From IMG/VR virus record IMGVR_UViG_3300037234_000268, positions 1-40,240 of that record: a DNA stretch of 40,240 nucleotides. The stretch is one strand, 5' to 3'. Below the pieces are notes generated by a model. It was not told where the DNA came from and made no database searches. It saw only the letters and a list, made by a program, of their open reading frames with translations. This DNA is from a virus. Position numbers and translations under genes: made by a program. The stretch's first letter is position 1. Every line of letters starts with the position of its first letter. Positions 1 to 40,240 of this stretch are shown here, in pieces.

Positions 1-126
1 TTTTTAGTTTTCTCCGCAAATATTTTGGTGACTTTTCCATTTAATGTAAAACTGGAAATATCGCCTTCACTGGAAATATCGCCTTCACTGTAAATATAGC
101 CTTCACTGTAAATATAGCCTTCACTG
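1..126. repeat. Left copy of the terminal direct repeat
   Basis: These 126 bases recur exactly at 40095-40220. The first mismatch is base 127 (g) against base 40221 (t), inside the 18-bp tandem array. A gene reads continuously across the joined ends, so this is best read as the overlap of a circular or circularly permuted genome; a true terminal repeat cut short by the array is possible. Confidence 0.9.
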
Positions 127-356
127 GAAATATCGCCTTCACTGGAAATATCGCCTTCACTGTAAATATAGCCTTCACTGTAAATATAGCCTTCACTATA
201 AATATAGCCTTCACTGTAAATATAGCCTTCACTGTAAATATAGCCTTTACTGTAAATATCTATTTCAATTTTAAATAATTCTTTTTTATCAAAATATATA
301 TTGCCTTCGTTATCCGTATATTTGTCTAACTGCTTTTTATTTTTTATTGTTATCAT
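1..356 (-). CDS. Tandem hexapeptide-repeat protein, N-terminal part (continues at the right end of the window)
   Basis: The function is not recognised. An ATG at 356 lies 7 nt after AAGGAG; an earlier ATG at 362 is only one base from it, so 356 is preferred. About 30 non-repetitive residues (MITIKNKKQLDKYTDNEG...) lead into 11-12 hexapeptides of the type E-G-[YD]-I-[YS]-S. The frame leaves the window at base 1 and resumes at 40094, giving a C-terminal domain that ends at 39914. Regular Ile and Gly every six residues suggest a beta-solenoid stalk (inference). The gene has its own promoter (375-403) and precedes the DnaC-like gene. An alternative frame of the same array gives KAIFTV repeats, but it lacks the non-repetitive flanks. 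Confidence 0.75.
   Translation of the reverse strand, partial: MITIKNKKQLDKYTDNEGNIYFDKKELFKIEIDIYSKGYIYSEGYIYSEGYIYSEGYIYSEGYIYSEGDISSEGDISSEGYIYSEGYIYSEGDISSEGDISSFTLNGKVTKIFAEKTK
51..266. repeat. 18-bp minisatellite inside a coding region
   Basis: There are twelve units of 18 bp, the last degenerate. On the plus strand they are of two main kinds: A = actggaaatatcgccttc and B = actgtaaatatagccttc. The order is A A B B A A B B C B B' plus a degenerate unit, where C has actata and B' has cttt. The AABB block therefore duplicates as a 72-bp higher-order unit. Because 18 is divisible by 3, unit gain or loss keeps the minus-strand frame and changes the protein by six residues per unit. Confidence 0.95.
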
Positions 357-374
357 AATCATTCTCCTTGATTA

Positions 375-403
375 AGTTTACTATGTTTGGTGTATTATGT
401 CAA
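375..403 (-). promoter_or_regulatory. Sigma70-type promoter for the repeat-protein/DnaC operon
   Basis: Minus strand: TTGACA (403-398), 17-bp spacer, TAAACT (380-375), preceded by AAATCTC. It overlaps the stop codon of the methyltransferase gene ending at 381 and would start transcription about 10-15 nt before the start codon at 356. It belongs to the TYTC-TTGAC group seen elsewhere in the genome. Confidence 0.75.
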
Positions 404-902
404 GAGATTTATTGAGTTGGTTATCTATTTTCATAAATGTTATCCAGTGTGTTTTTTGTGCCTTGCCGGATGGATGGCCAAACAAAGGATTATATCTACA
501 CAGCTTTAATATTTCTTTTAGGAGTATATCGCACTCATTCCATTTGAATATCAAGATACCATTATCTTCTAATACCCTAAAACACTCCGAGAATCCTTTT
601 GATATATCGCCCTTCCAAGTGGCTTTCTCTAAGCTACCATACGATGCTCTCATATAACTCTTTTCACCTAAAAACAAATGTGGCGGATCAAAAACAACTA
701 GCTTGAATGATTTATCCTCTAAATCTAAGTGTCTAAAATCCATCACCTTATCTGGTAGACATTTCCTAGTTCTTGCATCTTTACCTTTACCGATTATCGT
801 TGGCTGCATTACCCTCCTATCTAAAAATAATGTGTTCTCATTCTCTTTGTCAAACCAAAATTGACGACCACCACAACAAGGATCTAATATAATTTTATCC
901 AT
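381..902 (-). CDS. Class I SAM-dependent methyltransferase, probable DNA methylase
   Basis: The protein has 173 residues. An N-terminal LDPCCGG motif fits the SAM-binding loop, and VVFDPPH further on resembles the DPPY/F catalytic motif of amino-methyltransferases; the third and fourth positions matter, and His replaces the aromatic residue. The phage family with DPCCGGRxFWFD...FDPPH is usually annotated as a DNA methylase or hypothetical methyltransferase. The start at 902 is chosen because ATG overlaps the previous stop as TGATG and sits 6 nt after GGAG; a GTG at 905 is too close to that site. It is the last gene of the block with the replication initiator. Its substrate is not shown by the sequence. 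Confidence 0.7.
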   Translation of the reverse strand: MDKIILDPCCGGRQFWFDKENENTLFLDRRVMQPTIIGKGKDARTRKCLPDKVMDFRHLDLEDKSFKLVVFDPPHLFLGEKSYMRASYGSLEKATWKGDISKGFSECFRVLEDNGILIFKWNECDILLKEILKLCRYNPLFGHPSGKAQKTHWITFMKIDNQLNKSLDIIHQT

Positions 903-1699
903 CACATACTCCCAAAATCAACATCTTTTCGCTTCTTCTCTCTCTCAGCTTCTTGATTATCCAGCTTTGCACAGCTACCAGTGTGTATCTGTTTACCTGT
1001 ATGAGTGGCTTTTGGTGTATCAATTTCATCATTCCAACATTCATTGTTAAGATATGTCATCGGATCTTTACGAAACTTTTTATCAGGCTTGCTTTTAACA
1101 TAGGCTTCTACGGTGCTAAGTATTTTATCGATGTTAGTTTGTTTTAGCTTTTTCCATTTATCAAGTGATTTCTTATGACATACTTTTTTATCGTATATAT
1201 TCCAAAACTTATCGAATGATTCCTCAACCTTTAATTTAAGTGATGTTACCTCTTTTGTAGGAAGGTCTGTATCTTGGTTAGTGTTATTAGTACTTGGTAT
1301 AGTTAGTAATTGGTTAAAGTTAGTATTTAGTAGTTGCGGATTATCCGTTTTCGGGGTTTCCGTTTCCGATGAATCCGTTTTCGGTTTATCCGATTTCGGT
1401 AAATAGGACTCTACTCCAGATTCAATTATATCGTAATCATAACCTAGAAATTTACCCTTATCACGTCTGATTGTACGCTTTATGTATCCATATTGTATTA
1501 GTTCTTTGACTATTGAGGCCGTGCTATCTTTTCCGTTCTTAGCGTGCTTTGTGAGTTCTTGAACGTACACCTCCCAATCATCTGGTAGACTCAATAGATA
1601 TGACATTAATCCTTTAGCTTGCCAACTAAGACGGTCATCTTTTAGAGCGGTGTTATCTAATACTGTAAAGTTCTTATTTTTGTGTGTTCTAATTATCAT
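902..1699 (-). CDS. Replication initiator / replisome-organiser-like protein with N-terminal winged helix
   Basis: The protein has 265 residues. Its N-terminus (FTVLDNTALKDDRLSWQAKG, then LMSYLLSLPDDWEV) is the typical helix-turn-helix opening of phage and plasmid replication proteins, followed by a KELIQYGYIKR wing. A low-complexity Thr/Asn/Ser linker (about residues 95-150) leads to a C-terminal helical domain (FDKFWNIYDKKVCHKKSLDKWKK) resembling the DnaT/DnaD-type tails that contact the helicase loader. ATG at 1699 follows AAGGA by 8 nt. The DnaC-like loader at 39899-39156 is the likely partner. No helicase or primase gene is visible, so the host's are probably recruited. Confidence 0.75.
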   Translation of the reverse strand: MIIRTHKNKNFTVLDNTALKDDRLSWQAKGLMSYLLSLPDDWEVYVQELTKHAKNGKDSTASIVKELIQYGYIKRTIRRDKGKFLGYDYDIIESGVESYLPKSDKPKTDSSETETPKTDNPQLLNTNFNQLLTIPSTNNTNQDTDLPTKEVTSLKLKVEESFDKFWNIYDKKVCHKKSLDKWKKLKQTNIDKILSTVEAYVKSKPDKKFRKDPMTYLNNECWNDEIDTPKATHTGKQIHTGSCAKLDNQEAEREKKRKDVDFGSM

Positions 1700-1720
1700 T
1701 ATTGAATTCCTTATTTAGTG

Positions 1721-2461
1721 TCAACATACATTATTATATAATCTAAGTATGTCATCTTTAAAAAATATATTTCTGCATTCTCGTTTAAATGCATCAATTC
1801 CGACTGACTCATACACTCCCCTTAACATGTTTCTAGATTGCCAATCGCTATAATAAGAAACTTTATAAAGAATATTTGTAGAGCATTTATAAAATTCCTC
1901 TAGTCCAGGATTGTTTTTTAATTCTAATCTTGAAGCTAAAACCTTTGGGAGTTTTTTTAAAACTAATTCAGCTGTATCGTCATTATCCTTATAGTATTGA
2001 TTTATACAAATGTCTAAACTATCCAAAACTTCATTTAATTCATATTTTTTAATAAACCCCTTGACTTTCTTTTTGAATTTAATACTAAATCCATATCCAG
2101 TTGTCGATTTAAAAACATCTTGAATGGCGTTTACTTCATTTTCTCTATAATCCGATATACTTTCTCGGTAATCTAACAACATTTTTAATTGTTCATTTTT
2201 ATCTTTTAACAATTTAAGTTGTTTAGCTTGTTTCTTCACTGACGAATTATCAGATAATTTTCGTTTACCTTTACCGCGATTACAATCAAAACAAGATGTT
2301 ACTAAATTAAGTAGTGAGTTATCACCACCTTCTACAACTGGCTTTATGTGGTCTATCTCTAGTACAACATCTGGTGCTGATTTTCCACAGTATTGACAAG
2401 TAAAGCTGTCGCGCTTGAACACCTCAAAACGGCATTTCTTTGTTATTGATTTTCTTTTCAT
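1721..2461 (-). CDS. HNH endonuclease
   Basis: The protein has 246 residues. The HNH domain occupies the first 65: paired cysteines C22/C25 (CQYC) and C57/C60 (CFDC) would bind structural zinc, and EIDHIKP (D37, H38) followed by NSLLNLV gives the beta-beta-alpha metal core. The rest is Lys- and Asn-rich and helical, with a coiled-coil stretch (KQAKQLKLLKDKNEQLKML), and may be the DNA-binding part. The gene stands alone behind its own promoter (2545-2573) and a structured leader that can pair with its ribosome site, as expected for a free-standing homing-type endonuclease. It could also have a packaging or recombination role, but it is far from the terminase genes. Confidence 0.85.
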   Translation of the reverse strand: MKRKSITKKCRFEVFKRDSFTCQYCGKSAPDVVLEIDHIKPVVEGGDNSLLNLVTSCFDCNRGKGKRKLSDNSSVKKQAKQLKLLKDKNEQLKMLLDYRESISDYRENEVNAIQDVFKSTTGYGFSIKFKKKVKGFIKKYELNEVLDSLDICINQYYKDNDDTAELVLKKLPKVLASRLELKNNPGLEEFYKCSTNILYKVSYYSDWQSRNMLRGVYESVGIDAFKRECRNIFFKDDILRLYNNVC

Positions 2462-2466
2462 TTGAA

Positions 2467-2531
2467 CTCCTAAAACACTCCATTGACAATGAAAGCGAGC
2501 CGGCCGCTAAACCGGCTCTATGTCTTAGGAG
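2467..2531 (-). promoter_or_regulatory. Structured 5' leader predicted to occlude the HNH ribosome-binding site
   Basis: In the minus-strand transcript, CUCCUAAGAC (2531-2522) can form ten consecutive pairs, one of them G-U, with GUUUUAGGAG (2476-2467), which contains the GGAG ribosome site of the gene starting at 2461. Nested inside is a GC-rich hairpin, GAGCCGG (2518-2512) with CCGGCTC (2503-2497) around an 8-nt loop. There is no T-run, so it is not an intrinsic terminator. Translational repression by SD masking is the simplest reading. Confidence 0.7.
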
Positions 2532-2544
2532 AGTTTGAACGTGT

Positions 2545-2573
2545 ATTATACTATGTGGTTGTGTTTATGTAAA
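2545..2573 (-). promoter_or_regulatory. Sigma70-type promoter of the HNH gene
   Basis: Minus strand: TTTACA (2573-2568), 17-bp spacer ending in CATAG, TATAAT (2550-2545). Predicted transcription starts near 2538, leaving about 75 nt of leader, which contains the SD-masking structure. Confidence 0.8.
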
Positions 2574-2632
2574 GGGCATTTCATTTCAACAGAGATATGC
2601 TATATCTGACATATACTGTTAATATGATATTG

Positions 2633-2971
2633 CTATTTCTCACGCCTCTCAGATATTAACCCCTGCAATAATATCAAGTATGTTATTATATCCAGTATAC
2701 GCCCATCAATAGGTTCTGATAGTGTGCTTTCTAATTCAGCTATAGATTTGCCATTCTGCAATTCCCTGATAAATGACATTAGGCTATCCCAGTGCTTTGA
2801 TGCATACACGCTCCATATTGTTTCGGGATTCAATCCGAGATTAGCACCGTTACGTTTGAAGTTAGCAAGTCTATCGATATGTCCGCTATACTCTTTGCCT
2901 TTGTTATCCATCACATCGGCAACATCCTTAAATATATTGTTTCTAAGTTTGACTATTTCATCTGTGTTCAT
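2633..2971 (-). CDS. Nucleotide modification-associated domain 1 (DUF1599-like) protein
   Basis: The protein has 112 residues. The pattern NKGKEYSG...DRLANFKRNG...PETIWSVYASKHWDSL...EPIDGRILDIITYLILL matches DUF1599, also called nucleotide modification-associated domain 1, a helical family found in phages and linked by gene-neighbourhood studies to DNA base modification or nucleotide metabolism. ATG follows AAGGAG by 6 nt and immediately follows the stop of the upstream exonuclease, so the two are probably co-translated. No direct enzymatic function can be stated. Confidence 0.75.
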   Translation of the reverse strand: MNTDEIVKLRNNIFKDVADVMDNKGKEYSGHIDRLANFKRNGANLGLNPETIWSVYASKHWDSLMSFIRELQNGKSIAELESTLSEPIDGRILDIITYLILLQGLISERREK

Positions 2972-3928
2972 TTATATCTCCTTAGTATATAGCATTTTCA
3001 AATAAGTTCTATTTGATACTCTGTATTGTGTATTGCAATCTCTGCACTTCATATTGCGTCTGACGACTCCCATAGCTGTTGTATATGCTTTGTAAAACTC
3101 AACATCATTTCCGGCACACTCTGGGCACTCCCATTTTTTGCCACCGCTTAAAACAGCATAGTTTGTGTTGTGATATAGATATGGAGACAAAACACTATAT
3201 GCATCTTCTGTTAAGATAACATCGTTTTCACAGTATGCGATCATTTCATTTATTGCTTTATCATCTCTATCATCAATGCACTGCTCCCATAATTCAAAAC
3301 CAGCGTGATCTAATTTTTTACCTACGTTCAAGAACTTACCAATATAATCTAATTTGTTAGATGCAAATCTAAAATATTGCTTTGCTTTTTTAAGCGTATC
3401 AAGTGTTCTGTAAGTTGGGAACATTAGTACACCGTATCGGATACACCTGGCTCTCAACTCTTTAACATCAAAGTTGTCAATATTATGACCGATTATTTCA
3501 TCAGCTTCACCAAGTACCTTGATAAACTTTTTAAGCATCTGCTTTTCACCTTTGCGAAAATCAACAGTGTGGACCTTATCGTCATACTGCCATTTGTAAG
3601 ATATACAGATAATCTCTTTATCCTTCTCGATAGTATCTGGATTGAAATATTTGATATAATTTTTTAATTGGAACGCCTTTATTTTCAGCGTATAATATCC
3701 AGTTTCAATATCAAAGAATAATCTTTTAATCGGCTGCGCTTTGGCTTGTATCTTTAAGCTAAGTCTATTTTCAGCTATCCATTTTCTGACAGTATCTAAG
3801 TCTTTATTGAGTTCAAACTTTTTGATAATATCTCTGGCGACGTGAGTATTATTTTCCATCTGCTCCATTCTAACTTTTGCATACTCTCTAATCTTCTTTC
3901 CATATCTTGAATTGTTTCTGGTGTTCAT
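2972..3928 (-). CDS. DnaQ/PolB-type DEDDy 3'-5' exonuclease with C-terminal zinc ribbon
   Basis: The protein has 318 residues. A charged helical N-terminus (1-65) is followed by an RNase H-like exonuclease domain. Visible motifs are FFDIETG (D73, E75; ExoI), IGHNIDNFD (146-153; ExoII) and YCENDV (Y231, D235; ExoIII), which make it DEDDy type. The C-terminus has a zinc ribbon (CPEC...CRDC). It would remove nucleotides from 3' ends of DNA during repair, recombination or degradation. It is the first gene after the large non-coding region and its promoter (4120-4148), with a roughly 180-nt leader. No polymerase domain is present, so it is not a truncated PolB. Confidence 0.85.
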   Translation of the reverse strand: MNTRNNSRYGKKIREYAKVRMEQMENNTHVARDIIKKFELNKDLDTVRKWIAENRLSLKIQAKAQPIKRLFFDIETGYYTLKIKAFQLKNYIKYFNPDTIEKDKEIICISYKWQYDDKVHTVDFRKGEKQMLKKFIKVLGEADEIIGHNIDNFDVKELRARCIRYGVLMFPTYRTLDTLKKAKQYFRFASNKLDYIGKFLNVGKKLDHAGFELWEQCIDDRDDKAINEMIAYCENDVILTEDAYSVLSPYLYHNTNYAVLSGGKKWECPECAGNDVEFYKAYTTAMGVVRRNMKCRDCNTQYRVSNRTYLKMLYTKEI

Positions 3929-4119
3929 AATATCTCCTTTTATTAGTTTATATCCTTATTTATTTTTTAAATAATAAGGTTACACACTTATTTTATACGC
4001 TTCTATATAGTGTTTTTTGCAATCTGTAGGGGGTTAGAAAATGTCTTATTAGATATAATTGGTTATCTATCGAAAACATTATTAAAACGCCTTACAAACG
4101 ATATTATATTATTGATACA

Positions 4120-4148
4120 ATTATACTATGATATGTGTATATCGTCAA
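4120..4148 (-). promoter_or_regulatory. Strong sigma70-type promoter of the exonuclease operon
   Basis: Minus strand: TTGACG (4148-4143), 17-bp spacer ending in CATAG, TATAAT (4125-4120), preceded by TTTCTC. The GTTAA repeats begin 16 bp upstream of the -35 box, where an activator or repressor array would sit. Confidence 0.85.
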
Positions 4149-4163
4149 GAGAAATATTTAATA

Positions 4164-4239
4164 AGTTAATAATTCCGTGATAAGTTAACATTGAATTATG
4201 TTGTGTTAAGATTTTGCGATTATGTTAACATTGAATTAT
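4164..4239. repeat. Four GTTAA iterons at 19-21 bp spacing
   Basis: GTTAA begins at 4164, 4184, 4205 and 4224, giving spacings of 20, 21 and 19 bp, close to two helical turns. Copies two and four extend to the identical 16-mer gttaacattgaattat (4184-4199 and 4224-4239). Same-face spacing upstream of a promoter fits binding sites for a regulator or replication initiator; the binding protein is unknown. Confidence 0.7.
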
Positions 4240-4279
4240 CTGACAGAATGCATAGTGAGAGGATATGCAAACTGCCAGA
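4239..4279 (-). other. Long imperfect hairpin downstream of the recombination operon
   Basis: Plus-strand arms are tctgacag (4239-4246) with ctgccaga (4272-4279), and tgcata (4249-4254) with tatgca (4264-4269). An AA/AA internal loop and a 9-nt loop complete it. As minus-strand RNA all 14 pairs form, one as G-U. There is no U-tract, so a standard terminator is unlikely. It could be an RNA-processing site, a factor-dependent terminator or part of an origin. Confidence 0.6.
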
Positions 4280-4339
4280 CTAAACTAATTAAGGAAAATA
4301 GTTATATAGAATTATAATCTATATCGTAAATTAATACAA

Positions 4340-4594
4340 CTATATATTCAGTTGTCTTTTTTCTTTATTGGCGTTAATCAATTCATTTTCGATAAAATTT
4401 TCGGGAATTCTTCTACCTAGAAGCGGTATAACTTTTAACATTTTATACAAGCAATCATTCATTCTAATGCCTAGACTAAAAAAATGATACCCGTATGTAT
4501 GACACATAGACTCTATACTTTCTCTACTTTTTAAAAGGCCAGCATATTGGCAACGGTTAAAATATATTCGCATTTCTTTTTCTATTCTATCCAT
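4340..4594 (-). CDS. Small basic protein of unknown function
   Basis: There are 84 residues from ATG 4594, which sits 7 nt after AAGGA. Longer in-frame extensions reach back into the upstream gene, but their ATGs (4621, 4762) lack a ribosome site. It is Arg/Lys-rich with MDRIEKEMRIYFNRCQYAG and a helical C-terminus; I recognise no domain. It is the last gene of the recombination block and ends beside a weak CAACT/AGTTG inverted repeat. Confidence 0.55.
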   Translation of the reverse strand: MDRIEKEMRIYFNRCQYAGLLKSRESIESMCHTYGYHFFSLGIRMNDCLYKMLKVIPLLGRRIPENFIENELINANKEKRQLNI

Positions 4595-4604
4595 CTTTTT
4601 ATCC

Positions 4605-5063
4605 TTATATTGTATTCTCATTGCTTTGATAATGCGTAAACCAATCATCAAACTTAATGCCGTACTTGTCAAGTATAATCTCTTTTGACTTCTCAAAAAA
4701 TGCTGTTCTGTCTCTTTGTGTACAATCTCCAAATGATATGCTTTTGGTAACGGGCACATCAAATATGACAGCGTTCTTTTTTATGGGTATATATTCACAG
4801 TGTCCACAATCAATCTTCAAGTGTATCATAAACAGATTGTAATCGTCATTAAATTGCTCATTGACATAACCGAATGCATAATGAAAAAACGCCTGAAAAC
4901 ATTTCATCTGAATCACAGCAGTGTCTGATTTACAGTATTTGATTATCTTAGTTATCTCAGATACTATCTTGGTTCTGTCATTCTTACCATCGATAGCAAC
5001 GCTCTTTAACGCTACTATCTTTTTGAAGAAGTGGATTAAAAATACATTGCTATCATTTTCCAT
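4605..5063 (-). CDS. Hypothetical protein in the recombination/SSB operon
   Basis: The protein has 152 residues and is not recognised. It contains a CGHCEYIPIKK stretch near residue 87 and otherwise looks like a compact mixed alpha/beta protein. The ribosome site before ATG 5063 is weak; a direct repeat TAGCAATT lies there instead. It follows SSB and precedes the small gene at 4594 with a short gap. A role in DNA metabolism is suggested only by position. Confidence 0.65.
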   Translation of the reverse strand: MENDSNVFLIHFFKKIVALKSVAIDGKNDRTKIVSEITKIIKYCKSDTAVIQMKCFQAFFHYAFGYVNEQFNDDYNLFMIHLKIDCGHCEYIPIKKNAVIFDVPVTKSISFGDCTQRDRTAFFEKSKEIILDKYGIKFDDWFTHYQSNENTI

Positions 5064-5094
5064 AATTGCTACTTTGAATTGCTACAATGCGTAC

Positions 5095-5538
5095 CTAAAA
5101 CGGTACGTCTTTTCCCGTAATAGCATCTCCCTCGGCAACAGCACCGCCTTGACCGCTTGCCCACTCTGGCTCTGGAATAGGTATGTCATTTGATGGCTGA
5201 CTTTGTTGTGGTTGTCCATCTTTTTTACCACCAACGAACTGCACAGTGTTTGCTACTATATCAACCGATGATCTATTTTGCCCGTTCTTGTCTGTGAAAC
5301 GACTTTGTTTTAATCGGCCTTGCACAATAACAGCAGATCCCTTTTTGAGATATTGACCGCACATTTCAGCAGTTTTATTCCACGCTACAACATTAAAAAA
5401 TGATGTGTCGTTTGGGTCTTCTTTCTTCATTCCATTAACAGCTATACTAAACTTGCATACTTGCTTTTGTGATGTTGTAAATGTCACCTCTGGGTCTCTA
5501 GTTAGTCTACCGTGTTGTACTGTTATATTTGTATCCAT
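5095..5538 (-). CDS. ssb: Single-stranded DNA-binding protein
   Basis: The protein has 147 residues. An OB-fold N-terminal domain (1-105) shows the usual GRLTRDPEV, KFSIAVNG, FFNVVAWNKTAEMCGQYLKKGS and VIVQGRLKQSRFTDKNGQ signatures. A Gln/Pro/Gly-rich linker leads to an acidic tail ending DVPF, the tip that recruits repair and replication partners in bacterial SSBs. It would coat single-stranded DNA during replication and annealing. GAGG precedes ATG by 7 nt, and the gene sits 1 nt behind the coiled-coil gene and close to the annealing protein. Confidence 0.95.
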   Translation of the reverse strand: MDTNITVQHGRLTRDPEVTFTTSQKQVCKFSIAVNGMKKEDPNDTSFFNVVAWNKTAEMCGQYLKKGSAVIVQGRLKQSRFTDKNGQNRSSVDIVANTVQFVGGKKDGQPQQSQPSNDIPIPEPEWASGQGGAVAEGDAITGKDVPF

Positions 5539-5539
5539 A

Positions 5540-6355
5540 TTATTGTTCCTCTTTATTTATTTTGTGTAATGATATTAATATATTTTGTAAGCTATTTTGT
5601 ACGTAGCTAATTATTGCCTTGTTAGTATACAATTCACAATCTGGTATAGCTATCTTTTCTATAGCACTAATTAGAGTTGCTATTTTATCATTGTCAGATA
5701 CTGGTTTTTTATGTTCTTTACAATAATCTACCTCGACCATATCGGCTGTCTCAATTAGCTTCTCCTTATCAGCTTTGAGTTGTGCATTTTCTTTTATTAG
5801 TGTATCTCTTACTTTTGATTCTAACTCCCTATCAATAACAGCTTGCTTCTCTGCTTCGGCTTTGTTATTGTGCGCAACTTTTACAGTGTCCAATAAGTTA
5901 GCAAATGTGAAAGCGTCCATATTATCAAAGCTGTATAAACTAGCGTCTGTATATTTAGAGAGTTGGTCTATCCAATCTAGTACAATCTTTTCACGTTCAA
6001 CCTTTAATTTGATAGCGACATAATCCTCTTGCTCTTGTAGGTGCTTCTCGATAGGCACAACCAGTGCTTTGAGAACATTAGCAACACCATCAATGGCTTT
6101 ACCGTTGCACACAATAGCAGCTTTTAATAGTTTGCGCTTTTTCTCTGCACCAGTTCTTATATCTCTTAGTGCTAGTCTAACAGTTCGTGCTTCGTTCATA
6201 AGCTCTGTGTCGTTATCATCGGTAACAACAATAGACATCGCTTTCTCTTGCCACTTCTTAGCTTCGTCAAAGTATTTATTAAATGTATCTTTGATTGTAG
6301 TTCCAAGTTCACCGGATAGATCGTTTGTCTCAATTATAGATGTTATGTTTTCCAT
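5540..6355 (-). CDS. Coiled-coil protein paired with the annealing recombinase
   Basis: The protein has 271 residues and is almost entirely helical and charged, with heptad-like stretches around 45-130 (LRDIRTGAEKKRKLLKAAI) and 165-205. It resembles the DUF1351-like coiled-coil proteins that often sit beside phage recombinases, although I cannot confirm the family. Its ATG overlaps the upstream stop as TAATG, implying coupled translation with the annealing protein. Confidence 0.7.
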   Translation of the reverse strand: MENITSIIETNDLSGELGTTIKDTFNKYFDEAKKWQEKAMSIVVTDDNDTELMNEARTVRLALRDIRTGAEKKRKLLKAAIVCNGKAIDGVANVLKALVVPIEKHLQEQEDYVAIKLKVEREKIVLDWIDQLSKYTDASLYSFDNMDAFTFANLLDTVKVAHNNKAEAEKQAVIDRELESKVRDTLIKENAQLKADKEKLIETADMVEVDYCKEHKKPVSDNDKIATLISAIEKIAIPDCELYTNKAIISYVQNSLQNILISLHKINKEEQ

Positions 6356-6999
6356 TATCCACCTACCACAACTTTTTTACTGGCTACTGCTATAGTATAA
6401 TATTCTGATATTGTTTTGTAATTATCTAGTAACGTTTTTAAATCATCAGATAAAAATGATTCCTTTGGTTCTGTGAATACATAACCTTTACTCTTACAAG
6501 CATCATAGCCAGTAGAAATACTAACTTTAAGTTTAGCAATTTTTTCTTTATCAGTTTCCTCTTTTGTTTGATATTTAGTGCTATCAATTCCCATATAAAC
6601 ATCCGATGCTATTCCTAGTTGTTTACAGGCTACAGATAGAGCATCAGTGGTTGCCATTTTATAAGCTTCGTCAGAGTGAAAAGGTCCTTTTGATTCTTTA
6701 GCTACTAACATTGAGCCACCTTGTCCCTCAATTCCCTTACTCCAATTATCGCCATCTTTTATATATAATTTTATGATAACGTGTGCAGATATTGTAGAGT
6801 CAAATTGGTGTATCCATTTTTCTGCTGTTTCATAATACCATCCGACACCGCACATACCAAATTGCTCTGTTAATACCATCAATCTCCATTGAGGTTTTAT
6901 ATCGGTCATACCTTTAAGGCGACCACCAGTGATTTTTTTCTGATATTCTTGTGGAACTATTTTGACGTTGTTCCATATCTCTAAGTTTTTATTTTCCAT
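6355..6999 (-). CDS. Putative single-strand annealing protein (Rad52/Erf/Sak-type)
   Basis: The protein has 214 residues. The core pattern KPQWRLMVLTEQFGMCGVGWYYE...AHVIIKLYI...GGSM...DEAYKMATTDALSVACKQLGIASDVYMG is typical of phage ssDNA-annealing proteins of the Rad52-like superfamily, in which the conserved DAxxxAxKxLG helix helps ring assembly. It would anneal complementary strands in recombination-dependent replication. The C-terminal 65 residues are less conserved. SSB and a coiled-coil partner follow directly. It is first after the promoter at 7031-7059. Exact subfamily is uncertain. Confidence 0.75.
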   Translation of the reverse strand: MENKNLEIWNNVKIVPQEYQKKITGGRLKGMTDIKPQWRLMVLTEQFGMCGVGWYYETAEKWIHQFDSTISAHVIIKLYIKDGDNWSKGIEGQGGSMLVAKESKGPFHSDEAYKMATTDALSVACKQLGIASDVYMGIDSTKYQTKEETDKEKIAKLKVSISTGYDACKSKGYVFTEPKESFLSDDLKTLLDNYKTISEYYTIAVASKKVVVGG

Positions 7000-7030
7000 A
7001 ATTATTTTCCTTATAGTTATTTGTATAAGG

Positions 7031-7059
7031 ATTATAATATGTTATGTATTAAAAGTCAA
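7031..7059 (-). promoter_or_regulatory. Sigma70-type promoter of the recombination operon
   Basis: Minus strand: TTGACT (7059-7054), 17-bp spacer, TATAAT (7036-7031), preceded by AAATCTC. It lies between the end of the lysis block (7092) and the annealing-protein start (6999), leaving about 25 nt of leader. Confidence 0.85.
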
Positions 7060-7091
7060 GAGATTTTTATATATTGAGTAAAAAAGTTAGT

Positions 7092-7508
7092 TTATTTTTT
7101 AGTCTCTTTGCCATAAGCAAACACACCGCCAGTTCTTACTGCCATATACATAATTTGAGAAAGGAACTTTGATACAGTATTTTTTCTAAGAATAGCCTTA
7201 AACATTTTGTCTGCTAATTTTCTAGAGACACACTTTGTTTTATAAGCATAATCGTGTATCGTTGCTGCAGCTTGAAACATAGGTGTAAACGGGCTTCCAA
7301 TAATTCTCCAGAATGTTCTTGGGATACTGGCACCGTCAATCATAAAATCTTTAGGCACAACGATACAAGTAGAGTGTCCATTTTTATCTTTAACTGTTTC
7401 TTTAAATGGCCTCATTACTCTGAATAAATAATTATAAGCAGGTTTTAGTATTGGTTGGTTAGCGGGTAGTTTTTTAATCTTCCCGTGTAAATATAGTGGT
7501 TTATCCAT
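7092..7508 (-). CDS. DUF1353 family protein
   Basis: The protein has 138 residues. The signature VPKDFMIDGASIPRTFWRIIGSPFTPMFQAAATIHDYAY matches DUF1353, a family common near phage tail and lysis genes with no settled biochemical role. It is the last gene of the long late operon, directly after the endolysin candidate; the ribosome site AGGA overlaps that gene's stop. It ends just before the promoter of the recombination block. Confidence 0.8.
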   Translation of the reverse strand: MDKPLYLHGKIKKLPANQPILKPAYNYLFRVMRPFKETVKDKNGHSTCIVVPKDFMIDGASIPRTFWRIIGSPFTPMFQAAATIHDYAYKTKCVSRKLADKMFKAILRKNTVSKFLSQIMYMAVRTGGVFAYGKETKK

Positions 7509-7512
7509 TCGT

Positions 7513-7902
7513 TTATCCTGTGACTTGTATATGTAGATGGTAGACGTTGCTTGATATTTTGTGATACTTTACGGTTAAATATTTACTACCCTTTCTATAA
7601 GTTATTAGGTTTAAAAAAGCAACGATTTTTTTAATTTCTTTTAGTGTAAAAACGGTGCTACGTAGGTCAGCTCCACGCCAATCTTGATGTACCGATGTGA
7701 ACGGGTCTTTAATAAATTTCGGGTCGTCTTTATAGTAGTTGTATTGCTCTTTAACCATTCTGAATAATTCAGTTATAAATATGTTCTTATTAAACTCAAT
7801 TTCACAATACACCTTTAACATATATAAAATAGATACTAGTTTCTTTTTTAGTTGTCCAGAGAAAAACTCCATTTCAATTCTAGGGGTTTTGAATTCAATC
7901 AT
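7513..7902 (-). CDS. M15-type peptidase, probable endolysin
   Basis: The protein has 129 residues. SVHQDWRGADLRS (H72, D79) and a terminal YHLHIQV (H122, H124) reproduce the zinc-binding SxHxxxxxxD...HxH layout of M15 peptidases, which cut peptide bonds of peptidoglycan. The protein is short, has no cell-wall-binding domain and no signal peptide, so it would need a holin to reach its target. The single-TM gene just upstream supplies a candidate. The order TM gene, M15 peptidase, DUF1353 forms a lysis cassette at the end of the late operon. Confidence 0.75.
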   Translation of the reverse strand: MIEFKTPRIEMEFFSGQLKKKLVSILYMLKVYCEIEFNKNIFITELFRMVKEQYNYYKDDPKFIKDPFTSVHQDWRGADLRSTVFTLKEIKKIVAFLNLITYRKGSKYLTVKYHKISSNVYHLHIQVTG

Positions 7903-7911
7903 AATATAATC

Positions 7912-8238
7912 CTATTTGTTTAAGCTACTTATCATCAAAGTTTTTATTTCATCTATTTTGGAGAATATTTTACTGATGTTTTCCGCTAGGCCGTCAATAA
8001 CTTTTTCTTGATTAGTGTGATTTAATTTCAATAATTGTACATCTGTATTTTGTAATTCTAATTTCTCATCCATCGTCTTAACCTCGCCTATGATAGTATC
8101 AAACTTTTTATTGCATTCATCTTGATTACAATTATCAGTGGCTTTAATTTTGCTTTTTGATGAGGGAGCAAACTTTAATATTAAACCTGCTAGTGATATT
8201 ACTATTGCTATTATTATAGATGCTGTTGGCCAATCCAT
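7912..8238 (-). CDS. Single-TM coiled-coil protein, candidate holin
   Basis: The protein has 108 residues. One hydrophobic helix (about residues 5-24, TASIIIAIVISLAGLILKF) is followed by a Lys/Ser stretch and a soluble helical domain with heptads (LELQNTDVQLLKLNHTNQEKVIDGL). Size and topology resemble XhlA-like or class III-like holins and also membrane-anchored spanin-like proteins. Its place immediately before the M15 peptidase supports a lysis role, but the identity rests on context. Confidence 0.55.
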   Translation of the reverse strand: MDWPTASIIIAIVISLAGLILKFAPSSKSKIKATDNCNQDECNKKFDTIIGEVKTMDEKLELQNTDVQLLKLNHTNQEKVIDGLAENISKIFSKIDEIKTLMISSLNK

Positions 8239-8252
8239 TGTATATATTCCTT

Positions 8253-8960
8253 TTATGTTTCATTAAATAATGCTGTTTTTCCATCGGCCGTTAAGCTCCT
8301 ATCCCAAAGCCTTAAACCATCGAACGCACCTGACATATATCTACCAAAGTTTACACCTATTCTTACAGGTCTATTGTTGTTTGTATGCCCTTCTATTGAA
8401 AATGATCCTGTAGACAATAGGGAATTATCTATCCACTGATTAAATGTTACACCTGTTTTCTCTAACAAAAGTAAGTGCCAACTTCCATCCGCTATATTTC
8501 CCACAGGTGAGGGTATTAATGTTTGTGCTCCATTATCACGCCTAACAAACATATTTACAGCACCCGATGTACTAGGAAGGTATTCGAACCAAAATTGATT
8601 CGGTGTTGTTCCCGCGCCCGTTAAAGATGAGAAATTGCCTATGACACTTCTTGACGATGTGGTATCCGTTGATTTAACCCATATAGCGCATGTAAAATCT
8701 ACGTTATATAAATCCTCCCATGCAGATAATGTAGGCAATTCAACATATTGACTTGACGCAGCACTTAGAGTGATAGCCTTTGCTCCTATTTTTCCAGTAG
8801 TATAGGTAGCTCCATTTGGAATAGTTGCATTCCTACCATTTCCGCTTGTATCATTTACATTATCTTCAAATAGATATTCACCTAGTAAACCATCAGTAGG
8901 TATACCACCACCTGTTTTTGCAAATGGAAAAGGAGTCGGAGTGGCAGTCATTAAATTCAT
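8253..8960 (-). CDS. LamG/concanavalin A-like fibre or adhesin protein
   Basis: The protein has 235 residues. After a short lead (1-20) it has the form GLLGEYLFEDNVNDTSGNGRN, then ...TCAIWVKS...SWHLLLLEKTG...IDNSLLSTGSFS...RIGVNFGRYMSGAFDGLRLWDRSLT, the jelly-roll pattern of LamG-like domains that bind glycans. ATGA overlap with the upstream gene indicates coupling. It is the last virion-type gene before lysis and is probably a receptor-binding or fibre-tip subunit (inference). Confidence 0.75.
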   Translation of the reverse strand: MNLMTATPTPFPFAKTGGGIPTDGLLGEYLFEDNVNDTSGNGRNATIPNGATYTTGKIGAKAITLSAASSQYVELPTLSAWEDLYNVDFTCAIWVKSTDTTSSRSVIGNFSSLTGAGTTPNQFWFEYLPSTSGAVNMFVRRDNGAQTLIPSPVGNIADGSWHLLLLEKTGVTFNQWIDNSLLSTGSFSIEGHTNNNRPVRIGVNFGRYMSGAFDGLRLWDRSLTADGKTALFNET

Positions 8961-9460
8961 ACTGTGATAGCCTCAACCTCTGATTTAGTTTTTGTCTTTT
9001 CGCAGTCATTAATTTTTTGAGAATACAATTTTATATGGTCTACATATAATTCAAGTATATTTTCAAGTGTTTCAATATTTTCTATCATTAACCCGCTTGG
9101 AGTTTCAATAGGTAGCTTAGAATTCTTTTTGGTGTCATCTAGCAATAACAAAGGTACGAACATCATTATATCCGATATACCTATCTCTGTATCACCTACA
9201 TTTATAACATTATCTCGCTTGCTTCTCAGCTCAAATAACTTATCTGCTTTTAGTTGCTCAAACGGTAGAACAGGCTCTTTATATTTTGTATGGATGCAAT
9301 CATCACTTTCAAGTAACTCGATGATATTTGTATTTAATTTGTTTGTTAAATCTTTACCAGATATATAAACTACAATAACGCCTTTACGTCTAATTAGTTT
9401 ATTATTGTACTTGATATTATAATCACCGTCTTCATTAATCTCTATTTTTTCTATATTCAT
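8957..9460 (-). CDS. Hypothetical protein between fibre genes, possible fibre chaperone
   Basis: The protein has 167 residues. The middle carries FEQLKADKLFELRSKRDNVINVGDTEIG, which loosely resembles DUF4376-like regions found near tail-fibre genes; the match is weak. A C-terminal helical part (ENIETLENILELYVDHIKLY) follows. It is flanked by fibre-type genes on both sides, which favours a fibre component or assembly chaperone. Confidence 0.6.
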   Translation of the reverse strand: MNIEKIEINEDGDYNIKYNNKLIRRKGVIVVYISGKDLTNKLNTNIIELLESDDCIHTKYKEPVLPFEQLKADKLFELRSKRDNVINVGDTEIGISDIMMFVPLLLLDDTKKNSKLPIETPSGLMIENIETLENILELYVDHIKLYSQKINDCEKTKTKSEVEAITV

Positions 9461-9461
9461 T

Positions 9462-9929
9462 TTATGTTACCTTGCAATAAATCATAATGCACATATCTTC
9501 TGCTGTGGCGTTTCCACCCTCTACAAAATTGATCTCTATAATATCGCCACTCTCTATTAGTAAGTTGGCAGGTGTTCCGGATAATGTGGCTGCAACATAC
9601 ACATCATCAGTATCATCAAAAAGTTTAGGGGTTGCCAGTGCCGAAGTACCACCGATTGTGACATCAAATGTTCCTTGTGTTGCGTGTGTGTCTGCTGTTC
9701 CTGTTGTTCCACTAATACTTGATATAGTAAGAGACGACCCGAAATATTGATATTTGAATCCATTTACTATCTTAAATACTCCAGTGCCTGCTACTAATAC
9801 ACCACCTACATTTAAAGTTAGTGGTGTTGCTACATCCTTTAAAAAAGTAATGTTAGCCATTAACTGATTAATATCAGCACTACTATTTAAATTATCGCTG
9901 TCTCTTGTTGGTATTTCTACATATGCCAT
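9462..9929 (-). CDS. Short beta-rich tail-fibre-like protein
   Basis: The protein has 155 residues. An N-terminal helix (DNLNSSADINQLMANITFLKD) precedes a Ser/Thr/Gly-rich beta region (GGVLVAGTGVFKIVNGFKYQ...). This is typical of small trimeric fibre or appendage subunits. AGGATATAAT precedes ATG. It lies between the glycine-rich fibre gene and the LamG gene. Confidence 0.6.
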   Translation of the reverse strand: MAYVEIPTRDSDNLNSSADINQLMANITFLKDVATPLTLNVGGVLVAGTGVFKIVNGFKYQYFGSSLTISSISGTTGTADTHATQGTFDVTIGGTSALATPKLFDDTDDVYVAATLSGTPANLLIESGDIIEINFVEGGNATAEDMCIMIYCKVT

Positions 9930-9937
9930 ATTATATC

Positions 9938-11764
9938 CTATTTAAAAAAGCTCATTATATCAGAATCAAATCCTGCTAATGGCATAATATTGCTACCTAA
10001 ATCTGCAACCATTTCAGTAGATGTATATATTTCTTGGCTTGATATTCCAACTGTGCCAGCACTTCCAACAGAGCCAGCTCCCTCACTTCCTAGTCCACCA
10101 GCTCCAAATGTACCACCGTTAATAGTAGCAGTTAGATTGCCATCATTTGTGTATGTTTTAGCTCGTAATATAATACATCCACCACCGCCACCGCCTGCTC
10201 CTCCGCCACCAACGTCCATAGTACCACCAGTGCTACTACCACCAAATCCACCATCTCCGCCAGAAACATCAAATGTAACAGCAGTAGCAAAATTAATATC
10301 ATTCTTGGAAAACATTCCTATTACACCACCGCCTGCTCCTCCGCCACCACCACTTCCAGCGTTTTGACCACCAGGTGCAGAAAATACACCGTTATTACCA
10401 TCCTCACCAGAAAAATCTTTTGACGTATATATAGTTATGTTGTTTGCTATAATAAACATAGCTGGACCTCTTTCTCCACCATCTCCACCCAATGTCTGGA
10501 CACCAGTACCGCCTGTTTGAACATCAGCACCACCAGCACCGCCTGCTCCTCCGCCAGAAACTACAGATGCACCACCAGCTCCACCACCACCACCGGAAGC
10601 TATGTCTGGTGTGTCTCCAGTTACTCCATCGCCACCATCTCCACCAGCTCCAGAAGAAAAGTCTGTTATAATTCTATTAGTAGCACCGCCAACTGTAGAT
10701 CCACCTGCAACACCGCCACCACTAGAAGAACCATCTCCACCAGCTCCGCCACTTCCAGCGTTTCCTATTACTGTATCGGAATCATTTGATACTGTAAATG
10801 ATGATCCTACAGTGTCGTAATAATTACCAGCGCATTGTATTTGTAACATTGGCATACTCAATAATTGAAATCCACTATAACTAGATGCGTCTTTTCCAAC
10901 TACTGTTATCGCTGCATCTATAATGCAATTATTACAAGTGTATTTAATTAGATTTAATTCAGTGTTAGCAGATATATATATATCCGGTAGCATTTCATCT
11001 TGACTATGTACAAAATTAAATATATTCTCTTCATTGTTTAGTGGAGGATTCGCTTCTACTACAAGAGCTGCTATAACACATTGATTCGAAGCGTAACTTG
11101 GGAAAACTGGTGCTGGTGCTACTGAACCTGTCAACACCGTTATAGTGGCATCAGAATTTATAACAACGTAATCAAGTCTGTTAAATGCAGATGCAGAACC
11201 TGATATTGTGCCACTGTATCTACTAAAATCAAGGCTTCCGGATGCACTACCAGAATCATTACATGTTATCGTGAAGTTATTATCATCAATTACAGATGCA
11301 ATAACATAATCTTCGATCCCTAATGTGCCACCACTTAACGTACTATCGTTATAGATTGTTTCACCACCGGAAAACCCGTGATTGTTTTCTGTTATAGTCA
11401 TAGTAGTAGTGACTCTAGACCAAGATGCAAAACCTCTTGTCATTGATACACCACCGACAACCGCTTTAAATGCAGATATTTTCACTGTCATATTTGGCGT
11501 GTCTTTTTCAGATACAATACCGCCTGCTAATAGTTTAGTTTCTATTAAACCGATTGTATTAAGTCTGGTATCAAGTGATATATCATAAGGTCGTGCTGCT
11601 GTTGTCTCTGCATTGGTAGTTCCAATAGTTGAGGCCGCTAAAGAATCACATAGCGCGTTATGTCTATTTCTAATATTAGCATAGTTCTTCCTATGTTGAC
11701 CGCTTGTAATATCGGCTTGGTAATTTACTATTGAAATATCGCTTACTGTTAATTTATCACTCAT
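9938..11764 (-). CDS. Glycine-rich tail fibre / receptor-binding protein
   Basis: The protein has 608 residues. The first 320 are ordinary beta-rich virion sequence. Residues about 335-575 are dominated by poly-glycine tracts broken by short beta segments such as GGGGAGGGGGGCIILRAKTY. This architecture is known from glycine-rich adhesins such as T2-type gp38, whose poly-glycine II sandwiches present receptor-binding loops; homology here is not shown. It sits in the fibre cluster downstream of the tail tip. Its composition creates long spurious ORFs on the other strand. Confidence 0.75.
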   Translation of the reverse strand: MSDKLTVSDISIVNYQADITSGQHRKNYANIRNRHNALCDSLAASTIGTTNAETTAARPYDISLDTRLNTIGLIETKLLAGGIVSEKDTPNMTVKISAFKAVVGGVSMTRGFASWSRVTTTMTITENNHGFSGGETIYNDSTLSGGTLGIEDYVIASVIDDNNFTITCNDSGSASGSLDFSRYSGTISGSASAFNRLDYVVINSDATITVLTGSVAPAPVFPSYASNQCVIAALVVEANPPLNNEENIFNFVHSQDEMLPDIYISANTELNLIKYTCNNCIIDAAITVVGKDASSYSGFQLLSMPMLQIQCAGNYYDTVGSSFTVSNDSDTVIGNAGSGGAGGDGSSSGGGVAGGSTVGGATNRIITDFSSGAGGDGGDGVTGDTPDIASGGGGGAGGASVVSGGGAGGAGGADVQTGGTGVQTLGGDGGERGPAMFIIANNITIYTSKDFSGEDGNNGVFSAPGGQNAGSGGGGGAGGGVIGMFSKNDINFATAVTFDVSGGDGGFGGSSTGGTMDVGGGGAGGGGGGCIILRAKTYTNDGNLTATINGGTFGAGGLGSEGAGSVGSAGTVGISSQEIYTSTEMVADLGSNIMPLAGFDSDIMSFFK

Positions 11765-11768
11765 TTAG

Positions 11769-13832
11769 TTATCCTACATCGTATGTATAAACTGTGCCTG
11801 CTTCGATTTCTTCATCGGTAGCTTGTGGCGAAAACTTCATATCATATACAAAGCCATTGTCATAGTGTAATAATTGGCTTGGATCATCATATATTATATC
11901 TGTCAAATCAGATAAATCTAAGCCTGTATCAATTAATTTATATGTTGTGCTATCATTTGGATTTTCAGACCATCTATAGCTTTTACCAGTAACGGCAAAT
12001 ATATCATCTGTAAATGCTAGTTTAGACCATATTAAATCGGGGTCATTTAAATCATCTATTAAGTTGAGATACGGATATTGTAGATTGCTAATCTCAACAT
12101 TTGGAACACCGTAATCTTCACCAAACGCCTCAACTATTTGCTTAACATCTACATCTGTTCCACTTGCTAAAAAGGGATTTTCTATTTTAATAGTCACGCC
12201 TTTTTTATCTGTTTGGTTTTCTAAGTTAATATATTCACCTTCTACAACTGGGTCACCGCTTGACCATTCACAACCGTATACTTTTATATCAACATTAATA
12301 GTAGTGCCTGTGATTGTAAAGACAATGTTTGGTAAACCGCCAGATGTTATTGCTGTATTAATTTCTTTTATAACCATATTAAAATCAGCACTTGAACCAC
12401 TTGAATCATACACTACACGTTTATAACCAGCCTCATTAGTCCATTCATAAGTAACATCCCCAGTTGATGTAAAGTTTTGTGTACCATTCAATAGTATCTC
12501 TGCATCTTTTGCCACTGTTTCATCATACGCCACTACACGCTGTAACATTTTATCGTAGTTCTTTTTTCGACTTCCAATCTTCTCATAGTATCTGTAATTC
12601 TGTACAAACACCGCTTTATAGTCTGTAGGCTTTTCCTCAATGAAACAAATATTATCATCTGTAACTGTATCATATTTCAGATACATTCTATATCTTGTTT
12701 CGCCTATTCGAGAAATCCACTGCATAATGTACTCTAAAATCTGACTGCATTTCTTTGTTTCTTTATATGTTATATCTATAAATCCAAAACTTGATAAATC
12801 AGCTATGCTTTCTGATGTGTATAATATGCCTGCATTATCTAAAATGTTTTTAGTTAAGAATGAAACAGGTACGCCAGAGCCTACATCAGCCATATTGTAT
12901 TCTGTATCTATTGCACGCTTCCAAGCATCTCTTGCTGTACAAGTAATAGATGGAATGATACCGACTTTGGGGTCGTCAAATGAAGGTGTATCTAATACAA
13001 AACAACTACGATAAATCCACTCAACACGTTCCTCTTTATTGATTGTAATGCTATTTACAGTCTGTGAACCCCACGGCATAGCATCATAAACAACAGCCAT
13101 TTGCAAATACCTATTAGAATCATTTACTGATATGGTTTTTGTTCCGTTTACAGTAGCACCAGCATTTACCCAACTACTAGCAGATTGACCACCATATATG
13201 TTTTCGGCCATTCTATAGTAGATAATACCATCTGTATTGTCTGCAGTTACTTTGAAGTTATTAACGTGTGTATATCCACTCTTAAAGAAGTCGGTACTGT
13301 TTAGAATAAAGGCGGCTGCTGGTGTGTAGTGACTATCATTATAATTTTCGCTATCATAAAAAGTTTCAAACAAATCATCAAAATATGTAATGCTGTCACT
13401 CTCTGCTCCTGTAATGTCAACTACTAAGTCAGTAGAATCATCTTTGATATAATACTTTGTTGCCGTACCGAATGAAATAGGCTCATCACCACTGCTACCA
13501 GTTTCATCTAATAGATATCCGGCTCTTAATCTTAGTCTAGTACCGAGATCAAAATCACCCTCATAGTCTGTACCACTTCCATCTGAATATTTACCAGCCT
13601 TATTTAATACTTTGAATGATAAACTACTAGTTTTTGGTAGTAAAGAGAAGTTACCAGTCTTATCAATAATAGTATCTTCATTCCAAGTCAATCCTTTTTG
13701 AGCGTCTAAATCTTCAAGATATACCCATTCACCGTCTTTCATATATTCAAGTACACACTGCGCCTTACAATTTGCGCTATGGAGTTGCTCTATTATCTCC
13801 CAAGTTTTATCATTTGTACTTGCTTCTCTCAC
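11769..13832 (-). CDS. Tail-tip / baseplate hub-like protein
   Basis: The protein has 687 residues. The start is GTG, overlapping the previous stop as TAGTG. It is beta-rich with several modules: YLEDLDAQKGLTWNEDTI near residue 38, LGTRLRLRAGYLL near 95, and CTARDAWKRAIDTEYNMADVG near 300, the last reminiscent of hub or central-fibre proteins of siphophages. No peptidase motif is evident. Its order after the tape measure and a small tail protein supports a tail-tip role. Confidence 0.65.
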   Translation of the reverse strand: MREASTNDKTWEIIEQLHSANCKAQCVLEYMKDGEWVYLEDLDAQKGLTWNEDTIIDKTGNFSLLPKTSSLSFKVLNKAGKYSDGSGTDYEGDFDLGTRLRLRAGYLLDETGSSGDEPISFGTATKYYIKDDSTDLVVDITGAESDSITYFDDLFETFYDSENYNDSHYTPAAAFILNSTDFFKSGYTHVNNFKVTADNTDGIIYYRMAENIYGGQSASSWVNAGATVNGTKTISVNDSNRYLQMAVVYDAMPWGSQTVNSITINKEERVEWIYRSCFVLDTPSFDDPKVGIIPSITCTARDAWKRAIDTEYNMADVGSGVPVSFLTKNILDNAGILYTSESIADLSSFGFIDITYKETKKCSQILEYIMQWISRIGETRYRMYLKYDTVTDDNICFIEEKPTDYKAVFVQNYRYYEKIGSRKKNYDKMLQRVVAYDETVAKDAEILLNGTQNFTSTGDVTYEWTNEAGYKRVVYDSSGSSADFNMVIKEINTAITSGGLPNIVFTITGTTINVDIKVYGCEWSSGDPVVEGEYINLENQTDKKGVTIKIENPFLASGTDVDVKQIVEAFGEDYGVPNVEISNLQYPYLNLIDDLNDPDLIWSKLAFTDDIFAVTGKSYRWSENPNDSTTYKLIDTGLDLSDLTDIIYDDPSQLLHYDNGFVYDMKFSPQATDEEIEAGTVYTYDVG

Positions 13833-14191
13833 TAGATATAATCCACGCTCTCTACTGTAAAGCTACCATAAAATATATCATCATATCCCCAAACGTGTTT
13901 CAGTTTAGAGAAATTACATTGTAATGGGTATGTTAAATCTGAATAGATACCGTGTTCATCTTCTGGTGTGTAATAGTAATAGTCAGAGCCGTTCTTTAAT
14001 AGGTTTAATAACGCTCTTAAATTACCAGAGTTTGTTCTGAACTTACACTTTAATTTAAATCGTTCACCTGATGTTTGGCTTTTTATTGCACCGCTTGCCG
14101 ATAATTTAAAGGCTTCTATGACACCAAAATCAACTTTCTCATCAGCTTTTTCAAGTGTTATATCTGTTGAACCATCACTTATAACTGCCAC
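13832..14191 (-). CDS. Small distal tail protein
   Basis: The protein has 119 residues from GTG 14191, 6 nt after GGGAGG, overlapping the tape-measure end by 13 nt. It is beta-rich (GERFKLKCKFRTNSGNLRALLNLLKNG...YYYYTPEDEHG). The gene immediately after a tape measure is usually the distal tail protein or a minor tail protein; this one is shorter than canonical Dit. No family is recognised with certainty. Confidence 0.6.
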   Translation of the reverse strand: MAVISDGSTDITLEKADEKVDFGVIEAFKLSASGAIKSQTSGERFKLKCKFRTNSGNLRALLNLLKNGSDYYYYTPEDEHGIYSDLTYPLQCNFSKLKHVWGYDDIFYGSFTVESVDYI

Positions 14192-16440
14192 GCTGCGCCT
14201 CCCTCTTGTCTCATTAATTCATTTCTTGCTTCTGCTAAGTCTTGTATACCATTAAAAATATATGTGTTTCCACCTGGTCCTGTATCATCATCCAATGGAG
14301 TAAAATCTACTCTCTCAACACCACTAGGGTTATCACCTACCATTACCATTTGAGGTCCATTAGTTGTTATACTGCCACCCTCTGCAAACTTCGGTATAGG
14401 TTGATTTTTAGCTTTTAATGCTACTCCTGTCATAGTGGCTAGTGTGACACCTTGCGCAACTGCTGCTAATATTGGACCAACTACAGGGATATTTGCCATA
14501 GATTCACCAGCTTTAATACTGGTAACAACGGCTGAAATCATAGCAGATGCAAATCCAAGTGCTTGATCTAGTAAGCCAGTTCTTGTTTTTCTCTCACGTT
14601 CTTTCTTATCATACTTTTCATTGATAGCATCTTTTTCAGCTTGTGTTTTTGTTTCAAGTGCAACATCAGCTTTCTTTGCTATTAATTCATTTACTAGTTT
14701 TTCATCACCTATCTTTTTAGCATCGGCAATTTGTTTATCAATATTTTCTGTTTCCCGTTCTGCGTCCTTCTCGTCTAATGATGCAAGTTCTTCATCACGC
14801 CTTGCTGACATTACTGTTAAATCGTTATCAAGTGATGCATTTGATACTTGTGATATAATACCAAAAAAGCCTTGATATAGTGCTGTCATTTCAGCTATAA
14901 CAAAGTTCTTTCTTGATAATTCATACGCTGCTATCTGGTCTGCTATCTTTTTCTCTGCGTCAAGTCTTGATTGTAGTGCTTTATCTCGCAATGCTTTTTC
15001 TTCTGCCAGTCTTTTGGCAAGGTCGCCATCATCACCACCACCAGTAGGCTTCCCCTTTCCTGCGTCTTTTACTTTTTTTAATGCCTCTGCTGTTTCTAAT
15101 ATTCTTTTTTTTAATTTTGGGTGAATTGTATTTAATTGACCAATTGTAACTAATTCTAAATTATATGCTTCTGCAACTTCTTTGATTTCATCCTCTTGTT
15201 TTTTCTTTACATCAATTTCCTCTTTTGTAAATGCCGTCAATCTTTTTGATGCTTTTAATAAATGCTCCTGCGCTCCTACTTGGCTTCTAAATTGTTGTTC
15301 TGGTTTTGCAAATCTACCACCCTTTTGTCTTGCAAGTCTTTGCTTTCTTTCAAACTCATCTGTCGAACCTTCAAGCCATTTATTTAATATTACTGTAGCT
15401 TCATCTACATCTCTCTGTGCCGCAGCAGTTGCAAGTGCTAAACTATCAATTGCAGATGATCCAGTAGTATCTAATATTTTTTGTTCATCATTTAATTTTG
15501 AATACGCCTTACTTAATTCTAGTAGTTGCGTACTAATTTTAGCTATTTCAAATGAAGATTGAGATTTAAATAATGCTTTTTCTGCTTCTGTTAAATCGCC
15601 AGTATCTTCTTCTAGTTTCTTTCGAGCTACTGCAAGTCGTTTAGTCGCTTTTATCAGGTCTGTTGTAACTCCAAGAACATCATCTTGTTTAGTAAATAAG
15701 TTTGATATAACACTAATACCTTTTGATATAACTCCGAAAAATGGTTTTAATGCTCCTGCTACACCACCTCCAATAACTTCCATTAAGTCACCAAAATTAT
15801 TACTCATTTGTTGTATTTGACCGCCAAATGTAGCCGCTTCTGCTGCTGCTGCACCGCCAAATAATTTAGTCATATTCTTGACTGCTGACTCTGCACGTTC
15901 CGTACTACCTGCTGCACCTTCTACTTCAATCCCATATCTTGACATAGCGTTGGTACTACTACCGAATGACTTTGCTACCAAATCACCTGCGCTTTTTAAA
16001 TCCATTCCTTTGGCTGCTGCTAAGTCGAGAGTAGCTTTTGTTAGTTGGTCAAGCATTTCACCTTCTGCACCGAAGTTTGTTAATTGTCTTTGAACACCAA
16101 GAATAGCTTCATCTCCAAAGGTTGTCATCTTTTGTAATGATGCAGCGTACGCAATATTATGTTCCAGAGCTGCTTCCGTGAAAGTACCAGCCTGTTTCAT
16201 TGCGGCTGCTAATGTTTTTTGAGCTTTTTCTTGAATTATAAAAGCACCTACTGTTTTCTTAACCGCTACCGTTAGTAATGCAAGTGCTGCAACGCCTGCA
16301 CCGATACCGATTTTCATAGCCTTACCAATACCCTTCTCGGCTTTCTTTACATCATTGATTTCTTTCTCGGTTTGGTTTAAACCTTTGACTGCATTCTTTA
16401 CATCAGCTTTAACTTTGATATTAATTTTATCATCACCCAT
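14179..16440 (-). CDS. Tape-measure protein
   Basis: The protein has 753 residues. A charged N-terminal coil is followed by a hydrophobic segment (about 42-68), long helical and Ala-rich stretches (KQAGTFTEAALEHNIAYAAS, EGEMLDQLTKATLDLAAAKG), a central coiled coil, and hydrophobic helices near 615-675 (GFASAMISAVVTSIKAGES). The end has the typical GGSITTNGPQMVMVGDNPSG motif of tail length proteins. Using about 0.15 nm per residue, the tail would be roughly 110 nm (inference). It sits between the putative tail assembly chaperone and the tail tip. Its start overlaps the upstream gene in both of that gene's possible frames. Confidence 0.9.
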   Translation of the reverse strand: MGDDKINIKVKADVKNAVKGLNQTEKEINDVKKAEKGIGKAMKIGIGAGVAALALLTVAVKKTVGAFIIQEKAQKTLAAAMKQAGTFTEAALEHNIAYAASLQKMTTFGDEAILGVQRQLTNFGAEGEMLDQLTKATLDLAAAKGMDLKSAGDLVAKSFGSSTNAMSRYGIEVEGAAGSTERAESAVKNMTKLFGGAAAAEAATFGGQIQQMSNNFGDLMEVIGGGVAGALKPFFGVISKGISVISNLFTKQDDVLGVTTDLIKATKRLAVARKKLEEDTGDLTEAEKALFKSQSSFEIAKISTQLLELSKAYSKLNDEQKILDTTGSSAIDSLALATAAAQRDVDEATVILNKWLEGSTDEFERKQRLARQKGGRFAKPEQQFRSQVGAQEHLLKASKRLTAFTKEEIDVKKKQEDEIKEVAEAYNLELVTIGQLNTIHPKLKKRILETAEALKKVKDAGKGKPTGGGDDGDLAKRLAEEKALRDKALQSRLDAEKKIADQIAAYELSRKNFVIAEMTALYQGFFGIISQVSNASLDNDLTVMSARRDEELASLDEKDAERETENIDKQIADAKKIGDEKLVNELIAKKADVALETKTQAEKDAINEKYDKKERERKTRTGLLDQALGFASAMISAVVTSIKAGESMANIPVVGPILAAVAQGVTLATMTGVALKAKNQPIPKFAEGGSITTNGPQMVMVGDNPSGVERVDFTPLDDDTGPGGNTYIFNGIQDLAEARNELMRQEGGAAWQL

Positions 16441-17125
16441 TATCTTTTTCTCGCTTTGTTTTCTCTTTCAATTTGGTCGTTGTTGAACCACCCGAAACTA
16501 AGGCATTGGCGAAGCGAGGCTTTATTAATGTCTTGCCTTGATTGTCCAGATTTAATGAGTTCCATGTAGATGTGCTCCCAACCGTCGATAGCAATGTCTG
16601 ACTTTGAGACAACATTAGAGCTTTTTTTTTACGATACAACCAGAAGTTAAAAACTTGCTCGGTTATATCCATTATAAAATCAGTATCTTGTTTCGACCTT
16701 TTGAATAAGGCTTTTTTAAATCGTCTCTTTTTATCTACAAAATGTTTTGACAATCCATAAATTAATGATGTTGCTTGCTTATAGTATAAGCCTTGACGAA
16801 CCTTATGAGAGAAATCTTCTATCTTACTTTTAGACTTGTATTCACTTTCAGCATTTATCAGCTCCCAAATGTAAGCAATCTTTTCAATGTACTTGATATT
16901 GAGCTTTATTGGTAGATGACAGATAGATATAGAATCCACCCCAAGTTTAAAGTTGATAGTCTTATTCTGTTCGACATCAATATAATTTTTCGGGGGGTTG
17001 CTTTCTATACCTGTTGTATCAATATATACATATTCTAATATTGTTTTTTTCTTTTTCCAGAATAAAAAACCCCCGATGATAATACCACCCATTAGATAGA
17101 TGATATTAAGATCGGTTATAAACAT
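16433..17125 (-). CDS. Putative tail assembly chaperone, frame 0 product
   Basis: The protein has 230 residues and lies between tail tube and tape measure, where siphophages encode tail assembly chaperones. An N-terminal hydrophobic helix (about 7-23) followed by KKKK is unusual for such a chaperone. Residues 105-168 are helical (FSHKVRQGLYYKQATSLIYGL...ITEQVFNFWLYRKKK). The codons for KKK form an A9 run (16630-16622). After it, frame 0 gives a Ser/Thr-rich tail, while the -1 frame is open too. Start ATG 17125 overlaps the tail-tube stop as TAATG. Confidence 0.6.
   Translation of the reverse strand: MFITDLNIIYLMGGIIIGGFLFWKKKKTILEYVYIDTTGIESNPPKNYIDVEQNKTINFKLGVDSISICHLPIKLNIKYIEKIAYIWELINAESEYKSKSKIEDFSHKVRQGLYYKQATSLIYGLSKHFVDKKRRFKKALFKRSKQDTDFIMDITEQVFNFWLYRKKKALMLSQSQTLLSTVGSTSTWNSLNLDNQGKTLIKPRFANALVSGGSTTTKLKEKTKREKDNG
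16440..16630 (-). other. A9 slippery run and open -1 frame ending at the tape-measure start
   Basis: If ribosomes slip back one base in the A9 run, translation continues for 60 residues (SSNVVSKSDIAIDGWEHIYM...KARKR) to a TAA at 16442-16440 that overlaps the tape-measure ATG as TAATG. The fused product would be 228 residues. The -1 peptide looks more protein-like than the frame 0 tail. A programmed -1 shift is a conserved property of this gene position in siphophages; a homopolymer sequencing error is the main alternative. Confidence 0.55.
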
Positions 17126-17970
17126 TAGTCTATCCGTATAATTTGAATCATATCAGCATTTTCTGGATAGAAAGTATCTGCTAATATAGTACCTTTGAAG
17201 TTAGACATTGAGTAACCATCAGTAGACTTACCAAAGATGTTACCTTCTGCACCAAACTGAACTTTCCGAATGATAATCCATAGTCTACGACCATTTCTAT
17301 CTGCAAGTTTAAATGCTAGTCTGTAACTAGATAATACGCCTGGATCAGAACCGATAGCAGTTGATTGTTGGCCAGTCTGCCCACCAAATTCTACAGAACC
17401 AAAAATAGTTTCCTGTACATCTTTGTTCTCATAGTTAATAGTACCACCGTTTACTTCTGCAACTCTTTCAACTAAATCTTGAAATAGTTTCTTTTTAGGC
17501 ATACCGTATTTGTATTGCATATACTCATCAGTGATAGATAGTTCATTACCTTCACTAAGTCCGAAAAATGGACCGTAATCATTACCTACTGTACTAGATG
17601 GAGTAAATACTTTGAATGAGTATGTGTCTGTATCAGTTAATGTAATTGGTGTTGTAGCATCACTTGCTAATACGACATCAGTAGGATCAAATGTGATACT
17701 ATCAGCGTCGTTATCAGTTACTTTTCCATAACCAACAACTGCATTATCGTCTACTATTTCAAGGTTATATGCAACGGTAGACACTAGTCCTGCCACTGTC
17801 CAAGCTGGCGATACTGTAGGGGTTAGTGTACCCTCTGATGTTGTAGCTTCTGCATAGACACCCGTTTCTTCTGTAATAATTTTTTGTATGTGTAAATCTG
17901 GGTCTTGTGCTATTGCATCCTTTGCAATATCAACATCCGATACACCTGTGTAATAATCTGGTTCAGCCAT
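17125..17970 (-). CDS. Major tail (tube) protein
   Basis: The protein has 281 residues and is beta-rich. An inserted Ig-like or BIG-like region (about 38-115, TLTPTVSPAWTVAGLVSTVA...ITLTDTDTYSFKVF) is followed by a tube core containing DEYMQYKYGMPKKKLFQDLVERVAEVNGGTINYENKDV and a C-terminal half (LWIIIRKVQFGAEGNIFGKS). Strong ribosome site AAGGAG. Its position two genes before the tape measure and after the tail-completion gene identifies it as the tube protein by synteny. Confidence 0.8.
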   Translation of the reverse strand: MAEPDYYTGVSDVDIAKDAIAQDPDLHIQKIITEETGVYAEATTSEGTLTPTVSPAWTVAGLVSTVAYNLEIVDDNAVVGYGKVTDNDADSITFDPTDVVLASDATTPITLTDTDTYSFKVFTPSSTVGNDYGPFFGLSEGNELSITDEYMQYKYGMPKKKLFQDLVERVAEVNGGTINYENKDVQETIFGSVEFGGQTGQQSTAIGSDPGVLSSYRLAFKLADRNGRRLWIIIRKVQFGAEGNIFGKSTDGYSMSNFKGTILADTFYPENADMIQIIRID

Positions 17971-18336
17971 TTAAGACTCCTTTTGTAATATAGTTTTTAA
18001 ATTATAAACGAGAGTAATTACAAACTCGTTCTCATTGTATTCTGCTGTTCCATCTTCTTGAAGTAAACCGCCACTGTCATAGTCAAAACTGTTTATATTT
18101 TCGACTAATTTTTCGAGGATTTCATATCCATCTATTGTATTATTCCTATCGACTATAATTTGTATAGCCACAGGATACTCTACGTCTGTTGTAACTTTAT
18201 TCATTTTACCGAATAGAAAATCAAGAGGCATTATCCGTATGTAATCGCCTTGGCTTGTCTTATCTGGTCCTATAGTACAAAGTTTACCAGTTGTACTTGT
18301 TATGAACTTTTTAAGATTGTTTATTTCAGTTACCAT
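17971..18336 (-). CDS. Tail completion / terminator-like protein
   Basis: The protein has 121 residues with alternating strand and helix (YPVAIQIIVDRNNTIDGYEILEKLVENINSFDYDSGG). The gene directly before the tube protein usually encodes the tail terminator that caps the tube at the head end. The ATG overlaps the upstream stop as TAATG. No strong sequence signature, so assigned by size and position. Confidence 0.65.
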   Translation of the reverse strand: MVTEINNLKKFITSTTGKLCTIGPDKTSQGDYIRIMPLDFLFGKMNKVTTDVEYPVAIQIIVDRNNTIDGYEILEKLVENINSFDYDSGGLLQEDGTAEYNENEFVITLVYNLKTILQKES

Positions 18337-19232
18337 TATCGTACCATATTTGATGTAGTAAAGCTTGGTCTATTTATATCTTCTTCATCGCTAACACTAC
18401 CATCTTGATTGTTATCATAAGGAGATTTTAATGACTCGAACTCAGTATTATACTTACTCATATAATCTTGATAACGTAGCCACCACTTATCACCTTCTTC
18501 ATTATATTCACCACCTGCATAAATAGATAAGGCTTTAAATATAGTTAAATTGCGTAATACATTATCATCAAGATAGCCACTAGCAAGAGGTAGTTTATTA
18601 CGAATATCTCTGTAAACAAAGTTATTAAATGCTTCGTCTATGTATCGCTGAAATGATGACCGGATCTTAAACCTAAGTCCAGACGCAATAGCAACAGAAT
18701 ATGCTGGTGTAAATGTGATAGTATCTGTATCGCTATCGTATGCCGTTATCTTGGCGTCGTGTGTTGTGCTATCATCTATATAGATAACAACCTCGCCGCC
18801 TTGCCACAGTATGTCATTAGTATTAAACCTATCAGATATTAGAGTGGTTATTGTGCCCTCTGCTGATGTGTTATAGACGAGCTCTGTTTTGTCTCTTAAC
18901 TCTTTACAATGAATAAATAAATCTTCGTCATTGACTAGATTATTAATCGGCATTAATACCACATCGAAAAGGTTGTTATAATACGTAGTGACACCGCTTG
19001 AAACAACCGCCCATTCTATAGAGAAATTGTTTGCTTGTGTATCGTTATCCGCTGCGGGGAAAGTATAACTTAAAGTTCCATCTGTCGCAATCGTTGCCGA
19101 TCCACTAGAAACAGCAGTGCCACTATTATTATTAATAATTATTGTGCAAGTGGTGGGAATAACATCTAAGTTATATTCAGTAATAGATAACTGAAAGATA
19201 TAATCTTTATCTTTTTTAATCTCTAAATGCAC
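18336..19232 (-). CDS. Head-tail connector protein with N-terminal Ig-like domain
   Basis: There are 298 residues from the GTG at 19232, 7 nt after GGAG; a GTG at 19235 is only 4 nt from it. Residues 1-100 form a beta-sandwich-like region, and 110-190 another beta section (VYNTSAEGTITTLISDRFNTNDI...). Residues 195-255 are helical (FQRYIDEAFNNFVYRDIRNK, ...LRNLTIFKALSIYAGG), typical of gp6/gp15-type adaptors that bind the portal. The C-terminus includes DNNQDGSVSDEED, which resembles a calcium-binding or dockerin-like loop. Confidence 0.65.
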   Translation of the reverse strand: MHLEIKKDKDYIFQLSITEYNLDVIPTTCTIIINNNSGTAVSSGSATIATDGTLSYTFPAADNDTQANNFSIEWAVVSSGVTTYYNNLFDVVLMPINNLVNDEDLFIHCKELRDKTELVYNTSAEGTITTLISDRFNTNDILWQGGEVVIYIDDSTTHDAKITAYDSDTDTITFTPAYSVAIASGLRFKIRSSFQRYIDEAFNNFVYRDIRNKLPLASGYLDDNVLRNLTIFKALSIYAGGEYNEEGDKWWLRYQDYMSKYNTEFESLKSPYDNNQDGSVSDEEDINRPSFTTSNMVR

Positions 19233-19404
19233 CACGTCGCTCCATTTGTTTATTGTAAGATTGATTTTTATAATTGTATCTAGCGTCTTTTAAGATGGAA
19301 CGAGCTTCCTCATTGGAAAGCTCTCCACTCTTAACTGCTTTATCAACTTTCCCCTCCACCATTCTTAATGATAGAGAGGAATCAATTGGCTTACAGTTGG
19401 TCAT
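19216..19404 (-). CDS. Small charged protein in the head operon
   Basis: The protein has 62 residues and is Lys/Glu/Arg-rich with a helical KVDKAVKSGELSNEEARSILKDARYNY stretch. It overlaps the preceding gene by 14 nt and the next gene's start, which fits a translated gene in a packed operon, although ATG 19404 has no clear ribosome site and may depend on coupling. Function unknown. Confidence 0.5.
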   Translation of the reverse strand: MTNCKPIDSSLSLRMVEGKVDKAVKSGELSNEEARSILKDARYNYKNQSYNKQMERRGAFRD

Positions 19405-19738
19405 ATACTATAGTAACATAACCACTACCAGCCGTTGGGCTAGTTGCTGCAGGTACATATATCGCTTTGATAGGTGTACTTGCAACGGCTGACAATACAG
19501 CTCCGTTGTTTAGTTGTGTTACTGTAGCTTGTCCAGTTGATGCGACGTTTACATTATCTGCAAATTTCGCTGCTGTTGAACTATCACCGATGTCGATATA
19601 GTCAGCACCGCCTGCATCAAATGCAGTTCCTACGGTTACCTTAATATCTACTATGATGCTATTAGGTGGTACATTACCAACAGTAATAGCAGTAGTATCA
19701 GTATAAGTTATAATTTTTGATATTGATTGTAGTGACAT
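19391..19738 (-). CDS. Small beta-rich head protein, possible decoration protein
   Basis: The protein has 115 residues, lacks charge clusters and is rich in Val, Thr, Ala and Gly (ITVGNVPPNSIIVDIKVTVG...). It lies directly after the major capsid gene with a strong AGGAG site. Small beta proteins in this position often decorate capsids; no family is recognised. Confidence 0.6.
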   Translation of the reverse strand: MSLQSISKIITYTDTTAITVGNVPPNSIIVDIKVTVGTAFDAGGADYIDIGDSSTAAKFADNVNVASTGQATVTQLNNGAVLSAVASTPIKAIYVPAATSPTAGSGYVTIVYDQL

Positions 19739-19747
19739 TATATACTC

Positions 19748-20719
19748 CTATGCTGTCTTAATGTGTAGTCTAGCAAGAGGGATATTTTTGCTATAAGCAG
19801 CACCCAATGTCCAGTTTCCACTTGTTGCAAGCTCTACATCAGATACATCTTCTTTTGCAGCCACGCCACAATTCATACCATCAAAACCAATTCCATAATT
19901 GATTTTAAAGTTAGTAATTGTACTAAATTTTTTGTTTACTGTTGCCTCTGCAACCTTAACTATTGGAGTAGAGTTACCACGAATTACAAGAGACTTAGCT
20001 CCTATAAAATAAACATAGTATTTATTACTACCAAGAGCTGCAAATTTATCATTTACAAATGGCGTTAGTCCAAGTACATTATTTGGAAGTTGCCCAGCGT
20101 GCACCATAGCATCTTGTGCCGAGACACCGAATGTATTTGTAGTTGCGGCAACTAGTCCAAGTTTAACTAACTTCCAGTATACTTCTGAACGCATAGCCAT
20201 TGCGCCACCGTTAAGATTAACGCCAGCATCTCCGAGAGTTGCCTTAGCAGATACCAATTCGTCAAGAGATACAACGTCAGTTCCATCACCTTCTTGATTA
20301 GAAGTAAGAGCTGCGCCTGTTCCTTTGATAGTAGATATTGCACTATTATCAAGATACTGTGCTGATGCATTAGATATAGACTGCGCCATATTTGCATTTT
20401 CTTCTGGAAAGCTTTTGTCTTTTATTTCTTCGATAACATCTGGCTGATCTGCTGACTGATATCTCCAAATGATAGGATGTTTGATCCGTGTTTGTGTTTC
20501 TTTTTGACTAGAGATAGTATCCCCAGCTTTAAGTGCTTGACCTGCTGTATCTTGGAAAAGAGTTTGTCTTAGTTCAGATACTTGTGTTCCTGATAATGGT
20601 CTAGTATCTAGTTGTACTATTCCGCTAGCAAAAATCTTTGCAGCGTATTGCCAATCTTGCCCTACTAATTTTTCAATATTTATCGGGTCATAAATATCAT
20701 TGTATGATGTTGAACTCAT
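19748..20719 (-). CDS. Major capsid protein
   Basis: The protein has 323 residues. The N-terminal arm (SYNDIYDPINIEKLVGQDWQ) is followed by a coat-protein pattern with GDTISSQKETQTRIKHPIIWRY, VVSLDELVSAKATLGDAG and MAMRSEVYWKLVKLGLV, and a beta-rich C-terminus. This arrangement (E-loop region, central spine helix, P-domain strands) fits an HK97-fold coat protein. A strong AGGAG site and its location after scaffold and before connector genes support high expression and this assignment. Confidence 0.85.
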   Translation of the reverse strand: MSSTSYNDIYDPINIEKLVGQDWQYAAKIFASGIVQLDTRPLSGTQVSELRQTLFQDTAGQALKAGDTISSQKETQTRIKHPIIWRYQSADQPDVIEEIKDKSFPEENANMAQSISNASAQYLDNSAISTIKGTGAALTSNQEGDGTDVVSLDELVSAKATLGDAGVNLNGGAMAMRSEVYWKLVKLGLVAATTNTFGVSAQDAMVHAGQLPNNVLGLTPFVNDKFAALGSNKYYVYFIGAKSLVIRGNSTPIVKVAEATVNKKFSTITNFKINYGIGFDGMNCGVAAKEDVSDVELATSGNWTLGAAYSKNIPLARLHIKTA

Positions 20720-20748
20720 AATGAGACTCCTGTTTGTTTTTTAAATAC

Positions 20749-21360
20749 TTACATATTAAGTATTTGTTTCCATAATTTAGGGTTGCTCTTTTTCGTTTCA
20801 TACAAAATTTCGGCTTTCCCGTTCATATCAGCTTCTTGATAGTTTTTCAAAATTGAAGCTGAATTAATAGAAGCACCACCAGGACGCTCTGTTGATGGAC
20901 CATCAATCTCAGTTTTGTTTTCACCTTTAAGTTTGATTGCCCATTGTAACTTTTTCTCAATACTCATCTCAGCATCTTCGATTAATGCTAACTGAATAGG
21001 AGATAAATCTTTACTAACTGTGTCAAATTGTTCTGCAAATGTAATTTCATATGCATTAATTTTCTCTTGCATTGCATCTAATTTACCAGTTTTTTCTTTT
21101 TCATCGTTATAGAGTTTCTCGAATTCGCCTTTATTTCTGGCGTCATCTTCTAGTATCTTATCAAGTTTAGCAGCTTTTTCAATAGCTTCATTATACTTGG
21201 TATCAACCTCATTTCTTTTTACTCTACTTGCAGCGTTTTCATTTCGTAGCTTCTTGATATAATCTTGCGCTTCACCTGGTAGTGAATCCATAAAATTAGT
21301 ATCTTTGTTTTCTTGATTATCTTCTTGATTTATTTGTTCGTCTTGAACTTCGTCAGCCAT
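20749..21360 (-). CDS. Scaffolding protein
   Basis: The protein has 203 residues. It has an acidic N-terminus, a long coiled coil (about 30-115, rich in Glu/Lys: NEAIEKAAKLDKILEDDARNKGEFEKLY) and a Gly/Pro hinge (TERPGGAS) before a basic helical end (KSNPKLWKQILNM), which in scaffolds binds the coat protein. It directly precedes the capsid gene and directly follows a strong operator-bearing promoter. Confidence 0.85.
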   Translation of the reverse strand: MADEVQDEQINQEDNQENKDTNFMDSLPGEAQDYIKKLRNENAASRVKRNEVDTKYNEAIEKAAKLDKILEDDARNKGEFEKLYNDEKEKTGKLDAMQEKINAYEITFAEQFDTVSKDLSPIQLALIEDAEMSIEKKLQWAIKLKGENKTEIDGPSTERPGGASINSASILKNYQEADMNGKAEILYETKKSNPKLWKQILNM

Positions 21361-21412
21361 TGAATGTACTCCATAATTTTTATTATCTCAAGTACCTGAC
21401 CATTGATGTATA

Positions 21413-21441
21413 ATTATATACTAAATATATTATTATGTCAA
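21413..21441 (-). promoter_or_regulatory. Late promoter for scaffold, capsid and tail genes
   Basis: Minus strand: TTGACA (21441-21436), 17-bp spacer taataatatatttagta, TATAAT (21418-21413). Transcription should start near 21406, about 45 nt before the scaffold gene. The spacer and flanks are nearly those of the promoter at 25797-25825. Confidence 0.85.
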
Positions 21442-21453
21442 CTTATATTGACA
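21436..21453. promoter_or_regulatory. Palindromic operator over the -35 box of the scaffold promoter
   Basis: Plus strand tgtcaacttatattgaca is a perfect inverted repeat, TGTCAA-N6-TTGACA, whose inner half on the minus strand is the -35 box. The same palindrome with a different 6-bp centre stands at the portal promoter (25820-25837). A dimeric regulator binding here would affect RNA polymerase directly. Confidence 0.7.
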
Positions 21454-21459
21454 CTTTTA

Positions 21460-22023
21460 TTATACCAATTCCTTGTATATAAACTTAGTCAATGCAGTAT
21501 TATTGGTACATTGATATATTCTATTCTTAAATGGATATGAATTATATTTATCCTTTACTTTACCGATACTATGCTTTTTAAATCTATCTATTTTATCAGT
21601 ATCGCTTTCACTCTCAAAATAATGATATGTTTTGCCGTTGGTTTTGTAGTCAAATCCAATTAGATATATTTCAGTAAAGTTCATTATCCTATCAGCTATC
21701 TGCAAGCAATGGAATCCACTGTCACCAAACACAATTTGCTCATAGTTATACACGTAATCAGACACGCCCTTATGCGTTTTAAAGCCTATTATCTGCCTAT
21801 CTGGATAGTTATCCTTATATTCATTCCAAAAGCCTTTGACATCGTAATCATAGTATAAGCTATAATCAATCTTAACATCGTCTATATGAGGGAAATTAAT
21901 CTCTATTACAGTAACATTATCCGGTACGGTTGCGAAATCAAAGTCAGCTACACTTGGTCCACCGCCAATTAATAGACAGCGTTCACCAACTCCGATATTC
22001 TTTAATGCATCAATATTCTGCAT
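21460..22023 (-). CDS. DUF115/MptE-like or GT29-like enzyme inside the head operon
   Basis: The protein has 187 residues. CLLIGGGPSVADFDFATVPDNVTVIEIN at the start and IADRIMNFTEIYLIGFDYKTNGKTYHYF later match the Rossmann-like pattern of DUF115 (6-hydroxymethylpterin pyrophosphokinase MptE-like) and GT29-like phage proteins, which are associated with glycan transfer. It is the last gene before the scaffold promoter and adjoins the beta-rich virion gene with no gap. A sugar-transfer role on virion or cell surface is inference. It shares the opening G-x-[AG]-P pattern with the gene at 30942-30337. Confidence 0.65.
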   Translation of the reverse strand: MQNIDALKNIGVGERCLLIGGGPSVADFDFATVPDNVTVIEINFPHIDDVKIDYSLYYDYDVKGFWNEYKDNYPDRQIIGFKTHKGVSDYVYNYEQIVFGDSGFHCLQIADRIMNFTEIYLIGFDYKTNGKTYHYFESESDTDKIDRFKKHSIGKVKDKYNSYPFKNRIYQCTNNTALTKFIYKELV

Positions 22024-22908
22024 CTATGGGTTTTCACCCTCTGTTTGATGTCCTTGTGCTGCAACTCTTAAGGTATCTAAATCTGTTAAATCGTCTTGAA
22101 CTATCCATTGTAAGGCATCGGTAAATGTTGACACTCTAAGAGCAACACCGTGCTTTGATTGTCCAGCGAATGTAATTCTTGCTGTCAACCCAAAAAACCC
22201 AGATGGAGCTTTGTCTGAATACCTAACATCATAACAGTAACCAGCTATTTCACCATTTGTTTTAAAATTAAATACAACTTTATTGAATCCGTCAATAGCT
22301 CTAAATACAAACCCTTTTGCTAATGCAGATAGACCTCCAAACTTTGCATCATCCATAGATGTTTGATCTGTCATTGCTATTATAATTCGTGTAATATCTA
22401 TAGGTTTTGAACCTGCTCTAACTGTAAAAATGCGGGGTGTTCCACTACCATCTACTGCCATATTGGAATTGACTATTCTTGCTAATGATGTTGCTGATGG
22501 AAATAAGTTGTCAATCGGTCTATCAACTGTTATTGTATCTGTTGCCACTGATATAACTGTAGCATAAAACTCTTTGTTACCAACTATATCAAGTAAAATG
22601 ATTTCATCTAGTGGTGCAATCCCGTGTCCAACTGTGGCTTCAAATGTATACACTAATACTGTCAATGTACTAGCAACAGTATCAGCACTTAATGTGAAAG
22701 AGCTTAGTTGTTCGAGAAAATATGTATCAATCGGTTCTGTGGTTGAATCACTTAACATAACATCAAGGCTATTACTTGTAGTAGTGACATTGTTACCACT
22801 GGTATCTTGTATGATAGACTTAGTTACAAGCTTACCATCTATGTCAACCTCTGCTTGTATCTCAACCTCTTTATTATATAGACCCATCGTATTTGCATGT
22901 GTTATCAT
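22024..22908 (-). CDS. Beta-rich virion structural protein
   Basis: The protein has 294 residues. The C-terminal half has a motif set that I have seen in phage and prophage head-region proteins: VRAGSKPIDITRIIIAMTDQ, FGGLSALAKGFVFRAIDGFN, FGLTARITFAGQSKHGVALR and LQWIVQDDLTDLDTLRVAAQ. The N-terminal half holds a GNNVTT-type strand region. The role (fibre, decoration or head completion) is unknown. ATGA overlap with the morphogenesis gene indicates coupled translation. Confidence 0.65.
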   Translation of the reverse strand: MITHANTMGLYNKEVEIQAEVDIDGKLVTKSIIQDTSGNNVTTTSNSLDVMLSDSTTEPIDTYFLEQLSSFTLSADTVASTLTVLVYTFEATVGHGIAPLDEIILLDIVGNKEFYATVISVATDTITVDRPIDNLFPSATSLARIVNSNMAVDGSGTPRIFTVRAGSKPIDITRIIIAMTDQTSMDDAKFGGLSALAKGFVFRAIDGFNKVVFNFKTNGEIAGYCYDVRYSDKAPSGFFGLTARITFAGQSKHGVALRVSTFTDALQWIVQDDLTDLDTLRVAAQGHQTEGENP

Positions 22909-23330
22909 CTCATCAACCTCTTATAGAATATTCTTGTAATTTCTTCTCGTAGCTTCTTGCCTACTTTCAGCATTGTTTTACGTTTCTTGTAATTGCCCTT
23001 TGCCTTGTCTCTTTCGATTGAAGAATTAAAGAATAACAACACTGTATTCTTTGCATACTTCTTCCAAGTAAAAGCCTCTTGCATATCACCAGATAAATTG
23101 AAATCAATTTTACCTTTACGACCTTCGCCCTTTTTCCATTTTAAATATTTCTTATTGCCTTTTTTAAACGCCTTGCCATTTGGATCATTTCCTTTGAGCC
23201 ATTGTTTTACAATCTTACCTCTTAATATTCCGCCAGTATACATCAACGCCTTATCTGTACTGCCTTTTAATCGCTTCAATGTCTTATCTAATTTTGGTGT
23301 CTTAACTGTAGATTTCATTGTTATAGTCAT
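22905..23330 (-). CDS. Virion morphogenesis protein (Mu gpG / tail-completion-like)
   Basis: The protein has 141 residues and is very basic. The pattern WLKGNDPNGKAFKKGNKKYLKWK, then FNLSGDMQEAFTWK, resembles the phage virion morphogenesis family, whose members carry W..sxxPxGxxWxpL..tGxLxxS. It follows the Mu F-like head gene, as usual. It may act in head completion or head-tail joining. Confidence 0.65.
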   Translation of the reverse strand: MTITMKSTVKTPKLDKTLKRLKGSTDKALMYTGGILRGKIVKQWLKGNDPNGKAFKKGNKKYLKWKKGEGRKGKIDFNLSGDMQEAFTWKKYAKNTVLLFFNSSIERDKAKGNYKKRKTMLKVGKKLREEITRIFYKRLMR

Positions 23331-23331
23331 T

Positions 23332-24195
23332 TTAAACAGCCTTTTTTTTATCTTCTATGCGCTTTTTCTTAGCAACTTTATTATTAAATTGTCGCCTCTC
23401 CTCTTTCAATTCTGTTTTCTCTTTATCAGATAATGGAGATGCTTTCTCATCTTCTGTAACACCTATCAACTGATGCCTGCAATTATAACCACCACCGAAG
23501 ATACTAACAGGCGATAATTGACCATTATCTAAAGCATCCCATTCTTCCATTGTCATTATTTCTCCAACGTGGTCAAGACAGAAATCTCTTGTTACGCTGT
23601 CAGATGGTCCGACATATTCAAACTTCTCTATACCTGCATCCTTTGCTAGATTGACATTTGATGCTCTGTAATAGCCTTGTAACCCTGTGTGAACTTGCGT
23701 TTTAGCTTGGTTCAATGCAACACCTGTGGCTTTACCGATTAATGACGTAACCAATTCCTCTTGTGTTACTGTGCCGAATTGTAGCTCAATTAGGCCACTG
23801 GATATTTTCTCTACTGCATCATTTGCGATAACACCGAACTTATTGAGGTCTAATTGTTTAGTGATATTTAATTGCGATAGGCTTTTATCTGAAAATCTAA
23901 ATGATTTACCAGTCATTGATTTATATGCTTTATGGCTCTCATTAATAGCTGCTTGATAATCTTTGTTTATTAACACACCGACCTGCTCATAATAACCGCT
24001 GTCAACTAATAGCTTTTTGATATTCTCTTTTGCGAGTGCTATCTCTGCACTATTAGCAACCACCAATTTACTACTATCAGCTATAACCAATCGTTCAAAC
24101 TTAGCTAATGCCGACTCCAACCCTGTTACAACAGTATCACCTGCTGTAGCTAGTTTATCAGCCTGTTTGATTATGAGTGGTTTATCAATAGCCAT
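23332..24195 (-). CDS. Minor head / capsid morphogenesis protein (Mu gpF / SPP1 gp7-like)
   Basis: The protein has 287 residues, mostly helical, with the family's terminal signature: VGPSDSVTRDFCLDHVGE...IFGGGYNCRHQLIGV, which includes the conserved RxFC and GGxxCRH elements. These proteins bind the portal side of the procapsid. The gene directly follows the portal gene. A Lys-rich tail may contact DNA. Confidence 0.85.
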   Translation of the reverse strand: MAIDKPLIIKQADKLATAGDTVVTGLESALAKFERLVIADSSKLVVANSAEIALAKENIKKLLVDSGYYEQVGVLINKDYQAAINESHKAYKSMTGKSFRFSDKSLSQLNITKQLDLNKFGVIANDAVEKISSGLIELQFGTVTQEELVTSLIGKATGVALNQAKTQVHTGLQGYYRASNVNLAKDAGIEKFEYVGPSDSVTRDFCLDHVGEIMTMEEWDALDNGQLSPVSIFGGGYNCRHQLIGVTEDEKASPLSDKEKTELKEERRQFNNKVAKKKRIEDKKKAV

Positions 24196-24198
24196 TTG

Positions 24199-25755
24199 CT
24201 ACTCTGCAACTTCCTCTGTATCGTCTGGTTGTGTTGCTTCCTGTGGTTCAATGCCTATTACATTAGCATTATTAAATACTTTGTTTTTAGTGTATATAAC
24301 TAACGCCTCATCTTCTGTGACATCTGGGTTAAGAGACATTATCAAATCAATATCAGTCTTAACATTGTTACGCTTTAAGAATGTGAACTCTTGCTCTTTT
24401 TCTTCTGGTGACATTGGGAATGTGACCTCTGCAAAGTCAACTCTTAGATTGGCCTCATCGCTTATCTTTTCGGTATCTCTATGCCAGTTCCATACAGCAC
24501 GAACCACATCAAATAGTTTATGTTCTATTGCTCTATAGATAGGTAATTGGTCCTCTCTATATTCTAGTTTAGCGATGTTACTCATTTTCATAGAGAAGCC
24601 AGATTGGGGTGAACCGGACAATGTGAAGTTTTGAGGCGATATACCGTAGTTAGTCAGTGCCATTGTTATACGCTTCTCAATAACCTCTTGATGCTCTTTA
24701 ATTTTAGATTGTAAATCAAGAACGCCAATATCACCAACATCTTCCTCACCCACTGGAATACCTATAATCTTAGCAGGGCCAACCGATTGTTTTTTAGGTA
24801 AATCTTTTAGCTCTCTAACTTTCATCCATACTTGTAAATATGATTGATACTTTTGAAGGGCGTTTTGATGTACCATAAGAACAGCGATATTTATATTTAA
24901 ATCTCTTAAATCATTACCAGTAGTAAAGTCTAATAATTCACTAACAGGCACTTCTTTTGATGTCAATACAAATGGTAGTATTACATTCCCGTGTATATCT
25001 CTATATGGTATGTTTTCCTCATCTACTTGTAACTCACCTTTCCCAGACTTAACATAGGTATATATTTTACCTTGCTTAACGATAATCATTTCGCCTTCAT
25101 CTTCATATTCAAAATCAGCTAATATGTATAGCTTGCTTTTAGTATATTCTTTATCCATAAAATCAGAGCTACTACCGCCATATGGTTGTGCTTTCTTGTC
25201 AGCCGTATTATTAGAATCAGCACCGTATGACATTGGTAATTGCAGTCCGATATAATACTTGATACCAACAATCATTTTCCAATCGTCTGGATGTGTGATT
25301 ATCTCACAGTTATCAAATGTCAATATATCATAATCAAGTTTCTTGTCTCGATATACGACCTTGATTAATGTATGATTTAGCAAGTTAGTGTATTTATTGG
25401 ATGTTCGCATAGTCAAATCAAGATTGCTATCTGCGATAGCCTTTTCGTAATTCTTGTCAACTGTAGGCTTTTCAGTACCGTTATCGATAACAGCTACACG
25501 TTCAGCAGGTGTTTTGTATACAAGAGATGTTTCATTTACGACTCTCTTTAGTAGGTTGAGTTCTTGTGTTGTAAGTGGCATTAATGTTGCCAGAGTGTCG
25601 GTAGAAAACTGACATCTTAGTTCTGATTCTATTATGTCCTGCCAATTATCTTTGTATATATCTATTAATTCTCGGACACCTATCTTGATTGTGGTATCTG
25701 TTTGGTCTTCTATAAGTTTTATTATCTCATCTGATGAAAGCTGATTTGAATGCAT
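24199..25755 (-). CDS. Portal protein
   Basis: There are 518 residues from ATG 25755, 5 nt after GGAG. A longer frame opens at 25791, but the promoter -10 box (25797-25802) would put the mRNA start at about 25790, so that start cannot be used from this promoter. The sequence has an SPP1 gp6-type layout: helical N-terminus, mixed alpha/beta wing, long helix with ALTNYGISPQNFTLSGSPQSGFSMKMSN, and an acidic C-terminus. It would form the dodecameric DNA channel and terminase dock. Confidence 0.85.
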   Translation of the reverse strand: MHSNQLSSDEIIKLIEDQTDTTIKIGVRELIDIYKDNWQDIIESELRCQFSTDTLATLMPLTTQELNLLKRVVNETSLVYKTPAERVAVIDNGTEKPTVDKNYEKAIADSNLDLTMRTSNKYTNLLNHTLIKVVYRDKKLDYDILTFDNCEIITHPDDWKMIVGIKYYIGLQLPMSYGADSNNTADKKAQPYGGSSSDFMDKEYTKSKLYILADFEYEDEGEMIIVKQGKIYTYVKSGKGELQVDEENIPYRDIHGNVILPFVLTSKEVPVSELLDFTTGNDLRDLNINIAVLMVHQNALQKYQSYLQVWMKVRELKDLPKKQSVGPAKIIGIPVGEEDVGDIGVLDLQSKIKEHQEVIEKRITMALTNYGISPQNFTLSGSPQSGFSMKMSNIAKLEYREDQLPIYRAIEHKLFDVVRAVWNWHRDTEKISDEANLRVDFAEVTFPMSPEEKEQEFTFLKRNNVKTDIDLIMSLNPDVTEDEALVIYTKNKVFNNANVIGIEPQEATQPDDTEEVAE

Positions 25756-25796
25756 AGTGACTCCATTAGTTAATGAGAGTACCCGACTCACTTGTA

Positions 25797-25825
25797 ATTA
25801 TATACTAAATATGGGATTATGTCAA
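25797..25825 (-). promoter_or_regulatory. Late promoter for portal and head-morphogenesis genes
   Basis: Minus strand: TTGACA (25825-25820), 17-bp spacer taatcccatatttagta, TATAAT (25802-25797). The last nine spacer bases equal those of the scaffold promoter. It lies just after the DNA methyltransferase stop. Confidence 0.85.
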
Positions 25826-25837
25826 TTAAAGTTGACA
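25820..25837. promoter_or_regulatory. Palindromic operator over the -35 box of the portal promoter
   Basis: Plus strand tgtcaattaaagttgaca is TGTCAA-N6-TTGACA, a perfect inverted repeat with arms identical to those at 21436-21453 but a different centre. I saw no third copy while scanning the other promoters, so it looks specific to the two head promoters. Confidence 0.7.
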
Positions 25838-25840
25838 GTA

Positions 25841-26473
25841 TTAAAAGAATGTATTTTGATCTGTATGGTTTTTCAATCGCTTTTTAGCACCATCATAGTA
25901 ATCTTTATCAAGTTCACAGCCGACTAAATCAAAACCCATATCATGACAAGCTATTGCAATGCTTCCAGAGCCGAGATGTGTATCAAGAATTATATCACCT
26001 TCTTTGGCATAATTCTTTAATAGCCATTTATAGAGGGCAACTGGTTTTTGTGTTGGATGGATTCTGGTTTCTTTGTTTTTCATATCCTCCTGTAACATAC
26101 CATTCCACCTATGTTTAAATTTTCTTACTGCAGTATCAAAAGACGCCCATGCCAATTCACAGTCAGCGAAATTTCCAGTATTGTCTTTATCCCAAACAAT
26201 AAAACATGAAGTATTATTTAGATGGTCTATAAAATAATTTCCTCCCCAAATAATTTGATTTTTTGATACTCTCTTTATCTCCTGAAAATATCTTTTTTCA
26301 GGTATTGAGTCATCCCATTTGCTTTTATATTTTTTGGATTCACCCAAATTACTGCTCCCGACTCCACCATCTGCATTTATCCCATATGGCGGATCAACAA
26401 TAGCCAAGTCAAATGCGTTATCATCACACTCAGCCATATATTTCATATTATCTATATTGTGTAATTTAATCAT
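25841..26473 (-). CDS. Site-specific DNA amino-methyltransferase (DPPY type, beta order)
   Basis: There are 210 residues from ATG 26473, 7 nt after GAGG; the ATG at 26479 is too close to it. AIVDPPYGI (catalytic DPPY, 27-30) precedes IHPTQKPVALYKWLL and DTHLGSGS (165-171, SAM-binding loop), the beta-class order of N6-adenine or N4-cytosine methylases. No large target-recognition domain is present. It has its own early-type promoter, no endonuclease partner is visible beside it, so it is probably an orphan methylase protecting phage DNA from host restriction. Confidence 0.9.
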   Translation of the reverse strand: MIKLHNIDNMKYMAECDDNAFDLAIVDPPYGINADGGVGSSNLGESKKYKSKWDDSIPEKRYFQEIKRVSKNQIIWGGNYFIDHLNNTSCFIVWDKDNTGNFADCELAWASFDTAVRKFKHRWNGMLQEDMKNKETRIHPTQKPVALYKWLLKNYAKEGDIILDTHLGSGSIAIACHDMGFDLVGCELDKDYYDGAKKRLKNHTDQNTFF

Positions 26474-26490
26474 AATCATTCCTCTAGTCT

Positions 26491-26519
26491 ATTGTACAAT
26501 GACTACCATATTATATCAA
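26491..26519 (-). promoter_or_regulatory. Sigma70-type promoter of the DNA methyltransferase
   Basis: Minus strand: TTGATA (26519-26514), 17-bp spacer, TACAAT (26496-26491), preceded by TTAATCTC. It lies 5 nt from the end of the large terminase gene. Confidence 0.75.
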
Positions 26520-26523
26520 GAGA

Positions 26524-27846
26524 TTAATATATCTGTATCTGTTCACGATTTCGCTTTATAGGGAAACAATTGCTGATTGCGTAATAGAAAGCTGTTGCAA
26601 GATGTGAATAATCGTTATGTTCGGGTAATGAGCCATCTATCGTCTTTCCGTCCTTATCCTTCTTATATGTCCAGTTTTCAAATACCTCTACCATATAAGG
26701 GCACTGTGTTTCATTTATACGGATATACGGCATATATTGATTAACGTTATGTATCATATCGGCTACAGATAATCGTTTACTTGGCTTCTGTAGATGTATA
26801 CCCTCTGTTTTCAGTAAGCTGAACCAACTCTTTAATTGTGCATCTCTGGCAACGCCTGCAGGATCACCAGCGTGCTGTAAGTTTTGGTAACCCTTGGCTT
26901 TCACAACATCAGCATAGTATTTATAATCTTTTTCATTGTTACGATATTCATCGAATATGCTTATTATTAAGCCTAGTTTGTTTTCGGGTGTTGGATGGAA
27001 ATAGTGTACTTGAAAGAATATCAGTGCTGTATCTGCTGCTATACCAAAATCCCAACCACACCACTTCTCTGATTCTGGCACTGGACTAATCGGTTCTGGT
27101 AATAGACTGACATCTCTATTAAACTCGTATACAGTACCCTCTGACACCTCACACCAAATACCATCTCTCAAACGCTTACCTCTTACACCTGTCATTGACT
27201 TCATTATCTCGAAGTATCTAGGTGATAAGTTCTTTACGTTATCCTCCATAGTCCAAGATAACCGGCATTGTGTACTTAAATCAACCTTTTCGCCTGTCTC
27301 TGGATTAATACCTTTTATGAATTGCTTATAAACCCAGTGTGATGGATTCTTTGGATTAGTATCTGTTATGAATTTTAATGGATATGATTTATGCTGTAGT
27401 CTACTCTTCATAGCTTGATATGTATCGTATGGGTCTTCTACCACTTCATTAATAAATATGATTGCCCATTCAGTACCCATAACCTTATCCAGTTGGTCAC
27501 CTTTTTCCAAACCACCTAATACAATAGTTGATCCGTTGTGAAATGTAACTATGAAATCCTGATTAGATTGAACTATTTTATATAGGCTTTTACTCATCGT
27601 AGCTTTTATATACGGAATCAATGTTTGTTTCCATACAGATTTTTTAGCATTAGCCAGATAATACCTTCCGATTAAAGCATTAGCACCTGGGTATTTCTCT
27701 AGGTAATCTACAATATACGCTATTATATCAAAGGTCTTGCCACATCTACTGGGTCCATCGAATAGATAATAGATATAGTCATCATTGCATAAGAGGTCGT
27801 ATGCTATGTTTTGCTTATCAGTGAATACATAAGGTTCATCTATCAT
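26524..27846 (-). CDS. terL: Terminase large subunit
   Basis: The protein has 440 residues. The N-terminal ATPase has Walker A GPSRCGKT (31-38) and Walker B AIIFINE (129-134, catalytic E134), followed by FITDTNP as the coupling motif. The C-terminal RNase H-like nuclease has CGWDFGIAADTAL (D266), HAGDPAG (D328) and EHNDYSHLATAFYY (D412), the three metal-binding acidic positions. It would pump and cut DNA at the portal. The type is close to the Terminase_3/6 (PBSX-like) group. The ribosome site is weak. Unusually it is about 3.8 kb from the small subunit gene. Confidence 0.95.
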   Translation of the reverse strand: MIDEPYVFTDKQNIAYDLLCNDDYIYYLFDGPSRCGKTFDIIAYIVDYLEKYPGANALIGRYYLANAKKSVWKQTLIPYIKATMSKSLYKIVQSNQDFIVTFHNGSTIVLGGLEKGDQLDKVMGTEWAIIFINEVVEDPYDTYQAMKSRLQHKSYPLKFITDTNPKNPSHWVYKQFIKGINPETGEKVDLSTQCRLSWTMEDNVKNLSPRYFEIMKSMTGVRGKRLRDGIWCEVSEGTVYEFNRDVSLLPEPISPVPESEKWCGWDFGIAADTALIFFQVHYFHPTPENKLGLIISIFDEYRNNEKDYKYYADVVKAKGYQNLQHAGDPAGVARDAQLKSWFSLLKTEGIHLQKPSKRLSVADMIHNVNQYMPYIRINETQCPYMVEVFENWTYKKDKDGKTIDGSLPEHNDYSHLATAFYYAISNCFPIKRNREQIQIY

Positions 27847-27858
27847 TAATTCTTTGTT

Positions 27859-28071
27859 TCATTCGTATGGGTCAGACTCTAAACCAAGACATCTCCAACA
27901 GGTACATTTATTTACATTACTTCTTTCGTAATTTATACAAGCTGTGGGATAACAACTAGAACTATGTGTCTGCGTACTAAGAGCACAATGAGTAAATAAA
28001 TTAGCTGGTTTATGTATGCAATCTTTACAAATTGGGCTACCGTCTGTAGTTGAGTAGTATATATCACTCAT
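27859..28071 (-). CDS. Small Cys-rich protein before the large terminase
   Basis: There are 70 residues from ATG 28071, which forms an ATGA overlap with the methyltransferase stop. About eight cysteines occur as CKDC, HCALS, SCYPTAC and CTCWRC, so it probably binds zinc or forms a cysteine-knit fold. Function unknown. Confidence 0.6.
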   Translation of the reverse strand: MSDIYYSTTDGSPICKDCIHKPANLFTHCALSTQTHSSSCYPTACINYERSNVNKCTCWRCLGLESDPYE

Positions 28072-28601
28072 TTTATCAGCCACCATTCTAGCACATCAAT
28101 TCCACTCTTAGCAGCTTTTTTATACGCTTCTTCTTTATATGATAACCCGTTGCTTTCACAGAATTCATCTAGTGCTTTACGCATACCAGCCTGCTCTATA
28201 TTATCACCACAGAACATACCACCCTTCTTTAGATACTTCCAGTACTTTGGCAGTTCTTGCTGAACGTGTTCATATGAATGATTGCTATCAAGATATATGT
28301 AATCGAATTGGCTATCTTGGAATAGGTCGAACTTTAGACTGTTAGCTCTGATAATAATAACATCGTCCTTACCCTCAAACTTCTCAAAAGTCTGCATAGC
28401 TACATCTAGCATATGAGGGTAATCATAAGACTCCCATTTCTTGAACCATTGGTCTACTAAATACAGCTTATCAATGTTAAAAGCGTTATATAGATTGTAA
28501 GCGTTGCGCCCTTGCATAACTCCAATCTCTAACAGTGTTACAGGCTTATCACCCATCAGCTTCTTGTATTCTCTGGCACTTGGCTTTAATCCATCATTCA
28601 T
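28068..28601 (-). CDS. SAM-dependent methyltransferase (Methyltransf_24-like), copy 1
   Basis: The protein has 177 residues. Motif I is LLEIGVMQGRNAYNLYN, the acidic strand-2 end is LYLVDQW, and DYIYLDSNHSYEHVQQEL then LKKGGMFCGDN give the later strands. This class of small methyltransferases acts mainly on sugar, lipid or small-molecule hydroxyls. It is closest to the gene at 30153-29644 (LEIGV.QG.NA and IDKLYLVD are shared). ATGA overlap with the DUF551-like gene shows operon coupling. Confidence 0.8.
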   Translation of the reverse strand: MNDGLKPSAREYKKLMGDKPVTLLEIGVMQGRNAYNLYNAFNIDKLYLVDQWFKKWESYDYPHMLDVAMQTFEKFEGKDDVIIIRANSLKFDLFQDSQFDYIYLDSNHSYEHVQQELPKYWKYLKKGGMFCGDNIEQAGMRKALDEFCESNGLSYKEEAYKKAAKSGIDVLEWWLIK

Positions 28602-28828
28602 TTGTTATTATCCTTTGGTGGTTGTGGTAATGGTTGCCAATGTGTGACTATGACAGATAGCGTTTCCTCCATTGGGTTATCGCATACATTCGAGAACCAT
28701 ACGCCACGTCTTAATTCAGCAATGTGTGGGATACCATACCACCCCTCTGGACTCATTTTACTTTGCACCAGAACCCAATCAAAATCTGGTTTCTCTGGTA
28801 ATCTATCTTTTACACTTATCCATTCCAT
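28598..28828 (-). CDS. DUF551-like protein
   Basis: The protein has 76 residues. WISVKDRLPEKPDFDWVLVQ at the start and VTHWQPLPQPP at the end are the hallmark of DUF551, a small phage and prophage family of unknown function. It sits between two methyltransferase genes in one operon; AAGGGG gives a good ribosome site. Confidence 0.8.
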   Translation of the reverse strand: MEWISVKDRLPEKPDFDWVLVQSKMSPEGWYGIPHIAELRRGVWFSNVCDNPMEETLSVIVTHWQPLPQPPKDNNK

Positions 28829-28838
28829 TATTCACCCC

Positions 28839-29345
28839 TTATTTTATTATATACCAGCTATTATACTTCTGCTGGTTACCGTCTGACTTATGCCCTTTAA
28901 CAATGTTAGGCGTATATCCAAACTCTTTACAAAATCTGTCTACTGCTTTAATAGTCTTTGGGAAGTCTGTATGGTAATCGTGTCCACTAAATATACCGCC
29001 TTTCTTAAGCTTAGGAAACCAATCATATAATAATTTACCGTTCTGTTGTCCATCGCTTGCATAGGCATCAATGTATATAAAATCAAAAGCATCATCTTGA
29101 AACGTATCTAATGCACTATCAAAATATTGTCGTCTGATTATACTTCTATATCCATAAATTGAAAGCATTTTATGACACTTATGATATTCTTTAGCATCGT
29201 GGTGATCGCTCCATCTATCAATTGAATATAGTAATCTTACATTGCTATGCTGTAATATAACATCACTGTAATGACCTGCTGCCACTCCCAGCTCCAAAGC
29301 TATTCCATCGTCTTTGATTAATGATGGTAAATCATTCCTTGTCAT
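28839..29345 (-). CDS. SAM-dependent methyltransferase (Methyltransf_24-like), copy 2
   Basis: The protein has 168 residues. ALELGVAAGHYSDVIL, LYSIDRWSDHHDA, FDFIYIDAYASDG and LKKGGIFSGHDYH correspond to the motifs in copies 1 and 3, but the sequence is more divergent, consistent with an older duplication or separate acquisition. It overlaps the upstream 86-residue gene by ATGA. Confidence 0.8.
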   Translation of the reverse strand: MTRNDLPSLIKDDGIALELGVAAGHYSDVILQHSNVRLLYSIDRWSDHHDAKEYHKCHKMLSIYGYRSIIRRQYFDSALDTFQDDAFDFIYIDAYASDGQQNGKLLYDWFPKLKKGGIFSGHDYHTDFPKTIKAVDRFCKEFGYTPNIVKGHKSDGNQQKYNSWYIIK

Positions 29346-29602
29346 TTAATCGCCTGTCGACAATCAAGGCAATACTCCTTAAGTATAACCTCAAAATCAC
29401 CTTTTTCTCTAATCAATATCTGCCTACCTAACATCACAGGTTCAGATTTAGTTTTACAAACAAGTCTTAATCCACAATCTAACTTATTGTAATCAGAAAT
29501 ACTAACACTAAACGCAAATACCTTCTCTAATTCAATCGCATCTATTATAGTCTGTAGTGATAACTTCTTGTAATTTTCTTCGAATAATCTTTGTATCTTC
29601 AT
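29342..29602 (-). CDS. Hypothetical protein in the methyl/sugar-transfer cassette
   Basis: The protein has 86 residues, with YNKLDCGLRLVCKTKSEPVMLG in the middle and a CLDC pair near the end. No family recognised. It is coupled by ATGA to copy 2 of the methyltransferases and preceded by AAGGG. Confidence 0.6.
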   Translation of the reverse strand: MKIQRLFEENYKKLSLQTIIDAIELEKVFAFSVSISDYNKLDCGLRLVCKTKSEPVMLGRQILIREKGDFEVILKEYCLDCRQAIK

Positions 29603-29629
29603 AATTGTTTCCCTTAATTTGTTTTGTAC

Positions 29630-29658
29630 ATTATACCATTATCTCATTTAATTATCCA
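29630..29658 (-). promoter_or_regulatory. Weak candidate promoter inside the cassette
   Basis: Minus strand: TGGATA (29658-29653), 17-bp spacer, TATAAT (29635-29630) with a GG before the -10 box. Only 4 of 6 bases match at -35, and it overlaps the end of the upstream gene. It could give extra transcription of the distal cassette and large terminase. Confidence 0.35.
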
Positions 29659-30153
29659 CCAATCACCAACAGCTTCATTCTCATTCTGCTTAAAATTAAC
29701 CTCTCTGCATTGTTCTGTACAATACTTATTAACTCCCTGTTGTACTCTCTCTGGTAGTTCATCATTCCAATCGTGTCCGGCTATCATACCACCATTCTTT
29801 AGTAGTGGCATAAATGTATCAAGCTCACTGTAAACGTGGTCTGGATTGTGGTTATCATCTAGGTATATATAATCAAAGTAATCACACGGGAATATATCAG
29901 CTACTGCTGGGCTTAGTGCTTTAATGATAGTTACTTTCTTGATATACTTATCGAATAGATCAGCCGTTATAGATAGATTATCGATAGCATTATCAGTGTA
30001 TTTTTTCATCCATCCATCGACTAAATATAGCTTATCAATAGTGAAGTTGTTATATATATCCATAGCGTTTTCACCTTGTAATACACCTATCTCTATGGCT
30101 GTTATTGGCTTAGTACCGACTATCTGTTTTAATGCTTTTAATGATTCTCTCAT
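29644..30153 (-). CDS. SAM-dependent methyltransferase (Methyltransf_24-like), copy 3
   Basis: The protein has 169 residues. AIEIGVLQGENAMDIYNNFTI, DKLYLVDGW, DYIYLDDNHNPDHVYSEL and LKNGGMIAGHDWNDELPERV give a complete class I fold. It is clearly a paralogue of the gene at 28601-28068. It lies just downstream of the glycosyltransferase-like genes, so methylation of a transferred sugar is the simplest joint role (inference). Confidence 0.8.
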   Translation of the reverse strand: MRESLKALKQIVGTKPITAIEIGVLQGENAMDIYNNFTIDKLYLVDGWMKKYTDNAIDNLSITADLFDKYIKKVTIIKALSPAVADIFPCDYFDYIYLDDNHNPDHVYSELDTFMPLLKNGGMIAGHDWNDELPERVQQGVNKYCTEQCREVNFKQNENEAVGDWWIIK

Positions 30154-30168
30154 TGTCTATGCCCTTAT

Positions 30169-30324
30169 CTAGTTTTTATAAGATAATAATTTGATTGTTT
30201 TTTCGTGTGACTCTTTACTAGACACCATCTGATAATGCATATTGTGTAGAGCCTCAATCAATTCACCTTTTGTAAGTGTTTCAACTGGTTTTCCCATGTA
30301 TTCTAAATGTATTGTTTCAGCCAT
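30169..30324 (-). CDS. Small helical protein (51 residues)
   Basis: MAETIHLEYMGKPVETLTKG, then a helix with LIEALHNMHYQMVSSKESHEKTIKLL. ATG at 30324 follows GGGAG by 7 nt, and the gene fills the gap between glycosyltransferase-like and methyltransferase genes, which makes it likely real. Similar 'M.ETI.YMGK.V..LTK.ELIEAL' proteins are common near phage genes; function unknown. Confidence 0.6.
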   Translation of the reverse strand: MAETIHLEYMGKPVETLTKGELIEALHNMHYQMVSSKESHEKTIKLLSYKN

Positions 30325-30336
30325 AATTTATCTCCC

Positions 30337-30942
30337 TTAATTTATCTCTTTAATTATATCATACATCAGAAACATTTTCACTATATCTTTCTCTCTACTC
30401 ATATTATGATTGCCATCACCTGGCTTCCACTTCTCATCTAAGTTATGTATGCCACTCTCAAAGAAATCAAATCCTGCTATTGTTACATTACCGCCTAAAC
30501 GTATCATCTCCATAATAGCACTTAATCCAGTAGTCATAATTCGATCTGTCATTAGATAGTTGAATATGAAATCACTGCCTAATGTATTGTATGTTGGTAT
30601 TTTACATTTTCTGTAATAATTATTATTAAGACAATCAACAGCTATTCCATCAGATTGCTTGCTATGTCTAGTGAAATCTAGTGCAGGATATTTGTGAATT
30701 ATATACTTGCATTCATCAGCTAACAATTCGGCTTCTGTTTTCTTAATTGACGTACCGAAAAAGCTATAATATATATCAGTACTTCTGCAATCGTTAAAAT
30801 GCTTATAGTTGTTTAATCTGACAATTATATCAAACTCATTTAGCGTACGTTCATCTACATTTTTAACACACGGTGCAGATCCTAATACAATGACAGACTT
30901 ACTATTGACATAATCATATATCCCTTTATGTGATATTAGCAT
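30337..30942 (-). CDS. GT29 (sialyltransferase)-like glycosyltransferase
   Basis: There are 201 residues from ATG 30942, 8 nt after AGGA; ATG 30948 is only 3 nt from it. VIVLGSAPCVKNVDERTLNEFD followed by IIVRLNNYK is the sialyl-motif-like start of GT29-type proteins (conserved GSxP...D.VxRxN). TTGLSAIMEMIRLGGNVTIAGFDFFESG matches the second conserved region. It overlaps the GT9-like gene by about 17 nt. Donor and acceptor are unknown. Confidence 0.75.
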   Translation of the reverse strand: MLISHKGIYDYVNSKSVIVLGSAPCVKNVDERTLNEFDIIVRLNNYKHFNDCRSTDIYYSFFGTSIKKTEAELLADECKYIIHKYPALDFTRHSKQSDGIAVDCLNNNYYRKCKIPTYNTLGSDFIFNYLMTDRIMTTGLSAIMEMIRLGGNVTIAGFDFFESGIHNLDEKWKPGDGNHNMSREKDIVKMFLMYDIIKEIN

Positions 30943-31660
30943 TTTCATTTATCCTATCGTAATCTATCGGCTCATTATCTATTACCGCAATTGACGTATC
31001 TTTGCAAAATATCTTCTTAGGTGTGATGCTAGACATAAATCGCCTGTCTGATTGTAAGCCTTTATGTGACCATACAACGCATAGAGGTACATTCAATCCC
31101 TCTGCTAGTGCTGTTGCCCATCCTTGCTGGGTTACGACCATAGAGCTATTAGATATAGTATCCTTTAATAGGCCATAATGAACATCTCTGCGGTCAATAT
31201 CAATACCTTTGTAAATGTTATCGCCTTTTCCTATTAGACATATATGATACCTATCTTTATAATGGTCAATAATATTCTGTATGTAATTATAATCTGGTGT
31301 TAGTTCTTTTGCTGTTCCAATTCCCATAGGATTATATGGCGCAACTATACATATCCGTCCACCTGCTGAAACATTCACCATTGGCTTACTCAATTCAAAC
31401 GGTATCTCCTTTATCTTAGCAGCCTTGCATATATCTTGCCATTGGTTCGTAGAGTCATCGTACTTGTATTTGCAATAACAGGCGTCTATATCTACAGGCG
31501 TCCTTCTGTTAAATGGCATAAACTGTATATCCATCATATCACTGAATACCTCTGGATAGTTAGTCAATACAGTTATATCGTTATATACGAGACTAAGGTT
31601 CTTTACGATTGCGCTTAGATATATAGCATCACCAAAACCACCATTACCTCTGATTATCAT
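30926..31660 (-). CDS. GT9 (heptosyltransferase)-like glycosyltransferase
   Basis: The protein has 244 residues. GNGGFGDAIYLSAIVKNLSL is the N-terminal Rossmann signature of GT9-type ADP-heptose:LPS transferases. RICIVAPYNPMGIGTAKELTP and VVTQQGWATALAEGLNVPLCVVW (compare family TxDTGxxHlAaAl-xxPxV.lf) give the C-terminal nucleotide-sugar part. It is shorter than the usual 330 or so residues. Its start overlaps the small terminase stop region. Plausible targets are host LPS or a virion protein. Confidence 0.7.
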   Translation of the reverse strand: MIIRGNGGFGDAIYLSAIVKNLSLVYNDITVLTNYPEVFSDMMDIQFMPFNRRTPVDIDACYCKYKYDDSTNQWQDICKAAKIKEIPFELSKPMVNVSAGGRICIVAPYNPMGIGTAKELTPDYNYIQNIIDHYKDRYHICLIGKGDNIYKGIDIDRRDVHYGLLKDTISNSSMVVTQQGWATALAEGLNVPLCVVWSHKGLQSDRRFMSSITPKKIFCKDTSIAVIDNEPIDYDRINENANIT

Positions 31661-31961
31661 CAGTACTCTCTATAAACTTCTTTTGGCGTTCAGTTCTAAT
31701 AATAACTGGCTTATCTTCATCACCGGATAATTGTAGCTTTTGATTAGATTTACCATAAGCACGGTCAAGTGCTTCTTTAATAGCCTGTATGTTGCCAGCC
31801 TTACCTTCTGTGGCTAATGTATCAAACAACCCATCTAATATAGAGCCGTCTTTCTCTTCATCGTACTCTTCTAATTTAGCACGCCACAACTCATCTAATG
31901 GTTTACGCTTGCTATTCTTGCCACCCTTGATACTATCAGCCTTAGTCAATTTATGTCCCAT
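31644..31961 (-). CDS. terS: Terminase small subunit-like protein
   Basis: The protein has 105 residues. A basic KGGKNSKRKPLDELWRAKLEEYD opening, a helical ILDGLFDTLATEGKAGNIQAIKEALDRAYGK section and a short C-terminal tail match the DUF5681/small terminase type found before phage large terminases. It would recognise the packaging site. Ribosome site is poor (AGCCGAGAT), and the start lies beside a duplicated TAGCCGAGA. Five enzyme genes separate it from the large subunit. Confidence 0.7.
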   Translation of the reverse strand: MGHKLTKADSIKGGKNSKRKPLDELWRAKLEEYDEEKDGSILDGLFDTLATEGKAGNIQAIKEALDRAYGKSNQKLQLSGDEDKPVIIRTERQKKFIESTDDNQR

Positions 31962-31985
31962 ATCTCGGCTATCTCTCGGCTATAA

Positions 31986-32015
31986 TGTAATTATTACAAT
32001 TTAGAATGATTCTAA
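31986..32015. promoter_or_regulatory. Two adjacent palindromes upstream of the small terminase gene
   Basis: tgtaattattaca (31986-31998; arms of 6 around one base) and ttagaatgattctaa (32001-32015; arms of 7 around one base) lie 2 bp apart, 25-54 bp before the small terminase start. No good promoter is seen next to them. They could be operators or a packaging recognition element. Confidence 0.5.
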
Positions 32016-32065
32016 TTAATGATGTGTTATTCATATGTACCCCTCTAGGATATTAATATTATATG

Positions 32066-32203
32066 TTAATCGCTCTCTTTAAAGAAAATATACCAACTGT
32101 TATCTATTGCAACAAGTTTGAACCCATCTGAAAGCATATCGTCTAATAGTCCCTGAACTCCTCGTATGTCACCGCCAAATGGTATTGCTTCGACTTTATA
32201 CAT
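32066..32203 (-). CDS. Small protein (45 residues)
   Basis: MYKVEAIPFGGDIRGVQGLL, then a tail DDMLSDGFKLVAIDNSWYIFF. ATG at 32203 is 1 nt after the upstream stop, so translation is probably coupled. This 'exxPfggd..giq..L..~~~~~gw.l' pattern resembles DUF4177-like short proteins. Function unknown. Confidence 0.55.
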   Translation of the reverse strand: MYKVEAIPFGGDIRGVQGLLDDMLSDGFKLVAIDNSWYIFFKESD

Positions 32204-32204
32204 C

Positions 32205-32402
32205 TCACTCACCCTCTCTATTACACTCAATAAACTGCTGACTCACTTTACCACCAAATGTAATTACTTCATCTATACCAGCATAACCCATATCATTATC
32301 GGCACAATCTAGGCAGTCGTCAGTGCCTATTCCGATATGCTCATTATGAGGGCATTTAGTCAGGCATTGAGAGCCTTTAAGTTCAAAGTGTATCTTTTTC
32401 AT
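32205..32402 (-). CDS. Small Cys-rich protein with leaderless start
   Basis: The protein has 65 residues with C13/C17 (CLTKCPH) and C30/C33 (CLDCADN), a probable zinc-binding pair set. ATG 32402 lies 8 nt after the -10 box of the promoter at 32411-32439 and has no ribosome site, so the mRNA would begin at or within about two bases of the start codon. No later in-frame Met occurs before residue 38. It opens the terminase/cassette operon. Confidence 0.6.
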   Translation of the reverse strand: MKKIHFELKGSQCLTKCPHNEHIGIGTDDCLDCADNDMGYAGIDEVITFGGKVSQQFIECNREGE

Positions 32403-32410
32403 ATGATTAT

Positions 32411-32439
32411 ATTATACTATAATTAGTATATTATATCAA
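32411..32439 (-). promoter_or_regulatory. Promoter of the terminase/glycan-cassette operon
   Basis: Minus strand: TTGATA (32439-32434), 17-bp spacer ending in TATAG, TATAAT (32416-32411). It shares TTGATATAATA with the promoter at 26491-26519 but lacks the TCTC element. It overlaps the sequence just after the stop at 32449. Confidence 0.8.
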
Positions 32440-32448
32440 GCCATTTAC

Positions 32449-32640
32449 TCAATGTTTTGCTACCACCTCTATCCGCTCTATCTTCTCCTGTAATGCTTTG
32501 TTCTTAAGTTGTTCATCCAGGTAGTTGATCCGTAATGTAGCGTTATTCGATTTCAAATCTGTTATGATTTTCTTAAGCTTGGCTATCTCTTTCATTTTTG
32601 TGTTTATTGTCGTTTTTGCTGCGTTATCTATTATCATCAT
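32449..32640 (-). CDS. Small coiled-coil protein
   Basis: There are 63 residues from ATG 32640 (or 32637), just after AAGGAG; the longer frame from 32697 has no ribosome site and overlaps the upstream gene. It is nearly all coiled coil (MKEIAKLKKIITDLKSNNAT, then YLDEQLKNKALQEKIERIEV). Function unknown; last gene before the terminase promoter. Confidence 0.55.
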   Translation of the reverse strand: MMIIDNAAKTTINTKMKEIAKLKKIITDLKSNNATLRINYLDEQLKNKALQEKIERIEVVAKH

Positions 32641-32654
32641 TATCTCCTTAGTTG

Positions 32655-32960
32655 TTATTTGTCGCCCATAACATTCATCTTGTAACATTCTAGGCATTTA
32701 TGCACAACAGCTTTTTCCCCACAAGAGCATTTCACACTATCGCTGTTGTCGGATTGTTTGAGAAGGTCTTCTAGATGTTTTATCCTTTTCTTTAGAATAT
32801 CATAAATAAATGAAGGAACTACGACATTATCACCTGCAATACCTTCAGGCAATTTAACCATTTTCTGGAATGGTACGGAATGTTTAATTATTCCATCAGG
32901 TCTATTTTTAAAATCCTCATAATTGTTAATATCATAATATTTTTTAATTTTTTCATTCAT
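32655..32960 (-). CDS. Small protein with C-terminal zinc ribbon
   Basis: The protein has 101 residues. The central VPSFIYDILKKRIKHLEDLL is helical; the end carries CSCGEKAVVHKCLEC, a likely zinc-binding knuckle. ATGA overlap with the upstream gene. Unknown function. Confidence 0.6.
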   Translation of the reverse strand: MNEKIKKYYDINNYEDFKNRPDGIIKHSVPFQKMVKLPEGIAGDNVVVPSFIYDILKKRIKHLEDLLKQSDNSDSVKCSCGEKAVVHKCLECYKMNVMGDK

Positions 32961-33196
32961 ACCGCCACCTCAAATTTCTTGTATTCTCCTAGTAGTGTAA
33001 GAGAATAAGTGCATTGATAAAGCAATTCCCTAAAACAAAGCCACCTGCGGCCTATAACAATAAACTCTCTATCATCTTCAATATCTATAACTGTAATTCT
33101 ATTACACATTTCGGGACCATCTTTTATCCACATATTAGGATTATCATTAATCAACTGCAATATCTCTGCTTTGGTTCTTGGACGCATTTTAGTCAT
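32957..33196 (-). CDS. Hypothetical protein (79 residues)
   Basis: Begins MTKMRPRTKAEILQLINDNP and contains REFIVIGRRWLCFRELLYQC. Not recognised. GGAGGTG precedes the ATG by 8 nt and the start overlaps the upstream stop as TAATG, supporting a real coupled gene. Confidence 0.6.
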   Translation of the reverse strand: MTKMRPRTKAEILQLINDNPNMWIKDGPEMCNRITVIDIEDDREFIVIGRRWLCFRELLYQCTYSLTLLGEYKKFEVAV

Positions 33197-33447
33197 TAGT
33201 ATGTCACCTCCCCTATGTCAATAATTTCACCGCATTCGGGACAGCTGAAATCTTCTCCAAAATTATCAATATGTTCCTTAGAGAAATCTTTACAAGCTCC
33301 TGACCAATGGTTATCATCTGGCATTAATAATTGATAAAGCCACCCATCATCTGTGAGGTCAGTTTCAAATAAATCAAGTGATTTTTCACAGTGTGGGCAT
33401 TCATATTCAGCAGTTATATTTAAATAACATCTCGTTTTTTCCATCAT
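33196..33447 (-). CDS. Small zinc-ribbon protein
   Basis: The protein has 83 residues with C17/C20 (CPHC) and C69/C72 (CPEC) about fifty residues apart, a rubredoxin-like zinc-ribbon spacing with a long insert. It overlaps the upstream 55-residue gene by ATGA. Function unknown. Confidence 0.65.
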   Translation of the reverse strand: MMEKTRCYLNITAEYECPHCEKSLDLFETDLTDDGWLYQLLMPDDNHWSGACKDFSKEHIDNFGEDFSCPECGEIIDIGEVTY

Positions 33448-33611
33448 TTTCCCCTTGTCGCTATTGCTTCATTGAATAAACCTACTATTTGATGTTTATC
33501 CATATCAGTAAACACATACAAACTATTCTTATATTGTCTATCTTTTCTTGGTTTATTTCTCCACTTCCTCAATGCTTTTATCATTTTGCTTTTGGATTTT
33601 GATTTAGTCAT
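33444..33611 (-). CDS. Small basic protein (55 residues), paralogue of the gene at 39044-38886
   Basis: Begins MTKSKSKSKMIKALRKWR and ends IVGLFNEAIATRGK. Both the start and end modules recur in the gene at 39044-38886, while the middle differs. ATG overlaps the upstream stop as ATGA, and AAGGA lies 9 nt upstream. The basic N-terminus could bind nucleic acid. Function unknown. Confidence 0.65.
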   Translation of the reverse strand: MTKSKSKSKMIKALRKWRNKPRKDRQYKNSLYVFTDMDKHQIVGLFNEAIATRGK

Positions 33612-33889
33612 TTAGTGGTGTCCTTGTCGAGATATTCCTGTCTTTCTTGTTTTAAATCACTGTAATCTAAATGTGGTGCTCGTATGTCTGCACCTTTTAT
33701 ATAATCTTCTGCAATATGTACTTTGCATAAAGGTATACTGACTGTCATAAACAATAACTTTTCTAGTTTTATCCCATTAGCTATATTCCCACATCTATCA
33801 CAAGATACATTTTCCCTTTTTTTATTTTGTATCATCCATTTAATACCAGTTCCACTATAATATTTTTTACCAATATATTTCCACTTCAT
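33608..33889 (-). CDS. Small zinc-knuckle protein
   Basis: The protein has 93 residues, with CDRC (C30/C33) and later CKVH (C55/H58), a CCCH-type zinc site. The N-terminus KWKYIGKKYYSGTGIKWMIQ is basic. ATGA overlap with the upstream gene and a GAAGGGA ribosome site. Confidence 0.6.
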   Translation of the reverse strand: MKWKYIGKKYYSGTGIKWMIQNKKRENVSCDRCGNIANGIKLEKLLFMTVSIPLCKVHIAEDYIKGADIRAPHLDYSDLKQERQEYLDKDTTK

Positions 33890-34251
33890 TTCCCTTCCTC
33901 CTCATTCATAATGAAATCCAGTGCCTTGACTAATGCACCTTGCATACCGTTGTGGTCTGCAAAATCAAAAGATATAATATCAACGTCAGACATTACCCCA
34001 CCGTTAATTTTTCGTATTGAAAATGATGTTCTATATAGATTTATATAATACCTTTTCCCGTCTACATTTCCGCTACTTGTATTGATCTTTTCGAGTGCTT
34101 GCATAAGGATATTAAAATCTAATACATTAATATCCATACAATGCTTTTTATGACCTTCACATTTAGGGCATTCAATATTTTCATTACTACAATAGTATTT
34201 ACCTAATAATTTAGCTATGAACTTCTTTAACTCTATATTATCACTCATCAT
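33886..34251 (-). CDS. Hypothetical protein with N-terminal Cys cluster
   Basis: The protein has 121 residues; C21, C28, C31 and C38 (CPKCEGHKKHC) form a likely zinc site, followed by a beta-rich part (GKRYYINLYRTSFSIRKINGG) and a C-terminal helix. The second ATG (34248) lies 6 nt after GGAG and may be the true start. Function unknown. Confidence 0.6.
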   Translation of the reverse strand: MMSDNIELKKFIAKLLGKYYCSNENIECPKCEGHKKHCMDINVLDFNILMQALEKINTSSGNVDGKRYYINLYRTSFSIRKINGGVMSDVDIISFDFADHNGMQGALVKALDFIMNEEEGK

Positions 34252-34257
34252 TCACTC

Positions 34258-34617
34258 CTAATCTATAACCATATAAGCTATGATATCCCATGTACCGCCC
34301 CCAAAATTATCGTGCTTCCATCCGTGCCATTTACTAGCTTCTCCTCTATCTGTATTTTTATTTCTAAATTTAATTTTTACATAGGCGTTATCCTCTACTG
34401 GACATTCACCGCCGTTCCACTCTATCCATTTGCTTTTAGATTTATTATGGTAGTCGTTTAGTTCTTTGACAATTTCTGAATTAGGTATATGTTTCCCGTT
34501 TTTAAAGATACCTAAAGATTTACTGTTAATACTATACACATCCTCACTTTCTGCTTTTATATCTGCAATCTGTTGTTCTAACTTTAATATGCGTTTTTGC
34601 TGTGATTCATTCATCAT
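34258..34617 (-). CDS. Phage protein with 'WIEWNGGECPV' domain
   Basis: The protein has 119 residues. A coiled N-terminus (QKRILKLEQQIADIKAESED) and a middle module SEIVKELNDYHNKSKSK lead into WIEWNGGECPVEDNAYVKIKFRN...WDIIAYMVI, a small beta domain common in phage accessory genes, of unknown function. The IVKELNDYH module is shared, down to a 20-nt identical stretch, with the gene at 38676-38347. Confidence 0.65.
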   Translation of the reverse strand: MMNESQQKRILKLEQQIADIKAESEDVYSINSKSLGIFKNGKHIPNSEIVKELNDYHNKSKSKWIEWNGGECPVEDNAYVKIKFRNKNTDRGEASKWHGWKHDNFGGGTWDIIAYMVID

Positions 34618-34867
34618 CTATCTCCTCATTTTCATCTAATAACTCTGGCATATCTACATCATCAAATATAGTCAATCTGTTTATTGTAGACGCCTTCTTT
34701 TTATATGTATATTCTCGCTCACTGCTATTCTCTGCGAAGCAATTAGGGCAGAGCGTCCTGGTATAAATCATCAACGCCCTACAACCTGGATTCTTACACA
34801 TTATATTTCTGTGTGATTTCTCGTATACTGTTTTAACTGGTCTAATTGTTTTGTGTGTGTTCATCAT
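34607..34867 (-). CDS. Small zinc-ribbon protein with acidic tail
   Basis: The protein has 86 residues; C24/C29 (CKNPGC) and C40/C43 (CPNC) form a zinc ribbon resembling those of transcription-factor-like small proteins, followed by a very acidic end (MPELLDENEEIDDE). Overlaps the downstream gene by 11 nt. It might bind nucleic acid or RNA polymerase (speculative). Confidence 0.55.
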   Translation of the reverse strand: MMNTHKTIRPVKTVYEKSHRNIMCKNPGCRALMIYTRTLCPNCFAENSSEREYTYKKKASTINRLTIFDDVDMPELLDENEEIDDE

Positions 34868-35004
34868 TTCGCCTCCATTGTTACTTTTTTATCGCTGAAT
34901 ACCATAACCATTTCAATCACTTTTCTCATTTGAGACGCCGTTAAACCTTGCTCTTTTAGATACTCATAAATATCATTAGCTTTCTTATTAATTTGCTTAT
35001 TCAT
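34864..35004 (-). CDS. Small helical protein (46 residues)
   Basis: MNKQINKKANDIYEYLKEQG, then LTASQMRKVIEMVMVFSDKK. Its ends overlap both neighbours (8 nt upstream and ATGA downstream), as expected in this packed operon. The sequence 'IYEYLKEQGLTASQ' looks like a small helix-turn-helix. Function unknown. Confidence 0.55.
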   Translation of the reverse strand: MNKQINKKANDIYEYLKEQGLTASQMRKVIEMVMVFSDKKVTMEAK

Positions 35005-35224
35005 AACACCCTCTCTCTATGTAACTATTAGTCCGTTCCATCTCTGATAGTTCAAAATCACGTTGTAATTTCTTGGCTTCCAGTAAAGCCTGTTTCTGTT
35101 GGATTAGTCTTTCGAGTTCCTCATCATTAAACAATGCGCATAGTGTGTACAATAAATCTTTCTGTATTGTTTCATGATTTCTTACTGCTTTGGGTATATT
35201 CTGGGGGTTTATATTTCTAAGCAT
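34997..35224 (-). CDS. Small helical protein (75 residues)
   Basis: Charged helices with LYTLCALFNDEELERLIQQK and LEAKKLQRDFELSEMERTN. No family recognised. The ribosome site GGGTAAA is embedded in the upstream stop region. Confidence 0.5.
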   Translation of the reverse strand: MLRNINPQNIPKAVRNHETIQKDLLYTLCALFNDEELERLIQQKQALLEAKKLQRDFELSEMERTNSYIERGCYE

Positions 35225-35229
35225 AATAT

Positions 35230-35478
35230 TTACCCATATACAGCATCATTCAACTCTTTTTTTAGAATGTATAAACTTTCTAGGATATCACTATCAAACT
35301 TATCGAGCTTAAACTTTGATATTACCTCACTATAATTGACAGATAAATCCTCATATATATTATGTACTTGCTCAATTTTTTGGTCTAATTCTTTAACCAT
35401 TTCAAGTATCTCATATGATTCTGTCTCTTTTAGATGTTTGTCTATTGCTTTATTAATTTGGTCTGGTACTTCTTCCAT
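35230..35478 (-). CDS. Small coiled-coil protein (82 residues)
   Basis: Almost wholly helical and acidic (EILEMVKELDQKIEQVHNIYEDL). AAGGA precedes ATG by 7 nt. Function unknown. Confidence 0.55.
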   Translation of the reverse strand: MEEVPDQINKAIDKHLKETESYEILEMVKELDQKIEQVHNIYEDLSVNYSEVISKFKLDKFDSDILESLYILKKELNDAVYG

Positions 35479-35482
35479 TTTA

Positions 35483-35707
35483 TTATCCTTCTTTTAAGCT
35501 ATTAAGAAACTTATTATAGCACCCTTTAAATGAAGCACCTTCAAATCGTTCGCCACCATCACCCTGGCTCTTTGAAACATATAACGAATACCTAATCTCA
35601 ATTTTTTGCGGTTTATAGCCGTAGTCTCTGTTTGAACACTCTGCATTAACATACTCTATATTACCCAGTATTTTTCTAACTTTTTTTAATAATCTTTTTG
35701 CTTTCAT
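35483..35707 (-). CDS. Hypothetical protein preceded by an RNA hairpin
   Basis: The protein has 74 residues: a basic helix (KAKRLLKKVRKILGNIEYVN) followed by a beta region (KIEIRYSLYVSKSQGDGGERF). No family recognised. The 14-bp hairpin at 35730-35765 lies 22 nt before the start, so this gene may be under structural control or be protected by RNA processing. Confidence 0.55.
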   Translation of the reverse strand: MKAKRLLKKVRKILGNIEYVNAECSNRDYGYKPQKIEIRYSLYVSKSQGDGGERFEGASFKGCYNKFLNSLKEG

Positions 35708-35729
35708 AATATTTCCTTATTATTATATA

Positions 35730-35765
35730 TACCACCCACTACCTTATTATGGGTAATGGATGGTA
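35730..35765 (-). promoter_or_regulatory. 14-bp RNA hairpin in the accessory operon
   Basis: Minus-strand RNA UACCAUCCAUUACC (35765-35752), loop CAUAAUAA, GGUAGUGGGUGGUA (35743-35730): all 14 positions pair, two as G-U. The wobble pairs mean the stem is better as minus-strand RNA than as DNA. No U-run follows, so it is not a simple terminator. Confidence 0.7.
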
Positions 35766-35780
35766 CTCCCAAATATACGG

Positions 35781-36008
35781 CTATTCTGGTATTAACTCGC
35801 CAATCTTAGTTATATCGTATTTTAATTGATCTGTTTTTTGCGTTAAATCACATTCTATAATTGCGCTCTTATGCTTCTCAATTAACTCTCGATATTCATC
35901 TTCCATCTCTTGTATTGCATTACTAAGGTCCTCAAAGCTTTGTGCTAATGATTCACGCTCTGCTTTTTCCTCGGCTTTCTCATACGCTCTCTCAATTTGA
36001 TGTTCCAT
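35781..36008 (-). CDS. Small coiled-coil protein (75 residues)
   Basis: Highly charged coiled coil (RAYEKAEEKAERESLAQSFE, EMEDEYRELIEKH). Unknown function. It ends 15 nt before the 35730-35765 hairpin. Confidence 0.5.
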   Translation of the reverse strand: MEHQIERAYEKAEEKAERESLAQSFEDLSNAIQEMEDEYRELIEKHKSAIIECDLTQKTDQLKYDITKIGELIPE

Positions 36009-36010
36009 AA

Positions 36011-36508
36011 TTAAAATCTCCCTGTTAGATAATACTTAACTACATCAACACCGTATAGATTTTTCATGCGTTCAATTTCAGCTTTGATTTCGCTTTCCAT
36101 TGAGAGTGGTGCGTAAAACCAGTCTGGAAATTGTTGAGACATGCAAGATGCACTAAATATAACATCATTGCTCTTATACCAAATATCTAGCTTGTCAAAA
36201 TTGGTACTCTCCCAATCTGGCACATAATCACCTATTATACGCTTCCAATGTTGCTTGATGATCTGTTCGGCTTGTATACGCATAACTTCATGATAATGCG
36301 TCTTATTTCCCAATATTCCACCACCACATACATTTATCATAATGTCTGAAATAGAAATTATATTGTGCTCATTCTCTTTATGCCACTCCCGAAAATCAAG
36401 CCCCTTATCAGCTTTCAACTCTTCTAATTTCTTAGATACATCGGCTATAGTTTGGTTAGCAGTATCAAGCGTTTCCTGTAATTTGTCTATTTGTTTGTCT
36501 TTATTCAT
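36011..36508 (-). CDS. Hypothetical protein (165 residues)
   Basis: A coiled N-terminus (KQIDKLQETLDTANQTIADV) is followed by a globular part with GGGILGNKTHYHEVMRIQAEQIIKQHW and a C-terminal helix ending VDVVKYYLTGRF. Not recognised. Strong GGAG ribosome site. Confidence 0.6.
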   Translation of the reverse strand: MNKDKQIDKLQETLDTANQTIADVSKKLEELKADKGLDFREWHKENEHNIISISDIMINVCGGGILGNKTHYHEVMRIQAEQIIKQHWKRIIGDYVPDWESTNFDKLDIWYKSNDVIFSASCMSQQFPDWFYAPLSMESEIKAEIERMKNLYGVDVVKYYLTGRF

Positions 36509-36511
36509 AAT

Positions 36512-36841
36512 TTAGCTCCTTTCTATTGCTTCATATAATAGTTTGGCGTATTTTTTTTTGGTTGTCTTGTTTATAGCTTTGTCCCATTTACGGAAAAATG
36601 AAGATTTATCAAAACAAGATTTATTCTCTTTTTTAAGTGGGCATTTTTCACAGCAATTTTCTTGTGTTGTTTTGTCTGACATATCTTTATATTTAGTGCA
36701 GTAAGCACAACTATCATTTAAGTTACGTATATTAGGATGATTAGAATATAGCCACTTAGATAAATCATAATAATCACACCCAGTATCTACTACATATCTC
36801 CATTTAATTAAACATAATTTCTTAGCTTGTTGCTTTGTCAT
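36512..36841 (-). CDS. Cys-rich protein with LLYEAI tail
   Basis: The protein has 109 residues. A central cluster (CAYCTKYKDMS...NCCEKCPLKKENKSC) suggests a zinc or iron-sulfur type site. The end, AKLLYEAIERS, resembles the LFNEAI tail of three other small genes. It is the first gene after the promoter at 36870-36898. Confidence 0.6.
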   Translation of the reverse strand: MTKQQAKKLCLIKWRYVVDTGCDYYDLSKWLYSNHPNIRNLNDSCAYCTKYKDMSDKTTQENCCEKCPLKKENKSCFDKSSFFRKWDKAINKTTKKKYAKLLYEAIERS

Positions 36842-36869
36842 AATTACTCTCCTTAATTAGTATAGATAC

Positions 36870-36898
36870 ATCTTACTCTGTTATCAGTATCTTGTCAA
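36870..36898 (-). promoter_or_regulatory. Sigma70-type promoter of the small accessory gene block
   Basis: Minus strand: TTGACA (36898-36893), 17-bp spacer, TAAGAT (36875-36870). Just upstream is the palindrome AGAGATAAATCTCT, whose right arm is the TCTC element and which overlaps the stop of the gene ending at 36904. Confidence 0.75.
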
Positions 36899-36903
36899 GA
36901 GAT

Positions 36904-37131
36904 TTATCTCTTTTTTGTGTTTTTTACGTTTTTTACTATATCTCTTTTTAGCTCAATATCATTGATATATATCTTGCAAGCTCTAAATGACGGTAATGTT
37001 CTGATATGTCCAGATAATACCTTATCCTCTTTAAACACTTTCCACTCCTTTTTGCACTTAGTTATAGTGTATATGATTTTATCGCCCTGTTCTACCTCAT
37101 AATATCCGTACTCTATTTTATTATATTTCAT
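36904..37131 (-). CDS. Small basic protein (75 residues)
   Basis: Beta-rich start (KYNKIEYGYYEVEQGDKIIY), Lys-rich end (RDIVKNVKNTKKR). AGGA precedes ATG by 8 nt, and the gene overlaps the upstream one by 11 nt. Function unknown. Confidence 0.55.
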   Translation of the reverse strand: MKYNKIEYGYYEVEQGDKIIYTITKCKKEWKVFKEDKVLSGHIRTLPSFRACKIYINDIELKRDIVKNVKNTKKR

Positions 37132-37315
37132 CTTCTATATCCTGTGTTTTATTTGTATATGGTATGTTTGTATATTGCTCAATTAATCTCTCGTTGACAT
37201 CGTTGTCCTTATCGTATACGGCTTTGTACATCATAATAACACCGACTACCATCCCAACTGCCAGACCGAGAAAAAAGCCTGCTGTTATCATCTGCCAACG
37301 TTGGTTCATTGTCAC
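37121..37315 (-). CDS. Small single-TM protein
   Basis: The protein has 64 residues from GTG 37315, 7 nt after GGAG and forming GTGA with the upstream stop; the ATG at 37309 is too far from that site. One membrane helix (about 9-31, ITAGFFLGLAVGMVVGVIMM) and a short acidic tail. It could be a membrane-acting early protein; function unknown. Confidence 0.6.
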   Translation of the reverse strand: MTMNQRWQMITAGFFLGLAVGMVVGVIMMYKAVYDKDNDVNERLIEQYTNIPYTNKTQDIEDEI

Positions 37316-37653
37316 TCGTCAACTCCATACTTATTTTTGTAATATAGAGTTGTTTTCTCTTTTATTTTTGCCAGCGCAATTTCATCTTTTTCTTGTACAG
37401 CTCTATATGTTGAGTAATTCTCTATACCTAATATTTCACAGCCAATGATAAAGCTCTCTTTCTTTTTGCTCTCAAAGTAACTATGATGTTTTCTGCATAG
37501 TGGCAATTGTATATGATTTTTAATGCACGTTGCACGATCACCAACTTTTTTATTAGCTGTACGACCTCCTAATAGTTCGTGTATCTCCGATGCAAGGTCT
37601 GTACATTGATATGCGCATACTGGTGTATTAAAATTAAAGTCCTCAATTTTCAT
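37312..37653 (-). CDS. HNH-like / NinG-like putative endonuclease
   Basis: There are 113 residues from ATG 37653, 7 nt after AAGGAG. CAYQC (C13/C17), EIHELLGG (H25), then LPLCRKHHSYF (C53, H56, H57) follow the CxxxC...EIHH...LCxxHH arrangement of small phage HNH proteins. The catalytic His doublet is EIHE rather than EIHH or DH, so activity is uncertain. Next to a VRR-NUC gene, which suggests a recombination or junction-processing pair. Confidence 0.65.
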   Translation of the reverse strand: MKIEDFNFNTPVCAYQCTDLASEIHELLGGRTANKKVGDRATCIKNHIQLPLCRKHHSYFESKKKESFIIGCEILGIENYSTYRAVQEKDEIALAKIKEKTTLYYKNKYGVDE

Positions 37654-38119
37654 CGTTATACTCCTTAAATATATTATCAACCTCTATTGGCGTTGTAGCT
37701 ACGTAATGAGCGTAACCCATATCAACCGCCCATTGTTTAAATATCTTCTGTTTACTCGACAACTTCGATTTAGTTTTAAGCTCTATAAAAAAAGAACGTC
37801 CACATTTAGCGTAACATATACAATCAGGCCACCCAGCTTCCTGTATCTTACTAGTGCCTGTTTTATCTTTATTGAGATGTAGCAATCTAACTCCATATTC
37901 TTTAGCTTTATCATTAGCATACTTTTGTAGATTTTCCTCTACTTCATACACTGGTCTGTAATCCAATACAGTATATATATCGCCTTTCTGGATTGCAATC
38001 GTACCGCCCTTATCATTAAGCAACACCGCCCGATTACCTTTTTTGAGATATACACGCCCTATGAAATCATCGGTTTGTATTAACCATCCGATTTTTAGAG
38101 ACTTAAACGTATCAGACAT
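37643..38119 (-). CDS. VRR-NUC domain nuclease
   Basis: There are 158 residues from ATG 38119, which overlaps the upstream stop as TAATG; a longer start at 38167 is less likely. The C-terminal half carries EAGWPDCICYAKCGRSFFIELKTKSKLSSKQKIF: GWPD (D99), E113-x-K115 and Q124 form the PD-(D/E)xK core of VRR-NUC enzymes, which cleave branched DNA. The N-terminal 60 residues form a small beta domain. Likely works with the recombination genes. Confidence 0.85.
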   Translation of the reverse strand: MSDTFKSLKIGWLIQTDDFIGRVYLKKGNRAVLLNDKGGTIAIQKGDIYTVLDYRPVYEVEENLQKYANDKAKEYGVRLLHLNKDKTGTSKIQEAGWPDCICYAKCGRSFFIELKTKSKLSSKQKIFKQWAVDMGYAHYVATTPIEVDNIFKEYNDEN

Positions 38120-38316
38120 TACTTCAACCGCTTCAATGCTTTCAACTGCATACACACTAGCTGCCATACAGCAGTAGATTTAGATATGTTTACTAAGCTA
38201 TCGTTCTTATATTTTAGTATTGCATCGCTTTCATCATCGCTGAATATAGCGTTGTATTTGTTTTTCCTTGCGTGTGGATTTTTCTCATTCCATTTCATTC
38301 CTTTTTTACCAGCCAT
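38119..38316 (-). CDS. Small basic DNA-binding-like protein (65 residues)
   Basis: Basic N-terminus (AGKKGMKWNEKNPHARKNKY) and a helical segment (FSDDESDAILKYKNDSLVN). AGGAG precedes ATG by 6 nt. It may be a ribbon-helix-helix or HTH-type regulator, but no motif is decisive. Confidence 0.55.
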   Translation of the reverse strand: MAGKKGMKWNEKNPHARKNKYNAIFSDDESDAILKYKNDSLVNISKSTAVWQLVCMQLKALKRLK

Positions 38317-38346
38317 TATTATCTCCTGTTTTTATTCGCTATTGCT

Positions 38347-38676
38347 TCATTGAATAGCTTTGTTATTTCTAATTTTTGAAATTCTTTCACCGCAGTCTTT
38401 ACAAAGTATATTAACGTTTGGAGTGCCATAAACAGCGAAACTACTTGTATGAAATGATCCGCAAATGGGGCAATCTTCGTGATACAATTTAAAACTATTC
38501 AATGCTTTTATAATTTTTATTGTTGATTTGTGGTAGTCGTTTAGTTCTTTAACAATATCACTGTCTGTTATCGCATAACCATCTTTAAGTATAAAGCCGT
38601 AATTTCCTAAACAGTACCGAACTTCCATATACTCATTTTCTCCTAGTATATTTTTTGTAATTTTATCATTTTTCAT
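38347..38676 (-). CDS. Zinc-ribbon protein, possibly frameshifted near its end
   Basis: The protein has 109 residues. SDIVKELNDYHKSTIKIIKAL is a module shared with the gene at 34617-34258, followed by a zinc ribbon (C69/C72, CPIC; C92/C95, CKDC). The frame ends IRNNKAIQ. The next frame over the same bases encodes EITKLFNEAIANKNRR, the tail found in frame in two paralogous genes, so a recent frameshift or sequencing error is likely. AAGGGG ribosome site. Confidence 0.6.
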   Translation of the reverse strand: MKNDKITKNILGENEYMEVRYCLGNYGFILKDGYAITDSDIVKELNDYHKSTIKIIKALNSFKLYHEDCPICGSFHTSSFAVYGTPNVNILCKDCGERISKIRNNKAIQ

Positions 38677-38679
38677 TTA

Positions 38680-38889
38680 CTACCCCTTTATTTTATTGCT
38701 AGGACATATAACATTGGAGCAATAATGCGAATGTATCAAAGCCATATCTTCATTGCATTCGCCACATTTTACAATATCACTATTGTGTTCTAGCCTATAA
38801 TCGCACCCTTCCAAGCATCCACTATCTCCCACATATTTACAAACATCACTCTTTAAACAATCTTTTGGTAACTTTAATTTGGCCATCAT
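38680..38889 (-). CDS. Small Cys-rich protein with eight cysteines
   Basis: The protein has 69 residues with cysteines at 11, 17, 25, 29, 42, 45, 57 and 62, enough for two zinc sites. AAGGAG sits just upstream; the second ATG (38886) has the better spacing (6 nt). ATGA overlap with the upstream gene. Function unknown. Confidence 0.6.
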   Translation of the reverse strand: MMAKLKLPKDCLKSDVCKYVGDSGCLEGCDYRLEHNSDIVKCGECNEDMALIHSHYCSNVICPSNKIKG

Positions 38890-39044
38890 TTTCTCCTTTT
38901 AGATATTGCTTCGTTAAATAGCTTTGTTATTTCTGATTTACCTACATATTTAGGAATATCATCGGAAAACATATCTATTTCTAATTGATACTGAACACGC
39001 CACTTCCTTAATGCTTTTATCATTTTGCTCTTTGATTTAGTCAT
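38886..39044 (-). CDS. Small basic protein (52 residues), paralogue of the gene at 33611-33444
   Basis: From ATG 39044 (GGGA 8 nt upstream) it reads MTKSKSKMIKALRKWR at the start and EITKLFNEAISKRRK at the end, the same two modules as the gene at 33611-33444. An in-frame ATG at 39077 gives 11 extra residues, absent from the paralogue, so 39044 is preferred. Confidence 0.65.
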   Translation of the reverse strand: MTKSKSKMIKALRKWRVQYQLEIDMFSDDIPKYVGKSEITKLFNEAISKRRK

Positions 39045-39159
39045 TATAGTATTCCCGAAGAATGTCATATATTTCATCTATTTTATCTATCGATGTTTTA
39101 TCAGTTCTTAACATAACTTGCTCAATCACTTGTAATATCATTTCTTCTTCACCCATCAT
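39037..39159 (-). CDS. Small acidic helical protein (about 40 residues)
   Basis: MMGEEEMILQVIEQVMLRTD, then KTSIDKIDEIYDILREYYND. GGGGG lies close upstream, and the start overlaps the loader stop as ATGA; the end overlaps the next gene start. Function unknown. Confidence 0.5.
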   Translation of the reverse strand: MMGEEEMILQVIEQVMLRTDKTSIDKIDEIYDILREYYND

Positions 39160-39899
39160 TTCCCCCTTTGGCTTTCAAATTCAAAATTAATTACCTCTGC
39201 TCTATGCTTAACCCTTTCAAAATCAATAAAGTCTGAAATGTGCGGCTCTCCTTTGTCGTTCTCTCTAACTAAATTAAAGTTAGAATTAATAATCAATGTC
39301 TTTTTCTTTGAATAATAGTTATCAGTTACCTTATTCATAAAGTGTAAAAACTCTGGTGTGCCACCGTGTTTGCCAAGTTCCTCAATTATCAATATGTCAA
39401 ATCTGGTATAATAATCCACCAAATCATTTAAGCCCTCATCGGTTTTAAATATCTTACAGTATTCACCCCACATCGTATAGCCATCTGTACTCTTAATACT
39501 AAAGTTATGATTTTCACCAAAGTCTTTAATTATCAGATTCTTAATTAACGTCTTGCCAGTACCTTGCTTACCTCTCATAATAAGCCAGTTACCAAGTTCA
39601 AAGTCTCTATACCAATTAAAACAATCCGTAGCGCACAATTTCTGGTCCGGTATACATCCCTCGAATACGCTCCACTCATAATCACGATAATCATCGTCCA
39701 TAAGATTTTTATAATCTACGGTGCGACTACGATTAATCTCAATGACTTCCTTTTCCTCCAGATGCTTATGTTGACAATCTGGACAAGGTTGGTGTATCTT
39801 GCCGTTGACTTGCATTGCTCTCATTTCGCCACATTCAGTGCAATTGGCAGCGTTTAAGATGTGGGTAACTTTCTTGATCTGTTCCTCAACTAGTGTCAT
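39156..39899 (-). CDS. dnaC-like: DnaC-like helicase loader (AAA+ ATPase)
   Basis: The protein has 247 residues. An N-terminal zinc module (C20/C23, CTEC; C39/C42, CPDC) precedes a AAA+ domain with Walker A GKQGTGKT (110-117) and Walker B DILIIEELG (168-176), then TLIINSNF as sensor I. These features fit the DnaC/IstB family, which places the replicative helicase on DNA. It should act with the initiator at 1699-902. AAGGA precedes ATG by 7 nt. It follows the repeat-protein gene in one transcription unit. Confidence 0.85.
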   Translation of the reverse strand: MTLVEEQIKKVTHILNAANCTECGEMRAMQVNGKIHQPCPDCQHKHLEEKEVIEINRSRTVDYKNLMDDDYRDYEWSVFEGCIPDQKLCATDCFNWYRDFELGNWLIMRGKQGTGKTLIKNLIIKDFGENHNFSIKSTDGYTMWGEYCKIFKTDEGLNDLVDYYTRFDILIIEELGKHGGTPEFLHFMNKVTDNYYSKKKTLIINSNFNLVRENDKGEPHISDFIDFERVKHRAEVINFEFESQRGK

Positions 39900-39913
39900 A
39901 ATGCTATCCTTAA

Positions 39914-40240
39914 TTACAATGAAAGTATAAACTTTTTATTGTCACGCCACCACTTAGCACCGCCATTGTCCATTTTTTCGATTTCTTTATAGGTAAACTT
40001 TTTCCATTTTTGAACAGTATGTAACTGGCAACCGATTTTTATATGCTTATCGCTTACTGTTATTCTGTATTTCATAGAGGAAACAGTTATATATTTTTTA
40101 GTTTTCTCCGCAAATATTTTGGTGACTTTTCCATTTAATGTAAAACTGGAAATATCGCCTTCACTGGAAATATCGCCTTCACTGTAAATATAGCCTTCAC
40201 TGTAAATATAGCCTTCACTGTAAATATAGCCTTCACTGTA
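39914..40240 (-). CDS. Tandem hexapeptide-repeat protein, C-terminal part (gene continues from the left end)
   Basis: There are 108 codons in the window after joining to the frame at 356-1: about five hexapeptides, then FTLNGKVTKIFAEKTKKYI and a C-terminal domain MKYRITVSDKHIKIGCQLHT...KWWRDNKKFILSL. The domain is not recognised, but its regular hydrophobic and Trp pattern looks like a small folded beta/alpha unit. The stop lies 15 nt before the DnaC-like start. Confidence 0.75.
   Translation of the reverse strand, partial: YSEGYIYSEGYIYSEGYIYSEGDISSEGDISSFTLNGKVTKIFAEKTKKYITVSSMKYRITVSDKHIKIGCQLHTVQKWKKFTYKEIEKMDNGGAKWWRDNKKFILSL
40095..40220. repeat. Right copy of the terminal direct repeat
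   Basis: Identical to bases 1-126. After 40220 the right copy continues with another B-type 18-bp unit, while the left copy has an A-type unit at that place, so the two ends differ in repeat order. Confidence 0.9.
40145..40240. repeat. 18-bp minisatellite, right-end copy
   Basis: Units run A A B B B plus six bases. Compared with A A B B A A at the left end, the fifth unit differs. The array reaches the window edge, so its total length is unknown. Confidence 0.9.

Follow-up and report, generated by a model that had tools for sequence, protein, structure and literature searches.

We have analysed the IMG/VR record IMGVR_UViG_3300037234_000268 at its full length of 40,240 nt (the window). This 40-kb metagenomic phage record is probably a complete genome, and it looks like that of a lytic tailed phage. 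On its minus strand, nine genes, i.e., two glycosyltransferase-like, three Methyltransf_24 (MT24) and four small ones, separate a DUF5681-like gene (31644..31961) from the gene of the large terminase subunit TerL (26524..27846). Between the two lie, in order, a distant GT9-like glycosyltransferase gene (30926..31660), the gene of a GT29/GT42-type sialyltransferase-like protein (30337..30948), a 51-aa ORF (30169..30324) with a ribosome-binding-site-like GGAG upstream and no family match, the O-methyltransferase-like MT3 (29644..30153), an 86-aa ORF (29342..29602) without significant family match, the divergent MT24 gene MT2 (28839..29345), a small DUF551 protein common in phages (28598..28828; PF04448, E 3.8e-11; phrog_924, E 4e-13), the O-methyltransferase-like MT1 (28068..28601), and, between MT1 and TerL, a 75-aa Cys-rich protein without family match (27859..28086), which overlaps MT1 by 19 b.

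All the cassette ORFs are open at these minus-strand coordinates and tightly packed, with no gap exceeding 41 b at any of the ten junctions from the DUF5681-like gene to TerL. Five junctions overlap, two with an ATGA (at MT2 and MT1) and three by 17–23 b, and the other five have gaps of 10–41 b. The ATGA-type overlaps, which the initial annotation saw between many of the genes, are real at these two junctions only. An independent IMG/VR contig (L001) shows 100% identity across 28292-23828, which confirms the MT1–TerL junction. Scanning revealed no minus-strand terminator-like site inside this gene run, and a consensus scan gave a weak promoter-like site (11/12 match) at 32439-32411, directly upstream of the ORF 32402-32205.

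The TerL assignment is firm, with matches to PF03237/PF04466 and to the PHROG terminase (phrog_2, E 7e-34), and its nearest relatives, at only 33–36% identity, are in spirochaete prophages. The DUF5681-like protein is probably the small terminase subunit (TerS). Its PF18932 match is weak and below the cut-off (E 0.12), and it is the best window match, at only E 0.011, to a profile of the genes that immediately precede TerL in other phages; no close relative was found, and an hhalign profile comparison was not significant. That is, of the earlier claim that a cassette separates the small from the large terminase gene, the TerL call and the gene order hold, while the small-terminase call is weak. 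The accompanying statement that the two subunits are normally adjacent agrees with what we have observed elsewhere: a small same-strand ORF ends within ~150 b of TerL in 57 of 61 viral loci with TerL relatives (mechanical ORFs, thus suggestive only), and in nearly all spirochaete prophages examined a 157–180 aa HTH-like gene abuts or overlaps TerL, with no cassette. Here, the DUF5681-like gene is 3.8 kb from TerL.

The three methyltransferases had been recognised before, and all of them exceed the curated PF13578 (Methyltransf_24) cut-off, with E values of 6e-11 (MT3), 8e-9 (MT2) and 8e-11 (MT1). Their alignments show the SAM motif EIGVxxG, and they are similar to O-methyltransferases of known structure (E 3e-4). 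MT3 carries a YLDxNH box and is 38% identical to MT1 and 31–35% to the WyrdV1 O-methyltransferase and to a protein of the viral contig L006, while MT1 is 37% identical to the WyrdV1 enzyme. MT2 is divergent (24% to MT3), its box reading YIDAYAS without NH. Among 146 ORFs beside viral MT24 relatives, sugar families are dominant (MT24 10, GT2 7, GDP-mannose dehydratase 5, FkbM 4, GT9 4, cytidylyltransferase 2), and bacterial relatives likewise lie among glycosyltransferases and sugar-nucleotide enzymes in surface-glycan genes. This gene neighbourhood suggests that MT1–MT3 are sugar-type O-methyltransferases, for which a sugar hydroxyl would be the predicted substrate.

The GT29-like protein is short (203 aa), its best start being 30948 rather than 30942. 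It has no match in Pfam (including PF00777) or NCBIfam and no informative PHROG match. On the other hand, it has relatives at 34–36% identity in two other viral contigs, L006 (36% over 181 aa, E 3e-28) and L086, of which the L086 relative beats the PF00777 cut-off (23.6 vs 23 bits, E 4e-5) and the L006 relative falls just under it (21.6 vs 23 bits). The segments FDIIVRLNN, TTGLSAI...VTIAGFDFF and HNMSRE (HxxxxE) correspond to what we take to be the L, S and VS motifs, and their core positions are invariant across the three phage proteins; the G, P, R, N, G and HN positions are also invariant between these and bacterial GT29/GT42. When a profile of the three proteins was run against 393 genomes of one bacterial phylum, the only matches were one GT42 and one GT29 sialyltransferase, whose genes flank a cytidylyltransferase gene. 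The bacterial protein matched belongs to the CST-I family, and the nearest known structures are Cst-type and lipooligosaccharide sialyltransferases. Homologues and motifs thus strengthen the assignment as a putative GT29/GT42-type sialyltransferase-like enzyme; a GT29 sialyltransferase would use CMP-sialic acid as its donor. An AF2 model from a three-row alignment was poor (pLDDT 38), tblastn gave no match in 50,697 phage records or 72,556 plasmids, and a genome-contig scan with the GT29 alignment gave no confirmed match.

The GT9-like protein likewise has no match in Pfam (including PF01075) or NCBIfam and no informative PHROG match. However, among the 65 window proteins it scores best against a profile of viral GT9 proteins from which it was excluded (HMMER E 2.2e-5, next 0.05), its score is higher than those of all 500 shuffles and of the reversed sequence, and the hhalign probability is 93.8%, against at most 12% for the other window proteins. 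It retains an N-terminal GGFGD, and the canonical DSGxxH donor-phosphate motif is replaced by QGWATA (QQGWATA at the aligned place), whereas the GT9 of L086 retains D-G-G-M-H. Since this motif is degenerate, the protein may lack activity or draw on a different donor, and its predicted homology to glycosyltransferases is more weakly supported than that of the GT29-like protein. Its single-sequence AF2 model was poor (pLDDT 33); neither tblastn against 50,697 phage records nor pattern scans among viral contigs gave a match, and PDB sequence searches with both proteins returned chance matches only. The GT9- and GT29-like calls have indirect support from the viral GT9 profile, the L006/L086 relatives and the motifs, and no direct library match. 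Overall, with three MT24 proteins above the cut-off and the glycosyltransferase homology, we agree with the initial annotation that sugar-transfer and O-methyl-transfer enzymes are encoded among packaging genes.

The GT29-like protein is common to only two other viral contigs. In L086, a collagen-like gene is followed by MptE-like, MptE-like plus FkbM, GT29, MT24 and GT9 genes, between the head-tail connector and head-completion genes; L006, a contig that ends within the region, repeats this order, with MT24 present twice. In both, the cassette genes sit within the head-tail operon. A similar enzyme combination recurs in a different phage lineage, though no two genomes share the exact gene set and neither contig shares the terminase-gene position.

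The pathway had been described as complete, which we cannot uphold. We have found no cytidylyltransferase gene in the genome; epimerase, dehydratase, flippase and integrase families are absent from Pfam scans of the remaining ORFs in the window, and no nucleotide-sugar synthesis gene was recognised. Because the genome looks complete and has no recognised donor-synthesis genes, the sugar donors must be supplied by the host. Glycosyltransferase and methyltransferase genes are clustered here in the structural/late region, and none of the cassette proteins has a strongly hydrophobic segment, which fits a cytoplasmic acceptor.

We tentatively favour, at somewhat below even chance, a reading in which soluble enzymes, expressed late, take CMP-sugars from the host, cap a glycan on a virion protein and O-methylate it. 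All the cassette genes would be transcribed together with TerS and TerL late in infection; the GT9-like enzyme would add or extend a sugar, the GT29/42-type enzyme would transfer an acidic sugar that the host supplies as CMP-Kdo or CMP-nonulosonate, and MT1, MT2 and MT3 would each place an O-methyl group elsewhere on the glycan. The likeliest acceptor would be a co-produced virion protein, i.e., a head protein such as the major head protein at 19748-20719, the tail tube, the Gly-rich protein at 9938-11764 or the laminin-G-like one at 8253-8960. The decorated particle might then resist host glycan-binding or glycan-degrading factors, or adsorb differently.

The main rival, possible but rather unlikely in our estimate, is that the enzymes modify a host envelope glycan (LPS core, O-antigen or another surface polysaccharide) late or at lysis, and so block adsorption of other phages or re-adsorption to debris at release. 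The surface-glycan setting of the bacterial methyltransferase relatives, the LPS heptosyltransferases that make up the GT9 family and the CST-I match all accord with it, and phages are known to convert O-antigen (PMC11436027). Against this, the window scans gave no integrase, GtrA/GtrB flippase or O-antigen polymerase, and the genes lie in a packaging operon (a head-tail operon in L006/L086) rather than in a moron that carries a promoter of its own. Superinfection blocking, proposed initially beside virion decoration, is the weaker reading, since the window scans showed no integrase, the site is a packaging operon and, unlike in GtrA/GtrB systems, no protein has a strongly hydrophobic segment.

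A loose set of accessory genes without joint product, in which decayed or non-catalytic glycosyltransferase-like proteins sit beside methyltransferases acting separately (e.g., on small molecules or proteins), seems improbable. The lost DSGxxH of the GT9-like protein, the MT2 box without NH, the interspersed small ORFs of no assigned family and the gene set that differs in every genome would suit it, but the GT29-like motifs including HxxxxE are complete and do not vary among the three phage proteins, the combination recurs in another lineage, and every ORF is open and tightly packed. Very improbable is a role on phage DNA or on nucleotide-linked sugars of hypermodified bases, with the methyltransferases as last steps. 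The cassette does adjoin packaging genes, and the genome encodes separate N6/N4-type DNA methylases (26479-25841 and 905-381); however, the Pfam scans noted no pyrimidine hydroxymethylase or base-modifying family, and GT29/42 enzymes act on glycans as their established acceptors. We have rejected DNA modification as the main explanation given the glycan-gene neighbours of the methyltransferases and their O-methyltransferase matches.

A wider but doubtful proposal is that a GT29/GT42-type CMP-sugar transferase and several O-methyltransferases form a previously unrecognised virion-decoration module of tailed phages, which coats the particles in O-methylated acidic (Kdo- or sialic-acid-like) glycans from host donors and lies in the late structural operons of at least two phage lineages. 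Were a sialyltransferase-type enzyme and several O-methyltransferases indeed so paired in two lineages, particles would bear acidic, methylated glycans, a possible explanation for evading host or animal recognition. The module would then represent, among bacterial viruses, a counterpart of glycan mimicry, achieved by a small enzyme set requiring only host CMP-sugars.

To our knowledge, few phages have documented virion glycosylation by their own enzymes. Serotype-conversion operons (P22 gtrABC, D3 oac) are likewise phage genes that alter glycans, but here we see no flippase, bactoprenol transferase, acetylase or integrase, and the genes are in a packaging operon; the Gtr pairing of membrane flippase and bactoprenol glucosyltransferase has no family counterpart in the window scans. 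With the GT29/GT42 sialyltransferases (PF00777, PF06002 CST-I), the phage protein shares three conserved motif regions, and the phage profile connects it to bacterial GT29 and CST-I proteins encoded next to a cytidylyltransferase; it differs in its short 203-aa length, in having no direct Pfam match and in a genome without CMP-sugar synthetase. Azotobacter phage TayeBlu is another tailed phage with an annotated sialyltransferase, of alpha-2,3/2,8 type (suggesting GT42) and, in the available part of PMC12772287, a single gene with no cassette described. The closest parallel is in mycobacteriophages, where, according to PMC11600133, glycosyltransferases adjoining an O-methyltransferase modify the capsid and tail tube (citing Freeman 2023, PMID 37329881), and cluster O phages have three tandem glycosyltransferases downstream of an O-methyltransferase. 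In both cases the phage glycosyltransferases are clustered with O-methyltransferase genes, the enzymes are soluble and no known host-conversion machinery accompanies them. Virion modification, documented there, is a prediction for our cassette, which differs in the GT29/42-type sialyltransferase-like enzyme, the three MT24 genes and the position between the terminase genes. Such cassettes are already known, and a GT29-type sialyltransferase within one seems to be new.

A DUF5681-like gene, the probable small terminase subunit (TerS; 31961-31644), is separated from the large subunit gene (TerL; 27846-26524) by nine genes of the same strand, i.e., the minus strand, which carries nearly all the genes of the window. 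In the order of transcription, TerS is followed by a GT9-like gene (31660-30926), a GT29-like gene (30948-30337), a 51-aa ORF, the Methyltransf_24 gene MT3 (30153-29644), an 86-aa ORF, MT2 (29345-28839), a DUF551 gene (28828-28598), MT1 (28601-28068) and a 75-aa Cys-rich ORF, and TerL comes last. Over the ten junctions from the TerS-like gene to TerL, the spacing ranges from +41 to -23 b. The initial annotation described ATGA-type overlaps between many of these genes; overlaps do occur at half of the junctions (5/10), but only two are of the ATGA type. The GC content of the cassette resembles that of its surroundings, and the stretch of MT1, TerL and portal is identical in an independent IMG/VR contig. 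Two more methylase genes, of the DNA type (PF01555; phrog_954), lie at 381-905 and at 25841-26479, the latter between TerL and the gene at the portal position.

The window spans the entire virus record. An exact 50-nt repeat (bases 1-50 and 40095-40144) is followed at both ends by the same 18-bp tandem array (1-259 and 40095-40240). The genome is therefore probably complete and terminally redundant, and the classing of the record as linear is probably attributable to slippage in the array. In the tail region, a 608-aa Gly-rich protein with GGGGAGG runs is encoded by a GC-rich patch (9938-11764), the rest of the genome being AT-rich. The protein of 902-1699 is conserved and common to Leptospira prophages (37-42% over 70-95 aa), where the counterpart is about 4.5 kb from the prophage TerL.

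For the GT29-like protein, no direct match was obtained in any family library searched. Its relatives are encoded on two viral contigs; L086 has one of 34% identity and L006 one of 36% over 181 aa (E 3e-28). The former scores above the Pfam cut-off for GT29, the latter slightly under it, and the sialyltransferase sequence blocks are common to all three phage proteins. As an independent test, we searched 393 genomes of one bacterial phylum with a profile built from these three proteins, and only two matches appeared at E 1e-3, both in one locus. One is a CST-I protein of GT42 (PF06002, E 6e-16; Cst-type sialyltransferases in PDB, E 5e-14), and the other is a GT29 (E 1e-12); a cytidylyltransferase (E 1e-22) lies between them, and another GT29 comes afterwards. 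It is unlikely that two adjacent matches of the right kind would arise by chance. In the bacterial locus with this arrangement, L223 (3329-7492), the CST-I (GT42) gene, the cytidylyltransferase gene and the pair of GT29 genes are neighbours; its genome was taken from the phylum of a record titled Spirochaetia (L173). The putative donor of the phage enzyme is a CMP-sugar of the host.

The GT9-like protein has no direct family match either. With an iterated profile built solely from the GT9 proteins of viral Methyltransf_24 loci, it ranks first among the 65 window proteins (E 2.2e-5 versus 0.05), scores 16.4 bits versus 7.3 for the best of 500 shuffles, and reaches an hhalign probability of 93.8%, versus 12% at most for the others. 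The N-terminal G-D pair is kept. Because the DSGxxH donor motif reads QGWATA here, the activity or the donor may differ from the usual one.

All three methyltransferases match Methyltransf_24 above the cut-off. MT1 and MT3 are paralogues (38% identical) and keep the D-x-Y-x-D-x-N-H box; MT2 is divergent (24% to MT3), and the box is partly missing from it. A profile of MT1, MT3 and their relatives matches O-methyltransferases of known structure. The top relative in named virus genomes is the WyrdV1 O-methyltransferase, and bacterial relatives reach 33% at most. Around the relatives, the neighbouring ORFs often encode glycosyltransferases, sugar dehydratases and FkbM methyltransferases, and in viruses cytidylyltransferases as well, so that a sugar is our best inference for the substrate.

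The combination of enzymes is not unique to this phage, as it is present in both L086 and L006. In L086, the set consists of MptE-like, MptE-like+FkbM, GT29, Methyltransf_24 and GT9 genes, is flanked by head-tail connector and head-completion genes, and adjoins a collagen-like gene. L006 has the same order with two Methyltransf_24 genes, and its contig stops inside GT9. By tblastn, the capsid and portal of these two contigs show no relation to those of the window, the matches listed being only GT29 and methyltransferase. The position between the terminase genes, on the other hand, is unique to the window phage: in nearly all the spirochaete prophages with the nearest TerL an HTH-like gene abuts TerL and the cassette is absent. 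Another viral contig, L007, contains a long run of Methyltransf_24, GT9 and other glycan-type genes (5027-12765), including an 837-aa MT-GT9-MT fusion.

The sugar-adding pathway had been called complete in the initial annotation, and this does not hold: no cytidylyltransferase was found in the window genome, and no nucleotide-sugar dehydratase/epimerase, flippase or integrase was among the matches listed for the other window ORFs (the first 25 of 34 families). As donor-synthesis genes are absent from these scans, the predicted pathway is one that relies on host donors. Of the two roles proposed earlier, decoration of the virion is the favoured, though putative, one, and modification of the host envelope is its main rival. 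The cassette proteins are apparently soluble, with no strongly hydrophobic segment in any of them, and this, together with the placement in the late operon, the lack of conversion machinery, the recurrence in head-tail operons and a precedent in mycobacteriophages, argues for virion decoration over the envelope.

In the literature searched, which covers part of published work, no phage GT29 cassette was found. GT29 genes occur in algal viruses, and a phage gene of GT42-like type was annotated earlier in Azotobacter phage TayeBlu (PMC12772287). In the mycobacteriophage precedent for virion decoration, according to PMC11600133 (citing Freeman 2023), glycosyltransferases encoded beside an O-methyltransferase modify the capsid and the tail tube.
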